DNA from: a virus
DNA: 42,933 bases
IMG/VR virus record: IMGVR_UViG_3300044641_003781
Span: 1 to 42,933 of that record
Direction: 5' to 3' (one strand)
The notes beneath the pieces were generated by a model, which had not been told where the DNA came from, made no database searches, and saw only the letters and a list, made by a program, of their open reading frames with translations. Positions 1 to 42,933 of the stretch are shown here, one piece after another. The position numbers and the translations under genes were made by a program. Position 1 is the first letter of the stretch. Each line of letters begins with the position of its first letter.

Positions 1-127
1 GGGCGCTGCTGGATCAGGTCATTGGCGGCCTGAACCGGGTTGTCCGCCTGGACGGCGATGGGCAGCTCCTCGTCGTCCAGCTGCTCGACGACCGCCAGGC
101 CCACGTCCGCCTCAGGGAGGGAGGGGT
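1..127. repeat. Terminal direct overlap, left copy
   Basis: These 127 bases are identical to 42807-42933. An exact overlap of 127 bases is what a de Bruijn assembler with k=127 leaves at the ends of a circular contig, so it most likely marks a closed (circularly permuted or terminally redundant) assembly, not a biological terminal repeat. It lies inside one open reading frame, which argues against a natural genome end here. Confidence 0.95.
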
Positions 128-1409
128 CGTACTGGGCGTCCCAGATGTCCTCGGTCTTGTCCGCCGAATTGGACGGCAGGGGGGCGCCGGGATCCATGAC
201 CGGCCCGCCGACCGCCATCTCCTGGCTGGGCACCTGAGCGGGTGCGGGCTCAGGTGCGGGTGCGGCGGCCTGGCCGTCGATCTGCTCGCGGGAGGGCATG
301 CCCGCCTGCTTGAGGAAGTCCGCCTCGGCCTGGCGGAAGTCCACAGGTGCAGCAGGTGGCTCTACCGCTGCTGGGGTGAAGGCGGTGGCGCCGGTCTCCG
401 GGTTGGACTGCTCGATCCCGCCGTCTTCGAGCTTCTTGCGCCGGGTCTCTTGCTCCTGCACGGTGCGGGCGCCGCGGCGGGAGCGGGTGACTGCGTTCAG
501 GCCGCCCGAGAGAGCGCCTGCCAGCCCGAAGCTGAACACCGTGTTCGGCACGAAAGCCGCAGCGGCCGCATCGATCCGGTCCATGCCCGGCTTCACCGGG
601 TCGGGGAACTCGGTCCCCAGGACCGCGTTGACCAGGCTGACCGCGCTGCCGTCGGTGTTGTTGTCCAGCGGCGTGGTGAGCGCCTCGTCAGCCGCTGCAC
701 CCATGAACAACCGGGTGGCACCACCGGCAAGGGTCTTGGCCTTGAAGGGATCGAGGAACTGCTCGAGTGCTGCAGCCTTGGGGCCGACAAACGCCACGCC
801 CTTGAGGCCCTGGAGGGCGGCGCCGCCGGCAAGGGCGGTCAGGATCGCAAGCGAGCCGGATGATCGGGCGTCGGCGCCAGACTTCTGCTCCGGCGACATC
901 TGGGAGGGAGGGGTCCGCTCCAGGCCGCGATAGAGAAAGTCCTCTGCGGCATCAATGCCAGAGGCAACCGGCGACGTGGTGTAGTCCGCCTTGGGCTTCC
1001 CTTGCACAAAGCGCTGGTGCGCCTCTATGGCATTGCGGCCGATGTTGGCCGCGGCCCCAGCAGTGCCCAGAACGATATTTGCGCCAATGCCCAGCGACGG
1101 GCCGAGGACGTAGGGACGGGCCCGACCTCCGATTGTTTCCTGGGCCTCCAGCCGGGAATAGGCGCCTGGCAGTGCTGCGACGTTTTGCTGCAGGCGTTGC
1201 ACGGTTCGCTGCGGATTAGCCCTCAGCTGATTGAGCTCGTACCTGGCGTCGTTGGTGAGCTTCTCCCACCAGGACTTCTGCCGAGGCTTGGCCGCAGGCT
1301 TAGACGCAGGCTTGGGCGGGGTCGCGGAGACAAACCCCTCGCCTGCTCCAACGCTGCCAACGCGGACCACCTTCCCGGTGCGGGGATCGCGCTTGTACTC
1401 AACAGGCAT
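1..1409 (-). CDS. Giant internal virion protein, N-terminal part (crosses contig junction)
   Basis: The frame from ATG 1409-1407 is open to base 1. Through the 127-bp overlap it continues in the same frame into the gene ending at 39440, giving one protein of about 1591 residues. This part supplies residues 1 to about 469. It begins MPVEYKRDPRTGKVVRVG, followed by a Pro/Lys/Ala-rich stretch, then Ala/Gly-rich segments (for example LAILTALAGGAALQGL) that could be weakly hydrophobic or membrane-active. The start follows the stop of the gp15-like gene after 3 nt (TGA-ATC-ATG). Position between the gp15-like and gp16-like genes indicates an ejected internal core protein. I checked all in-frame triplets for stops and found none. 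Confidence 0.85.
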   Translation of the reverse strand, partial: MPVEYKRDPRTGKVVRVGSVGAGEGFVSATPPKPASKPAAKPRQKSWWEKLTNDARYELNQLRANPQRTVQRLQQNVAALPGAYSRLEAQETIGGRARPYVLGPSLGIGANIVLGTAGAAANIGRNAIEAHQRFVQGKPKADYTTSPVASGIDAAEDFLYRGLERTPPSQMSPEQKSGADARSSGSLAILTALAGGAALQGLKGVAFVGPKAAALEQFLDPFKAKTLAGGATRLFMGAAADEALTTPLDNNTDGSAVSLVNAVLGTEFPDPVKPGMDRIDAAAAAFVPNTVFSFGLAGALSGGLNAVTRSRRGARTVQEQETRRKKLEDGGIEQSNPETGATAFTPAAVEPPAAPVDFRQAEADFLKQAGMPSREQIDGQAAAPAPEPAPAQVPSQEMAVGGPVMDPGAPLPSNSADKTEDIWDAQYDPSLPEADVGLAVVEQLDDEELPIAVQADNPVQAANDLIQQR

Positions 1410-1412
1410 GAT

Positions 1413-4184
1413 TCAGTTCCCAGAAATGGCTTTGCGAGCAGCGATCAGCGCCTGCCTCACACGGCTGGCACTGAGTGAGGCGTGGTTGCCGGCCGAGTCG
1501 CCGTCGTAGGCGCCCCGCCCGTTCGGGCCTTGAACAGCTGCCCACTCCAGAGACATCTCGCGGTGGGCGCCATTGATGTTGTTGTTGAGGCCCTTGAGGT
1601 AGTCCCGAAGAACAGGGCGCTTGTCGCTGTTGAGGATCAGCCCCCAGAACATCGCGGTCTGGTTGGCGGGGGTCATCGGGGCGTCAGGCGGCAGGCCGGC
1701 CCCCCTGCGGGCCTTGGCCAGAACGCCAGGGGTGAACTGATACGCGCCAACAGCAAAGACCTTGCCCTGGGCCTGCATCCGCTCGACCTGGCCCACGGTC
1801 ATGCCCGTGAGGTTCAGGGTTCCAGCGCTGCCGGTCGTGCCGTAGTTGACGCTGTTCCACCCGCCTTCGCCAGATCTCGTCAGAGAGGCCAGTCCTCCAC
1901 GATCACCAGTCACTTGTCCGCCTCCACCGGCACCGCCGGAATAACGAAGAGAGATCAGGTTCTGCTCGCCCGCATAGGCAGGCCGGCTGCCGGTCAGCGT
2001 GTCGAGCAGCCAGTTGGTTGCAGCCGACAGCGGCGCGTTGCTCAAGGGCTGGCGGGACTGGCGGTTGTCGTCGTAGCCCTTGGACTGATTGCCACGACGC
2101 AGCAGTTGATTCCGGTCGCCGGGGCTCAGCTTGATGTCGCGGGGGTAGAAGTCGGCCTGCTGGATCAGGAACTGCTCTGGGGAGACACCTGCATCACGGG
2201 CGGCCCGCTGCAGTGGCGCAGGCAGGGCCCCGCCGTTGAGCGCCTGGAGCAGCAGATCACTGGTGGCCTTGGCGCCCAGCACGGGCTCCGACTTCCAGCT
2301 CTGCAGCCGCTCCTGGCGGTTGGGCATGTTGTCCAGCTGGCCAGGGTTCACCGGCAACTGGGTGGCCGGCTTCATGCCCGGGGGCGGGGCAGGCTTGGCT
2401 TCAGGCTTGGCGCCACTGCCGCCCGCGACGGTGCGGGGGAACAGCTGCTGGTAGGCCTCCTTGTCCTTGGAGCCGTACTCGTTGATGGCCTGGTTGATCA
2501 CGGCCTGAGCCGCGCGATCACTGAGTTCAGCGCCGGACTTGGTGCGGGCCTCGTCCAGGCGGGCCAGGACGTGGGAGCGGTAGGCATTGAGCTGACGCTG
2601 CGCTGAGCGCTGCGAGTCGGCATCGCCCCACGCCATCACCTGCTCGATGGATCCCAGCCCCCGGAGCGCGGCAGTTTGGAGGTTGGGGTATTCCCGCTCG
2701 AGGTTGGCCTTGATCTTTGCGGTGATCGCTGGGTTGATCAGCTGCCACGGCTGGGACTGGGTTTGGTTGCGCCATTGGGCGTACCGCTTGCGGGCAGCAG
2801 AGCGCTCCTCCTGCGGTAATCCAGGGATCAGGGCCTCGAACTCACGGTCAGCAGTCTTGAGATCACGCTGGCTGCCAAAGGTGCGATCCAACTTGCCCAT
2901 GAACTGCTCAAAGGCATCTGAGTCGTACTGCTGGCCGCGGATGTCCTCGCCGAGCTTGTTGGTCTGAGAGGCCAACTCCAGCTTCTTGGCGAAGCTCAGG
3001 TCCCTGTACTTCTCATCGTTGAGAACCTGCTCAATGGCTGCAGCCTTTTCAGGGCCGTCATCCATCTCAAGCGAGATCTGGGCAATGCGATCGCTGATCT
3101 CGTCGCCAACCGCCTCCTCGACTCGGGCCTGCCGCCGGCGCTGGATCTCGCCGTACTTGTCGTCGGCCTCCATGATGTCGAGGGCATAGGCCGCGCCAGC
3201 GGTGGCGCGAATCCCATTCCCATCCGGAGGCCCGACCGGGACCTTCAGCAGCATGTTGGCCAGGTCTGTCTCCTTGCCAGCCAGCAGCACCTGCCGGGCC
3301 TGTTCGATCGCCTTGCGCTTCATGTCGGTGGCTTCACCGGGGAGGCCCATGCGGCGGGCCTCGTCGTCCAGGTACATCGCCATCGCGGCGATCTGCTGTT
3401 CGACCGGTTGGTTCTGGTTCCTCCAGGTGCGCAGGTTGGCCATCAACTGCGTGGAAGCAGTCCGCCACACCGTGTCCTTCAGGTAGGCGTTGCGGTCCTC
3501 GATCTGCTTGGCAGTGACCTTCTCCCAGGCGCGGTTCACCTGGGGCAGGACGTAGTCGGCAAAGCCGGGCGAGAACTCGTCCAGGCCGTACTTCTGCACG
3601 ATCTGGGCGATCTGGGCGGCCTTGACCTCGTTAATGCGCGGGTCGCCAGGGTCCAGCTGCGCCAGGTCGCCGGCCTGCCTGCGGTAAGCCTGCTCAATCG
3701 CGCCACCGATCTCCGTGCCCGCGATCTGGCTGAGCCTGTTCTGGCGGCCAGCCACACGGAATGGGTTGGCCTGGTCCATCGCCAGGCCGGCGATCGGATC
3801 ACGGGCAGCCACAGCGCGGTTGTCTGCCGCGTACTCGAGGCTGGAAACCTGCATCTGGCGGTTGGCCAGCTGGTAAGCCCGGTAGGCCTCGTTCTGGCCC
3901 TGCCTGTACTCGTTGGAGGCGTAGAGCTGGACGCCACTGCCCAGCGTCTTCGTCAGGTTGACGTTGAAGGCAGACAGCGCATCAGCCAGCTGCGCCCCTG
4001 GGTTGGAGCCGGGAACACTGGGCCGGCCCGGCGTGTTCACCAGGCCGATGGAATCGCCACTCAGGCGTAGTGGCTCCGGCCGGGCCGGGGCAGCGGCATC
4101 AATGCGCCCGGGCTGGATGAAGGATTCGACCGGCCTTGCGGCAGGAACGATGTTTCCGGATGGGAGCTGGTCGTTTCGTGCCAT
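1413..4184 (-). CDS. Internal virion protein, gp15-like, with C-terminal lysozyme-like domain
   Basis: A 923-residue protein in the position of T7 gp15. Residues 1-60 are Pro/Ala-rich and probably flexible; the body (about 70-600) is helical and charged, rich in Gln, Ala and Arg. A Pro-rich linker near 600-640 precedes further helices. The last ~170 residues resemble a lysozyme/transglycosylase-like fold: SLTRSGEGGWNSVNYG carries a candidate catalytic Glu, followed by LTGMTVGQVERMQAQGKVFAVGAYQFTP, the usual 'V-G-x-Y-Q-F' region of phage muralytic domains. In T7 this activity sits in gp16, so the domain has moved. It probably helps local peptidoglycan opening during DNA injection. It lies 6 nt after the gp14-like gene. 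Confidence 0.8.
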   Translation of the reverse strand: MARNDQLPSGNIVPAARPVESFIQPGRIDAAAPARPEPLRLSGDSIGLVNTPGRPSVPGSNPGAQLADALSAFNVNLTKTLGSGVQLYASNEYRQGQNEAYRAYQLANRQMQVSSLEYAADNRAVAARDPIAGLAMDQANPFRVAGRQNRLSQIAGTEIGGAIEQAYRRQAGDLAQLDPGDPRINEVKAAQIAQIVQKYGLDEFSPGFADYVLPQVNRAWEKVTAKQIEDRNAYLKDTVWRTASTQLMANLRTWRNQNQPVEQQIAAMAMYLDDEARRMGLPGEATDMKRKAIEQARQVLLAGKETDLANMLLKVPVGPPDGNGIRATAGAAYALDIMEADDKYGEIQRRRQARVEEAVGDEISDRIAQISLEMDDGPEKAAAIEQVLNDEKYRDLSFAKKLELASQTNKLGEDIRGQQYDSDAFEQFMGKLDRTFGSQRDLKTADREFEALIPGLPQEERSAARKRYAQWRNQTQSQPWQLINPAITAKIKANLEREYPNLQTAALRGLGSIEQVMAWGDADSQRSAQRQLNAYRSHVLARLDEARTKSGAELSDRAAQAVINQAINEYGSKDKEAYQQLFPRTVAGGSGAKPEAKPAPPPGMKPATQLPVNPGQLDNMPNRQERLQSWKSEPVLGAKATSDLLLQALNGGALPAPLQRAARDAGVSPEQFLIQQADFYPRDIKLSPGDRNQLLRRGNQSKGYDDNRQSRQPLSNAPLSAATNWLLDTLTGSRPAYAGEQNLISLRYSGGAGGGGQVTGDRGGLASLTRSGEGGWNSVNYGTTGSAGTLNLTGMTVGQVERMQAQGKVFAVGAYQFTPGVLAKARRGAGLPPDAPMTPANQTAMFWGLILNSDKRPVLRDYLKGLNNNINGAHREMSLEWAAVQGPNGRGAYDGDSAGNHASLSASRVRQALIAARKAISGN

Positions 4185-4190
4185 GAGTGA

Positions 4191-5024
4191 TCAGCCTCCC
4201 GGCTTGCCGCTGTTGGTGAACTGCTGCAGGCCCTGCCAGACGCTGAGCCCCGTGTTCACGCCGCCAAGGATTGCGTTGCCGTAGCCGAGGTTGGTCGCGG
4301 CCTGGCTGGGGCCCGCGCCCGTCATCGAAGGCGGTTGCGGCATCGTCAGCGTCGGCAGCGGCGCGAATGGCTTGATCGGGTCCTGATACGGCTGCATTTG
4401 ATAGAACTGCTGGCTGTTGTATTTGCTCAGGTAGTTCGCAACCTGCCCGGCCTGTTGGCGGGTGTACTGGCGATTGCGGAAGCCCTCGTTGATGTTGCGA
4501 ATGGCCTGCATGTCGCCGATCTGGCGGGCGTAGTCATTCACCAGCCGGTCGATGCTCTGCCCCTCCCGCTCACTGGCGGTGATCGAGGACCGGGCCTTCA
4601 TCCCCTGGTGGATGTACTGGTAGTAGGAGACGGCATCGGCCATCGCCTGCTCGCGGACCCCCTCGCTCAACGCCTGCGCCTGCACGGCGTAGTCGGACAT
4701 CGCGGCAGTCCGGGTTTCCCGGACGACCTTGGCCTGGTTGATGGCCTTTGTCAGCTCGAAGTTCCTGAGCTGATTGACGTAGGCGAGGTTCTGGTTGTAG
4801 TTGACCAGCTCGCCCCAGTAGCGGTACTTGGAGCTGGTGTTGGCGATCCTCGTATTAATCCGCGCCGACCACCTGGCGTACTTGTCGCTGGCTCTTTGGA
4901 AGGCCAGCGCATCCTTGTAGTTCTGCTTGTCCTGGGCGTTCTTGGCTTGGTTGCCGGCTGCGCCGATGCCCATGTTCAGCAGGCCAAGGCCAAGGGCGAT
5001 CCCGTCGTCCCATCCAAATGCCAT
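4191..5024 (-). CDS. Internal virion protein, gp14-like
   Basis: A 277-residue protein beginning MAFGWDDGIALGLGLLNMGIGAAG: a short hydrophobic, glycine-rich N-terminus followed by a long Gln/Ala/Arg-rich helical body (about residues 28-200) and a Pro-rich C-terminus ending in a Gly/Asn-rich tail. Size, composition and place just before the gp15-like gene match T7 gp14, an internal core protein ejected into the outer membrane during infection. The ATG overlaps the previous stop as TGATG, indicating coupled translation. Assignment is by synteny and composition; the family is weakly conserved. Confidence 0.75.
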   Translation of the reverse strand: MAFGWDDGIALGLGLLNMGIGAAGNQAKNAQDKQNYKDALAFQRASDKYARWSARINTRIANTSSKYRYWGELVNYNQNLAYVNQLRNFELTKAINQAKVVRETRTAAMSDYAVQAQALSEGVREQAMADAVSYYQYIHQGMKARSSITASEREGQSIDRLVNDYARQIGDMQAIRNINEGFRNRQYTRQQAGQVANYLSKYNSQQFYQMQPYQDPIKPFAPLPTLTMPQPPSMTGAGPSQAATNLGYGNAILGGVNTGLSVWQGLQQFTNSGKPGG

Positions 5025-5482
5025 CAGTCAGCCTCCCGCTCGAAGTAGCAGAACAGCTGGCTGTAGGGCCCCATCGGCCGAGCCGGATGGATCACGAACC
5101 CCAGCGTCTTGAGCCAACGCATTGATGCCTGGTTCTTGTTGTAGACCCAATTATGAAGAGAGCCCCAATCCACTACACCCCTGTCCACCCAGGCCCGGCC
5201 CTGGGCCAGGAACTGCTTGCGGTGGCTCAGCGTTGAAAGCATCTCGTCCGTCCCCAGCAACCAGACCAAACCCCCCTCCCTCGCAGGCGTGATCCCACAC
5301 AAGCCCACTGGGCGGCCAGTGTCACCCTCGATGCAGAAGGATTCATCGCTGGCCTGCCAGCTGCCGCAGACCGCCTCCCAGGGCGTTTCTCCACCGCTGT
5401 AGAGCACTTCATCCCGGTCGCTCTGGCGCAGGTGCTTGGCCACGAAGCTGGCGCGGATCTCGTTGACCTCAACGAACCTCAT
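5024..5482 (-). CDS. gp13-like protein with acetyltransferase fold
   Basis: About 152 residues from MRFVEVNEIRASFVAKHLRQ. The ATG at 5482 overlaps the stop of the tail tubular protein B gene (ATGA), which favours it over an in-frame start further upstream. The sequence has GNAT-like features: an N-terminal helix, a strand set including PVGLCGITPA and GLVWLLGTDEM, and a C-terminal VYNKNQASMRWLKTLGFVIH stretch typical of the acetyl-CoA-binding end of the fold. Between genes 12 and 14 this corresponds to T7 gp13, whose family is annotated as acetyltransferase-like and is needed for virion assembly. Enzymatic activity is unknown. Confidence 0.75.
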   Translation of the reverse strand: MRFVEVNEIRASFVAKHLRQSDRDEVLYSGGETPWEAVCGSWQASDESFCIEGDTGRPVGLCGITPAREGGLVWLLGTDEMLSTLSHRKQFLAQGRAWVDRGVVDWGSLHNWVYNKNQASMRWLKTLGFVIHPARPMGPYSQLFCYFEREAD

Positions 5483-7989
5483 TGCATTGCCCTCGCTTTG
5501 GCAGTGATCAGGCCAATCCACTCGCAGGTGGAGAACTTGCACGGCTGGGCCGTGTCGTTGTGGATCTCCACCACGCAGTTCTCGCCCTTGGACATCACCG
5601 GGATGGTGAAGACGCCTTCCTGGTAGCGCTTCTCCTCCTCGTTGGTCTGGTAGTTCCAGGCCGATGCACCGAGCTGGCTATCCCTGGCGGCCAGGATCGT
5701 GCCGTCGAACTTGTAGATCGCCGTGGGCCGCCGTTCGGCCAGGACGTGGACCTCGAAGTAGTTGGTTTCGTGGTAGCGGAGCAGGGCCTTGCGGACCTGG
5801 GTTCTGGCCACGTTCGCCGCGGTCCGGCCGCCGCCGGCATCGCGGTAATACTTGAACCGGGTGAACCTGTAGACGAAGTCGTAGGCCTCACCGAAGAACA
5901 CGGCCCCGGCAGACCAATCGCCGTTGGCCGTGATCGTGGTGCCGGTGGTGGCCTCGCCCAGGAGCTGGCCGCCATTGGCATTGGAGTAGGAGCTCCAGGC
6001 CTGGGTCTTGTGCCTGACTGTGTACGGCAGGGTCCAGGTGGTCTTCTTGGTGGTGGCGTTGTAGGTGCCAGCGGCCACGCGGATGGCAGTGGGTGTGTCC
6101 GTGGTGGTGGACACCCAGCGGTCCAGCAGCAACTGGCCGGGCTTGGTGATGCTCTCGGCGGTCTGGTCAGCGACCGGGATCTTCTCGAGCCACACCTCGG
6201 TGCCGTACAGGGCCACGGTGTAAAGCACCTCCTCCACCGCCAGGACCTGCAGCACCTTGTCGGCCCCGCCCAGCTGCCAATGGGACCAGCTGTTCTGGAT
6301 TCGCTCGGCGCCGTTGCCCTGGTTGCGGAAGAAGAACTTGTGCAGGTAGATCCGGTCGGTGTAGCCCGCCTTGTCGCTGATCGCGTACCAGCTGCTGCTC
6401 ACGTCATCAGCGGCGATCTGGAAGATGCCACCAGGGATGTAGGCGCTCACCTGTCGGGTCAAGTCCTGAGCGTCGGCGGCGATCGACGTGCCCGTGCCCT
6501 TGAGCGTGAACTCCCGGAACTTGGTCCAGTCGCCATTGCTCTGGGCAAACACGATCGTCCCGCCCACCTGCACAGGCCGGCAGCGGGTGTCGATCTCGTA
6601 CTGAGTGAGCAGGGTGACGGTGGCCGTTGACGTGGTCAGGGCGTAGTCCCCGGAGCTCAAGCGGAACTGCGCCTGGTCGGAGAACAGCACCAGTTGGTCC
6701 TGGTACGGCACCGCATAACGGAGCACTGATACCCGCGTACCACTGGCGGTGATGTCGATCGGGTCGGAATCCAGGGTGGTGGTGACCGTCTCGGGGAAGA
6801 ACTCAAAGAACTCACCCGGCCGGCTCAAAACCACCGCCTCGTCGGCCAGCAGGCCCAGCCGGTTCCGGAACACAAAGATGTCCTGGATCGGCTTGCCGAT
6901 GAAGGACGGGTCCGGGGCTGTGGCGTAGTCCCCGCAACGGCGGTCGCCCCACTTCTTCAGGACGGTGCCACTGACCGTGCTGCCATTGAGCGGGCCGAAG
7001 TGGAAGGAGCCACTGGGCAGCCGCACCAGGACGTGGGGCATGGTGCTGGCGTTGATCCGGTACTCAGCACCAGGGGCCACGGTTTCAACCCAGGCCCCCT
7101 CGCCGAAGGTGCCGGCCCCGGCCCGGACCTTGAACTCAACGAAGTAGCCGTCCCACTTATTGCCAGGGTCGCCGGTGATTTCGATCTGGTAGCCCTGGGG
7201 CGCAATCGTCGGCAGCTCGGTGAAGGCCTGCACTGAGCTGGTGATGGCCGTGATGTCGGCGTTGGCCCTTGCGTCCGAGGCCGCCAGGGTTATGGCGCTG
7301 GAGCTGGTGAAGTGCAGCACCGAGCCCACACGGGTGATCGTCACGCCTGACACCGAGGCCAGGCCGGTTCTGATGTTTTCCGCGATGTCAGCCGCGGAGA
7401 TCTTCACCTCGGTCACGACGCTGCCGGCCACGATCACGGCAGCCGTTGCGGTCGTCACCTCAACCGTGGTGCCGTTGAGGGTGACCTTGTATTTCTGCCC
7501 GTAGTTGGCGGCCTTGATCCACACCAGGGCCTCGTGGGCTGCAGGCCGGGCCGTCGTGGGCGCCAGCAGGGTGGCATCCATCTGCGGCAACGTCTTGACG
7601 TTGGAGATGAACGTGTAGTCCGCGATCGTCGCGGCCCGGATGTCGCTCTTGGCGCTGACGACGCTGCTTAGGTAGCTGTAGGCGCCCGCCGCAGCCGTGA
7701 CCGTGTACTCAGTTCCAGCCAGGTCGAACACGCGGATCGCGGTCTTGCTGACCACCGCCAGATACTTCTCATCCGAGTCCCGCAGGATCGGGTGGATGTA
7801 GACATCCCCCAGGTCGGTGGTGCTGATCTTGGCCAGCGACTGGCTGGGCTCACGCTTGCGCAGGCCCTCCGACACCGAGGAGACGCCATTGATCTGGATC
7901 TCGCCCTGGCTTGGATCACGCTGGGCGTCCGGCTGCTGGCTAATCCCCTGGATCAGGTTGGGGATGCTGTACGAGAAAAGCTCAGCCAA
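5479..7989 (-). CDS. Tail tubular protein B (nozzle), T7 gp12-like
   Basis: An 836-residue tail protein. The N-terminus, LFSYSIPNLIQGISQQPDAQRD followed by QINGVSSVSEGLRKREPS, is the diagnostic start of T7 gp12-type proteins. The rest is beta-rich. It forms the hexameric nozzle below the gp11-like ring. The reading frame starts with TTG at 7989 and overlaps the end of the gp11-like gene by 8 nt, so translation is probably coupled; no separate ribosome-binding site is evident. Its stop overlaps the gp13-like ATG. Confidence 0.92.
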   Translation of the reverse strand: MAELFSYSIPNLIQGISQQPDAQRDPSQGEIQINGVSSVSEGLRKREPSQSLAKISTTDLGDVYIHPILRDSDEKYLAVVSKTAIRVFDLAGTEYTVTAAAGAYSYLSSVVSAKSDIRAATIADYTFISNVKTLPQMDATLLAPTTARPAAHEALVWIKAANYGQKYKVTLNGTTVEVTTATAAVIVAGSVVTEVKISAADIAENIRTGLASVSGVTITRVGSVLHFTSSSAITLAASDARANADITAITSSVQAFTELPTIAPQGYQIEITGDPGNKWDGYFVEFKVRAGAGTFGEGAWVETVAPGAEYRINASTMPHVLVRLPSGSFHFGPLNGSTVSGTVLKKWGDRRCGDYATAPDPSFIGKPIQDIFVFRNRLGLLADEAVVLSRPGEFFEFFPETVTTTLDSDPIDITASGTRVSVLRYAVPYQDQLVLFSDQAQFRLSSGDYALTTSTATVTLLTQYEIDTRCRPVQVGGTIVFAQSNGDWTKFREFTLKGTGTSIAADAQDLTRQVSAYIPGGIFQIAADDVSSSWYAISDKAGYTDRIYLHKFFFRNQGNGAERIQNSWSHWQLGGADKVLQVLAVEEVLYTVALYGTEVWLEKIPVADQTAESITKPGQLLLDRWVSTTTDTPTAIRVAAGTYNATTKKTTWTLPYTVRHKTQAWSSYSNANGGQLLGEATTGTTITANGDWSAGAVFFGEAYDFVYRFTRFKYYRDAGGGRTAANVARTQVRKALLRYHETNYFEVHVLAERRPTAIYKFDGTILAARDSQLGASAWNYQTNEEEKRYQEGVFTIPVMSKGENCVVEIHNDTAQPCKFSTCEWIGLITAKARAMQ

Positions 7990-8641
7990 TTAACTGCCCT
8001 CCACCGATGCCGCGGAACAGGCCAGTGCCGGGGTTGTAGGTCGGGTAGGGCTTGGTGCCGGGGCCCCCGGTCAGCAGGTTGTATTCCTCGTTCTCGGCCT
8101 CCATCCGCAGCAGCTCGTTGAGCGCCGCCTGCTCGTCCAGGGCCGTGTACTTGAACAGCGAGTCCGAGGACAGCACCCGGTCAGAGAAGACACGGGCAGA
8201 GCGAACCGTCACCCAGCGGTTGAACGGCTCGGGGCAGTCGTCCCACGGCAGCAGGTAGACGACATCAGCCTGAACCTGGGTGATCGCGCTGGGCAGGATG
8301 TAGCTGCGGTTCTCGCGGTCGTAGACCCGCTGCCCCCGCAGCTGGAAGCGGCCGGCCCAGGTGTACGGATCAGGCGACCACCGCACCACGTTGGCCGGAA
8401 CGGAGATGGTGCCGGTGCCGTCCTTCTGGAAGGGGTAGTCCGTCTCGCTGTTCCAGGCCCAGCCCCTGGACTGCCCTTCCTTGTGGAACTCGAGCAGGGT
8501 GCGCTCGGCCACGCGGGCTTCTGCGATCTGCTCGTTCTCGAGGGTTTCAACCGGCGCTTCACCGATGTTCTCGAGGAGGACGTTGACTGCCTCGAGCAAC
8601 GTCGTTCGGCCTGGTGTTGCCGACTGGTTGGCGAGGCCCAT
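7982..8641 (-). CDS. Tail tubular protein A (adaptor), T7 gp11-like
   Basis: A 219-residue protein. The segment LEAVNVLLENIGEAPVETLE, then a helix ending in FHKEGQSRGWAWNSETDYPF, matches the gp11 head-tail adaptor family, whose dodecameric ring sits between portal and nozzle. The ATG at 8641 follows a 14-bp palindromic motif (8648-8661) after only 6 nt, and a terminator closes the capsid transcript just upstream, so this gene probably begins a new transcription unit. No Shine-Dalgarno sequence is visible. Confidence 0.92.
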   Translation of the reverse strand: MGLANQSATPGRTTLLEAVNVLLENIGEAPVETLENEQIAEARVAERTLLEFHKEGQSRGWAWNSETDYPFQKDGTGTISVPANVVRWSPDPYTWAGRFQLRGQRVYDRENRSYILPSAITQVQADVVYLLPWDDCPEPFNRWVTVRSARVFSDRVLSSDSLFKYTALDEQAALNELLRMEAENEEYNLLTGGPGTKPYPTYNPGTGLFRGIGGGQLIG

Positions 8642-8647
8642 CGTCCA

Positions 8648-8661
8648 CTACAGCCATGTAG
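8648..8661 (-). promoter_or_regulatory. 14-bp motif upstream of tail tubular A
   Basis: Reads CTACATGGCTGTAG on the minus strand, 6 nt before the gp11-like ATG and downstream of the capsid terminator. It belongs to the repeated family CTNCANCCCTGYAG, candidate phage RNA polymerase promoters or operators. The end, CTGTAG, resembles the CTATAG at -5 to +1 of the T7 promoter. Confidence 0.55.
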
Positions 8662-8680
8662 CTCTCATGGTACGGGCCAC

Positions 8681-8709
8681 AAAAAAAGGGGCCAGCCGTA
8701 GCTGACCCC
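8681..8709 (-). terminator. Intrinsic terminator after major capsid gene (T-phi position)
   Basis: On the minus strand a 9-bp stem (GGGGTCAGC / GCTGGCCCC, one G-U pair) with a TACG loop is followed by seven T residues: a classical rho-independent terminator. T7 carries its strong T-phi terminator in the same place, between genes 10 and 11, which supports both the call and the gene assignments. It should limit read-through from the capsid gene. Confidence 0.9.
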
Positions 8710-8731
8710 CTGCTTTCTGTCAGTCGAGATC

Positions 8732-9739
8732 CTAGGGGACCACGATCTTGTAGGCAGACTCAGCGCGGAGCACGCCCATGCCCAGGGCTTGGCGAGCAAC
8801 CATCAAGGTGGCTTGCATCTGGATGTTCCAGTCCCCGCTGGTGACCTGCAGAGAGGGGCTCAGCAGGGTCACAACACCCACGGCGTCGCGGTTGAAGATC
8901 AAGCCGCGGCACTTGGACAAGTTCTGAGCGTAGTCAGCGTTCTTGTCGCCGGTGACGTTGGTGTACGCCGGCTGGGTGACGTGGTTGGACATGAAGATGG
9001 GGATGCCCGCCACCTGCAGGGTCCGACCGGAAGCAATCGAACCGTTAGTGGTTCCACCGTTGAAGTCGGTGTTGATCGCTTTTGCCGACTGGGTGATGTA
9101 GAAGTATTCCTCAGGGGGGAACACGGCATACATCGAGTCGGTGGGCACGTCCTTCTTCTCGAAGTTGACGCGGGCATCGAAGATGCTGGCCACCAGTTCG
9201 TCGCCTTTGGCGGTGCTGGTAGCGGCCGCGTAGCCGGCAGACAGGGTCGTGCCAGCACCGATGCGACCTGCGTTGCCGGCCTTGGCCAGCGGTTCGGTCA
9301 CATTGGAAGCAGCGGCAAAGATCAGACGCGCAACGCGGCGGTCGTACTCATAGGCCAAGCTTCTGCCCAGCTCAGTTGTATAAATTTGCCTGACATCGTA
9401 GAAATTCATGAGCTCGTCGATCTGCGCGATGGCAGCGTCGGCGATCATCAGGCCATCGACTTCAATGACCCGCTCATTCAGGTCAGAAGGGCTATTGCCT
9501 TCCCCCAAAATAGGGACCCCTGGAGAATGGTAGCGAGCGCTCATCTTCCCGGTCAGGGGAAACGCTACGCTCTTGCCTCCTTTGATATTGCGTTCGCGGG
9601 TTTTTCCGCGAAATACCGTAGTCCGCAAGAAGGCGTCCAGCACCTCAGCGGCTCCAAGTTTCAGGAACAGGGCACGGTCGTCACCCGTGCCTTTGATCAT
9701 GCCAAGCCGCTGTAGGGCGGCATCGGGAGGAGTGGCCAT
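8732..9739 (-). CDS. Major capsid protein, T7 gp10-like
   Basis: A 335-residue capsid protein. It contains the conserved T7-like blocks FRGKTRERNIKGGKSVAFPL, YHSPGVPILG, VDGLMIADAAIAQIDELMNFYDVR and YEYDRRVARLIF, and later YAVFPPEEYFYITQS, RGLIFNRDAVGVV and MGVLRAESAYKIV. The fold is HK97-like; it forms the icosahedral shell on the scaffold. The ATG lies about 75 nt downstream of a 14-bp motif (9816-9829). No gp10B-type frameshift extension was identified. A strong terminator follows. Confidence 0.97.
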   Translation of the reverse strand: MATPPDAALQRLGMIKGTGDDRALFLKLGAAEVLDAFLRTTVFRGKTRERNIKGGKSVAFPLTGKMSARYHSPGVPILGEGNSPSDLNERVIEVDGLMIADAAIAQIDELMNFYDVRQIYTTELGRSLAYEYDRRVARLIFAAASNVTEPLAKAGNAGRIGAGTTLSAGYAAATSTAKGDELVASIFDARVNFEKKDVPTDSMYAVFPPEEYFYITQSAKAINTDFNGGTTNGSIASGRTLQVAGIPIFMSNHVTQPAYTNVTGDKNADYAQNLSKCRGLIFNRDAVGVVTLLSPSLQVTSGDWNIQMQATLMVARQALGMGVLRAESAYKIVVP

Positions 9740-9815
9740 TTCTAGAGAAGCAAGTGGTTGTTGAGGCCGCTTACCCCTTCACCGTCATGGGTTATCCCCC
9801 TAGGAGGGCCCACCG

Positions 9816-9829
9816 CTACAGGTCTGCAG
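9816..9829 (-). promoter_or_regulatory. 14-bp motif upstream of major capsid gene
   Basis: CTGCAGACCTGTAG on the minus strand, in the 106-nt gap between scaffold and capsid genes, about 76 nt before the capsid ATG. A dedicated promoter before the capsid gene also exists in T7 (phi10), which supports a promoter reading of this motif. Confidence 0.55.
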
Positions 9830-9845
9830 AGCTTCTGACAGGAAG

Positions 9846-10697
9846 CTACCCGAATACATCACTGGCCGCCAACATTTGCACAACCTTGGATCTGTAGGCC
9901 TCATCCACGTCGTACAGCCGGCGGCCCGATGAGTCGATCTTGTTCATCGCCTCGAGCACCTGGGCCTGGCTCTCGAAGGTCTTGGTAGTGGACGCCTTGC
10001 CGCTGCTCACCAGCTCAGGCTCCTTCAGCTCAGGCATGCGCTGGGTGGTGCCGATCGCCTGCTGCTGCAGGGCCCGCAGGGCCCAGCGGATCGCAGCCTT
10101 GTTGCCACTGTTGACCACGTCGTTGTAGTCAGCCAGGTCGTCTTTCGACAGGTTCTGCGCTGCCCATTGGCTGATCTCAGTGAACGACTCCTCGCCGCCG
10201 ACGAGATCCTTCATCTCGGCGATCTCGTTCTCGCTGAGCTCAGTGGCCTGGCTGCCACCGCCCTCGGCCAGGTAGCGCTCCACCACCGGACGGGGGATGC
10301 CAACGCCCTCCAGCTGAGCCATGAACGGCTCGATGTCCTGGCCCGCCTCATAGGCCGCGGCCATCTCGAAGGGGTTGAACTGGGCCTCCTCGAACTTGTC
10401 CGCCAGGAACTCGCCGTACTCCTTGACACCCTCCTCACGGGTGTAAGCCTTGGGCTGTGGAGACGAGGACTCTTCTGGGCTGGCCTCGTCGCGGGGCTGG
10501 CCCAGTTTTCTTTCAAGCTCCTGGTAGGCCCGCGCCAGTTCCTCGGGGCTGTTGAACTTGCCCAGGATCTTCTGGTCCTCCTGGCCCTGGGCCTCGGCCT
10601 GCTGCTCGGCAATGAACTCATCGAGCAGGGCCTCCTGACCTGGGGCGATCGGGCTTTCGCTGATCGCTTCAGCTGTGGACAGGCTGATGTCGCTCAT
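9846..10697 (-). CDS. Scaffolding (capsid assembly) protein, T7 gp9-like
   Basis: A 283-residue acidic, helical protein between portal and capsid genes. KILGKFNSPEELARAYQELERKLG is the characteristic N-terminal block of T7-like scaffolds, and the C-terminus (QAQVLEAMNKIDSSGRRLYDVDEAYRSKV, then a short tail) matches the capsid-binding end of the family. It should guide procapsid assembly and leave before maturation. The ATG overlaps the portal stop (ATGA). Confidence 0.93.
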   Translation of the reverse strand: MSDISLSTAEAISESPIAPGQEALLDEFIAEQQAEAQGQEDQKILGKFNSPEELARAYQELERKLGQPRDEASPEESSSPQPKAYTREEGVKEYGEFLADKFEEAQFNPFEMAAAYEAGQDIEPFMAQLEGVGIPRPVVERYLAEGGGSQATELSENEIAEMKDLVGGEESFTEISQWAAQNLSKDDLADYNDVVNSGNKAAIRWALRALQQQAIGTTQRMPELKEPELVSSGKASTTKTFESQAQVLEAMNKIDSSGRRLYDVDEAYRSKVVQMLAASDVFG

Positions 10698-12298
10698 TCG
10701 ATGGGTTGTTCGGGGGGCATTTGTTCAGCAGCCATCTGCTGCTCAATCGCAGCAGCGTTGGCTTGCTTCTGTGGGTCAGCCATGGGCGATGACATCGCCT
10801 GTTGAGCTAGGGCCATCTGCTGGGCGGCTTGTTGCTCTTGGGCAATTTGCTCGTCCGACTTCACCAATCCAAGGATGTCTACACCCATGGAGGATGCAAG
10901 CCTGCGGATCAGTTCACTCGGAACGATGTACTGGGGCACGGCGTCGGGAATGGTTTGACCGATCGTGTTCACGAAGCGGACCACCTTCTCGAGGTCGTTG
11001 TTCCGTCCCACGGCAGCCAGGCCCACGGACACCACTGGCCGCACCAGGTCCTTGGGCAGGGGCTTCATCTTCCCGGAGCGGATCAGGAGATCCAGCTTCC
11101 GGCTGACGTAGGGGGTCTGGAATTCGGTGGTGAGGATGGAGTAAATGGCGCCCAGGCTGTTCTCGATCTGGAGCGCCTGCAGCCTCACCTCTTCTGCTGT
11201 GGTGCGCTCCGAGTCGCGCACGTCAGCGAGCATGAAGGCCTGCGCCAGGCGGGCCTCGATGCGGGCCAGGCCCTGCATCGCAACACTGAGGTCGCCCGAC
11301 TTCTGCACCTGCAGGGCAGCCACGTCGTTGACATCGCCGGGCACAAATGCACCGTTGGCCGCCTCGGCCAGGGCCTTGGCCTTGGTGACGCCCGAAGGCT
11401 TCACCAGGAAGCGGATGGCGGCGCTGGCCAGGGAGCCCTCGGCGACAGCCTGGCTCAGGGCTTCAGCGGTCTGCAGGTCTGCCAGAGCAGCGCTCTCGAC
11501 ATAGCTCACGCCATACGGCTGGCCGTCCGTCCGTGACATGCGGAGGGGCATCCAGGGGTTGGAGTCCGCTGGCGCGGTGCCCTCAGTACCGGGGATGGGC
11601 TGGCCCTTCACTTCCTGCTGCCAGGTGATCCGATCGCCCTCCCACTGCACACGGGTGTAGATCTTCACCGTGCGGGCGTAGTCGCCAACCGGGTCGTCCT
11701 CTGAGCCGACAAGCCGTGCCACCTCGTCGTCGGACTCGAGGATGTCCTTCACCTTCTGGGGCAGGGTGTTGACTGCCAGCTCCTCGCAGGTGACCACCTC
11801 CAGCGGGTTGCCCATGGGGTCCCGGCTGCAGACGTAGCGGTTCAGGTGGTAGACCTTCAGGCCCTCCTTGCCCACATACAGCAGGACGTTGCCGGTGATG
11901 ATCAACCACAGCAGCGCCTCGTGAAAAGCCACGCGGTCGTTCGTGGCCTCGATGGACCGCAGCACCTCGCGCTCCATGTTGGCCAGGGCCGACTCGAGCT
12001 CGGACTTGGCCTCCAGGGGGATGCCCTGCTTGACCATCTCCACCTCGTTCAAGGCAAAGCGGAAGAACGATTCCGTCGGCGGGAGCAGGGCAAGAAGCAT
12101 GCGACTCGCCAGATTGAGACAGCCCCTGGCGCCGATGCCGTTCCACGGCAAAGGAAACGTTTCCTTGGTGCCGGTAGTCGGCTCGTTGCTGGCGGGGACC
12201 AGGTACGGAAGCGTGAGCTTCGAGGCCTGGCGCCCGCGGTCGAGGTAGTAGTTGCGGTCGGACTCGAGGGCCCGGTAACGCTGCTCTGCAGTTGCCAT
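10694..12298 (-). CDS. Portal (head-tail connector) protein, T7 gp8-like
   Basis: A 534-residue portal protein. Seen blocks: YRALESDRNYYLDRGRQASKLTLPYL at the N-terminus, PFPWNGIGARG-like sequence (here PLPWNGIGARGCLNLASRM), LLPPTESFFRF, ITGNVLLYVGKEGLKVYHLNRYVC, and SRTDGQPYGVSYVE. These are typical of T7-like connectors. The C-terminus is Gln/Ala-rich. It forms the dodecameric DNA channel and docks the terminase. It starts 2 nt after the previous gene and overlaps the scaffold start. Confidence 0.96.
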   Translation of the reverse strand: MATAEQRYRALESDRNYYLDRGRQASKLTLPYLVPASNEPTTGTKETFPLPWNGIGARGCLNLASRMLLALLPPTESFFRFALNEVEMVKQGIPLEAKSELESALANMEREVLRSIEATNDRVAFHEALLWLIITGNVLLYVGKEGLKVYHLNRYVCSRDPMGNPLEVVTCEELAVNTLPQKVKDILESDDEVARLVGSEDDPVGDYARTVKIYTRVQWEGDRITWQQEVKGQPIPGTEGTAPADSNPWMPLRMSRTDGQPYGVSYVESAALADLQTAEALSQAVAEGSLASAAIRFLVKPSGVTKAKALAEAANGAFVPGDVNDVAALQVQKSGDLSVAMQGLARIEARLAQAFMLADVRDSERTTAEEVRLQALQIENSLGAIYSILTTEFQTPYVSRKLDLLIRSGKMKPLPKDLVRPVVSVGLAAVGRNNDLEKVVRFVNTIGQTIPDAVPQYIVPSELIRRLASSMGVDILGLVKSDEQIAQEQQAAQQMALAQQAMSSPMADPQKQANAAAIEQQMAAEQMPPEQPIE

Positions 12299-12300
12299 GG

Positions 12301-13068
12301 TCAGACCGCGATGTTGAGGCCGGTGCCGAGGCCGGCAGCGGTGAGGGGGCCGATGGCCAACGACGTGTTGGCCAGGGGCTTACGGCGAGCCGTGATGGCC
12401 GACGTGGTTTGCGCCCCTGCAACAGGAGCAGCGGCCGATGTTGTGACCGCATAGGGCCCGGCCTGGGCGACCTGCTGATTGGCCGCGGACATCTGGCCAG
12501 CCAGGTCGCTCATCATTCCCATGTAGAGCTCCTGGTTCCTGACGTTGGCCTCGTTCTGCTTGGCCAAGGCGTCAAGCAGCGCCTGGACGTTGGCATCGAC
12601 TGAGTCGTTCCAGTCCCCTGTTCCTTTTGGGCTGGTATCCGTGTTCTTGTCCGTGTTGTTGTCATCGCCCCCAGTGTCGGCCACCTGTTTGACCACCTTC
12701 ACCGTGGTTGGAGCCGCGTAGCTGTAGGTGCCTGCCGTGTTCTGGGTGAACTTGGGATTCTCTGGCGCAGGAGCCGGGTTGACCATCAGGCCGTTGTTGA
12801 TCCGCGCCTGGTCGATGTACGACAGCTGCGAGGTGACGGCCGCAGGGTTGTAGGTGATCTGCCCACTGGGCTTGATGGTGAGCCCGGTGTTCTGCTGGGC
12901 GTTGCTGGTGACCGTGACACCCTTGGCAGCCTGGTTTGAGATGGCGACTGCAGCGCTACCACCGCTTTGGGCGGCAGCTGCCTGGATCGCTTTGGCCTCT
13001 GAGCCGCTGATCTTTCCGTCCGATGCCGCTTTCTTGGCGACGTTGTTGACCTTCTTCTGTCCTGCCAT
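12301..13068 (-). CDS. Virion-associated protein, gp7.3-like position
   Basis: A 255-residue Ala/Thr/Asn/Gln-rich protein immediately before the portal gene. A basic N-terminus (KKVNNVAKKAASDGK) precedes a low-complexity body; the C-terminus TSAITARRKPLANTSLAIGP followed by a Gly/Leu stretch looks like a conserved docking tail. Genes here in T7-like phages encode small virion proteins such as gp6.7 and gp7.3, the latter needed for tail assembly. The Shine-Dalgarno sequence TAGGAGG overlaps the preceding stop, 6 nt before the ATG. Function is inferred from position. Confidence 0.6.
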   Translation of the reverse strand: MAGQKKVNNVAKKAASDGKISGSEAKAIQAAAAQSGGSAAVAISNQAAKGVTVTSNAQQNTGLTIKPSGQITYNPAAVTSQLSYIDQARINNGLMVNPAPAPENPKFTQNTAGTYSYAAPTTVKVVKQVADTGGDDNNTDKNTDTSPKGTGDWNDSVDANVQALLDALAKQNEANVRNQELYMGMMSDLAGQMSAANQQVAQAGPYAVTTSAAAPVAGAQTTSAITARRKPLANTSLAIGPLTAAGLGTGLNIAV

Positions 13069-13077
13069 GGGTGCCTC

Positions 13078-13635
13078 CTAGATGGTGAGAGTGGAATCGC
13101 TGGCCCGGTCAATCCGGAGCGAGCGTCTGCCCCTTGATCTGGGGGAATCCGTCTCCTCGTCTCGGTTGGAACCAATCAGTGGCGCGTTCGCTGTCTTCTC
13201 TGGAGGTGGCGGGCCGATCAGCATGCTCATCCGCATGGCGTCCTGCTGAAGCAGCTGCTGGTTGTTGGCTGCAGCAGTGGCCAGGTCGTTGACCCCCTGC
13301 ATCGTTTGCTGCAGCCCCATCGTTGAGGCGTTGACCAGGTCCTGGGCGACGTTCAGTGGATTGGATGGGTCAAGCAGGTCCTTGACCTTGTCCCACATGA
13401 AGTCGGTCGCGTCCTCGACCTTGTTGGCCCGCTTATCGACGTACTTCGGAGCCTTGTCGAGCTTCTTCTTTGCGTTGTTCAGCTTGCGGCGATAGGCCTC
13501 AGGATCCATCCGATCCTTGCGGTCCTTGATGTTTTCAACCCGCGCCTTGGCCTGCCGGTATTTGTCCGTCTTCTTCAGGGGGTCTGTGATCACGGCAGCG
13601 TTTGCGCTGCCGGCACCACCGCTTCCGCTACACAT
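13078..13635 (-). CDS. Small virion-associated protein, gp6.7-like position
   Basis: About 185 residues from MCSGSGGAGSANAAVITDPL. The ATG at 13635 overlaps the preceding stop as TGATG, so I prefer it to the longer open frame. A Gly/Ala/Ser-rich N-terminus is followed by a strongly basic helical region (residues ~25-80, many Lys/Arg/Asp), an amphipathic middle (NPLNVAQDLVNASTMGLQQTMQ) and a basic Ser/Arg-rich tail. No family recognised. Place between exonuclease and portal suggests a minor head or internal protein. Confidence 0.55.
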   Translation of the reverse strand: MCSGSGGAGSANAAVITDPLKKTDKYRQAKARVENIKDRKDRMDPEAYRRKLNNAKKKLDKAPKYVDKRANKVEDATDFMWDKVKDLLDPSNPLNVAQDLVNASTMGLQQTMQGVNDLATAAANNQQLLQQDAMRMSMLIGPPPPEKTANAPLIGSNRDEETDSPRSRGRRSLRIDRASDSTLTI

Positions 13636-13832
13636 CAGCCCAGCTCCGTGTCGATGCCACCCGAAAGCTGTTCCTCGAGCTTGGCGTGAAGCCAGCGAAC
13701 GACAGAGGCTTGGCCCGCACGGAACCAAACCTCTCGATCGTTCCACTCAAGATCAGCCGCCTGGTCGGGGAATTGCTCGGCCAGGACAGCCACCAGGCGC
13801 TCGGGAATAGGTGGCACCCAGGACTGACCCAT
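13635..13832 (-). CDS. Small conserved-type phage protein (65 aa)
   Basis: MGQSWVPPIPERLVAVLAEQ begins a 65-residue, mildly acidic protein with a PPIPERLV motif and a Trp-rich middle (LEWNDREVWFRAGQASVVRWL). Short proteins with a PPIP-type start commonly sit between exonuclease and portal genes in T7-like cyanophages, but I cannot name a function. The ATG is only 2 nt beyond a 14-bp motif (13835-13848); a GTG one codon earlier overlaps the motif. Confidence 0.6.
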   Translation of the reverse strand: MGQSWVPPIPERLVAVLAEQFPDQAADLEWNDREVWFRAGQASVVRWLHAKLEEQLSGGIDTELG

Positions 13833-13834
13833 CA

Positions 13835-13848
13835 CTACAGGGGTGGAG
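13835..13848 (-). promoter_or_regulatory. 14-bp motif before late head genes
   Basis: CTCCACCCCTGTAG on the minus strand, ending 2 nt before the ATG of the 65-residue gene and just after the exonuclease stop. It shares 12 of 14 bases with copies at 21749 and 24160. It may open the late (structural) transcription unit. Confidence 0.5.
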
Positions 13849-13856
13849 GAATGTCC

Positions 13857-14582
13857 TCAGGTTACCGGCGGGTTCCAGGGCTGCGCCCTTCCGTCCTGAT
13901 ACTCCCCAGCGCGAAGAATCCTGGCGCAGCGGGCCATTGCAACTGCGTAGTCCAGGTCCTTCTTTGCCTTCTCGTAGGCAGCCAGCACCACATTCCACAT
14001 CTCCAGCTCTGTAGTGCAGTCCTCGAGCATGCGCTCGGCCCGCACCACACCAAGGCCAGGGCAGCCGGGGTAACCGTCAGTGGCATCACCCGCCAGGGCT
14101 TGGATGTAGAAGCGGCGATCGGCGTCAGCCTGCGTGCTTTCGAGCAGCGTCCCGTCATCCTTCAGGTGGAGGCCGGGGATGGTGAGCAGGTCTTTGTCGC
14201 CGGAGACGATGACATCGCCCTCCTCGTAACTGACCCCGATCACGTCATCGCCCTCGAGGCTGTCGAGCTCGAGGGATTCCCAGATGTCAGCGGCCCAGGC
14301 CCTCAGCTGCTTGTAGCCAGCAGGCCGGCGCTTGCCCCGGCGGTTGGACTTGTAGCTGGGCCAGAAGCTGTAGCGGAAGTTGGTCTTAGACCCGAAGCAC
14401 AGCGCCGGCTGGTGATCCGGGAGCGTGTCACGCACCCAGTCCATGCAGTCCAGGAAAGCGTTTTTGGCGATGGAGTGGTCGCACACATAGGTCCACACCT
14501 CGGGCTGCCACTCGGCCTCGAGCTCGCCCTTGGTGGCCGAGCGGAACAGGAACAGATCAACGTCAATAAGGGCCCTGCTCAT
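13857..14582 (-). CDS. 5'-3' exonuclease, T7 gp6-like
   Basis: A 241-residue protein from MSRALIDVDLFLFRSA; the ATG at 14582 overlaps the upstream stop (ATGA), so this start is preferred over one 12 codons earlier. Metal-binding motifs of the FEN/5'-nuclease family are visible: LIDVDLFLFR, NFRYSFWPSYKSNR, LEGDDVIGV, VSGDKDLLTIPG and LAGDATDGYPGCPGLG (the helix-hairpin-helix region). In T7 the homologue removes primers and degrades host DNA to nucleotides. It closes the DNA metabolism block. Confidence 0.95.
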   Translation of the reverse strand: MSRALIDVDLFLFRSATKGELEAEWQPEVWTYVCDHSIAKNAFLDCMDWVRDTLPDHQPALCFGSKTNFRYSFWPSYKSNRRGKRRPAGYKQLRAWAADIWESLELDSLEGDDVIGVSYEEGDVIVSGDKDLLTIPGLHLKDDGTLLESTQADADRRFYIQALAGDATDGYPGCPGLGVVRAERMLEDCTTELEMWNVVLAAYEKAKKDLDYAVAMARCARILRAGEYQDGRAQPWNPPVT

Positions 14583-15031
14583 CGGTCGGCCTCCCGCTCC
14601 AGCTTCAGCGCAGTCCATGTGTGTTCGCCTTCCTTGAGCCAGGCCACCACCTCGCGGATCGCGGCGCGGGCTTCAGGCTCCCAGTTGACGGCCTCGTCGT
14701 CCCAGCAGGAAGAGTCTTCGCATCGACTGATGGCGATGGCGACCCGCTTCAACAACGAGCCGCTGACCATTTTGTTGACCTCACCAATATGGTCAGATCC
14801 CTTGGCAGCACTGGGCTCAGGGGTTGAACTCCTAATTTGGCTTGGATTAGGAGTTGGCTTGGAGGTGGCTTCGAGCGCTTCAACCCGCATCCACAGCCTG
14901 TCAATCAACCTGGAGTGAGTGTCAACATTCTTGCCCCATTCCAGCGTTGCCAGGCGCTGGGTTTCATACTTGCGCTCCAGCGCCTTGACCCTGGTGCAGA
15001 GCTCTTCGTGAGTGGCCTTGTGTTCAGTCAC
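14579..15031 (-). CDS. Hypothetical coiled-coil protein
   Basis: A 150-residue protein starting with GTG at 15031, overlapping the previous stop (GTGA). Residues 1-55 have heptad-like spacing (EELCTRVKALERKYETQRLA, SRLIDRLWMRVEALEA), a Pro/Ser linker follows, and the C-terminal half is acidic and helical. No family recognised. Its middle contains a perfect 10-bp inverted repeat at DNA level (14828-14856). Lies between a zinc ribbon gene and the exonuclease. Confidence 0.6.
   Translation of the reverse strand: MTEHKATHEELCTRVKALERKYETQRLATLEWGKNVDTHSRLIDRLWMRVEALEATSKPTPNPSQIRSSTPEPSAAKGSDHIGEVNKMVSGSLLKRVAIAISRCEDSSCWDDEAVNWEPEARAAIREVVAWLKEGEHTWTALKLEREADR
14828..14856. repeat. Perfect 10-bp inverted repeat inside a coding region
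   Basis: AACTCCTAAT and ATTAGGAGTT flank a 9-base loop TTGGCTTGG, and the loop sequence recurs directly after the right arm. It lies in the Pro/Ser linker of the coiled-coil protein and is more AT-rich than its surroundings. It could be an mRNA hairpin or a protein site; there is no T tract for termination. Confidence 0.8.
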
Positions 15032-15240
15032 GCTGCAGTCCTCACGGTGAAAGTTGGCTTACCGACAGCCTTCCGCTGCCAGCTGAGTTGCCAGGTTTCG
15101 AGTGGCTTTTCCCCTGAGGCCAGGGTGTAGAAGCGGTAGTCGCACTCCAGGCATTTGCGCCTGCGCAGTCGTTCGCCCTCGGCCCCCACAAAGCTCGAGG
15201 TGCAGCGGGTTTCGCTGTTGCACTTGGGGCAGCAGGTCAT
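15028..15240 (-). CDS. Small zinc-ribbon protein
   Basis: A 70-residue protein. MTCCPKCNSETRCTSSF, then RRRKCLECDYRFYTLASGE, gives two CxxC pairs in the arrangement of an NrdR/Ogr-like zinc ribbon, with arginines between them. It is too short for a full NrdR (no ATP-cone). A role in binding nucleic acid or the transcription machinery is plausible but not shown. Overlaps both neighbours by ATGA/GTGA junctions. Confidence 0.7.
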   Translation of the reverse strand: MTCCPKCNSETRCTSSFVGAEGERLRRRKCLECDYRFYTLASGEKPLETWQLSWQRKAVGKPTFTVRTAA

Positions 15241-15674
15241 GGCTTGTCCTCAACAAAGGCGGCACACAGGGTGGCGGCACGGCCGCGGCTGAACTTGCAC
15301 TCGGGGAAGCCCAGGGTGCAGTTCTCGTAGGCGAAGTGGATGCACTCGCTGCAGTCGCGCTTGGGCAGCTCGCGCCAGCGGCGGATGCTCACGCCCAGGG
15401 CCTCGAGCCGGTCCTGGGTCAGCGCCTTGCGGGGACCGGGCAGGCTGCCACCGCCCTTGTGAACGGGCCGGGGCCTATCCCTCAGGTCCAGGTCGGTGTG
15501 ACCCCAGGATGTCCAGCGGACAATGCGACTGACCTGGCCGCAGCTGACGCTGTAATCCGCGGCCAGCTCGGAGCAGGAGGCGCCGTCCAGGTGGCGCAGC
15601 CTGAGCTCGCGGATTGTGGCCTCGTCGAACTTGGAGCGGGTGTTGCCCTCGCCGCTTTGAAAGTTGTGGTTCAT
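15237..15674 (-). CDS. HTH protein with C-terminal cysteine cluster
   Basis: About 145 residues from MNHNFQSGEGNTRSKFDEAT; ATG 15674 overlaps the upstream stop. Residues ~15-60 (IRELRLRHLDGASCSELAADYSVSCGQVSRIVR) read as a helix-turn-helix of the resolvase/transposase or HNH-associated type found in phage genes. The C-terminal 45 residues hold CSEC, then three further cysteines (ENC, PEC, TLC), a probable zinc-binding unit. The start is preceded by an ACC-repeat element. Probably a DNA-binding regulator; target unknown. Confidence 0.65.
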   Translation of the reverse strand: MNHNFQSGEGNTRSKFDEATIRELRLRHLDGASCSELAADYSVSCGQVSRIVRWTSWGHTDLDLRDRPRPVHKGGGSLPGPRKALTQDRLEALGVSIRRWRELPKRDCSECIHFAYENCTLGFPECKFSRGRAATLCAAFVEDKP

Positions 15675-15922
15675 GGTTCGGTGGTGGTGGTTGTTCCCTT
15701 GGCCCCGCCGGTCCACTGATCGGAATCGCGCAGCAGGCGATCAGCGATCTCGTGGACCATGGTGTGGCAGATGCGGGCCTGCTCTTTGGCTGGCGCCCAG
15801 GCGCGGACCTCCTCGGACACCAGCGCCAGAACGGCCTGCATCCGGGCGGTGGCGTCGACGGTGAGATCGTCCGTACCCCAGTAGGCGTCGAGGCAACGGG
15901 CGATAAGGGTTGAGCTGGTCAT
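15671..15922 (-). CDS. Hypothetical protein (83 aa)
   Basis: MTSSTLIARCLDAYWGTDDL starts an 83-residue, mainly helical, acidic protein ending in a poly-Thr tail (GTTTTTEP) that is encoded by the ACC repeat. ATG 15922 overlaps the upstream stop (ATGA). No recognised family. It is one link of a chain of five small overlapping genes between primase-helicase and exonuclease. Confidence 0.6.
   Translation of the reverse strand: MTSSTLIARCLDAYWGTDDLTVDATARMQAVLALVSEEVRAWAPAKEQARICHTMVHEIADRLLRDSDQWTGGAKGTTTTTEP
15678..15692 (-). promoter_or_regulatory. ACC-repeat element before HTH gene start
   Basis: Minus-strand AACCACCACCACCGAACC lies within the 3' end of the preceding gene, immediately before ATG 15674. 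The same ACC(n)-GAACC sequence precedes other starts (integrase, gene at 26124). A possible unstructured translation enhancer. Confidence 0.4.
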
Positions 15923-16095
15923 TCGTCTTCCATCTCCAGGACGTGTTGCATGGCGCGGATGTAGCCGTTCCAGAAGCTGGCGACGCATGCTGCGCCCTCC
16001 TGCTCGGCCGTGTTGCAGCGCCTGTAGGCGTCGATCAGGCAGCGCTTGATCGCTGCACGGCCAACGTCCAGCTGCTCCTCACTCTGCTGGTTCAT
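15919..16095 (-). CDS. Hypothetical protein (58 aa)
   Basis: Short gene encoding MNQQSEEQLDVGRAAIKRCL and continuing through ACVASFWNGYIRAMQHVLEM to a stop that overlaps the next ATG (ATGA). It is helical with a Trp/Tyr-containing amphipathic segment. It overlaps the preceding gene by 17 nt. Supported by tight packing and compatible start/stop junctions; function unknown. Confidence 0.55.
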   Translation of the reverse strand: MNQQSEEQLDVGRAAIKRCLIDAYRRCNTAEQEGAACVASFWNGYIRAMQHVLEMEDE

Positions 16096-16252
16096 TTTTG
16101 ACCTCCCATGAATTGAGAACGTGAACGGTTGACATGTCTGGCCAGCGGCTCTTCATGACCCGCTTGACTTCGCGGAAGTCTTTGGCGTGGATGTTGTGAA
16201 TCACCATGGGCCTGTGACCCGGCAGCTTCACTTGCAGGATGTAGCTCCTCAT
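16079..16252 (-). CDS. Hypothetical protein (57 aa)
   Basis: Encodes MRSYILQVKLPGHRPMVIHN followed by a basic helical segment (AKDFREVKRVMKSRWPDMST) and a short C-terminus. The beta-then-helix pattern recalls small nucleic-acid-binding phage proteins, but no family is recognised. The ATG at 16252 overlaps the previous stop (ATGA). A competing frame over the same bases lacks such junctions and was rejected. Confidence 0.6.
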   Translation of the reverse strand: MRSYILQVKLPGHRPMVIHNIHAKDFREVKRVMKSRWPDMSTVHVLNSWEVKNEPAE

Positions 16253-16425
16253 GATTCGGGCTTGATGTTGCGTGTGTCGTAAACGCGCGTGACCCTGTTG
16301 ACCGATCCAACGCTCCAGGAAACAGAAGCGCTGTTGTCGTAGACGTGAGAGATCACGCCCTTCTTCCAGCCGTCAGCGGTGTAGAAGCGCACCTTCTGCC
16401 CCCGCCTGATCTGGTTCCACCTCAC
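16249..16425 (-). CDS. Small SH3-like protein (58 aa)
   Basis: Starts with GTG at 16425, overlapping the primase-helicase stop (GTGA). The sequence RWNQIRRGQKVRFYTADGWK, then KGVISHVYDNSASVSWSVGSV, looks like a compact beta-barrel of SH3/KOW type, often nucleic-acid or protein binding. No family name can be given. The next gene overlaps its stop by ATGA. Confidence 0.6.
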   Translation of the reverse strand: MRWNQIRRGQKVRFYTADGWKKGVISHVYDNSASVSWSVGSVNRVTRVYDTRNIKPES

Positions 16426-18020
16426 CAGTCCACCCCTGGCTCGCTCCACTTCTGCTCGAACTGCTGGGTCTTCTCGTCAAAGAGGAACGACCCGGCATAA
16501 CCACAGCGCCCCAGCATCCGGTTCTTGAGGCAGTAGGAGTGGGTGGTCTGATCGCCACGCCTGCGGCCCAGGGCCCAGATCGTGTCGGCCAGCTGAACCA
16601 CGCTGTGGCTGCCGCGGATGTCATGCAGCTCGGGGATGCCCCCGTCCTCCATGTTCTTGGTCTGGCTGGAGCTGCGGTTGAGGTGGTTGATCGCCACCAC
16701 GGTGCATTTGGTTGCAGCAATGAAGCTGCGGATCTTGGTCACCATGGCGTCCAGGTGCCGCGTGTCCTGGGCCAGCCCTGAGCCGAGGATCGTGAGGTGA
16801 TCCAGGAACAGGAACTCACAGCCGAGTGATCGGACCATGTAGTTCATGCGCTGCAGGATCACCGTCTCGTCCAGGGATCCGAAGTGATCAAACAGCTCGA
16901 GGGTGCCGCTGCCGGTAACAAACCGATCGGCGTCCTCGATGCGCTTGAGCTCCTCAGAGGTCAGGCCCTGGTAGCTGGTGCGGGCATGGAGCTGGATGCC
17001 AGCGGCCAGGCCGACGAAACGGAAGATGGACTCATCGACTGTTTCCTCGAGGCCGATCCAGCCCACCCGCTTGCCGCGCTCCATCAGGCCAAGGGCCAGG
17101 GCGCGAGCGAAGGTGGTCTTGCCCACCCCACTGCCGGCCACCAACACCACCAGCTGGTTGTCGTAGAAGGGGACCTTGTCGTTCCACATGGTGAACGAAC
17201 AGGGCGTGGGCTTTCGCTCCGGCGGCTTGAGCGCCAGGCCCTGAAAGGCCGAGGCGGACTTGATGCCATCGGGGCGAATCTCCTGGGCCCCGCGAATCGC
17301 CTCCCAGATGGCAGGTGATCCGAGCTCGGTGAGCGTCTCGTTGGCGTCCTTTTTGGGGAACACCACCCGGCGCACCTGACCCACCGGGAACAGGGCCACG
17401 ATCTGCTGGGCCGCGGCCTGGCCGGCGTCGTCCATGTCGGTGGCGACGTAGACGGTCTTGAACTGGAGCAGTTTCTCGAGCCGCTCCTTGCAGAACTTCT
17501 CGAGGTGCTGCGCTCCAGCCGGGCCGGAGATGCCGATCACCTTGCCCTTGGTGCCATAGGTGATCGAGGGGGCATCGAACTCCCCCTCGCAAATGGCGAC
17601 GGCGTCGTGCTGTTCGGGGTTGGCGAGGTGTTCGCCGAACCCGATCACGTTCTTGGCCTGGCCTGTCCACCAGATCTTCTTGGCCTTGTCCCTGAACTTC
17701 TGCCCGCATACAGCCAGGGAGCTGCTGCGGTAGTCGAAGCAGACCGTGCCACCCTCGAGCTGGTTGATGCCGTATTGCTCGAGGATCTGAGCAGGCAGGC
17801 CCCGATACTCCCCGCTCCAGGGGGTGGGGGTGATTGCCTTCATTGGCGGCAACTGGCGTGGTTTGGTCCGGACGGTTGATGCCGGGACCTCTTTGACGTA
17901 GGTGCTGCAGACCCAGCACCAGCCGTTCGGGATGTCCGTCTTAGAGCGGTAGACCGCCAGACCGTCAGAGCTGCCGCAAGCAGCACAAGGCCAATGACCG
18001 AGGAACCTCCCTTCACTCAT
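16422..18020 (-). CDS. DNA primase-helicase, T7 gp4-like
   Basis: A 532-residue bifunctional protein. The start ATG at 18020 has GGAGGGG directly upstream and gives MSEGRFLGHWPCAACGSSDG. Domains in order: zinc-binding primase finger (Cys at about 12, 15, 35, 38), TOPRIM with AICEGEFDAPS (~143) and VYVATDMDDAG (~190), then RecA-like helicase with Walker A AGSGVGKTTFA (~295), a Walker B-like CEFLFLDHLTIL, and DIRGSHSVVQLADTIWALGR. It unwinds DNA and makes primers at the fork. In T7 it acts with the phage DNA polymerase, which is missing here, so it must work with a host polymerase. Confidence 0.96.
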   Translation of the reverse strand: MSEGRFLGHWPCAACGSSDGLAVYRSKTDIPNGWCWVCSTYVKEVPASTVRTKPRQLPPMKAITPTPWSGEYRGLPAQILEQYGINQLEGGTVCFDYRSSSLAVCGQKFRDKAKKIWWTGQAKNVIGFGEHLANPEQHDAVAICEGEFDAPSITYGTKGKVIGISGPAGAQHLEKFCKERLEKLLQFKTVYVATDMDDAGQAAAQQIVALFPVGQVRRVVFPKKDANETLTELGSPAIWEAIRGAQEIRPDGIKSASAFQGLALKPPERKPTPCSFTMWNDKVPFYDNQLVVLVAGSGVGKTTFARALALGLMERGKRVGWIGLEETVDESIFRFVGLAAGIQLHARTSYQGLTSEELKRIEDADRFVTGSGTLELFDHFGSLDETVILQRMNYMVRSLGCEFLFLDHLTILGSGLAQDTRHLDAMVTKIRSFIAATKCTVVAINHLNRSSSQTKNMEDGGIPELHDIRGSHSVVQLADTIWALGRRRGDQTTHSYCLKNRMLGRCGYAGSFLFDEKTQQFEQKWSEPGVDW

Positions 18021-18225
18021 CCCCCTCCAAGCTGGCGGGGACAAGGGCCATGGGGTCAATCATGTAGCCCACGTTGTTGCCAACGAAGGCCACCCTGTAC
18101 TCCTTGGTGGTGAATGTCTTGGCGCACTTCAGGCAGGTCCGGTAGCGGAGAACCGTGCGGCCTTCTTCCTGGGTGCGTGTCTGCTCGGTGCGGGTGCGGT
18201 CGTGGCCGCAGTGTGGGCAGTTCAT
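18013..18225 (-). CDS. Zinc-ribbon protein, NrdR N-terminus-like
   Basis: A 70-residue protein: MNCPHCGHDRTRTEQTRTQE, then RYRTCLKCAKTFTTKEYRV. The CPxCG...R.C..C...F.T.E arrangement is that of the NrdR zinc ribbon without its ATP-cone, as in many small phage proteins. It lies between the RusA-like and primase-helicase genes, overlapping the former by ATGA. Likely nucleic-acid binding; precise role unknown. Confidence 0.7.
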   Translation of the reverse strand: MNCPHCGHDRTRTEQTRTQEEGRTVLRYRTCLKCAKTFTTKEYRVAFVGNNVGYMIDPMALVPASLEGDE

Positions 18226-18581
18226 TCCCAGATGACTTTCATGTAGATGGACTGTTTGTTGGTGGGACTCTTCTCCCACCTGAGGGCCATCGCTCCGACG
18301 ATGGTGACCCGGTCATCGCTCCAGATCAGGCCATTGCCTGCGTCGAGGATTGCCCCGGCCAGGTTGTCCAGATCGCCCCGGCCAGGACCGAAGAACTTGA
18401 GCACCAGGCAGTTCACAAAGGGGAGCGGTGGTGCTGTCCACCACTCACCCATCTGCGCCCTGACCTTCTGCTTCCACTCCATGTAGGCCGGTGGCATGTA
18501 GGGCCTGCCCCTACCTGGAGCTGTTCTGGGCCGCGCCTTGGACATCAGCGGCACCTGCAGCAGGAAGTCGGCGGTCTTCAC
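18222..18581 (-). CDS. RusA-like Holliday junction resolvase
   Basis: A 119-residue protein starting with GTG at 18581, 1 nt after the SSB stop. It opens with a strand typical of the family (FLLQVPLMSKARPRT), followed by KQKVRAQMGEWW, and contains the key block GRGDLDNLAGAILDAGNGLIW-SDD, the RusA 'DxDN...DAL.G....DD' signature with its metal-binding aspartates. The family cleaves four-way junctions. Here it occupies the position of T7 endonuclease I (gp3), so it likely debranches replicating DNA before packaging. Confidence 0.9.
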   Translation of the reverse strand: MKTADFLLQVPLMSKARPRTAPGRGRPYMPPAYMEWKQKVRAQMGEWWTAPPLPFVNCLVLKFFGPGRGDLDNLAGAILDAGNGLIWSDDRVTIVGAMALRWEKSPTNKQSIYMKVIWE

Positions 18582-18582
18582 C

Positions 18583-19152
18583 TCAGAACGGGATCACAGG
18601 TTCCTGGACGTAGCCGCCTTCAACCACGCCGAACAACTCCTCGTCGTCGGTGGCTTTGACGTACTCAACCAGGTCCACGACCATCACCTTGCGGGGCTGC
18701 AGGGTGATGCCCACGCCACCGGGGCGGCCCTTGCCCCAGGGGTAGACGTTGAAGGCCACGATGATCTTGGAGCCGTTGCCGATCAACTTGCTCCGGTCCC
18801 AGGGGTTCTGCCGGGAGTCCATGATCACGGGCGCCTCGGTGCGGCGGGGCTCGTCGCCTGGCCGCTTGGCCTCAAAGGTGCGGTCCTCGAGCTTGAACTT
18901 GAAGACCTGGATCTTGTCGTCGTCCTTGTCCACGCGAATGGGCATCGCGTACTGGTTGCGCTTGGAGTCGCCCTCGTGGACCTCGTTAAAGATCTCCTCG
19001 AGCTGAGCCTCGAACTCGAGAGCTTCCTTGGAGCCCACGGGCAGCAGCAGCTCGCAGCTGTAGGCGTTGGGCTTGGCCTCGTCGAACTGGGGCGCGGGCT
19101 CGAGGAGCTTGCACCAGCGGACCTCCGCGATGGGGGTCTTCCAGAGCTTCAT
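18583..19152 (-). CDS. Single-stranded DNA-binding protein, gp2.5-type position
   Basis: A 189-residue protein, MKLWKTPIAEVRWCKLLEPA, with an OB-fold-like strand pattern, a central charged segment (RVDKDDDKIQVFKFKLEDRT) and GSKIIVAFNVYPWGKGRPGG, a block seen in phage ssDNA-binding proteins. The C-terminus is acidic in part (TDDEELFGVVEGG). Its place between RNA polymerase and resolvase matches T7 gp2.5. It should coat single strands and coordinate replication proteins. A 14-bp motif ends 2 nt before the ATG and another lies 53 nt further upstream. Confidence 0.85.
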   Translation of the reverse strand: MKLWKTPIAEVRWCKLLEPAPQFDEAKPNAYSCELLLPVGSKEALEFEAQLEEIFNEVHEGDSKRNQYAMPIRVDKDDDKIQVFKFKLEDRTFEAKRPGDEPRRTEAPVIMDSRQNPWDRSKLIGNGSKIIVAFNVYPWGKGRPGGVGITLQPRKVMVVDLVEYVKATDDEELFGVVEGGYVQEPVIPF

Positions 19153-19154
19153 GT

Positions 19155-19168
19155 CTGCAGGTCTGTAG
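19155..19168 (-). promoter_or_regulatory. 14-bp motif adjacent to SSB start
   Basis: CTACAGACCTGCAG, followed by AC and the SSB ATG. If it is a promoter with initiation at its final G, the SSB transcript would be almost leaderless. Confidence 0.5.
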
Positions 19169-19205
19169 TGGACCGGCAGAACGTAGCGGTAGTAGCGCCG
19201 CTTGT

Positions 19206-19219
19206 CTACAGCTGTGTAG
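19206..19219 (-). promoter_or_regulatory. 14-bp motif between RNA polymerase and SSB
   Basis: CTACACAGCTGTAG on the minus strand, just after the RNA polymerase stop. It is the first of two family members in a 70-nt gap, consistent with separate expression of the replication genes from the early RNA polymerase gene. Confidence 0.55.
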
Positions 19220-19222
19220 AGC

Positions 19223-21655
19223 TCACATGAAGCAGTAGGGCGAAGTGCCGATGCTGCCAGGGCAGAGAGTCCCAGTGAGAGGCGGCTGAGGCAGCTTTAA
19301 GACTCCAGTGGTGTCAATGATTTCGGCCCTAGTAGCAGCCAGCCAGTCGGTCTTATAGAGCTCGCGGAGTTCGTCATGCAGCACCGAGTGCATCCGGTCC
19401 GCCCAGGCCGGAACTGTTGCAAAGCAGTCGTGGTTGGTGAGCAGCGGCATCCCCAGCTCTCCACCCCTGCACACGATCATCTGGCACAGGGCTGCGTCCA
19501 TTCCGTGGATGAACCCGGCGCCCACCCCCTTGCAGATCAGCCGGGCGCTGAGCTCGGCCTCGGGCGGCTGGTCCAGGATCATCGTGTAGCTCCGCTTGCC
19601 GAAGAGCGACATCGCCACCCGCCCCTTGACCGGCATCCGCTCAGCGATGCGCACAGGGAATCCGGTCGGAGTCGTCCACTGCATGGGGTGGCCAGCCTTC
19701 ACCACCTTCTTGGTGACGGCCCGCAGCCAGTCGGTCACCGCAATGCACGGGGCCACCACCTCGAGCAGCTCGGCCCGCAGCAGCTTGGTCAGGTAGCGGC
19801 AGGGCCAGGCCAGCAGCAGGCCGCTGAGCCGTGGCTCCACCTCGCCGATGAGTTGCTCGAGCTTGTCCATCAGGGCTTCCTGGATCGACAGCGGGGAGGC
19901 CCCGTAGGGAGTGCTGAGCACCGCGTGTTTGGTCCACGAACGGTCGATGCCGATCTCCAGCCAGTGCTGAGCTAACTGCCGCACCTTGGGGTCCTCGTCC
20001 TGCAGGTCCACCTTCAGCCGTCCATGCACCCGCTGGGCGATGTGCTCGTACAGGTCGCTGGGCGTGGTGCCGAACAGGTTGCAGAAGCGGCCCACGCTGG
20101 AGTCCCTGGCCAGGGCGGCCAGGTGCCCGCAGCCTGAAGTGGTCTGGTCCAGGCGGATCGGCACCCCGCTGCGGTGCTCGGGGTCCAGGCTCAGCAGGTA
20201 CAACTCGCGGCACACCTGCAGCAGCTGCCACGGGTCCTTGCCGTTGCGCCACAGCTCGAGGCGGTTGAGCGGGTCCTTGCCGATGGCGATGTAGCGCTGG
20301 TGCTCCTGCCGGCCCAGGGCCCTGCGGTCTGCCCACGACATCCGGCCGCAGCCGCTGTGGCCAGCGGCAGCCATGAGCATCCAGTCCAGGGCCCGCTCAT
20401 CGACCGGCATGCCCTCGGCAAAGGAGAGGCATGCCTTCTCGTGGTCCTCGGACTGGTGGCTGGCGTAGCGGTTGGACGTGAACAGCCGGGACCTGTAGTC
20501 CAGGTAGTACGCCTGCCAGATCGTCTCGCCTTGGGCCTCCTCGCACAGCTGGATGCTGCGCTCGATCTTGATCCGCCTCGGGCCGTTCTCCCGCAGGTCG
20601 CGGTCAGCCAGCCAGGCCTCCTTATTGCGGATCTTCCACTCGAGCTCACTGGCCTCCTGGCTCAGTAGCTCCGGCATCGGCCGCGGCGTCCTGGTGCAGG
20701 GGAACAGCAGCTGGATGCCGGAGTCCCACGCCTGCCGCTGGATGCCCACGATCCAGGGGTCGATGCGCATCGGCGTGTTCTGCAAGGTGTTCACCACCTG
20801 CAGCACCTGGCTCAGGTCCGCCTTCTCGAGGTACTGGGTGGCCGCCTCCTCGCGGTCGCCCATGTCCTGCAGCGGCACCTTCACCAGCGTCTGCTCGTTG
20901 CCCAGGTGGCCGCCGCCCCGGATGCCGGTCCACGGCCGCGGCGGGCACAGCATCGGGGTGCGCAGCGGCTGGTAGCCGCGGGGCGGGCAGGCCTTGATGA
21001 ACTCGAGGGCCTTGGCGCTGGGCCCCACCATCCGGACCTGCCGCAGGCCCCGGCGCTGCAGCTCGATGGCCAGCAGGTCGGTGTTGTCGTTGATCAGGTC
21101 CACCAGCAGGGCCCCGACCTCGAACCGCTCGCGGTTGGTCCACCGCATGGTGGGGCAGCCGAGCAACTCCATCATCCGGTCGCTCACCAGCCGGCCGCGG
21201 TGCCCCTTGAACTTGGCCCGCATCCTTCTGTACCCGAGGGGCTCCTTCGCCTCGAGCCGCATGGCCCGGCCCTCGAGTTCAAGTGCGTAGCCCACGTTCT
21301 GACAGACCGCCACGAACTTCATCCGGCGGGTGAGTTTGTCGAGCACCGCGGCCAGGGCGATGGCTGCGATCTTTTTGGGGTCGCCGTATTGCGCAACCAG
21401 GGGCAGCACCGATGCGTGGGGGCCCGGCTTTCCTGGCTGCAACCAATAAGCGCAGAGGGTGTCATTCACAGCCTTGGCGACTAGATCGCAGCGCTCCTCA
21501 AACAGCACCTGGCCATAACGCAGGCGGGACTCTGCTCCCTGTTCCTTGAGTCTTCGCTGGCCGGAGTCACGGGCAGATCGGGCTCGATCCCACTCCTGCC
21601 GCTCCCTCTGTACCTGCCGTTCCTCGATCCGCGATGCGTCCGCAGAAAGCGTCAA
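19223..21655 (-). CDS. Single-subunit DNA-dependent RNA polymerase, T7 gp1-like
   Basis: An 810-residue T7-type RNA polymerase. Visible motifs: YYLDYRSRLF near residue 385 (the DxxGR motif, but with Ser for Gly), motif A IRLDQTTSGCGHLAALARD near 500 with the catalytic Asp, motif B DRSWTKHAVLSTPYG near 575 with its Lys, and motif C LTNHDCFATVP near 740 with the second Asp; the C-terminus ends in SPYCFM. It transcribes phage genes from its own promoters. The only workable early start is TTG at 21655, since a stop lies just upstream in frame. It follows the integrase/attP region, as in integrase-bearing cyanopodoviruses. Confidence 0.95.
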   Translation of the reverse strand: MTLSADASRIEERQVQRERQEWDRARSARDSGQRRLKEQGAESRLRYGQVLFEERCDLVAKAVNDTLCAYWLQPGKPGPHASVLPLVAQYGDPKKIAAIALAAVLDKLTRRMKFVAVCQNVGYALELEGRAMRLEAKEPLGYRRMRAKFKGHRGRLVSDRMMELLGCPTMRWTNRERFEVGALLVDLINDNTDLLAIELQRRGLRQVRMVGPSAKALEFIKACPPRGYQPLRTPMLCPPRPWTGIRGGGHLGNEQTLVKVPLQDMGDREEAATQYLEKADLSQVLQVVNTLQNTPMRIDPWIVGIQRQAWDSGIQLLFPCTRTPRPMPELLSQEASELEWKIRNKEAWLADRDLRENGPRRIKIERSIQLCEEAQGETIWQAYYLDYRSRLFTSNRYASHQSEDHEKACLSFAEGMPVDERALDWMLMAAAGHSGCGRMSWADRRALGRQEHQRYIAIGKDPLNRLELWRNGKDPWQLLQVCRELYLLSLDPEHRSGVPIRLDQTTSGCGHLAALARDSSVGRFCNLFGTTPSDLYEHIAQRVHGRLKVDLQDEDPKVRQLAQHWLEIGIDRSWTKHAVLSTPYGASPLSIQEALMDKLEQLIGEVEPRLSGLLLAWPCRYLTKLLRAELLEVVAPCIAVTDWLRAVTKKVVKAGHPMQWTTPTGFPVRIAERMPVKGRVAMSLFGKRSYTMILDQPPEAELSARLICKGVGAGFIHGMDAALCQMIVCRGGELGMPLLTNHDCFATVPAWADRMHSVLHDELRELYKTDWLAATRAEIIDTTGVLKLPQPPLTGTLCPGSIGTSPYCFM

Positions 21656-21673
21656 ATCAAGCTCTCACAGGGG

Positions 21674-21715
21674 TCTTCCGCCCTGTAATTTGCCTCCCCC
21701 CGTGCAGAGCTGTAA
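21674..21715. promoter_or_regulatory. Pair of degenerate 14-bp motifs before RNA polymerase gene
   Basis: TTACAGCTCTGCAC (minus strand, 21702-21715) and CTTCCGCCCTGTAA (plus strand, 21674-21687) are weaker matches to the motif family, lying within 60 nt of the RNA polymerase start. They could be operator-like sites or decayed promoters. Confidence 0.35.
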
Positions 21716-21748
21716 CCCCCTGCAGAGACTCGTGTGCTGGCCTTTGTT

Positions 21749-21762
21749 CTGCAGGGGTGGAG
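21749..21762 (-). promoter_or_regulatory. 14-bp motif between attP-like site and RNA polymerase gene
   Basis: CTCCACCCCTGCAG on the minus strand, 5 bases from the edge of the tRNA-like segment. It is nearly identical to the copies at 13835 and 24160. Its place next to the attachment site means that integration would leave it at the start of the RNA polymerase side of a prophage. Confidence 0.5.
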
Positions 21763-21767
21763 ACACG

Positions 21768-21816
21768 ATCCAGCGGATTTTAAGTCCGCTGCGTATGCCA
21801 ATTCCGCCATGCTCCC
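21768..21816 (-). other. attP-like site: partial tRNA-Leu(UAA)
   Basis: On the minus strand the segment begins GGGGAGCATGGCGGAATTGG and continues through the anticodon arm GCGGACTTAAAATCCGC (loop CTTAAAA, anticodon UAA) to CTGGATC. This is the 5' half of a leucine tRNA: acceptor strand, D-arm and anticodon arm, with no variable arm, T-arm or 3' acceptor following. It lies about 100 nt downstream of the integrase gene. In cyanophage P-SSP7, as I recall, a 42-bp match to the host tRNA-Leu sits in the same place and is the presumed attP. A functional tRNA is excluded because the molecule is incomplete. Confidence 0.85.
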
Positions 21817-21855
21817 CTTCCGGCGCAAGGGATCTCAAGGATTGCTCAAAATGAG

Positions 21856-21882
21856 AAAGCCCTGAGACTCTCGCCCCAGGGC
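21856..21882 (-). terminator. Probable intrinsic terminator after integrase
   Basis: Minus-strand GCCCTG and CAGGGC flank a 12-base loop and are followed by TTTCTCATTTT. It is about 40 nt past the integrase stop and before the attP-like site, so it could separate integrase transcription from the RNA polymerase unit. The stem is short and the T tract interrupted, so strength is uncertain. Confidence 0.6.
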
Positions 21883-21919
21883 CCTATCTTCCCATCCTGC
21901 GGACGGTTTCCGCTGAACG

Positions 21920-22786
21920 TCAGAAGCCTTCCAGCACCGTGACGCAGTCCTCCAGGGCCTCCACGTTCAGGTGGACGTACCGCTGCAGGGCGGTCACGTC
22001 GTCCCACCCGCCCCAGGCCTGGAGCTTCTGCAGGGTGATGCCTCCAGCGGACAGCCGGCTGGCGCAGGTGTGGCGCAGGATGTGGATGGTCACCTGTTTG
22101 TCATCGCCGAGGCCCAGGGCGTCCTTGGCTGCGTCAAACAGGTGCCGGTACTGGTCGTAGCCGTAGCTCCACACCCTTTCGTCGCGGTGCGTTGGCGAGA
22201 CGTGGTGCCGAACGGCCTCGTAGGCCTTGCCGGTCAGCCGGATGGTCCTGTTCTTGGGGCCCGCCTTTGACTTGGTCAGGTGAAAGGTCACCCGCTTCAG
22301 GGTCAGGTTCACGTCGCCCGAAACCAGCTTCTCGGCCTCACCCCAGCGGCAGCCGGTGTCGATCAGGAAGCGGAACAGGGCCGCAGCCTCGGGCTGCTCC
22401 ATCCGCTCGAACCACAGGCAGAAGGCCTCCTCCTCCTGCGGGCTGATCACCCGGTCTTTGCGGCGGCTGTTGGCCAGCTGCTTGGGCATGGCCGGAACGC
22501 CCTGGATCCAGCCCCTGGCCGAGGCGTCGGTGAGCATCGCCCGCAGGGCTGAGCGCTTCTTGTTGACCGTCCCCGGCGAGTTCCCCGCCCGCAGGAAGTG
22601 GTCCATCATCGACTCGACCAGCTCGTAGTTGATCTGCAGCAGTGGGCGCCACGGGCCCAGCTGCTCAACCACCTGCTTGCTGTAGATCGCTGCGGTCCTG
22701 GCGTAGGCCGTGTCCCTCCAGCGCCGCTGCATGCTGTTTTCCCTGGCGTCCTGGATCGTGTAGCCGGTTCCTTGCTTGCGGGCCAT
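21920..22786 (-). CDS. int: Tyrosine recombinase (integrase)
   Basis: A 288-residue integrase. The N-terminal half is a SAM-like core-binding domain (YSKQVVEQLGPWRPLLQINY, SPGTVNKKRSALRAML). The catalytic half shows Arg in LIDTGCRWGEAEKL, Lys in HLTKSKAGPKNRTIRL, HILRHTCASRL (His-x-x-Arg), a Gly-Trp pair in AWGGWDDV and the nucleophile Tyr in LQRYVHLN. All catalytic residues appear present. It should recombine the tRNA-Leu-like site downstream with the host tRNA gene. ATG 22786 follows the MarR-like stop by 3 nt, and an ACC-repeat element precedes it. Confidence 0.95.
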   Translation of the reverse strand: MARKQGTGYTIQDARENSMQRRWRDTAYARTAAIYSKQVVEQLGPWRPLLQINYELVESMMDHFLRAGNSPGTVNKKRSALRAMLTDASARGWIQGVPAMPKQLANSRRKDRVISPQEEEAFCLWFERMEQPEAAALFRFLIDTGCRWGEAEKLVSGDVNLTLKRVTFHLTKSKAGPKNRTIRLTGKAYEAVRHHVSPTHRDERVWSYGYDQYRHLFDAAKDALGLGDDKQVTIHILRHTCASRLSAGGITLQKLQAWGGWDDVTALQRYVHLNVEALEDCVTVLEGF

Positions 22787-22789
22787 GGT

Positions 22790-23137
22790 TCACGGGACTG
22801 GTTCGGTGGTGGTGCGCTCGAGGGCAAACTCGAGCTGTCGGATGATTTTTTTGCCGCGGGGTGACAGGCGCACCCGGTAGCGGCGTCCTTCCCTGGGGTC
22901 GTGGAACACCTCGAGGAGGTCAAGGCCTGCGCGTCCGGTGCGGTGCTGGTCCGCCAGGGCGGTCACAGTGCGCGACACAGAAGCGTTGGAGAGACCTAAC
23001 GCCTCCTCCAGCTCCCGGTAAGTACAGCTTTCGGTGGCCGCGACCTGGAGGAACAGCTGCGCGTGATGGAGCGGAATGGCCGGCTCGCACAGGCCCGCAA
23101 AGATTTCCAGAGCAGCTGCCAGTTGACGTAGGCCCAC
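22790..23137 (-). CDS. MarR-like winged-helix regulator
   Basis: A 115-residue protein, MGLRQLAAALEIFAGLCEPA. Residues ~25-60 (HHAQLFLQVAATESCTYREL, EEALGLSNASVSRTVTALAD) form a typical MarR-type winged helix, and VFHDPREGRRYRVRLSPRGKKII gives the wing with the usual 'G-R-R..-V-x-L-x-x-x-G' ending. The 3' end encodes TTTEP within an ACC repeat just before the integrase ATG. Being co-transcribed with the integrase, it may regulate integration or early genes; this is inference. Confidence 0.75.
   Translation of the reverse strand: MGLRQLAAALEIFAGLCEPAIPLHHAQLFLQVAATESCTYRELEEALGLSNASVSRTVTALADQHRTGRAGLDLLEVFHDPREGRRYRVRLSPRGKKIIRQLEFALERTTTEPVP
22802..22814 (-). promoter_or_regulatory. ACC-repeat element before integrase start
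   Basis: Minus-strand GCACCACCACCGAACC, inside the last codons of the MarR-like gene and about 15 nt before the integrase ATG. Same pattern as before the genes at 15674 and 26124. Confidence 0.4.
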
Positions 23138-23313
23138 GAGACTGTCCGGCGGTGGTGATGCCTAGTAGTGTCGCAGACCTGAAGAGTGACCGCAGGGCTG
23201 CAGAGCTCCCCCTCTAGGTAGACCGAGAAGCACCGCCACCACTGCCGATGGGGAAGCTCCAACTGGGCTAAGAGGGTGATTTCTACCATCGGTGCTCTGT
23301 AGTAGTGCCGCAT
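22996..23313 (-). CDS. Possible small protein overlapping the MarR-like gene
   Basis: Open frame of 105 residues from MRHYYRAPMVEITLLAQLEL. The ATG overlaps the stop of the preceding winged-helix gene (TGATG), as elsewhere in this genome, and the first ~58 residues (to TVSWAYVNWQ) have ordinary composition. The C-terminal third overlaps the MarR-like gene by 142 nt and is Arg/Ser-rich like a shadow frame. It is either a real gene with a long overlap or an artefact of spacing. Confidence 0.45.
   Translation of the reverse strand: MRHYYRAPMVEITLLAQLELPHRQWWRCFSVYLEGELCSPAVTLQVCDTTRHHHRRTVSWAYVNWQLLWKSLRACASRPFRSITRSCSSRSRPPKAVLTGSWRRR
23190..23203 (-). promoter_or_regulatory. 14-bp motif upstream of MarR-like gene
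   Basis: CTGCAGCCCTGCGG on the minus strand, about 53 nt before the MarR-like ATG. The identical 14-mer recurs on the plus strand at 26156-26169. Confidence 0.45.
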
Positions 23314-23687
23314 CAGTGCCGCGCCGATGATGCTACAGGGCTGTAGATCCCTGCACCCTTGAGTAGATCTACCCCCTCCTCAGTCAGTGACAGCCGCTCC
23401 CCCCTTTCATGCGGATTCTGCATAGAACGGATTACGCGCAGTCGGCTCAGGACGATGTGGCCCTGGTCCTTGTATCCCTGGCCGCTCAGTACACGAACGG
23501 CCTTGCGGATGCTCCCGCCCGTGGCGCCCGTGGCCGCCTCGAGCTCGTTCCGCGTATCAACGCCCTGGGCTATCAGCAGCAACATCTCCACCCCCAGCAG
23601 GCTGAGGGTGGGATGCTGCTTCCGCAAATAGCGCAGCAGGTCAACGACGGAGCTCCTCCCTGTAGCTGCGGCTGAGTTTTGAGCCAT
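23313..23687 (-). CDS. Winged-helix DNA-binding protein
   Basis: A 124-residue protein from MAQNSAAATGRSSVVDLLRY. LSLLGVEMLLLIAQGVDTRNELEAATGATGGSIRKAVRVLSGQG has the helix pattern of a MarR/PadR-like winged helix, and RLSLTEEGVDLLKGAG resembles the usual post-wing segment. It overlaps the upstream membrane protein gene by 47 nt. With the MarR-like gene downstream it forms a second candidate regulator in the early region; a lysis-lysogeny role is possible but unproven. Confidence 0.65.
   Translation of the reverse strand: MAQNSAAATGRSSVVDLLRYLRKQHPTLSLLGVEMLLLIAQGVDTRNELEAATGATGGSIRKAVRVLSGQGYKDQGHIVLSRLRVIRSMQNPHERGERLSLTEEGVDLLKGAGIYSPVASSARH
23333..23346 (-). promoter_or_regulatory. 14-bp motif, perfect dyad form
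   Basis: CTACAGCCCTGTAG, located in the last codons (IYSPVA) of the winged-helix gene, 20 nt before the next ATG at 23313. It is identical to the copy at 36052. Confidence 0.5.
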
Positions 23688-23949
23688 AGACCTTCTCTCG
23701 GTTCTCGGGTGTGTCGGGCAGGTTGAACTCCTCCAGCAGCAGGCGGACCCGCTCCCGGATATGGGCGCGGTGGGCCACGCCGCTCTCAGATCTGGGCTTG
23801 AGCAGCAGCCACAGCAAGAAGCCGCCCCCGATCACCGGAGACAGCATCAGCAGCAGCTCGCCCAGGGCGGCCAGGGCAAAGCACGGAATGAGCACCGCTG
23901 GCAGGAAGCCCGCCACAAACCACAGCGGGTGCGGAGTGCGGGTGCTCAT
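23641..23949 (-). CDS. Small membrane protein (102 aa)
   Basis: MSTRTPHPLWFVAGFLPAVL starts a protein with two hydrophobic segments (about residues 9-35 and 36-52, FVAGFLPAVLIPCFALAALG and LSPVIGGGFLLWLLL) followed by a basic, then mixed-charge cytoplasmic tail of ~45 residues. A hairpin membrane topology with a large soluble tail is likely. Function unknown; early phage membrane proteins often alter host envelope or exclusion. ATG overlaps the previous stop (ATGA). Confidence 0.65.
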   Translation of the reverse strand: MSTRTPHPLWFVAGFLPAVLIPCFALAALGELLLMLSPVIGGGFLLWLLLKPRSESGVAHRAHIRERVRLLLEEFNLPDTPENREKVYGSKLSRSYREELRR

Positions 23950-24155
23950 CGGCCCACCAGCAGCAGGCCCTCACATGCCCGCCGGCATAGGTCGAGCTCG
24001 TCGCTTGTCACCGCCCAGCTGTGGTCGCCCGGCGGCAGGCTTTGCACTTGTGCGTCGAGTAGGTCCTGCAGGCACTGGATCCGGCTTTGGAGAGCCCTGG
24101 CGGCGTACCGGGCTTCCGCCCGTCCTAGGGGCTCCTGGGCGTGATTGCGGGGCAT
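23946..24155 (-). CDS. Hypothetical protein (69 aa)
   Basis: MPRNHAQEPLGRAEARYAAR opens a 69-residue helical protein with a Leu/Gln-rich amphipathic stretch (ALQSRIQCLQDLLDAQVQSL) and SDELDLCRRACEGLL. A 14-bp motif (24160-24173) ends 4 nt before its ATG and its stop overlaps the next ATG, both supporting it. It overlaps the C-terminal part of another frame (23971-24264). No family recognised. Confidence 0.6.
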   Translation of the reverse strand: MPRNHAQEPLGRAEARYAARALQSRIQCLQDLLDAQVQSLPPGDHSWAVTSDELDLCRRACEGLLLVGR

Positions 24156-24264
24156 TGTTCTTCAGGGGTGGAGTGATCAGGGCTTCAATCAAGACCGCCA
24201 CGGCCCACGCGGCCACCAGGGCCAGCGCAAGGGCGTGTTCTATCGGGTGTGCGTCTGTCTTCAT
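23971..24264 (-). CDS. Possible small membrane protein overlapping the next gene
   Basis: MKTDAHPIEHALALALVAAW begins a 97-residue frame with one strong transmembrane segment (about residues 10-31, ALALALVAAWAVAVLIEALI). After residue ~36 it turns Pro/Arg/Gly-rich and overlaps the gene at 23946-24155 in another frame. The ATG follows the preceding stop by 3 nt (TGA-ATC-ATG), exactly as at 1409. The membrane N-terminus is credible; the tail may just be a shadow of its neighbour. Confidence 0.5.
   Translation of the reverse strand: MKTDAHPIEHALALALVAAWAVAVLIEALITPPLKNNAPQSRPGAPRTGGSPVRRQGSPKPDPVPAGPTRRTSAKPAAGRPQLGGDKRRARPMPAGM
24160..24173 (-). promoter_or_regulatory. 14-bp motif before the gene at 24155
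   Basis: CTCCACCCCTGAAG on the minus strand, 4 nt before the ATG. Differs at two positions from the copy beside the attP-like site. Confidence 0.45.
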
Positions 24265-24267
24265 GAT

Positions 24268-24456
24268 TCACATTCCCAATTGATCGCAGGCGCTTTCCAG
24301 CAGGAATGCGCACAGGTTGGAGATGCTGCGGCCCTGCTGCACTGAGCAGATCTCAAGGCGGGCAAACAGAGAACCGGGCACCGTCACGCTGATGCGCTTG
24401 GGCGCCTTGGTCAGCCGCTGGAATGCACCGGGGCGTTGTGGTTGAGGAGCTTGCAT
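24268..24456 (-). CDS. Ribbon-helix-helix protein
   Basis: A 62-residue protein from MQAPQPQRPGAFQRLTKAPK. The core KRISVTVPGSLFARLEICSV followed by QQGRSISNLCAFLLESA is a textbook RHH (CopG/Arc) motif: a beta-strand with alternating residues, then two helices separated by GRS. Such dimers usually repress their own promoters. It is preceded by a double-hairpin leader (24478-24535). Upstream in-frame codons exist but would translate the leader, so I reject them. Confidence 0.8.
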   Translation of the reverse strand: MQAPQPQRPGAFQRLTKAPKRISVTVPGSLFARLEICSVQQGRSISNLCAFLLESACDQLGM

Positions 24457-24477
24457 GGTTTTCGGGGTGTCATCAGT

Positions 24478-24535
24478 TGGTGGTGGTGTTGGTGATGCGT
24501 GAGCACCACAGGGAAGGGAGCCGGGGCTCCCCTCC
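24478..24535 (-). ncRNA. Leader RNA element 1 (two hairpins plus ACC repeat)
   Basis: In minus-strand order: hairpin 1 with a 10-bp stem GGAGGGGAGC / GCTCCCTTCC (loop CCCG, one G-U pair); hairpin 2 with a 6-bp stem GTGGTG / CATCAC (loop CTCACG); then AACACCACCACCAAC, ending about 22 nt before the RHH start. Two other copies share the layout with compensatory changes in both stems. Confidence 0.7.
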
Positions 24536-24544
24536 GGGTGGTGG

Positions 24545-24709
24545 TCATTCCGGCTCGGCCGGCGTGTCAAACAGCGGGCCCAGCACCGCCCCGTCGAGGG
24601 CCAGGTGGCCCTGTTCGGGTGGTGCGAGCTCGAGCGGCTTCGGGTTGTATTCCCGAGCCGGGGCCAGGTCGCCGAGGGCTTCCTGGCGGTAGCGGCGGGG
24701 TTTGGTCAT
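24545..24709 (-). CDS. Hypothetical protein (54 aa)
   Basis: MTKPRRYRQEALGDLAPARE starts a short protein with a basic N-terminus and an acidic, Pro-rich C-terminus. ATG 24709 overlaps the upstream stop (ATGA), which argues for translation. No family recognised. It is followed by leader element 1. Confidence 0.55.
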   Translation of the reverse strand: MTKPRRYRQEALGDLAPAREYNPKPLELAPPEQGHLALDGAVLGPLFDTPAEPE

Positions 24710-25185
24710 TCGCCGAACCAGAAGCAGCCGGCGAACCAGGCCAGGGCCTCCCACAGCCGGCCGCGGGTGTCGGCCGGGACGTAATCAATCCAAGGGGTGC
24801 CCCAGTCCTGATGCTGCAGGCAAGCGCTGATGGCTTCACCGTCGCTCAGCTCCCCGACAATCCGGAGGGCGGGGCCGCCGGTGCTGAGCAGGATCTGGTA
24901 CTCAGTCGCCTCGCCCGCTTCGCCTGGGGTATGCCAGCCGGAGCGGACATCAACGGCCAGGGGCCGCTCTCTGGTCTGCTCTTCGATCGCCTCGAGCACC
25001 TGCTCGTGGTTGGTGCCGTCGTAGCCCAGCTCCTTGAGCAGGGCCTTTGCCTCGCGGGTGAGGTAGCGGCCCTGCCCCTGGTCGGCGCAGAACCGGGCCG
25101 CCTCCCAAGCGGTCACGATCGTCTCAGCCCAGCTGCTGGCGTTGGCCTCGGCGTGGCTGAGTTTTTCCATGGTTGAAGTGGTCAT
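24706..25185 (-). CDS. Hypothetical early protein (159 aa)
   Basis: MTTSTMEKLSHAEANASSWA begins an acidic, mixed alpha/beta protein of 159 residues with several Trp residues and a C-terminus AWFAGCFWFGE. A segment EAKALLKELGYDGTNHEQVL looks helical. No domain is recognised. It is the largest of the small early genes and is preceded by leader element 2. Such genes in this position commonly counter host functions, but nothing here shows that. Confidence 0.65.
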   Translation of the reverse strand: MTTSTMEKLSHAEANASSWAETIVTAWEAARFCADQGQGRYLTREAKALLKELGYDGTNHEQVLEAIEEQTRERPLAVDVRSGWHTPGEAGEATEYQILLSTGGPALRIVGELSDGEAISACLQHQDWGTPWIDYVPADTRGRLWEALAWFAGCFWFGE

Positions 25186-25188
25186 GGG

Positions 25189-25245
25189 TCTGGTGGTGGT
25201 GGTGTGCTGCTGAGGGCAGCAGGGAAGGGAGCAGAGCTCCCCTCC
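25189..25245 (-). ncRNA. Leader RNA element 2 (two hairpins plus ACC repeat)
   Basis: Minus-strand order: hairpin 1 GGAGGGGAGC / GCTCCCTTCC with loop TCT; hairpin 2 CTGCTG / CAGCAG with loop CCCT; then ACACCACCACCACCAGACCC directly before ATG 25185. Stem 2 differs from element 1 on both sides yet keeps pairing. Confidence 0.75.
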
Positions 25246-25254
25246 GGGCTGTCG

Positions 25255-25512
25255 TCACCAGTCGCTGGCCTGCAGTTGCAGGCGCTCGGTGATGCGCTGG
25301 GCATGGAAGGGCAGCCGTGATGGGTTCAGCGGCTGCCCAGCCCGGTAGTGCTCTCGGAGCTCCTGCCAGGCGATCAGCGCGGCGGCTGATGGGTGGCGCC
25401 CCCAGCGGGCTGCTTCGCCACAGGCCCAGTTGTATTCAGCGGCCAGCTTCCGAAGCAGGTCGGTAGGGGTGAGCGGTCCCCAGCACTCGGGCCGGTTGAT
25501 GCGTGGTGCCAT
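25255..25512 (-). CDS. Hypothetical early protein (85 aa)
   Basis: MAPRINRPECWGPLTPTDLL starts an 85-residue helical protein, with LLRKLAAEYNWACGEAARWG and ALIAWQELREHYRAG as clear helices. No family recognised. An ACC-repeat element (25521-25536) lies 8 nt before the ATG; the gap upstream has no double hairpin. Confidence 0.6.
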   Translation of the reverse strand: MAPRINRPECWGPLTPTDLLRKLAAEYNWACGEAARWGRHPSAAALIAWQELREHYRAGQPLNPSRLPFHAQRITERLQLQASDW

Positions 25513-25520
25513 GGGTCTGT

Positions 25521-25536
25521 CGGTGGTGGTGGTGTT
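25521..25536 (-). promoter_or_regulatory. ACC-repeat leader
   Basis: Minus-strand AACACCACCACCACCGAC precedes the start of the 85-residue gene. It matches the single-stranded part of the leader elements without the hairpins. Confidence 0.5.
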
Positions 25537-25550
25537 GATGCGGGGCGGGC

Positions 25551-25745
25551 TCAGAAGCCGACACCCCGGTAGCAGGTGTTGCTGGCGTCGTAGACGGTGA
25601 TGATTCCGCTGGCCAGGTTGGACAGGAAGCCCTCGCGGCTAGCGGCAGAGCGGAGCAGCCGCTGATCGCAGAAGCTGCGGGCCTGGCTCAGGGTTTGGAC
25701 CTGGGCCAGGACTCCGCCGGTGTGGGCGTTCTTGATGGTGAGCAC
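25551..25745 (-). CDS. Hypothetical early protein (64 aa)
   Basis: Starts with GTG at 25745, giving MLTIKNAHTGGVLAQVQTLS. A beta-strand, a helical segment LSQARSFCDQRLLRSA and a C-terminal strand region (GIITVYDASNTCYRGVGF) suggest a small alpha/beta fold. No family recognised. Longer upstream in-frame translation would read through leader element 3 and is rejected. Confidence 0.6.
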   Translation of the reverse strand: MLTIKNAHTGGVLAQVQTLSQARSFCDQRLLRSAASREGFLSNLASGIITVYDASNTCYRGVGF

Positions 25746-25751
25746 GGTTTG

Positions 25752-25809
25752 TCGGTGGTGGTGGTGTGGTGGCTTGAGGGCCACAGGGAAGGGCCGGGGC
25801 GGCCCCTCC
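25752..25809 (-). ncRNA. Leader RNA element 3 (two hairpins plus ACC repeat)
   Basis: Minus-strand order: hairpin 1 GGAGGGGCC / GGCCCTTCC with loop GCCCC; hairpin 2 GTGGC / GCCAC with loop CCTCAA; then ACACCACCACCACCGAC before GTG 25745. The upper part of stem 1 changes from AGC/GCT to CC/GG with pairing kept, and stem 2 covaries with the other two copies. Confidence 0.75.
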
Positions 25810-25818
25810 GGGTGGGCG

Positions 25819-26124
25819 TCAGTAGCCGAGCCAGCTGAGGGCTTGGCCGGCATGCCACAGGGGCAGGACGGCATGGCCCGAGGCGTGGCCCTGGGCCAGG
25901 TCTTCCTCGAGCTCGTGGACGGTGTGGCTGTGCTCCTTGAGCAGCTGGCGGAGATCAGCTGAGCTGAGCTCGCAGCCCTCCTCGCTGGCGGCGAGGATCA
26001 CGCTCGAGGGGTAAGTGTTCAGGTCGTACGAGTCGAGCCAGTCGGACCAGTCCCAGGCCAGCTGATCAGCGGGCACGACATAGCCGGGTGCGGCCTGATT
26101 GGCCGCGGTGGGCGCGGTGTTCAT
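25819..26124 (-). CDS. Hypothetical early protein (101 aa)
   Basis: MNTAPTAANQAAPGYVVPAD begins an acidic protein of 101 residues with many Trp (AWDWSDWLDSYD) and helical segments (SSADLRQLLKEHSHTVHELE). First gene of the leftward early block. ATG 26124 is chosen because upstream codons in frame have poor composition and would translate an ACC-repeat leader. No family recognised. Confidence 0.65.
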   Translation of the reverse strand: MNTAPTAANQAAPGYVVPADQLAWDWSDWLDSYDLNTYPSSVILAASEEGCELSSADLRQLLKEHSHTVHELEEDLAQGHASGHAVLPLWHAGQALSWLGY

Positions 26125-26133
26125 CTGTCGAGG

Positions 26134-26148
26134 TTCGGTGGTGGTGGC
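26134..26148 (-). promoter_or_regulatory. ACC-repeat leader of first leftward gene
   Basis: Minus-strand GCCACCACCACCGAACC, about 10 nt before ATG 26124; same core as before the integrase and HTH genes. Confidence 0.5.
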
Positions 26149-26155
26149 AGGTGCG

Positions 26156-26187
26156 CTGCAGCCCTGCGGACTGCTACACCCCTGCAA
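26156..26187 (+). promoter_or_regulatory. Tandem 14-bp motifs
   Basis: CTGCAGCCCTGCGG (26156-26169) and CTACACCCCTGCAA (26174-26187) on the plus strand, 4 nt apart, near the start of the leftward early block. The first also reads as a fair match on the minus strand, so orientation is uncertain. Two adjacent sites fit cooperative regulator binding. Confidence 0.4.
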
Positions 26188-26288
26188 CAACTGTCCTAGA
26201 CGACTGAGCACGCAGGGAACAGAGCACGGAGGGAACATGTCACAACTCTTTACATTCCCACCTGATGCCAGGGCCTGGCCCTCGCCAC

Positions 26289-26324
26289 GTCGGGGCATCA
26301 GTCGGGCATCAGGTCGGAGCACAG
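26289..26324 (+). repeat. Three tandem 12-bp repeats (iteron-like)
   Basis: GTCGGGGCATCA, GTCGGGCATCAG and GTCGGAGCACAG lie head to tail. Iteron-like arrays bind replication initiators or repressors; three degenerate units is minimal evidence. Confidence 0.45.
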
Positions 26325-26469
26325 GCCAGGGCACCTCCCACGCATCAGCGCCCTTGGGGCGAGTGGGTGGGCATGGAATGGGGTGCACGCCCGCGTGCGT
26401 CGCCGAGGGTGAGCCCGAGCCCACCACCTGGCCAGCGTCTCAAGGGCAGCGAGGGGCCGGCAGGCCCCG

Positions 26470-26490
26470 CAGCGGATTACCAATCCGCTG
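26470..26490. repeat. Perfect 9-bp inverted repeat resembling an anticodon arm
   Basis: CAGCGGATT-ACC-AATCCGCTG. On the minus strand GCGGA-TTGGTAA-TCCGC looks like a tRNA-Thr(GGU) anticodon arm, but no D-arm or acceptor pairing surrounds it. It shares CAGCGGATT with the attP-like site. Confidence 0.75.
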
Positions 26491-26541
26491 AGATCCCAGC
26501 CAGGGCAGGGGCGCTGGCCCGCCCAGGCCCCGCGGCCCTGT

Positions 26542-26593
26542 CGCGGGTGCCGATCACCCGCGGAAATCAGCCGCGGACCCCCCATACGGGGGG
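26542..26593. repeat. Cluster of GC hairpins
   Basis: CGCGGGTG-CCGAT-CACCCGCG (26542-26562, perfect 8-bp stem), overlapping CCGCGG-AAATCAG-CCGCGG (26558-26576), then CCCCCC-ATAC-GGGGGG (26578-26593). Three strong adjacent stems in a noncoding stretch. Confidence 0.75.
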
Positions 26594-26708
26594 CCTGCCG
26601 GCGCCCGTACGCGATACACACCCCAAAATTGCGCGACCCAAAATCGCGGACCGTCTTCCCTTCCCCTCCCCCGCCGATTCCCCCACCGCGGCAGGTGGCG
26701 AGGGGATG

Positions 26709-26731
26709 ACCGTGAGAATGATTTTCACGGT
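26709..26731. promoter_or_regulatory. Fur/Zur-box-like 23-bp palindrome
   Basis: The core TGAGAATGATTTTCA matches the 7-1-7 Fur-family consensus TGATAAT-N-ATTATCA at 12 of 14 positions, and four more bases on each side (ACCG / CGGT) extend the dyad: 10 of 11 pairs in all. It is AT-rich in a very GC-rich region. It could bind a host Fur, Zur or PerR-type regulator or a phage repressor. Confidence 0.55.
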
Positions 26732-26780
26732 TACCAGTTGGACCGAGGGAGTAGTGGCGGCTGTTTCGACTATGAGAGAT

Positions 26781-26794
26781 CTACAGGGTTTGCA
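26781..26794. promoter_or_regulatory. Degenerate 14-bp motif
   Basis: CTACAGGGTTTGCA on the plus strand (TGCAAACCCTGTAG on the minus). Weaker family member 43 nt upstream of the better copy at 26824. Confidence 0.3.
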
Positions 26795-26823
26795 AAACAG
26801 GCCAGTGGGGACGGGGGTTTGGG

Positions 26824-26837
26824 CTACACCCCTGTAG
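26824..26837 (+). promoter_or_regulatory. 14-bp motif upstream of rightward genes
   Basis: CTACACCCCTGTAG on the plus strand, followed by AGGGGGG. It is the clearest plus-oriented copy and lies 99 nt before the first rightward gene, showing that the motif serves both transcription directions. Confidence 0.55.
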
Positions 26838-26936
26838 AGGGGGGTTATGTTCAGAAAGTCCAAACCCCTTCCAGCGCCTGGGTCGTTTCGGGACCTGGCG
26901 CCGGTTTGTAAGGGGCTGTCAGTCAGGAGCTGACGA

Positions 26937-27311
26937 ATGCACGGTACTGGGAAGGGTCAAAGGACGTGGGCTATGGCGCACTTTGAGGAGCTGGAGCGGT
27001 GTGTGTCGCTGGTGGGGGAGCGGAAGCTGCAGCCCAGGGACATGGCTGTGCTGGTGGCACTGATGAGCCACATCAACCCAACGACGGGGAAGGTGGAGGT
27101 GACTGCCAAGAAGCTGGCTGAGGGCTTGGCGTTGGGGTACACGGACACGGTGGGAGCCATTAGCCGGCTGAGAAAGGAGCTGCTTGTGAGCCGGCTGGTG
27201 GATGAGCGGAGTGGGGTGCCGTATTACCTGTTGAATCCCCATGTAGTGGCAGTGGGGACCGAAAAGGAGCGGGGATACCTGTGGAAGCGCTTCAGCGATA
27301 GCCTGAACTGA
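26937..27311 (+). CDS. RepL-like winged-helix protein
   Basis: A 124-residue protein; AGGAG 7 nt upstream supports ATG 26937, although MAHFEELERC 12 codons later is also possible. LQPRDMAVLVALMSHINPTTG, KVEVTAKKLAEGLALG and DTVGAISRLRKELLVSRLVD form a winged helix, and YYLLNPHVVAVGTEKERGYL resembles the 'xxxNP....G' end of RepL-type plasmid replication proteins. It could be a transcriptional regulator or a replication initiator; the second idea is attractive since no phage DNA polymerase exists, but is inference. Confidence 0.65.
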   Translation: MHGTGKGQRTWAMAHFEELERCVSLVGERKLQPRDMAVLVALMSHINPTTGKVEVTAKKLAEGLALGYTDTVGAISRLRKELLVSRLVDERSGVPYYLLNPHVVAVGTEKERGYLWKRFSDSLN

Positions 27312-27322
27312 AGGCTGTTGGA

Positions 27323-27336
27323 CTACAGGGATGTAC
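27323..27336. promoter_or_regulatory. 14-bp motif overlapping a start codon
   Basis: CTACAGGGATGTAC on the plus strand includes the ATG of the next gene; the minus-strand reading GTACATCCCTGTAG fits the consensus better. It may act as an operator here rather than a promoter. Confidence 0.35.
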
Positions 27337-27582
27337 TTGACCAACACAGACCGTTTGGAGCTGGGCCTGGTGGGTCCGAGTGTGGTGTCTGCGGAGGAGG
27401 TGGCTGCAGCCAAGGGCGGGTGTCCGGATGGGATGTGTGGACTGCGGACTCCGGACTTCAGCTCGATGACAAAGGCCCGGATTGCGGAGTGGGCCCTGGC
27501 GAACCACCAAGTGGAACTGAGTACAGATCTGACAAAGGACGAGATGATCGTGGCTGCGGAGCAGCTTGCAGCGGTAGGTTGA
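27331..27582 (+). CDS. Small protein with HeH/LEM-like C-terminus
   Basis: An 83-residue protein, MYLTNTDRLELGLVGPSVVS. The last 38 residues (MTKARIAEWALANHQVELST, then DLTKDEMIVAAEQL) resemble the two-helix HeH/Rho-N-like fold that binds nucleic acid. The N-terminal half is Gly/Cys-containing and unclassified. It lies between the RepL-like gene and the terminase large subunit on the same strand; an association with packaging is possible but unproven. Confidence 0.6.
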   Translation: MYLTNTDRLELGLVGPSVVSAEEVAAAKGGCPDGMCGLRTPDFSSMTKARIAEWALANHQVELSTDLTKDEMIVAAEQLAAVG

Positions 27583-27650
27583 TGGCGTCTGTGGGGGTGG
27601 TTCCCTGCGGATCTGCCAGACCAACCTTCGGGTTTGTTTGGTGGTGGTGT

Positions 27651-27694
27651 GAGGGGCCCCTTCTGCCTTGGCGGTGGAGGGGGCCCCTCCTTTT
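27651..27694 (+). terminator. Hairpin before terminase large subunit
   Basis: GAGGGGCCCC and GGGGCCCCTC form a perfect 10-bp stem around a 19-base loop, followed by CTTTT. A second small hairpin (AACC-TTCG-GGTT) lies at about 27633-27644. Both are in the 124-nt gap before the terminase gene. A partial terminator or a translation-controlling hairpin are both possible, since it ends only about 13 nt before the ATG. Confidence 0.6.
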
Positions 27695-27706
27695 GGGGGC
27701 TAAGCG

Positions 27707-29449
27707 ATGAAGTGGGAGCCGTTGCCGGAACCGTTGGATCGGTTCGTGTACTTCGCGGCGTACTGCATCCAGGAGCTGGGGCTGGCCGATAGCCCTACCA
27801 AGCAGCAGTGCGCAGTGTGCGACTGGATGGAGACAGGCCCCAGTCGGACGTTGACGGTGGCGTTCCGGGGCCTGGGGAAATCGCTGCTGGCGTCGTTGTA
27901 TGCGCTGTGGCGACTGCGGATGGACCCGCAGGAAAAGATCTTGGTGGTGTCGGCGACGGCAGTGAAGTCCACGGACTTCACGAACTTCATGCTGAAGTGC
28001 ATCGGCGAGATTGATGTCCTTCACTGCCTGGCCCCTGGCGGGGAGAACAGGTATTCGGCGATGGCCTTTGACGTGGGCCCGGCGGTGATTGAGCAGAGCC
28101 CCTCGGTGCGGTCGATGGGGGTGATGGGGTCAGTGACGGGTCAGCGGTGCAGCTGCGCAATCCTCGATGACATCGAGACGGTGGCCAACGTGATCACCCA
28201 GCTCAAGCAGGAGCGGGTGGCGCATGCGGTGACGGAGATCGAGTCGATCCTCAAGCCGGATGAAGGGCAGCTGCTGCCGCGGAAGATCCTGTACCTGGGC
28301 ACGCCCCACACGGAGGCGAGCATCTACCTGCGACTGGTGCGTGAGCGTGGCTACGCCGCGCGGTACTGGCCGTCGCTGTATCCGGAGGAGACGGACTGCT
28401 ACGACGGGAACCTGTGCCCGCGGATCACCGCGGAGATGGAAGCAGACCCATCACTGGTGGGTGAGCCGACGGATCCGGAGCGCTTCAGCCACGAGGACAT
28501 CCTGACCCGGCAGGCCAGCCTGACTCGGGCCAGCTTCCTGCTCCAGTTCCAGCTCAACACCCGCTTGAGCACCCTGGACAAATACCCCATCCGGCTGGGG
28601 GACCTGGTGGTGATGGATCTGGACGGCAAGGCATTGCCGGAGGTGGTGGTCCACTCGAGCCAGCCCGATGCCCGGATCCAGGACCTGGTGTGCATCGGCA
28701 TGGGTGCCGACAGCCATTACCACCGCCCTGGCTGGGTGCATGGCTGGGTCACGAAGGAAGAAACCTGGCGCTGCGTCCTGGCCATCGACCCTGCCGGCCG
28801 GGGGGCGGATGAACTGGCGTGGGCGGTGCTGGGCGAGCTCAACGGCAACCTGTTCCTGCTGGAATCCGGTGGCACCACCAAGGGCTACGCGCATGAGGTG
28901 CTCGAGCACCTGGCGCAGGTGGCCAAGCGCTGGGACGTGAACTACGTCCTGGCTGAAAGCAACATGGGCGATGGCATGTTCAGCGCCCTACTGAAGCCTG
29001 TGCTGAACCGGGTGCATCCCTGCTCGATCGAGGAGGTGCGCCACAACCAGCGCAAGGAGATTCGCCTGTGCGACACCCTCGGCCCGGTGATCCAGCAGCA
29101 CCGGCTGGTGGTGGCGACCCGTGTGATCCGCCAGGACTACCGCATGGCCGAGGAGGACCCGGAGAACGGCCACGTCCGGAGCCTGATGTATCAGCTCAGC
29201 CGGCTCACCGCAGAGCGTGGCTGCCTGGCCTTCGATGACCGGGCCGATGTCCTGGCCATTGCGGTGGCCTTCTTCGTTGAAGCTGCGGCCCAGGACCAGA
29301 GCCGGGCCAAGCAGCAGCGGGAAGACGAGCTATTCCAGGCCTCGATTGATGCGTGGATGGATGAAACCCACGCCCAGGTGGATGCCTTGGCCCTGGGGTG
29401 GCGGCCCCAGGGCGGTCACCGCACCTATGGCGGTGTCAGGCGGCGGTAG
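27707..29449 (+). CDS. Terminase large subunit, T7 gp19-like
   Basis: A 580-residue packaging motor. Walker A is TVAFRGLGKSLLASL near residue 52, Walker B CAILDDIETVAN near 152, and the coupling region LYLGTPHTEASIY near 200. The RNase H-like nuclease shows LAIDPAGRGADELAWAVLGE near 359, LAESNMGDGMFSALLKPVLN near 412 and AFDDRADVLAIAVAF near 508 with acidic residues. It pumps and cuts DNA. It is on the plus strand, opposite to portal, capsid and the small subunit; its 3' end overlaps the small subunit gene tail to tail by 14 nt. All key residues look intact. Confidence 0.96.
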   Translation: MKWEPLPEPLDRFVYFAAYCIQELGLADSPTKQQCAVCDWMETGPSRTLTVAFRGLGKSLLASLYALWRLRMDPQEKILVVSATAVKSTDFTNFMLKCIGEIDVLHCLAPGGENRYSAMAFDVGPAVIEQSPSVRSMGVMGSVTGQRCSCAILDDIETVANVITQLKQERVAHAVTEIESILKPDEGQLLPRKILYLGTPHTEASIYLRLVRERGYAARYWPSLYPEETDCYDGNLCPRITAEMEADPSLVGEPTDPERFSHEDILTRQASLTRASFLLQFQLNTRLSTLDKYPIRLGDLVVMDLDGKALPEVVVHSSQPDARIQDLVCIGMGADSHYHRPGWVHGWVTKEETWRCVLAIDPAGRGADELAWAVLGELNGNLFLLESGGTTKGYAHEVLEHLAQVAKRWDVNYVLAESNMGDGMFSALLKPVLNRVHPCSIEEVRHNQRKEIRLCDTLGPVIQQHRLVVATRVIRQDYRMAEEDPENGHVRSLMYQLSRLTAERGCLAFDDRADVLAIAVAFFVEAAAQDQSRAKQQREDELFQASIDAWMDETHAQVDALALGWRPQGGHRTYGGVRRR

Positions 29450-29687
29450 GGGGTTCAGGGCGCTTCAGGGGCACCACCTTCTCAGCCATTGCGGAGAAGT
29501 CGAGCTTGCTGGACAGGTTCTTCAGCGGGCTGTTTTCGGTGGGAACAGCGCTGATGGCGTTCTGCTTGAGCAGCTGCAGTGCCACGCGGCGGTCGTCGTT
29601 GGATGCTTCGCCCGATTCCAGCCGCTCGAGCACGTCCTCGGCGAGCAGGTCGTGGATCTTGCTGAGCTTTTCGTTGAGGTCAGACAC
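29436..29687 (-). CDS. Terminase small subunit, T7 gp18-type
   Basis: About 83 residues from GTG 29687 (MSDLNEKLSKIHDLLAEDVL); a TTG 9 codons upstream is an alternative. ERLESGEASNDDRRVALQLLKQN followed by SPLKNLSSKLDFSAM matches the compact terminase small subunits of T7-like phages: helical, with the 'SGEAS..D...A.qlLK.N' block and an SPL.NL stretch. It recognises and presents phage DNA to the large subunit. It keeps the canonical minus-strand orientation while the large subunit is reversed. A 14-bp motif ends 2 nt before the GTG. Confidence 0.85.
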   Translation of the reverse strand: MSDLNEKLSKIHDLLAEDVLERLESGEASNDDRRVALQLLKQNAISAVPTENSPLKNLSSKLDFSAMAEKVVPLKRPEPPTAA

Positions 29688-29689
29688 GG

Positions 29690-29703
29690 CTACAAGGGTG
29701 CAG
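29690..29703 (-). promoter_or_regulatory. 14-bp motif between terminase small subunit and peptidase gene
   Basis: CTGCACCCTTGTAG on the minus strand, 2 nt before the small subunit GTG; the plus-strand reading CTACAAGGGTGCAG lies 13 nt before the peptidase ATG. A single near-palindrome serves a divergent gene pair. Confidence 0.45.
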
Positions 29704-29716
29704 AGCTCTTTCAATC

Positions 29717-30427
29717 ATGGCCACACAGGATCTCCAGTTCACAGATCAGAAATGGCTGGACTTTTGGGAGAACTTCAAGGCCAGCGAGCACCAGATCAAG
29801 GCGATCATCAAGCTGGGCCAGCAGATCAAGCAGGCCGACCCCTGCCTGCTGACCGACAGCGCGGAGTGGGTGGTGGACTACCGCAGCCAGCAGGCCGCGG
29901 CCCTGGTGCGCAACCCGCTCAACGTGAAGTGGCAGAGCCAGCTGGACAACAAAAGCGGCACCGGCTACCGCGAGTGCTTCTCCAGCAGCTGCGCCATGTT
30001 GGCAATGTTCTGGGGGAAGGTTGTCAATGACGACGCCTACAACGCCATCCGCGCCAAGTACGGCGACACCACCGACGCCCAGGCCCAGTTGGCGGCGCTG
30101 CGGTCCCTGGGCCTCAAGGCTGACTTCTTCACCAACGGCACCCCTGCGGCCCTGGAGCGCGAGATTGATGCAGGCCGGCCAGTGGCGGTCGGGTGGCTGC
30201 ACAAGGGCCCCGTGTCGGCCCCTGCAGGGGGCGGCCACTGGAGCGTGGTGATCGGTTACACCGCCGCGGCCTGGATCCAGAACGACCCCAACGGCGAGGC
30301 CCTGCTGGTCCAGGGCGGCTACACCAGCAACACCAAGGGCGCTGGTGTCGTCTACAGCCGCAAGAACTGGAACCCCCGCTGGATGCCCGGTGGCTCTGGC
30401 GGCTGGTACCTGACCTGCAAGCCATGA
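29717..30427 (+). CDS. C39-like cysteine peptidase, candidate endolysin
   Basis: A 236-residue protein. After a helical N-terminus (FTDQKWLDFWENFKASEHQI) comes a papain-like C39-type domain: VKWQSQLDNKSGTGYRECFSSS with a candidate catalytic Cys, DTTDAQAQLAALRSLGLKAD, ALEREIDAGRPVAVGWLHKG, then GGGHWSVVIGY with the His and IQNDPNGEAL with the Asp. Such domains occur in phage lysins and accessory peptidases. No other obvious free endolysin exists in the genome, so a lysis role by cutting peptidoglycan cross-links is likely but not proven. Confidence 0.8.
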   Translation: MATQDLQFTDQKWLDFWENFKASEHQIKAIIKLGQQIKQADPCLLTDSAEWVVDYRSQQAAALVRNPLNVKWQSQLDNKSGTGYRECFSSSCAMLAMFWGKVVNDDAYNAIRAKYGDTTDAQAQLAALRSLGLKADFFTNGTPAALEREIDAGRPVAVGWLHKGPVSAPAGGGHWSVVIGYTAAAWIQNDPNGEALLVQGGYTSNTKGAGVVYSRKNWNPRWMPGGSGGWYLTCKP

Positions 30428-30762
30428 AGCGCGAACGATTCGAGGCCAAGACCCTGTGGATCGAAACCAGCCGCGACTGGAACGGCCGCTATTGGATCGC
30501 TTGGAAGCCGGATGTCTCGCTCTACTTCCGCGATCGCTCGGCGATGGTCAAGTGGCTGTCCTGGCCCAAGGGCACACCCACCAGGGCCAGCCTCGACAGC
30601 TGGCTGGATTCCCTGGCCGCGGCCGATGCGGAGCGTGAAAGCCGCTCCCGTGATCCACAACCGGAGTCGCCGCTAACCGACGAACTGCTAGCCACTGGTT
30701 TTGGCCCTGAGTGCCATCTCGACGAGACGGACCCGAACTACCAGACCAAAGCCGTGACCTGA
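30424..30762 (+). CDS. Hypothetical protein (112 aa)
   Basis: MKRERFEAKTLWIETSRDWN starts a 112-residue protein; ATG 30424 overlaps the peptidase stop (ATGA), so it is co-translated. The first half is basic and Trp-rich (GRYWIAWKPDVSLYFRDRSA), the second acidic and Pro/Ser-rich. No family recognised. It may assist lysis, given its coupling to the peptidase. Confidence 0.65.
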   Translation: MKRERFEAKTLWIETSRDWNGRYWIAWKPDVSLYFRDRSAMVKWLSWPKGTPTRASLDSWLDSLAAADAERESRSRDPQPESPLTDELLATGFGPECHLDETDPNYQTKAVT

Positions 30763-30775
30763 AGGGGTGGCAGGT

Positions 30776-30800
30776 GGCCGGTCCTCACGAGGTGCCGGCC
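30776..30800. terminator. Hairpin between convergent genes, possible bidirectional terminator
   Basis: GGCCGG-(13)-CCGGCC with an inner CCT-CACG-AGG pairing lies just after the rightward gene stop. No T tract follows on either side. The rest of this 125-nt gap also has a weak CCTAG...CTAGG pair; nothing else is seen. Confidence 0.4.
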
Positions 30801-30887
30801 TCGCCGCTGCCTGCCGTCAGCGGAATGCCTAGTGATCTCGAAAGACGACTAGGGCCAGACCTTAGCCAGCCCCTGCGATGCAAGCAG

Positions 30888-31136
30888 TCACCCTTTCGGG
30901 GGATTGGACCGCAGGGCCAGGAGCGTCGCCAGTAGCCCGCTCAGCGTGGCCTGGGCCTGCTCAGCCGGTGACCGGCAGGTGTCTGATTCCTTTGTTGGCA
31001 GCCGGCCTTCTGTCTGGACATACAGCTTCCACATCTGTGGCCCCATCCAGAAGGTGCAGCTGGCCCAGCTGGCGACAGACAAGGCAGCGCTGGTGGCCAC
31101 AACGCAGGTGATCGTCCTCGTAAGCCAAGGAGGCAT
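30888..31136 (-). CDS. Small membrane protein near lysis genes (82 aa)
   Basis: MPPWLTRTITCVVATSAALS begins a protein with one N-terminal hydrophobic segment (about residues 7-30) and a polar C-terminus containing Cys (ESDTCRSPAEQ). The ATG overlaps the upstream stop (TGATG). A signal-anchor membrane protein is likely. Position after tail genes, next to another small membrane protein, suits a holin or spanin component, but motif evidence is lacking. Confidence 0.6.
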   Translation of the reverse strand: MPPWLTRTITCVVATSAALSVASWASCTFWMGPQMWKLYVQTEGRLPTKESDTCRSPAEQAQATLSGLLATLLALRSNPPKG

Positions 31137-31318
31137 CACTCGTGCCGCCGTTCGATCGTGCGCAGCCTCTCCTCGTGGTCCTGGAGCATCACCTGCATCG
31201 CCCCGAGGATCGTTGTGGTCTTGGCCTCGAACTTGCCCAGGCCGTTGGCGATCTTCCACAGCGCGGCTACGCCAGACGCGCCAAGGCCAACCAGGGCAAT
31301 GATCGAGGCTGGATCCAC
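31136..31318 (-). CDS. Candidate holin-like membrane protein (60 aa)
   Basis: Starts with GTG at 31318, giving MDPASIIALVGLGASGVAAL: one transmembrane segment (about residues 4-26), then GLGKFEAKTTTILGAMQVML and a charged coiled tail QDHEERLRTIERRHE. Small one-pass membrane proteins with a charged helical tail are common as holins beside terminase genes in T7-like phages (gp17.5 position). A TTG 17 codons upstream would translate through a motif copy and is less likely. Confidence 0.6.
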   Translation of the reverse strand: MDPASIIALVGLGASGVAALWKIANGLGKFEAKTTTILGAMQVMLQDHEERLRTIERRHE

Positions 31319-31329
31319 AGGTCGGTCAG

Positions 31330-31343
31330 TTGCACCCCTGGAG
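31330..31343. promoter_or_regulatory. Degenerate 14-bp motif before membrane protein genes
   Basis: Minus CTCCAGGGGTGCAA, plus TTGCACCCCTGGAG; about 12 nt upstream of the GTG at 31318. Orientation by the CCC centre would be plus, against the adjacent gene. Confidence 0.3.
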
Positions 31344-31358
31344 AATACCGAGCACCGA

Positions 31359-31646
31359 CTACCCCGCAAACACCCGCACCGGCTGCTCAGGGCTCACGGC
31401 GTAGTCTGCCCACCCATCGGGCAGCTCGCCGATGTAGTTGCAGTGCCAGCCGTCCAGCAGCGTGGGAGCAGTGATCACCTCGCCGGTTTCGGGGTCGTAT
31501 TCACCACCGCGAGTAATTACACCCACCACATCTAACGCATGAGTATGACTAGCCATGATGGGGTTCAGGTCCTCATCCAACAGCCCTGCATCGTCCAAGG
31601 CGGCCATGCCAGATACGGCATCGGGGAAACGGATGTAGTGCGTCAT
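31359..31646 (-). CDS. Tail-fibre-associated small protein (95 aa)
   Basis: MTHYIRFPDAVSGMAALDDA opens a 95-residue acidic protein ending in WHCNYIGELPDGWADYAVSP and PVRVFAG. Proteins with this 'W-H-x-N-x-x-G-x-L-P...P..P.RVFAG' ending are frequent next to fibre genes in phages; their role (fibre assembly or minor tail part) is not clear. ATG overlaps the fibre gene stop (ATGA). Confidence 0.6.
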   Translation of the reverse strand: MTHYIRFPDAVSGMAALDDAGLLDEDLNPIMASHTHALDVVGVITRGGEYDPETGEVITAPTLLDGWHCNYIGELPDGWADYAVSPEQPVRVFAG

Positions 31647-32962
31647 TGTTGGGTAATCGCCTGGAGCGTGGAGTCGGGAAGGCGGGTGGGCCAGTAGGTG
31701 AGGCGTTTGATGGTGCCAGTCAACAGGAAATCTGCACCACTGCGGCGACCAATGCTTAATTGATTGACCACAGGAACGGTTCCTGAATTATCCGTTGCCC
31801 CGCCAAGGATGCTACCGGCTTGCGCAAACGCAAAGTTATCTATTTGGTAGCCAACAGAAAGTCGAGTGCCATTGGATTGTCTGTTTGTGTTAGAGCTAGC
31901 TTGGCTGACGTTGCTATCAATAACGCTATATCCCGCATCTGTATAATTTAAAAGAACCCGATAAAACAAGTCAATGCGTGTAGCAGTCGTGCCGTCAGAC
32001 AGGCTAACTATTCGCGGGAATTGGTTGATGCCGCCGTGCAAATGATTACTTGTTGCTTCTGCAAACAACGTCCCCTCATCCTGCCGATACCAAGCAGAGA
32101 AGTTGCTACCACTAATGCTGGCCACGTCAGCACTGCGGGTGACCGTGGCGGTGGTGGTGGGGATGTAGCTGGTGGGGAAGGCCCCGGCTTCTAGTTGGGC
32201 GCCCCAGAGGTAGATGCCAGAGGTGCCGTCTCCGGTATAAGAAATAGCGGTCGCGCTGACCAAATAATGAACAATGTTTGTAGCTGCACTCTGACCTGCT
32301 GTTGCCGTAATAGAGCAACGATACCATCCGTTGCCTACAGCTTGGATTGATGCAGTGCCTGCAATTGTAGCGGCGATAGTGCCGTTTGACAAATCAAAGC
32401 GAGCATCACCAGGCCAAGTAGTTTGATTAGCGCCTTGTATTCTAATTTGAGTGCGTTCTGCCGCCTTTGCATAAACGCTGTATGTATGTGTAGTCCCAGA
32501 AACAAAGTTAGGCGCTTGTTGGACAAAGTGAGTATTTGTGGCAGTATTATCCTCAACTAGCTTGTCTGCTGTCGTGGTCCCGTTAGGAGCCGCGATTTCA
32601 TTGGTTGAAACGCTGGCCCGAGTGGTAGTCCAAGTCGTCGAAAAGTCTTCCGATTGCACCAGCAAATTCGTCCTACTTTCCTCCACCAACAGCCCCAGGC
32701 TTTCGCCCGTCGTGGGGTTGTGGTCGAAGCGGGGGGCATCCGTCGTCGCCGTCTTGATCAGCCCGTCGCTGTCCACGAACGTGCCGGAGCTGGCGCGGGT
32801 GAAGGTGACGAGGTTCTGCCCTGTAGTGGCGTCAACTAATGACTTGTTCTCGGCAAAGCGCAGGTCGAGGCTGGGCGCGGCTTTGGCACGGCGCCAGAGT
32901 CCGTTCTGCACCCAGCGACCAGGCGCTAGTGCGGCCAGCCGGGGCATCAGCGCGAGGCTCAC
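31643..32962 (-). CDS. Tail fibre/adhesin-like protein with carbohydrate-binding-like repeats
   Basis: A 439-residue protein from GTG 32962 (GTGA overlap). LDLRFAENKSLVDATTGQNL, then FTRASSGTFVDSDGLIKTAT and RFDHNPTTGESLGLLVEESR is a well-known block of phage and prophage receptor-type proteins. It is followed by beta-sandwich-like sequence (TYSVYAKAAERTQIRIQ, GIYLWGAQLEAGAFPTSYIP) and a second lectin-like part. It likely binds host surface glycans. Its DNA is visibly more AT-rich than the structural genes, consistent with exchange of host-range genes. Confidence 0.75.
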   Translation of the reverse strand: MSLALMPRLAALAPGRWVQNGLWRRAKAAPSLDLRFAENKSLVDATTGQNLVTFTRASSGTFVDSDGLIKTATTDAPRFDHNPTTGESLGLLVEESRTNLLVQSEDFSTTWTTTRASVSTNEIAAPNGTTTADKLVEDNTATNTHFVQQAPNFVSGTTHTYSVYAKAAERTQIRIQGANQTTWPGDARFDLSNGTIAATIAGTASIQAVGNGWYRCSITATAGQSAATNIVHYLVSATAISYTGDGTSGIYLWGAQLEAGAFPTSYIPTTTATVTRSADVASISGSNFSAWYRQDEGTLFAEATSNHLHGGINQFPRIVSLSDGTTATRIDLFYRVLLNYTDAGYSVIDSNVSQASSNTNRQSNGTRLSVGYQIDNFAFAQAGSILGGATDNSGTVPVVNQLSIGRRSGADFLLTGTIKRLTYWPTRLPDSTLQAITQQ

Positions 32963-33576
32963 AGGCCGGCCTCCAGCGTCAGCACCCGCAGGTCGTACAA
33001 CGTGCCGCTGGCAGGGGTGTAAGCGCCACGGGTTTCAAGCTCGGCGTAAAGCGTGGTACTGGCCGATGCCAACTTGATCGCTGTGCCGCAATAATCAGTT
33101 TGGGTAAACAGCGTGCTTCCGAGATCCTGAGGTGTCGGCAGATCGCAGAAGCCCGCATAGCTCGCAACCTCGGAGCTAGCCAGGTCAAAAGCGGCGTTAT
33201 CGAGGACCGCCGTAGGAGAGGAGGTGTATAGGTGTAGTCGGAAGCCAGCCATTCCGCTCGGGACGCTGGTGTTGCCGATCAGAAGCCGAATGCTCTGTAG
33301 CAGTACATACCCGCCGCTGGAGCCAATGTTGGGCAACGCGATGATTGCGCTACCAGCGTTAGCGGGGGTGCCGCTGTCGGCAATGCCTACAACGTCCCCT
33401 GCGGCGTAGGCGGTGGTATTGCTTGGGCGGGTGATGGTGACGGCCGCACGGTAAGCCTTGCCGCCAACAGCAAGGCTGCTACCGCTCCCCGACTCACCGG
33501 AGACCCTGACCGGGCCGCCATCGGGCCCTACGACCCGCTGAACGCCGTAATACTCAGGCAACTGCGCAGAAGGCAT
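32959..33576 (-). CDS. Hypothetical tail-fibre-region protein (205 aa)
   Basis: From MPSAQLPEYYGVQRVVGPDG, a 205-residue beta-rich protein: AVTITRPSNTTAYAAGDVVG, GYVLLQSIRLLIGNTSVPSG, FRLHLYTSSPT, and TLYAELETRGAYTPASGTLY. This layout is typical of small jelly-roll or Ig-like virion decoration or fibre proteins found beside fibre genes. Longer in-frame codons upstream would cover a motif copy and have poor composition. Function inferred from context only. Confidence 0.6.
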   Translation of the reverse strand: MPSAQLPEYYGVQRVVGPDGGPVRVSGESGSGSSLAVGGKAYRAAVTITRPSNTTAYAAGDVVGIADSGTPANAGSAIIALPNIGSSGGYVLLQSIRLLIGNTSVPSGMAGFRLHLYTSSPTAVLDNAAFDLASSEVASYAGFCDLPTPQDLGSTLFTQTDYCGTAIKLASASTTLYAELETRGAYTPASGTLYDLRVLTLEAGL

Positions 33577-33613
33577 GGGAGGAGCCCGATAGGGAGTGAG
33601 CGTCTGCTTTATT

Positions 33614-33627
33614 CTGCAGGGGCGTAG
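33614..33627 (-). promoter_or_regulatory. 14-bp motif upstream of fibre-region gene
   Basis: CTACGCCCCTGCAG on the minus strand, in the 71-nt gap before ATG 33576, with AATAAAGC following. Confidence 0.45.
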
Positions 33628-33647
33628 AGCTGGCTGCCACCGACCCT

Positions 33648-34043
33648 CTAGGGGGCCTGCCCGGATGCCGCCACTGGCGCCTGGCTTGCCTGCCAGGACA
33701 GCGTTCTCTCGTCCCACACGTACGGTCCGCCCTCCTCAGGCATAGGCACTGGCGCTCGCCACTGGCAGATGTCCTCATCCAGCACCCAGCTCGGATACGG
33801 CTGCGGCGGGATGAAGGCGTCGCGAGTGGCGTCGTAGGTGTATCCGATGCCGGCGTAGTTCTTTCTGAAGTTGCCGTTGTAGCTCGTTTGCGCCCACGAA
33901 GTATCATGACCAAAGAGTTGCCGCAAGAAACCAATCCCAAGCTTTTCGTCTTCTTGCCCTTGAGGGTTTGTGATTTGAGAATTTGCAACAACTAAAACAT
34001 TGATGACGGTATTCTGATCGTCAAGCTGTGCGTAGTGTGCCAT
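33648..34043 (-). CDS. Tail-fibre-associated protein (131 aa)
   Basis: MAHYAQLDDQNTVINVLVVA begins a protein with GFLRQLFGHDTSWAQTSYNG, then FRKNYAGIGYTYDATRDAFI, PPQPYPSWVLDEDICQW. This 'W..TSYN...RKNYAGIGYTYD..RDAFI.P.P.PSW.L' pattern is widespread in cyanophage proteins encoded near tail fibres. The exact role is unknown; a fibre tip or assembly factor is likely. Confidence 0.75.
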   Translation of the reverse strand: MAHYAQLDDQNTVINVLVVANSQITNPQGQEDEKLGIGFLRQLFGHDTSWAQTSYNGNFRKNYAGIGYTYDATRDAFIPPQPYPSWVLDEDICQWRAPVPMPEEGGPYVWDERTLSWQASQAPVAASGQAP

Positions 34044-34045
34044 TA

Positions 34046-34855
34046 TTAAAGAATTGAGTAGCGGATAATGACGATGCCGGAGCCACCGTTGCCGGCATAA
34101 GAGCCAGGGTGCCCGCCTCCACCTCCACCAGTATTTGTTGTGCCGTTGTGGCTTCCATTATTGGTGTTGTAAACGCCACCACCTCCACCACCGCCTGGAC
34201 CGCCAAAGCCTGGTGAAGAACCAAGGCCGCCGCCACCTCCACCGCCTGCATACGAGAGGTTGGTGCCAGTAATGCTGCTAATTGAGCCACTTCCGCCTTG
34301 GCCACTCTGACTACCACTGCCGTTTCCTCCTGCAGCCGCTGCGCCACCGCCGCCGCCGCCGGTATAGACGCTGCCCCCTGCGTAATCTCCACTGCCGCCG
34401 CCGTTGCCTTGGCCTGCAGTTCCTGCAGCACCACCAGTGCCAGAAACATTGGTGGCCCCACCTCCACCACCAGATCCGCCTGTCCCGGCAGCGCCACCGC
34501 CGCTGCTACCGCGACCTCCCCCGGTTGCGGTAATGCTGCTAAAAACGGAACTGGTGCCATTGGACGCAGATCCACCCGCACCAACTGACACGGTGTAGGT
34601 CCCAGTGGTGAGGGCTAGCGTTCCAGTTCTCATGCCACCACCGCCACCGCCACCAGAGGCGTAGAAGCCAATGCCACCGCCGCCACCTCCGGCGACAACG
34701 AGGTACTCAACCGTGGCTCCCGCAGGAACACTATTTACAGTAAATGTATCAGTAGCCGCAAAAGTGTGAATACGAAATCCGCCGGAGCTTGTGACACTGC
34801 CTCCGGTTGCCGAAATACCGGAACTCCCACCAAGCAACATCTGCTGCATTGACAT
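34046..34855 (-). CDS. Glycine-rich adhesin-like tail fibre tip protein
   Basis: A 269-residue protein dominated by poly-glycine runs. The start MSMQQMLLGGSSGISATGGS leads to FRIHTFAATDTFTVNSVPAG, a beta-domain (ATVEYLVVAGGGGGG) and many Gly tracts, ending GNGGSGIVIIRYSIL. The 'GSGIVIIRY' ending and Gly tracts suggest a polyglycine type II helix bundle, as in the phage S16 gp38-type adhesin. A receptor-binding tip is the likely role. ATG overlaps the tail fibre stop (TGATG). Confidence 0.75.
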   Translation of the reverse strand: MSMQQMLLGGSSGISATGGSVTSSGGFRIHTFAATDTFTVNSVPAGATVEYLVVAGGGGGGIGFYASGGGGGGGMRTGTLALTTGTYTVSVGAGGSASNGTSSVFSSITATGGGRGSSGGGAAGTGGSGGGGGATNVSGTGGAAGTAGQGNGGGSGDYAGGSVYTGGGGGGAAAAGGNGSGSQSGQGGSGSISSITGTNLSYAGGGGGGGLGSSPGFGGPGGGGGGGVYNTNNGSHNGTTNTGGGGGGHPGSYAGNGGSGIVIIRYSIL

Positions 34856-36045
34856 CAGCTCAATCCCCCGCCGCTAATAACAAAGGTATTTGATGCCACG
34901 CAGAGAAGCGTTGCAACGCCGTACTGAGCCAATGTGCGAGTGCCAGTATTTGCCGTGCCTGTTTGTCTAATCGTCACAGACGCACCCTGGACAATGCTCT
35001 GATTGCTTGTGCTGTTGTTGAAGATAGTGATTGCATCTCCAGCTGCAAAGATTCCCGATGGGACCGTGACGCCACCAGTAGTGATGGAGATACATTTCCC
35101 AGCATCAGCCAAGACGAGTGTGTAGGCAGCTGCCTGGGAGTTGAGCGGGATAGACCGAAGGCTGCCTTTGCCATCGCTGGCGCTCCCACTAAATGACGCA
35201 TTGGCGCCAGCGAGAGTCCCCGTAAACGTGGGAGACGACAAAGGCGCGTATGTGCTTGCCGCTGTGGCTGTAGTCAGGTAAGAGCCCAGGCCGGAGAGAG
35301 GTGCGTAGGTAGCTGCCGCTGCAGTCACGCTGAGCTTGCTGCCGTCCAGCCCAAGGACATCGGATTGCAGAATGGCTATGGCGTCTCCATACCTGTTCTC
35401 CGGGTCGTTGGCGAAATACTGCACCCAGCTCCAGGTGTTTCCTGCTGTCGTGTAGATCATCCGAACTGACAGGCCTGAGTCGCCAACGAAGCCGGCAGGC
35501 CTTCCGGAAAGAGGCGCAAAGCCTTGAATCCCGGTGGAGTCCCTGACCTCAACGGCCTGGTTGTCGGCCGGCGATGCCGGGATCGCCGCGACGTTGGCCA
35601 CCAAGGGGTATTGGATGCTTGACGCAACGGAAGCGAGGGCCGCGTTTGCGGCTGCCACGGCCGCAGCGGCGAGCGTGGTGCTCGCGTCATTTCCGTCCCG
35701 CTGCTCCTGCACCGAGTACAGGTTTTGCCTGTCGGAAATCAGCAGGTCCTCGGCAACGAGCGTCGAGCCGTCCTGCCACTGGGCCAGCAAATCGCCAGTT
35801 GGCGTTTCCCTTCTCACCGTGATCTTGACTCCGGCCGCCGGGGCAGTGGTCAGCTGGATGCTGGTGGTGGAGGTCCAGACGTAGTTGGTGCCATCCACCA
35901 GGAGGGAGGTGTAGGCGCCAGTAGCCAGATCAAGCCCTGTATAGACCTTGACGTGAGCCTTCAGCAGGTACGGGAATGGCACCTGGAAGTCCCTGTTGGT
36001 GCCATTCCCCGTGTATTCCCGGTAGGAGTAGGGCGTCACGGTCAT
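34855..36045 (-). CDS. Tail fibre protein, T7 gp17 N-terminal type
   Basis: A 396-residue fibre. Residues 1-125 (PYSYREYTGNGTNRDFQVPF, YLLKAHVKVY, ITVRRETPTGDLLAQWQDGS, LLISDRQNLYSVQEQRDG) form the conserved virion-attachment domain of T7-type fibres. Ala-rich helical and beta-rich repeat segments follow (TYAPLSGLGSYLTTATAAST), then a C-terminal beta-domain with FAAGDAITIFNNSTSNQSIV. It anchors the adhesin modules encoded downstream. A perfect-dyad 14-bp motif ends 6 nt before the ATG. Confidence 0.93.
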   Translation of the reverse strand: MTVTPYSYREYTGNGTNRDFQVPFPYLLKAHVKVYTGLDLATGAYTSLLVDGTNYVWTSTTSIQLTTAPAAGVKITVRRETPTGDLLAQWQDGSTLVAEDLLISDRQNLYSVQEQRDGNDASTTLAAAAVAAANAALASVASSIQYPLVANVAAIPASPADNQAVEVRDSTGIQGFAPLSGRPAGFVGDSGLSVRMIYTTAGNTWSWVQYFANDPENRYGDAIAILQSDVLGLDGSKLSVTAAAATYAPLSGLGSYLTTATAASTYAPLSSPTFTGTLAGANASFSGSASDGKGSLRSIPLNSQAAAYTLVLADAGKCISITTGGVTVPSGIFAAGDAITIFNNSTSNQSIVQGASVTIRQTGTANTGTRTLAQYGVATLLCVASNTFVISGGGLS

Positions 36046-36051
36046 GGCCGT

Positions 36052-36065
36052 CTACAGGGCTGTAG
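36052..36065 (-). promoter_or_regulatory. 14-bp motif (perfect dyad) before tail fibre gene
   Basis: CTACAGCCCTGTAG on the minus strand, squeezed between the stop of the core protein gene and ATG 36045 (6 nt away). Identical to the copy at 23333. Confidence 0.55.
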
Positions 36066-36068
36066 ACC

Positions 36069-39000
36069 TTATTGTGCCGTGTTCACTGCCCTTACCAACC
36101 CCTGAATAGCGGCCGGGGTGTTTTCGATCTGCGCCTGGTCGATCGCTGCCCGGCGCTCCCTCCAGTCCTTCGCAGCAGGGCTATCGCTGAGATTCAGCTG
36201 GTCCCTGGTCAGCAGGTGGAAGTAGGTCTTGACCGAGTTGAGCATCACCTGAGCCGCCTTCTTGCGCCGCGCAGCCGGGGGCTGATCACGCACCCTTGGG
36301 TCCGAGGTGGTGGCGGGGTCGTCCTGCATGGCCCGGTAGATCGGGTCGTTGATCAGCGAGCGGAAGGCCTCGATGGGGGTCCTGCCTTTGACGTGCTTCT
36401 CCAGCCACTGCGCTACAGGGATGGAGATGACGCGATTAGCGCTGACCGTGGCGCCGCTGGGCAGGTCTGCCTTGTTCGGCAGGGTGAAGCTCACCGAGGG
36501 CTTGATGCCAGACAGCTGCATCCGGGCGCTCAGGGACATCTCCCCGCGGATCCCTGAGTAGGTGTCGTTGTACTCCTTCTGCAGGTCGTCGCTCATGCCG
36601 ACGCCCTCGAGGACACCCTTCATCAGGGCCTCGGGTGGGTTGAGCAGGTTCTGGGCGTCGAGCTCGGCGTAGACCTTGTCCTGCGGCCACAGCTGCGGGA
36701 AGAAACGGTGCTGCAGCGCCTGGATGTACTGCTGACCAAAGGGCAGCTGCAGCGGCGAGCCCAGCCAGTCCTTCTCCTTGCGGGCGCCATTGATCAGGCC
36801 GGTCAGGCCGATGGTCCCGTAGGCCAGGTCCTTGAGCTTGCGCTCCAGGTTGGACAGCTCATCGCCAGCGCCTGCAGCCCGTTCAGCCGCGGTGGGCTCC
36901 GCGCTGCGGTAGTAGTCCTGAGAGCGGCTGCCCAGCAGTCGCTCCACCATGCGGATGCCACCGATGCCTGGCACCTGGCCCGAGGCCATGTAGCCAAGCA
37001 GGTTGTTGCCCTTGCCTGGCTCGGTGACCAGCTCCATCACCTGGTTCAGCTGGCCCAGGGAGGTCTGCCGGGTGAGCTGGCCGGTAAGCACCTGGGCGAT
37101 GGAGATCAGCGTCTTGTGCTGGTCGTAGTCGGAATAGGTGCCGGTGATGAAGTTCTCCTTGATGTCCTTCCACAGGAACAGGCTGTTCAGGATCGGGATG
37201 CCACCAAGGAAGGGCACCCCGCCGATCGAGTTGGGGTTCAGACCCCTGGCCTTGAGGGACCGGCGCCACTCCTCGCGCTCGCCGGGCTCAATGGGGCCGT
37301 TGCCGATGATGAAGTACGGGTCGATCGCCTCAGCGGCAGCAAACGCAGCGAGGACGTGGCCGGCAATGATCCAGTTCGCCTTCACCCGCGCCACCTGCGC
37401 CGGCGTGTAGCTGGCCCCGAACAGCATCCGGGTGGTGTCAACTAGGGGCGTGATGCCAACGAAGCTGAAGTCGGTCAGCAGCCCACGCAGCGGCGCCTGG
37501 AAGTAGGGGAAGACCAGGTCCACTTCCCAGCGGCTGCGGGCTTTCTGGGCTCCGTCGTACAGGGCTTTGCCCAGCCCGCCCTGGGGCTCGTCCTGCATCC
37601 GCATCTCGCGGGAGAAGCCCTCCGCTGCCACTGCCTCCTTGGTGGCCATGGTTGGCGCCCCATAGGTGTTGGCCAGCTTGTCCTTGGCGATCAGGGCCGC
37701 GATCTCGTCGTCGTCCATCTCCGAGCCAGGGATGCCGTTCTGCCTGCGGTAGGCCTTGATCTGCGTCTCGGTGGGCGTGGCTGAGTAGAAGCCGTCTTCG
37801 AACTCGGCGTCGATCTGGTCCTGAACGCTCTTGCGGCTGGTATCGAAACCGTTGGCCCGGTACTTCATCTCCAGGTCGTTCCGGAGCTTGAAGGCGTAGT
37901 GCCACAGGCCAGCCACGTTGTCGGTCGCCCCCATCAGGCGCAGGCCCGGTTGCAGCAAGGCGCCGAGCTTGGTCTTGTCGTAGACGAACAGGCGAAGCGC
38001 GGCCTGCAGCTTGCCCCGGTAGATGCCGACGTTGGCCGGGTTCAGGAACGCCCCTGGCATGTAGTCCAGGTCCACGAGCTCGCCAAGCCGGGCCACCACT
38101 TCCTCGTTGGAGGTGAGGTTCTTGCCGTAGGTGTCGCGGTTGCCGGCAAAGACGGCCCGACCATCGTTGAGGGCATCAAAGAAGGCCTCGCGGCCTGATG
38201 CCTTGACGACATCCATGGCCTGCTTGACCCCGGCCCAGGTCGACTCGGTGCCGCGCTTCCAGGCTTCCCGGCTGAACGCGGTGCCGTAGGGCGTGGCGGT
38301 GCCGATGTTCTCGTACATCTGGCGATAGGGGCCCACCACCGCCATGGCGAAGTTGGAGCCGAGGTTGACCTTGCCTTGGGTGGACTCGTTGGCCAGCTGG
38401 CTGTCCTTCGCCAGCAGGTTGGCCAACTTCATCTGCTGGTTGAAATAGTCGCCCTTGCCCAGCCGGCTCTTGGGATCCATCCCATCGAGCTTGATGAGCA
38501 GGTTGAGCTGTTTGACCTTCTCGGCAGCCTTTTGCGAATCCGTCTGGTCCAGGGCCTCGATCACCCGAGCCATCACGCTGTCCTTGCCGATGTCATTCGG
38601 CGTCAGCGCCAGCGTCTCCTGCACCATGCCCTCGTCAGGGTCAAAGGCTGAGCCCTGCTCCAGGTCAGTGCGCCAGGCCGGGGTGTCGCCCAGGTCGTCC
38701 TGCAGCGAGCGCAGGGTCTGGCCGGTCTTGCGCCGGGCCATGTCGAAGTGGCGTTCCGACAGCAGCGCCAGCTTGTAGGCGTTGAACGCCTGCACCTTGA
38801 GCTCGTCAGGCACCGGCACATCGGTGCCACTGAGATGGCTGTAGATCCCCTCGAGGGTGCCGGAAAAGGCCTTCTTGTAGCCATCGGCAGCCAGTCGCAG
38901 CCGGGTCATCCGCTCCACCATCCCCATGAATGGGGCGGCGTCAGCGGCCATCTTGATGATCACCTGGTTGGGATCAACAAACTCCGCGTAGGACTCGATG

Positions 39001-39440
39001 ATCTGCTCGGCGATCCGCTCCTTCCCGTATGTCTCGCTGGCGAAGCGCCAGCCCTCAGGGTCGAGTTTCTGACCGGTCTTGAGCAGGGCCTGCGACAGCT
39101 GGGCGTAGTCCGCCGCCGTCTGCACTTCCATCCGCTGGAGCAGCTGGACGTAGTTGTTGGGCTGGCCGGAGCCGATGTCGGTGCGCCCGCCAACCTCCAG
39201 GCCGCGCTCTACGGCGCGGTTGAGGGTGGGGTCTTCAAAGGCCCGCTCGAGATCGGTCAGCGAATCGCGGACCTTTTCATCCGGGATGACGTTCTGGCCG
39301 TCAAAGCTCAAGCCATCGCCCGGAGGCGGCGCCTGGGTCGCCCGGAGGCGGCGGGAGAGGGATGCGCCGGCCTCTTCAAGGGCGAGCTTCTGGGCGAGCA
39401 GTTGCTGCCTCTCTTGATAGAGCTCTTCGCAGCTAGACAT
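36069..39440 (-). CDS. Large internal core protein, T7 gp16-like position
   Basis: A 1123-residue helical protein, MSSCEELYQERQQLLAQKLA. Residues 1-35 look like a coiled coil. Long charged helical stretches alternate with segments such as MKLANLLAKDSQLANESTQG and SNFAMAVVGPYRQMYENIGT; a weakly hydrophobic region near 690-740 (TRMLFGASYTPAQVARVKAN, WIIAGHVLAAFAAAEAI) might contact membranes. Being the last large protein before the tail fibre, it matches gp16, the ejected core protein. I see no lysozyme motif here; that domain is in the gp15-like protein. ATG overlaps the previous stop (TGATG). Confidence 0.75.
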   Translation of the reverse strand: MSSCEELYQERQQLLAQKLALEEAGASLSRRLRATQAPPPGDGLSFDGQNVIPDEKVRDSLTDLERAFEDPTLNRAVERGLEVGGRTDIGSGQPNNYVQLLQRMEVQTAADYAQLSQALLKTGQKLDPEGWRFASETYGKERIAEQIIESYAEFVDPNQVIIKMAADAAPFMGMVERMTRLRLAADGYKKAFSGTLEGIYSHLSGTDVPVPDELKVQAFNAYKLALLSERHFDMARRKTGQTLRSLQDDLGDTPAWRTDLEQGSAFDPDEGMVQETLALTPNDIGKDSVMARVIEALDQTDSQKAAEKVKQLNLLIKLDGMDPKSRLGKGDYFNQQMKLANLLAKDSQLANESTQGKVNLGSNFAMAVVGPYRQMYENIGTATPYGTAFSREAWKRGTESTWAGVKQAMDVVKASGREAFFDALNDGRAVFAGNRDTYGKNLTSNEEVVARLGELVDLDYMPGAFLNPANVGIYRGKLQAALRLFVYDKTKLGALLQPGLRLMGATDNVAGLWHYAFKLRNDLEMKYRANGFDTSRKSVQDQIDAEFEDGFYSATPTETQIKAYRRQNGIPGSEMDDDEIAALIAKDKLANTYGAPTMATKEAVAAEGFSREMRMQDEPQGGLGKALYDGAQKARSRWEVDLVFPYFQAPLRGLLTDFSFVGITPLVDTTRMLFGASYTPAQVARVKANWIIAGHVLAAFAAAEAIDPYFIIGNGPIEPGEREEWRRSLKARGLNPNSIGGVPFLGGIPILNSLFLWKDIKENFITGTYSDYDQHKTLISIAQVLTGQLTRQTSLGQLNQVMELVTEPGKGNNLLGYMASGQVPGIGGIRMVERLLGSRSQDYYRSAEPTAAERAAGAGDELSNLERKLKDLAYGTIGLTGLINGARKEKDWLGSPLQLPFGQQYIQALQHRFFPQLWPQDKVYAELDAQNLLNPPEALMKGVLEGVGMSDDLQKEYNDTYSGIRGEMSLSARMQLSGIKPSVSFTLPNKADLPSGATVSANRVISIPVAQWLEKHVKGRTPIEAFRSLINDPIYRAMQDDPATTSDPRVRDQPPAARRKKAAQVMLNSVKTYFHLLTRDQLNLSDSPAAKDWRERRAAIDQAQIENTPAAIQGLVRAVNTAQ

Positions 39441-42400
39441 CAGCAGCCCTCCTCACGGTTGCGATTGTTCCAATCATCCAGGCCTGCTTCGACTTGCGCA
39501 TACCTGCGGTCGATCTCGGCCTGGACCCGCTGAGCAAGGTCTGGGCGAATCCTGGCCAGCTGCGCATCTACATCACCCGCCACCCGTAGTAAGTCGGGGT
39601 TGCCCAGCTTCTGCAGCACCTTGTCGGAGCGATCGCCGATCCCTCCGTTCCATGCGTCCTCAAAGACGTCAATCAGGGTTGGAGCTTTCTGCCTGGCGAC
39701 GCGGACGACGGCCCCGACGTTGTTGACCAGCTCGCTGATGGCGGAGAAGATCGCCTGCACCGCGCTGCCCTTGGAGCGCACTTCGTACCTGCGCAGCGCC
39801 CAAACCGCGAAGGCCTCCGCCTGGATCTCCATGATGTCCATGTCAGGCTGGTAAACACCGCCGCCCTTCTTAATCAGGGCAACCATCTCCCCTCTTGCCT
39901 CCGGCGTCTCCAATGCAGCCTTTTCGGTCGGGAACAGGAACTCCTGAAGCCGGTGGAACGACTCGTGATACGCATCGCCGACCATGGATCGCCCGCGCCG
40001 CCCTGAGGCTGCCCGCCCTTGTCCGAAGGCTTTTGAGAGCTGCAGCTCCAAAGACAGAAGAATTGAGTCTTGAAGAGGTCCTGGAAACTGGACGGGAACT
40101 CGGAGTCCGGCGGTCCGACTGTCCATGTACCGAGCAGCGTCAGTAAAGGGGCGCTGGTCCAGAAGCCGGGCGTTGACCGGATCCCAGGCCTTGGCCGTCA
40201 GATAGGACTGATCAAGGCCGAACTGGTCGGCAATGGCGATCTCGTTCAGCACCTTCATGCGCTCCGGGTTGATGCCGGATACGCGGGCGCCTTCCTTTAG
40301 AGCTTGCATTAGCTCGCCGGTGGCGCTGCGGGCCAGTGATTGCGCCGTTTTCTCCGCGTAGGTGGCGAGCCAGCCCTCGAGCTCATCAGCCCTTGAAGCG
40401 TCCGCGCCTTTGGCGACGTTGCTCTCAACCATGTCCAGCCACGCCTGACGAAAGCGCTGTTCGCCCCCGAAGTCACGGACCTCGGCCGCGAAGTCCACCA
40501 GGAAGGCCTCGCGCTTGGTGAAGTCCTTGGGCTTCTTGGTGGACATCAGCTGCCGAGCAGCGGTTGCGGCCCAGCCATCCGGCTTTTCAAACAGCCACTC
40601 GTCCACCAGGCGCGAGGGGATGCCGGCACCTGGCCGCGATGCGGAGGGCTGCATGGTGGCGCGGAGGCCGCCGCCCTGAGGAGCGAAGCCCTGGCTTGGG
40701 ACGGTGATCTGAACAGCGCTGGTGGGGGCTGCCCCGCCACCTGCCGCGGCCTTCACCGCAGGCTGCACCTTTTCCTGGCCGTGGCGAATCACGTCCTCGA
40801 CGTTGATTCCCTGCGCCTCGAGGGCGGCACGGAACTTGGCAGCGCTCTTGCTGGTCTTGCCGCTGGCGTCCCTCGCCAGGATGTAGGCAGCCCGGTCCAG
40901 GTCGGACTCAAAGGCCAGGGTGCCCATGCCATAGCGCGGTGCGGCCTTGCTGAGCTCTCGCGGCAGCGTGAAAGAGTCCGCTGGCTCGCCAAGCTCGTCG
41001 ATCTTTCGCTGGATCTGCGCGGCGGTGACCGGGTCCTCCGCGGCAGCCAGCCGGGCCTGCAGCTGCTCGAGTGAGTAGGCGCTGCCCCCAGCCTTGGCCT
41101 TGGCGCGATCTCTAGCGGTGAAGCCAGGGGTGATCGTCGGCGATGCCGGCGCCACAAAGCCCTCGGTTATCCCCAGGGCCTTCTTCTCTTCAAAGGTCAG
41201 CTCGTCGTAGCCGATGGCATCGCGGACCTCCTGCACCTGGGCCCGCTTCATCGCGGCATCCAGCTCCTCATGCTCCCGGCGCAGGCGCAGCTCGTCATCG
41301 AGCAGCTGGACCACGTCATCGGTGATCTGGCCGGCCTCCAGATCCTTGGCCGCCTTCTCGATGTTCACCCCGCTGTCGCGGGGGATTGCAGGGATCGGCG
41401 TAGTGGATGGGCGGACGTGGCCATTGGCCGCGGCCTTCTGCACGGCAGCCAGCTGCATCGCGGCCCGCTCGTCCGGAGTCATGGCCCGCGGCTCAAAAGG
41501 CGCCTGCTCCACCGGCGCTTCCACGCGGGGCACCTCCGGGACGGGTGCCTGTTCAGCCGCGGCCACCAGCTGTTGCTTGATCCGGCGGGCGATCACTGCA
41601 GCCTTGCCTCCCTGGGCGAGCTGAGCGGCGCCTTCGTTCAGCAGCTCGCTGATGGCCGTGCCATCGGCGTACTTCTCCGCGTCGAAGGTGCCGATCAGCG
41701 CCTGGGCGCGGGCTGCCACGTCCTGGCTGCCCGTGGCATCGATCACGTTGCCGCCGGCTTGCAGCTTGCCCGCGTTGCGACCCACGCGGCCGAACAGGTT
41801 CTTGTCGCCAATCAGGTCGGCGCGGACCTTGGCGGCCAGCTCGGCCTTCTGGACCATCGTGTTGAGCTGCTCGGTGTTGCCGAACAGGTCCACCTGATCG
41901 CCTTCCACGGTGCGGGCCGACTGGCCCATCTGCACCACTTCGCTGAAGGTCGCGTCGGTCATGTCGCGGCCCTGCAGCATCTTCCAGGCGGCCTGCATCC
42001 CGGCTTCATCCAGGGAGCTGCCGCCCAGGGCAACGGCCTTGCCCAGGGGGATGGAGCCATCCACCGCGGACTGGAAGATGTTCTGCGGCAAGCGGCTGAG
42101 CGCCAGGCCCTGCCCGCCAAAGCCCGAGTTCATCGGGATGCCGAGCTGCTCCAGCTGGGCAGGGTCAGTCACCCCGCCATCGCGGAGGAACTTGGCCGCG
42201 TCGAACACCGTGCCACCACCACTGGAGATGTTGGTGATCGCCCCCATCGCCCGGGCCTGCTCAGGGGTGGCGGCCAGTAGCTCCTCGGTACGCATCGAGG
42301 GGATGCCCAGCTCCTTGGCCTTGGCCAGCCGGTTGTGGCCGTTCACCACATAGGGCTTGCCGTCCAGTGGATCGGTCCAGGTTTGGATCACGCCCTCGGC

Positions 42401-42933
42401 ATCGGGGTTCCAGCGATCCACCCCGCTGAGGGAGTTGCCCTTTTGCTGGCCCTGGGTGTCAACGCCTTGCTTGAACTGAAAGCGGGCGGGGTCCACGCCG
42501 ATGTCGCCCGTGGGCAGGATCTGCTGGCCGGCGATCAAGCGGTTGGGCAGCACGGTCATCCCGTCGCCCGCCATCAGGTTCAGGCCTTCGATCACGTCGG
42601 CCTTGGTGAACTCCTCCCAGTCGCGGCCGGTCAGGTTCTGGATCCGCTGGAATAACTCAGGGCTGTTCTCTGGCGCGGCCACGCTCTTGAGCTGAGACGT
42701 GGGCAGCGATTCCCACTGCGAGGGGAATGGCACCACTGGATTGGCCAGGGCGCTGGTGGGTGCCGCGGCCAGGTCCACCCGAGCCATGGGGTCCACCTCG
42801 AGCGGCGGGCGCTGCTGGATCAGGTCATTGGCGGCCTGAACCGGGTTGTCCGCCTGGACGGCGATGGGCAGCTCCTCGTCGTCCAGCTGCTCGACGACCG
42901 CCAGGCCCACGTCCGCCTCAGGGAGGGAGGGGT
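39440..42933 (-). CDS. Giant internal virion protein, C-terminal part: ParB-like and HExxH metallopeptidase features
   Basis: Continuation of the 1591-residue protein that starts at 1409 and crosses the junction; a GTG at 42910 is not needed as a start because the frame is open upstream. Around full-length residues 570-640 there is a ParB/sulfiredoxin-like region: GVDPARFQFK, then SLSGVDRWNP, then YVVNGHNRLAKAKELG, with ARAMGAITNI following. Near residue 1417 (bases 39952-39966) the motif HESFH fits the HExxH zinc-metallopeptidase signature, and QAEAFAVWALRR about 45 residues later could supply the third ligand. The middle is charged and helical. The stop overlaps the next ATG (TGATG). A likely role is an internal protein injected with the DNA; peptidase activity is inferred from the motif only. 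Confidence 0.85.
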   Translation of the reverse strand, partial: PSLPEADVGLAVVEQLDDEELPIAVQADNPVQAANDLIQQRPPLEVDPMARVDLAAAPTSALANPVVPFPSQWESLPTSQLKSVAAPENSPELFQRIQNLTGRDWEEFTKADVIEGLNLMAGDGMTVLPNRLIAGQQILPTGDIGVDPARFQFKQGVDTQGQQKGNSLSGVDRWNPDAEGVIQTWTDPLDGKPYVVNGHNRLAKAKELGIPSMRTEELLAATPEQARAMGAITNISSGGGTVFDAAKFLRDGGVTDPAQLEQLGIPMNSGFGGQGLALSRLPQNIFQSAVDGSIPLGKAVALGGSSLDEAGMQAAWKMLQGRDMTDATFSEVVQMGQSARTVEGDQVDLFGNTEQLNTMVQKAELAAKVRADLIGDKNLFGRVGRNAGKLQAGGNVIDATGSQDVAARAQALIGTFDAEKYADGTAISELLNEGAAQLAQGGKAAVIARRIKQQLVAAAEQAPVPEVPRVEAPVEQAPFEPRAMTPDERAAMQLAAVQKAAANGHVRPSTTPIPAIPRDSGVNIEKAAKDLEAGQITDDVVQLLDDELRLRREHEELDAAMKRAQVQEVRDAIGYDELTFEEKKALGITEGFVAPASPTITPGFTARDRAKAKAGGSAYSLEQLQARLAAAEDPVTAAQIQRKIDELGEPADSFTLPRELSKAAPRYGMGTLAFESDLDRAAYILARDASGKTSKSAAKFRAALEAQGINVEDVIRHGQEKVQPAVKAAAGGGAAPTSAVQITVPSQGFAPQGGGLRATMQPSASRPGAGIPSRLVDEWLFEKPDGWAATAARQLMSTKKPKDFTKREAFLVDFAAEVRDFGGEQRFRQAWLDMVESNVAKGADASRADELEGWLATYAEKTAQSLARSATGELMQALKEGARVSGINPERMKVLNEIAIADQFGLDQSYLTAKAWDPVNARLLDQRPFTDAARYMDSRTAGLRVPVQFPGPLQDSILLSLELQLSKAFGQGRAASGRRGRSMVGDAYHESFHRLQEFLFPTEKAALETPEARGEMVALIKKGGGVYQPDMDIMEIQAEAFAVWALRRYEVRSKGSAVQAIFSAISELVNNVGAVVRVARQKAPTLIDVFEDAWNGGIGDRSDKVLQKLGNPDLLRVAGDVDAQLARIRPDLAQRVQAEIDRRYAQVEAGLDDWNNRNREEGC
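42807..42933. repeat. Terminal direct overlap, right copy
   Basis: Exact second copy of bases 1-127. Joining the copies gives a unique length of about 42,806 bp and fuses the reading frames on either side without a stop or frameshift. Confidence 0.95.

Follow-up and report, generated by a model that had tools for sequence, protein, structure and literature searches.

The window analyzed here is the whole stretch of 42,933 nucleotides of IMG/VR record IMGVR_UViG_3300044641_003781. It holds a complete T7-like phage with a genome of 42.8 kb, closed into a circle, and a GC content of 64%. The replication block is encoded on the minus strand in the order integrase, RNA polymerase (RNAP), single-stranded DNA-binding protein (SSB), RusA, Zn-ribbon protein, gp4, seven short ORFs, exonuclease, and portal. 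The features referred to below are as follows.

1..127, no strand: direct repeat of 42807-42933, 127 bases with exact identity; the assembly overlap that closes the circle
10694..12298, minus: portal (head-tail connector); phrog_449 1.4e-149
13857..14618, minus: gp6 5'-3' exonuclease; PF02739 1.6e-8, phrog_107 1.5e-46
14579..16449, minus: interval holding the DNA polymerase in other T7-like phages; here only seven short ORFs (150, 70, 159, 105, 58, 57, and 66 aa)
16422..18059, minus, probable start 18020: gp4 primase-helicase; phrog_239 1.1e-111; ends in ...EPGVDW, without a [DE][F/Y] tip
18013..18279, minus: small Zn-ribbon protein upstream of gp4; BLAST matches in relatives, PF22811 in the S-SRP02 and S38-C3 homologues
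18222..18581, minus: RusA Holliday junction resolvase; PF05866 2.4e-9
18583..19152, minus: gp2.5-type SSB; phrog_112 1.3e-19; C terminus ...EPVIPF at 18583-18603
19223..21655, minus: single-subunit T7-type RNAP; PF00940 2.1e-46, phrog_414 1.3e-135
21920..22786, minus: tyrosine integrase; PF00589 5e-16
22790..23137, minus: MarR-like regulator; phrog_9665 5.4e-26
27707..29449, plus: terminase large subunit; phrog_38 7.1e-79

The contig is judged to be closed because its ends are identical over 127 bp and an ORF of 1,591 aa runs in frame across the join, from 1409 down via the junction to 39440. The length of 127 is probably the assembler's k-mer. A preliminary description of this DNA had taken the end overlap to mean that no segment is missing, and the spanning ORF bears this out. 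That a polymerase segment was lost or collapsed in assembly can be dismissed almost entirely, given this ORF and the fact that 74 further contigs, as well as the isolate S-SRP02 with its circular genome, are likewise without the gene. The junction ORF itself has a local match to phrog_21, which is named portal protein, yet the real portal lies at 10694-12298.

The DNA polymerase gene is truly absent from the phage. In six-frame searches of the window, no match was obtained at E<=10 to PF00476 (family A), PF00136 (family B), or PF07733 (Pol III alpha), while the same PF00476 search detected the positive control P-SSP7 at 1.5e-35. No polymerase family was matched among the scanned window proteins, including those scanned from the seven short ORFs between exonuclease and gp4. 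The other large proteins matched gp12, portal, capsid, terminase, or fibre families or no family, and none matched a polymerase. The profile search over families A, B, and C that the preliminary description had proposed thus agrees with its two claims, namely that the exonuclease-gp4 interval holds seven short genes in place of a polymerase and that none of the remaining large proteins is one. Its list of retained genes (RNAP, SSB, primase-helicase, exonuclease, and resolvase) was also correct, with the qualification that the resolvase is RusA and not T7 endonuclease I. A highly divergent phage polymerase hidden in an unannotated protein was considered, since several window proteins have no family match and the same option has been kept for the polymerase-less MPP-C cyanopodoviruses (PMC9860041). 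It is nevertheless very improbable: the unmatched large proteins sit among virion genes, the replication interval offers only ORFs of 57-159 aa, and the tips that dock a T7-type polymerase have been lost (discussed below).

The window shows the single-subunit RNAP and the T7-type head, tail, and terminase genes of the Autographiviridae; the family trait it lacks, a family A polymerase between gp4 and gp6, is usual but not universal. The named genomes closest to the window are MedDCM-OCT-S37-C6, S31-C1, S38-C3, and Synechococcus phage S-SRP02; the nearest relatives are classed in the same family and are also without a polymerase. Identity of the window RNAP to its counterparts was 43, 42, 40, and 31% for S37-C6, S31-C1, S-SRP02, and S38-C3, respectively, and did not exceed 45% for any relative found. 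A search for close relatives with the window RNAP alone as query returned no match. An alignment-based scan yielded 80 IMG/VR loci, and the 74 underlying records, many of them fragments and 48 of them 15.8-58.6 kb long, were searched for PF00476. The family was found neither in these 74 records nor in the four named genomes, and it was found in 8/8 polymerase-bearing T7-like phages (P-SSP7 and seven further). Relatives with the same gap, which the preliminary description had suggested looking for, therefore exist. They belong to the S-SRP02-like cluster and uvMED G9 (Oinezvirus, Nohivirus, and Stopalavirus; PMC8790148), which form one lineage with the window as judged by RNAP, SSB, RusA, exonuclease, portal, and capsid, and no examined member has a polymerase. 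RusA following SSB without a DNA polymerase is the arrangement of this lineage, present in the window, although one subgroup has no RusA. The lineage is widespread, aquatic, and related to cyanobacterial phages.

The same gene order of RNAP, SSB, nuclease, gp4, and, further on, exonuclease, often with MarR and integrase, is seen in P-SSP7 and Syn5 (MPP-B and MPP-A) and in Pelagibacter phage HTVC019P. Unlike the window, these phages have a family A polymerase and acidic -DF/-DY docking tips.

A gene named "DNA polymerase I" is annotated in S-SRP02 (L003:22389-23129, 246 aa) and in S37-C6 (L001:20647-21378, 243 aa). Both products align end to end with the window exonuclease, at 54 and 49% identity, respectively. 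Because the alignment with gp6 exonuclease is full-length, the name is wrong and the two genes are gp6 exonuclease orthologues. "DNA polymerase" was among the three markers of a tree in the S-SRP02 paper (PMC8790148), and that tree may have used the exonuclease instead. A separate S-SRP02 gene annotated as "DNA polymerase III beta subunit" (L003:10903-11607) has a marginal PF02767 match (E 0.0065, below the cut-off).

The lineage, with the window included, was monophyletic in an RNAP tree (48 rows, SH-aLRT 100) and also in a tree of portal plus capsid (15 rows, 100/100). The position of the window differs between the two. In the RNAP tree it is a deep branch inside the subgroup that carries gp4, whereas the virion proteins place it beside two gp4-less relatives, L040 and L055, with 81% identity to L040. 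Replication blocks thus appear to have been exchanged between virion backbones. Over 8732-12298 the window portal and capsid are 77 and 85% identical to those of L040, as against 41% for RNAP.

Loss of the polymerase has a precedent. Cai et al. (PMC9860041, 2022) described 18 isolated cyanopodoviruses without DNA polymerase, termed MPP-C, and we did not find PF00476 in the MPP-C genomes P-SCSP1u and P-SCSP2. The kind was therefore already known, and the present lineage is a second, broader polymerase-less T7-like group. The view in the preliminary description that the strategy is unusual for its group holds for T7-like phages at large; within its own lineage the window is ordinary. MPP-C (P-SCSP1a-u and P-SCSP2) resembles the window in being T7-like, in keeping RNAP, gp4, and exonuclease, and in having a gp4 without a [DE][F/Y] tip. 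The MPP-C genomes are smaller (37-38 kb, a range that excludes the 42.8-kb window) and lower in GC, their SSB retains the T7-type -EF/-DF end, which the window lineage does not, and P-SCSP1 has endonuclease I where the window lineage carries RusA. In the best trees polymerase-bearing phages separate MPP-C from the window lineage, but AU tests do not reject their grouping as one clade (p 0.064 and 0.18), so the polymerase losses in the two groups represent either one or two events.

In T7 the C-terminal tail of gp4 binds the polymerase gp5 (PMC8835902, PMC8472574), and the gp2.5 tail has been implicated in binding both gp5 and gp4 (PMC5686142). These tails are altered in the polymerase-less lineage, which is new here. 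Counted as distinct proteins, a [DE][F/Y] tip ends gp4 in 45/55 polymerase-bearing phages, 0/32 lineage members, and 0/2 MPP-C phages, and it ends SSB in 49/52, 0/76, and 2/2, respectively; coming from related sequences, these counts amount to one or two evolutionary events. The gp4 tip is also missing in 10 of the 55 polymerase-bearing phages.

The window SSB ends in ...EPVIPF, much as bacterial SSB does, where the T7 type has an acidic -DF. The E. coli SSB ends in DDDIPF (PMC5928155), and lineage SSBs often end similarly in EEIPF or DDIPF. A P[F/W] end is present in 54 of the 76 lineage SSBs (36/42 without a detected gp4 and 18/34 with gp4). Many gp4-bearing members, as well as MPP-C, have an SSB without the PF ending. 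None of the polymerase-bearing IMG/VR controls has this ending, but two polymerase-bearing named phages, ProddE (DDVPF) and RHEph01 (DDDIPF), do, and the bacterial SSB-like tip was accordingly rejected as an exclusive sign that the polymerase has been lost. The PF ending is enriched in the lineage rather than diagnostic, and the kinship of the sequences leaves few independent events behind it. A short T7-like contig, which stops ahead of the gp4/polymerase region, also encodes an SSB ending in DDDEIPF (L170:6427-7230).

The window gp4 is 62-66% identical to those of S31-C1 and S37-C6. By contrast, S-SRP02 and S38-C3 have no gp4, which was found in 11 of the 48 long records. A sister subgroup is thus without gp4 as well as polymerase, and a conserved protein of ∼178 aa stands in its place, both of which are new here. 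This protein occupies the position of gp4 in 44/48 gp4-less loci and in 0/36 gp4-bearing loci; the two are mutually exclusive in the lineage. Among the four exceptional gp4-less loci are L027 and L028; their SSBs cluster with the SSBs of phages that carry gp4, and both contigs stop shortly past SSB. Conserved homologues include L064:14233-14769. In the gp4-less subgroup the Zn-ribbon forms part of a protein of ∼200 aa. Searches for relatives of the ∼178-aa protein found none in Pfam, PHROG, or the PDB and no sequence relative outside the lineage. Its structural model (mean pLDDT 82) gave no significant Foldseek match beyond its own family; several of the weak, non-significant matches (E 1.6-7.5) are annotated as replisome organizer or G39P helicase inhibitor, a likeness that can be taken only as a hint.

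We consider it likely that the window phage truly lacks the polymerase and that DNA synthesis, at a fork opened and primed by gp4, falls to a replicative enzyme of the host, with Pol III the best candidate, the docking tips having been lost for want of gp5. The need for a host polymerase, already claimed in the preliminary description, is supported along with the gene absence. The phage still encodes enzymes of its own for transcription and recombination, together with an SSB and a primase-helicase. Because the retained gp4 has both a primase and a helicase domain, the phage likely opens and primes the fork itself. The C-terminal tips of gp4 and gp2.5 that dock T7 polymerase would have been lost because no gp5 is present, and the SSB tail would have drifted toward an ending like that of bacterial SSB, by which it may dock proteins of the host replication machinery. 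The most economical source of DNA synthesis would be the Pol III replisome of the host, because close relatives lack both gp4 and gp5; use of the complete host replisome fits the loss of gp4 in the sister subgroup.

Normally gp4 partners a cognate family A enzyme, and for this reason host DNA polymerase I, which belongs to the family of T7 gp5, remains a candidate at a gp4-driven fork such as that of the window, where gp4 is retained. Host Pol I is also among the three options given for MPP-C, together with host Pol III and an unrecognised enzyme (PMC9860041). We regard it as unlikely, because gp4 no longer has the tip for docking a family A enzyme and the sister subgroup, without gp4 too, points to the whole host replisome. 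Lack of a polymerase gene might mark a defective or satellite element that uses the polymerase of a helper phage, but the window has genes for capsid, portal, tail, terminase, and lysis, and one member of the lineage, S-SRP02, has been isolated as a phage of Synechococcus (PMC8790148), which leaves a helper with scarcely any likelihood. The 64% GC of the window would suit freshwater picocyanobacteria as host.

Beyond synthesis by host Pol III at a gp4-driven fork, a broader and much more tentative scheme is that the T7-like lineage sheds its replisome stepwise. The polymerase would have been lost in all members; in one subgroup the ∼178-aa protein might replace gp4 and hand the origin to the host helicase, and the gp2.5 tail might converge on the bacterial SSB tip and recruit the host replisome. 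The T7 replisome is a textbook example of a self-sufficient machine. A natural lineage that keeps helicase-primase and SSB and discards the polymerase, with matching tail changes, makes the re-coupling of phage helicase and SSB to a host polymerase directly testable. It is also a second group of cyanophage-related podoviruses that surveys based on DNA polymerase overlook.

A tRNA-Leu(UAA)-like fragment consisting of a D-arm and an anticodon arm lies between the integrase and RNAP genes (21771-21813, minus strand) and is a possible attP. It was rejected as a clue to the host, its exact 38-base form being unmatched in genome contigs and its relaxed form being generic across phyla. A tRNA is annotated in the same neighbourhood in S31-C1, LUZ100, and a Limnohabitans phage.
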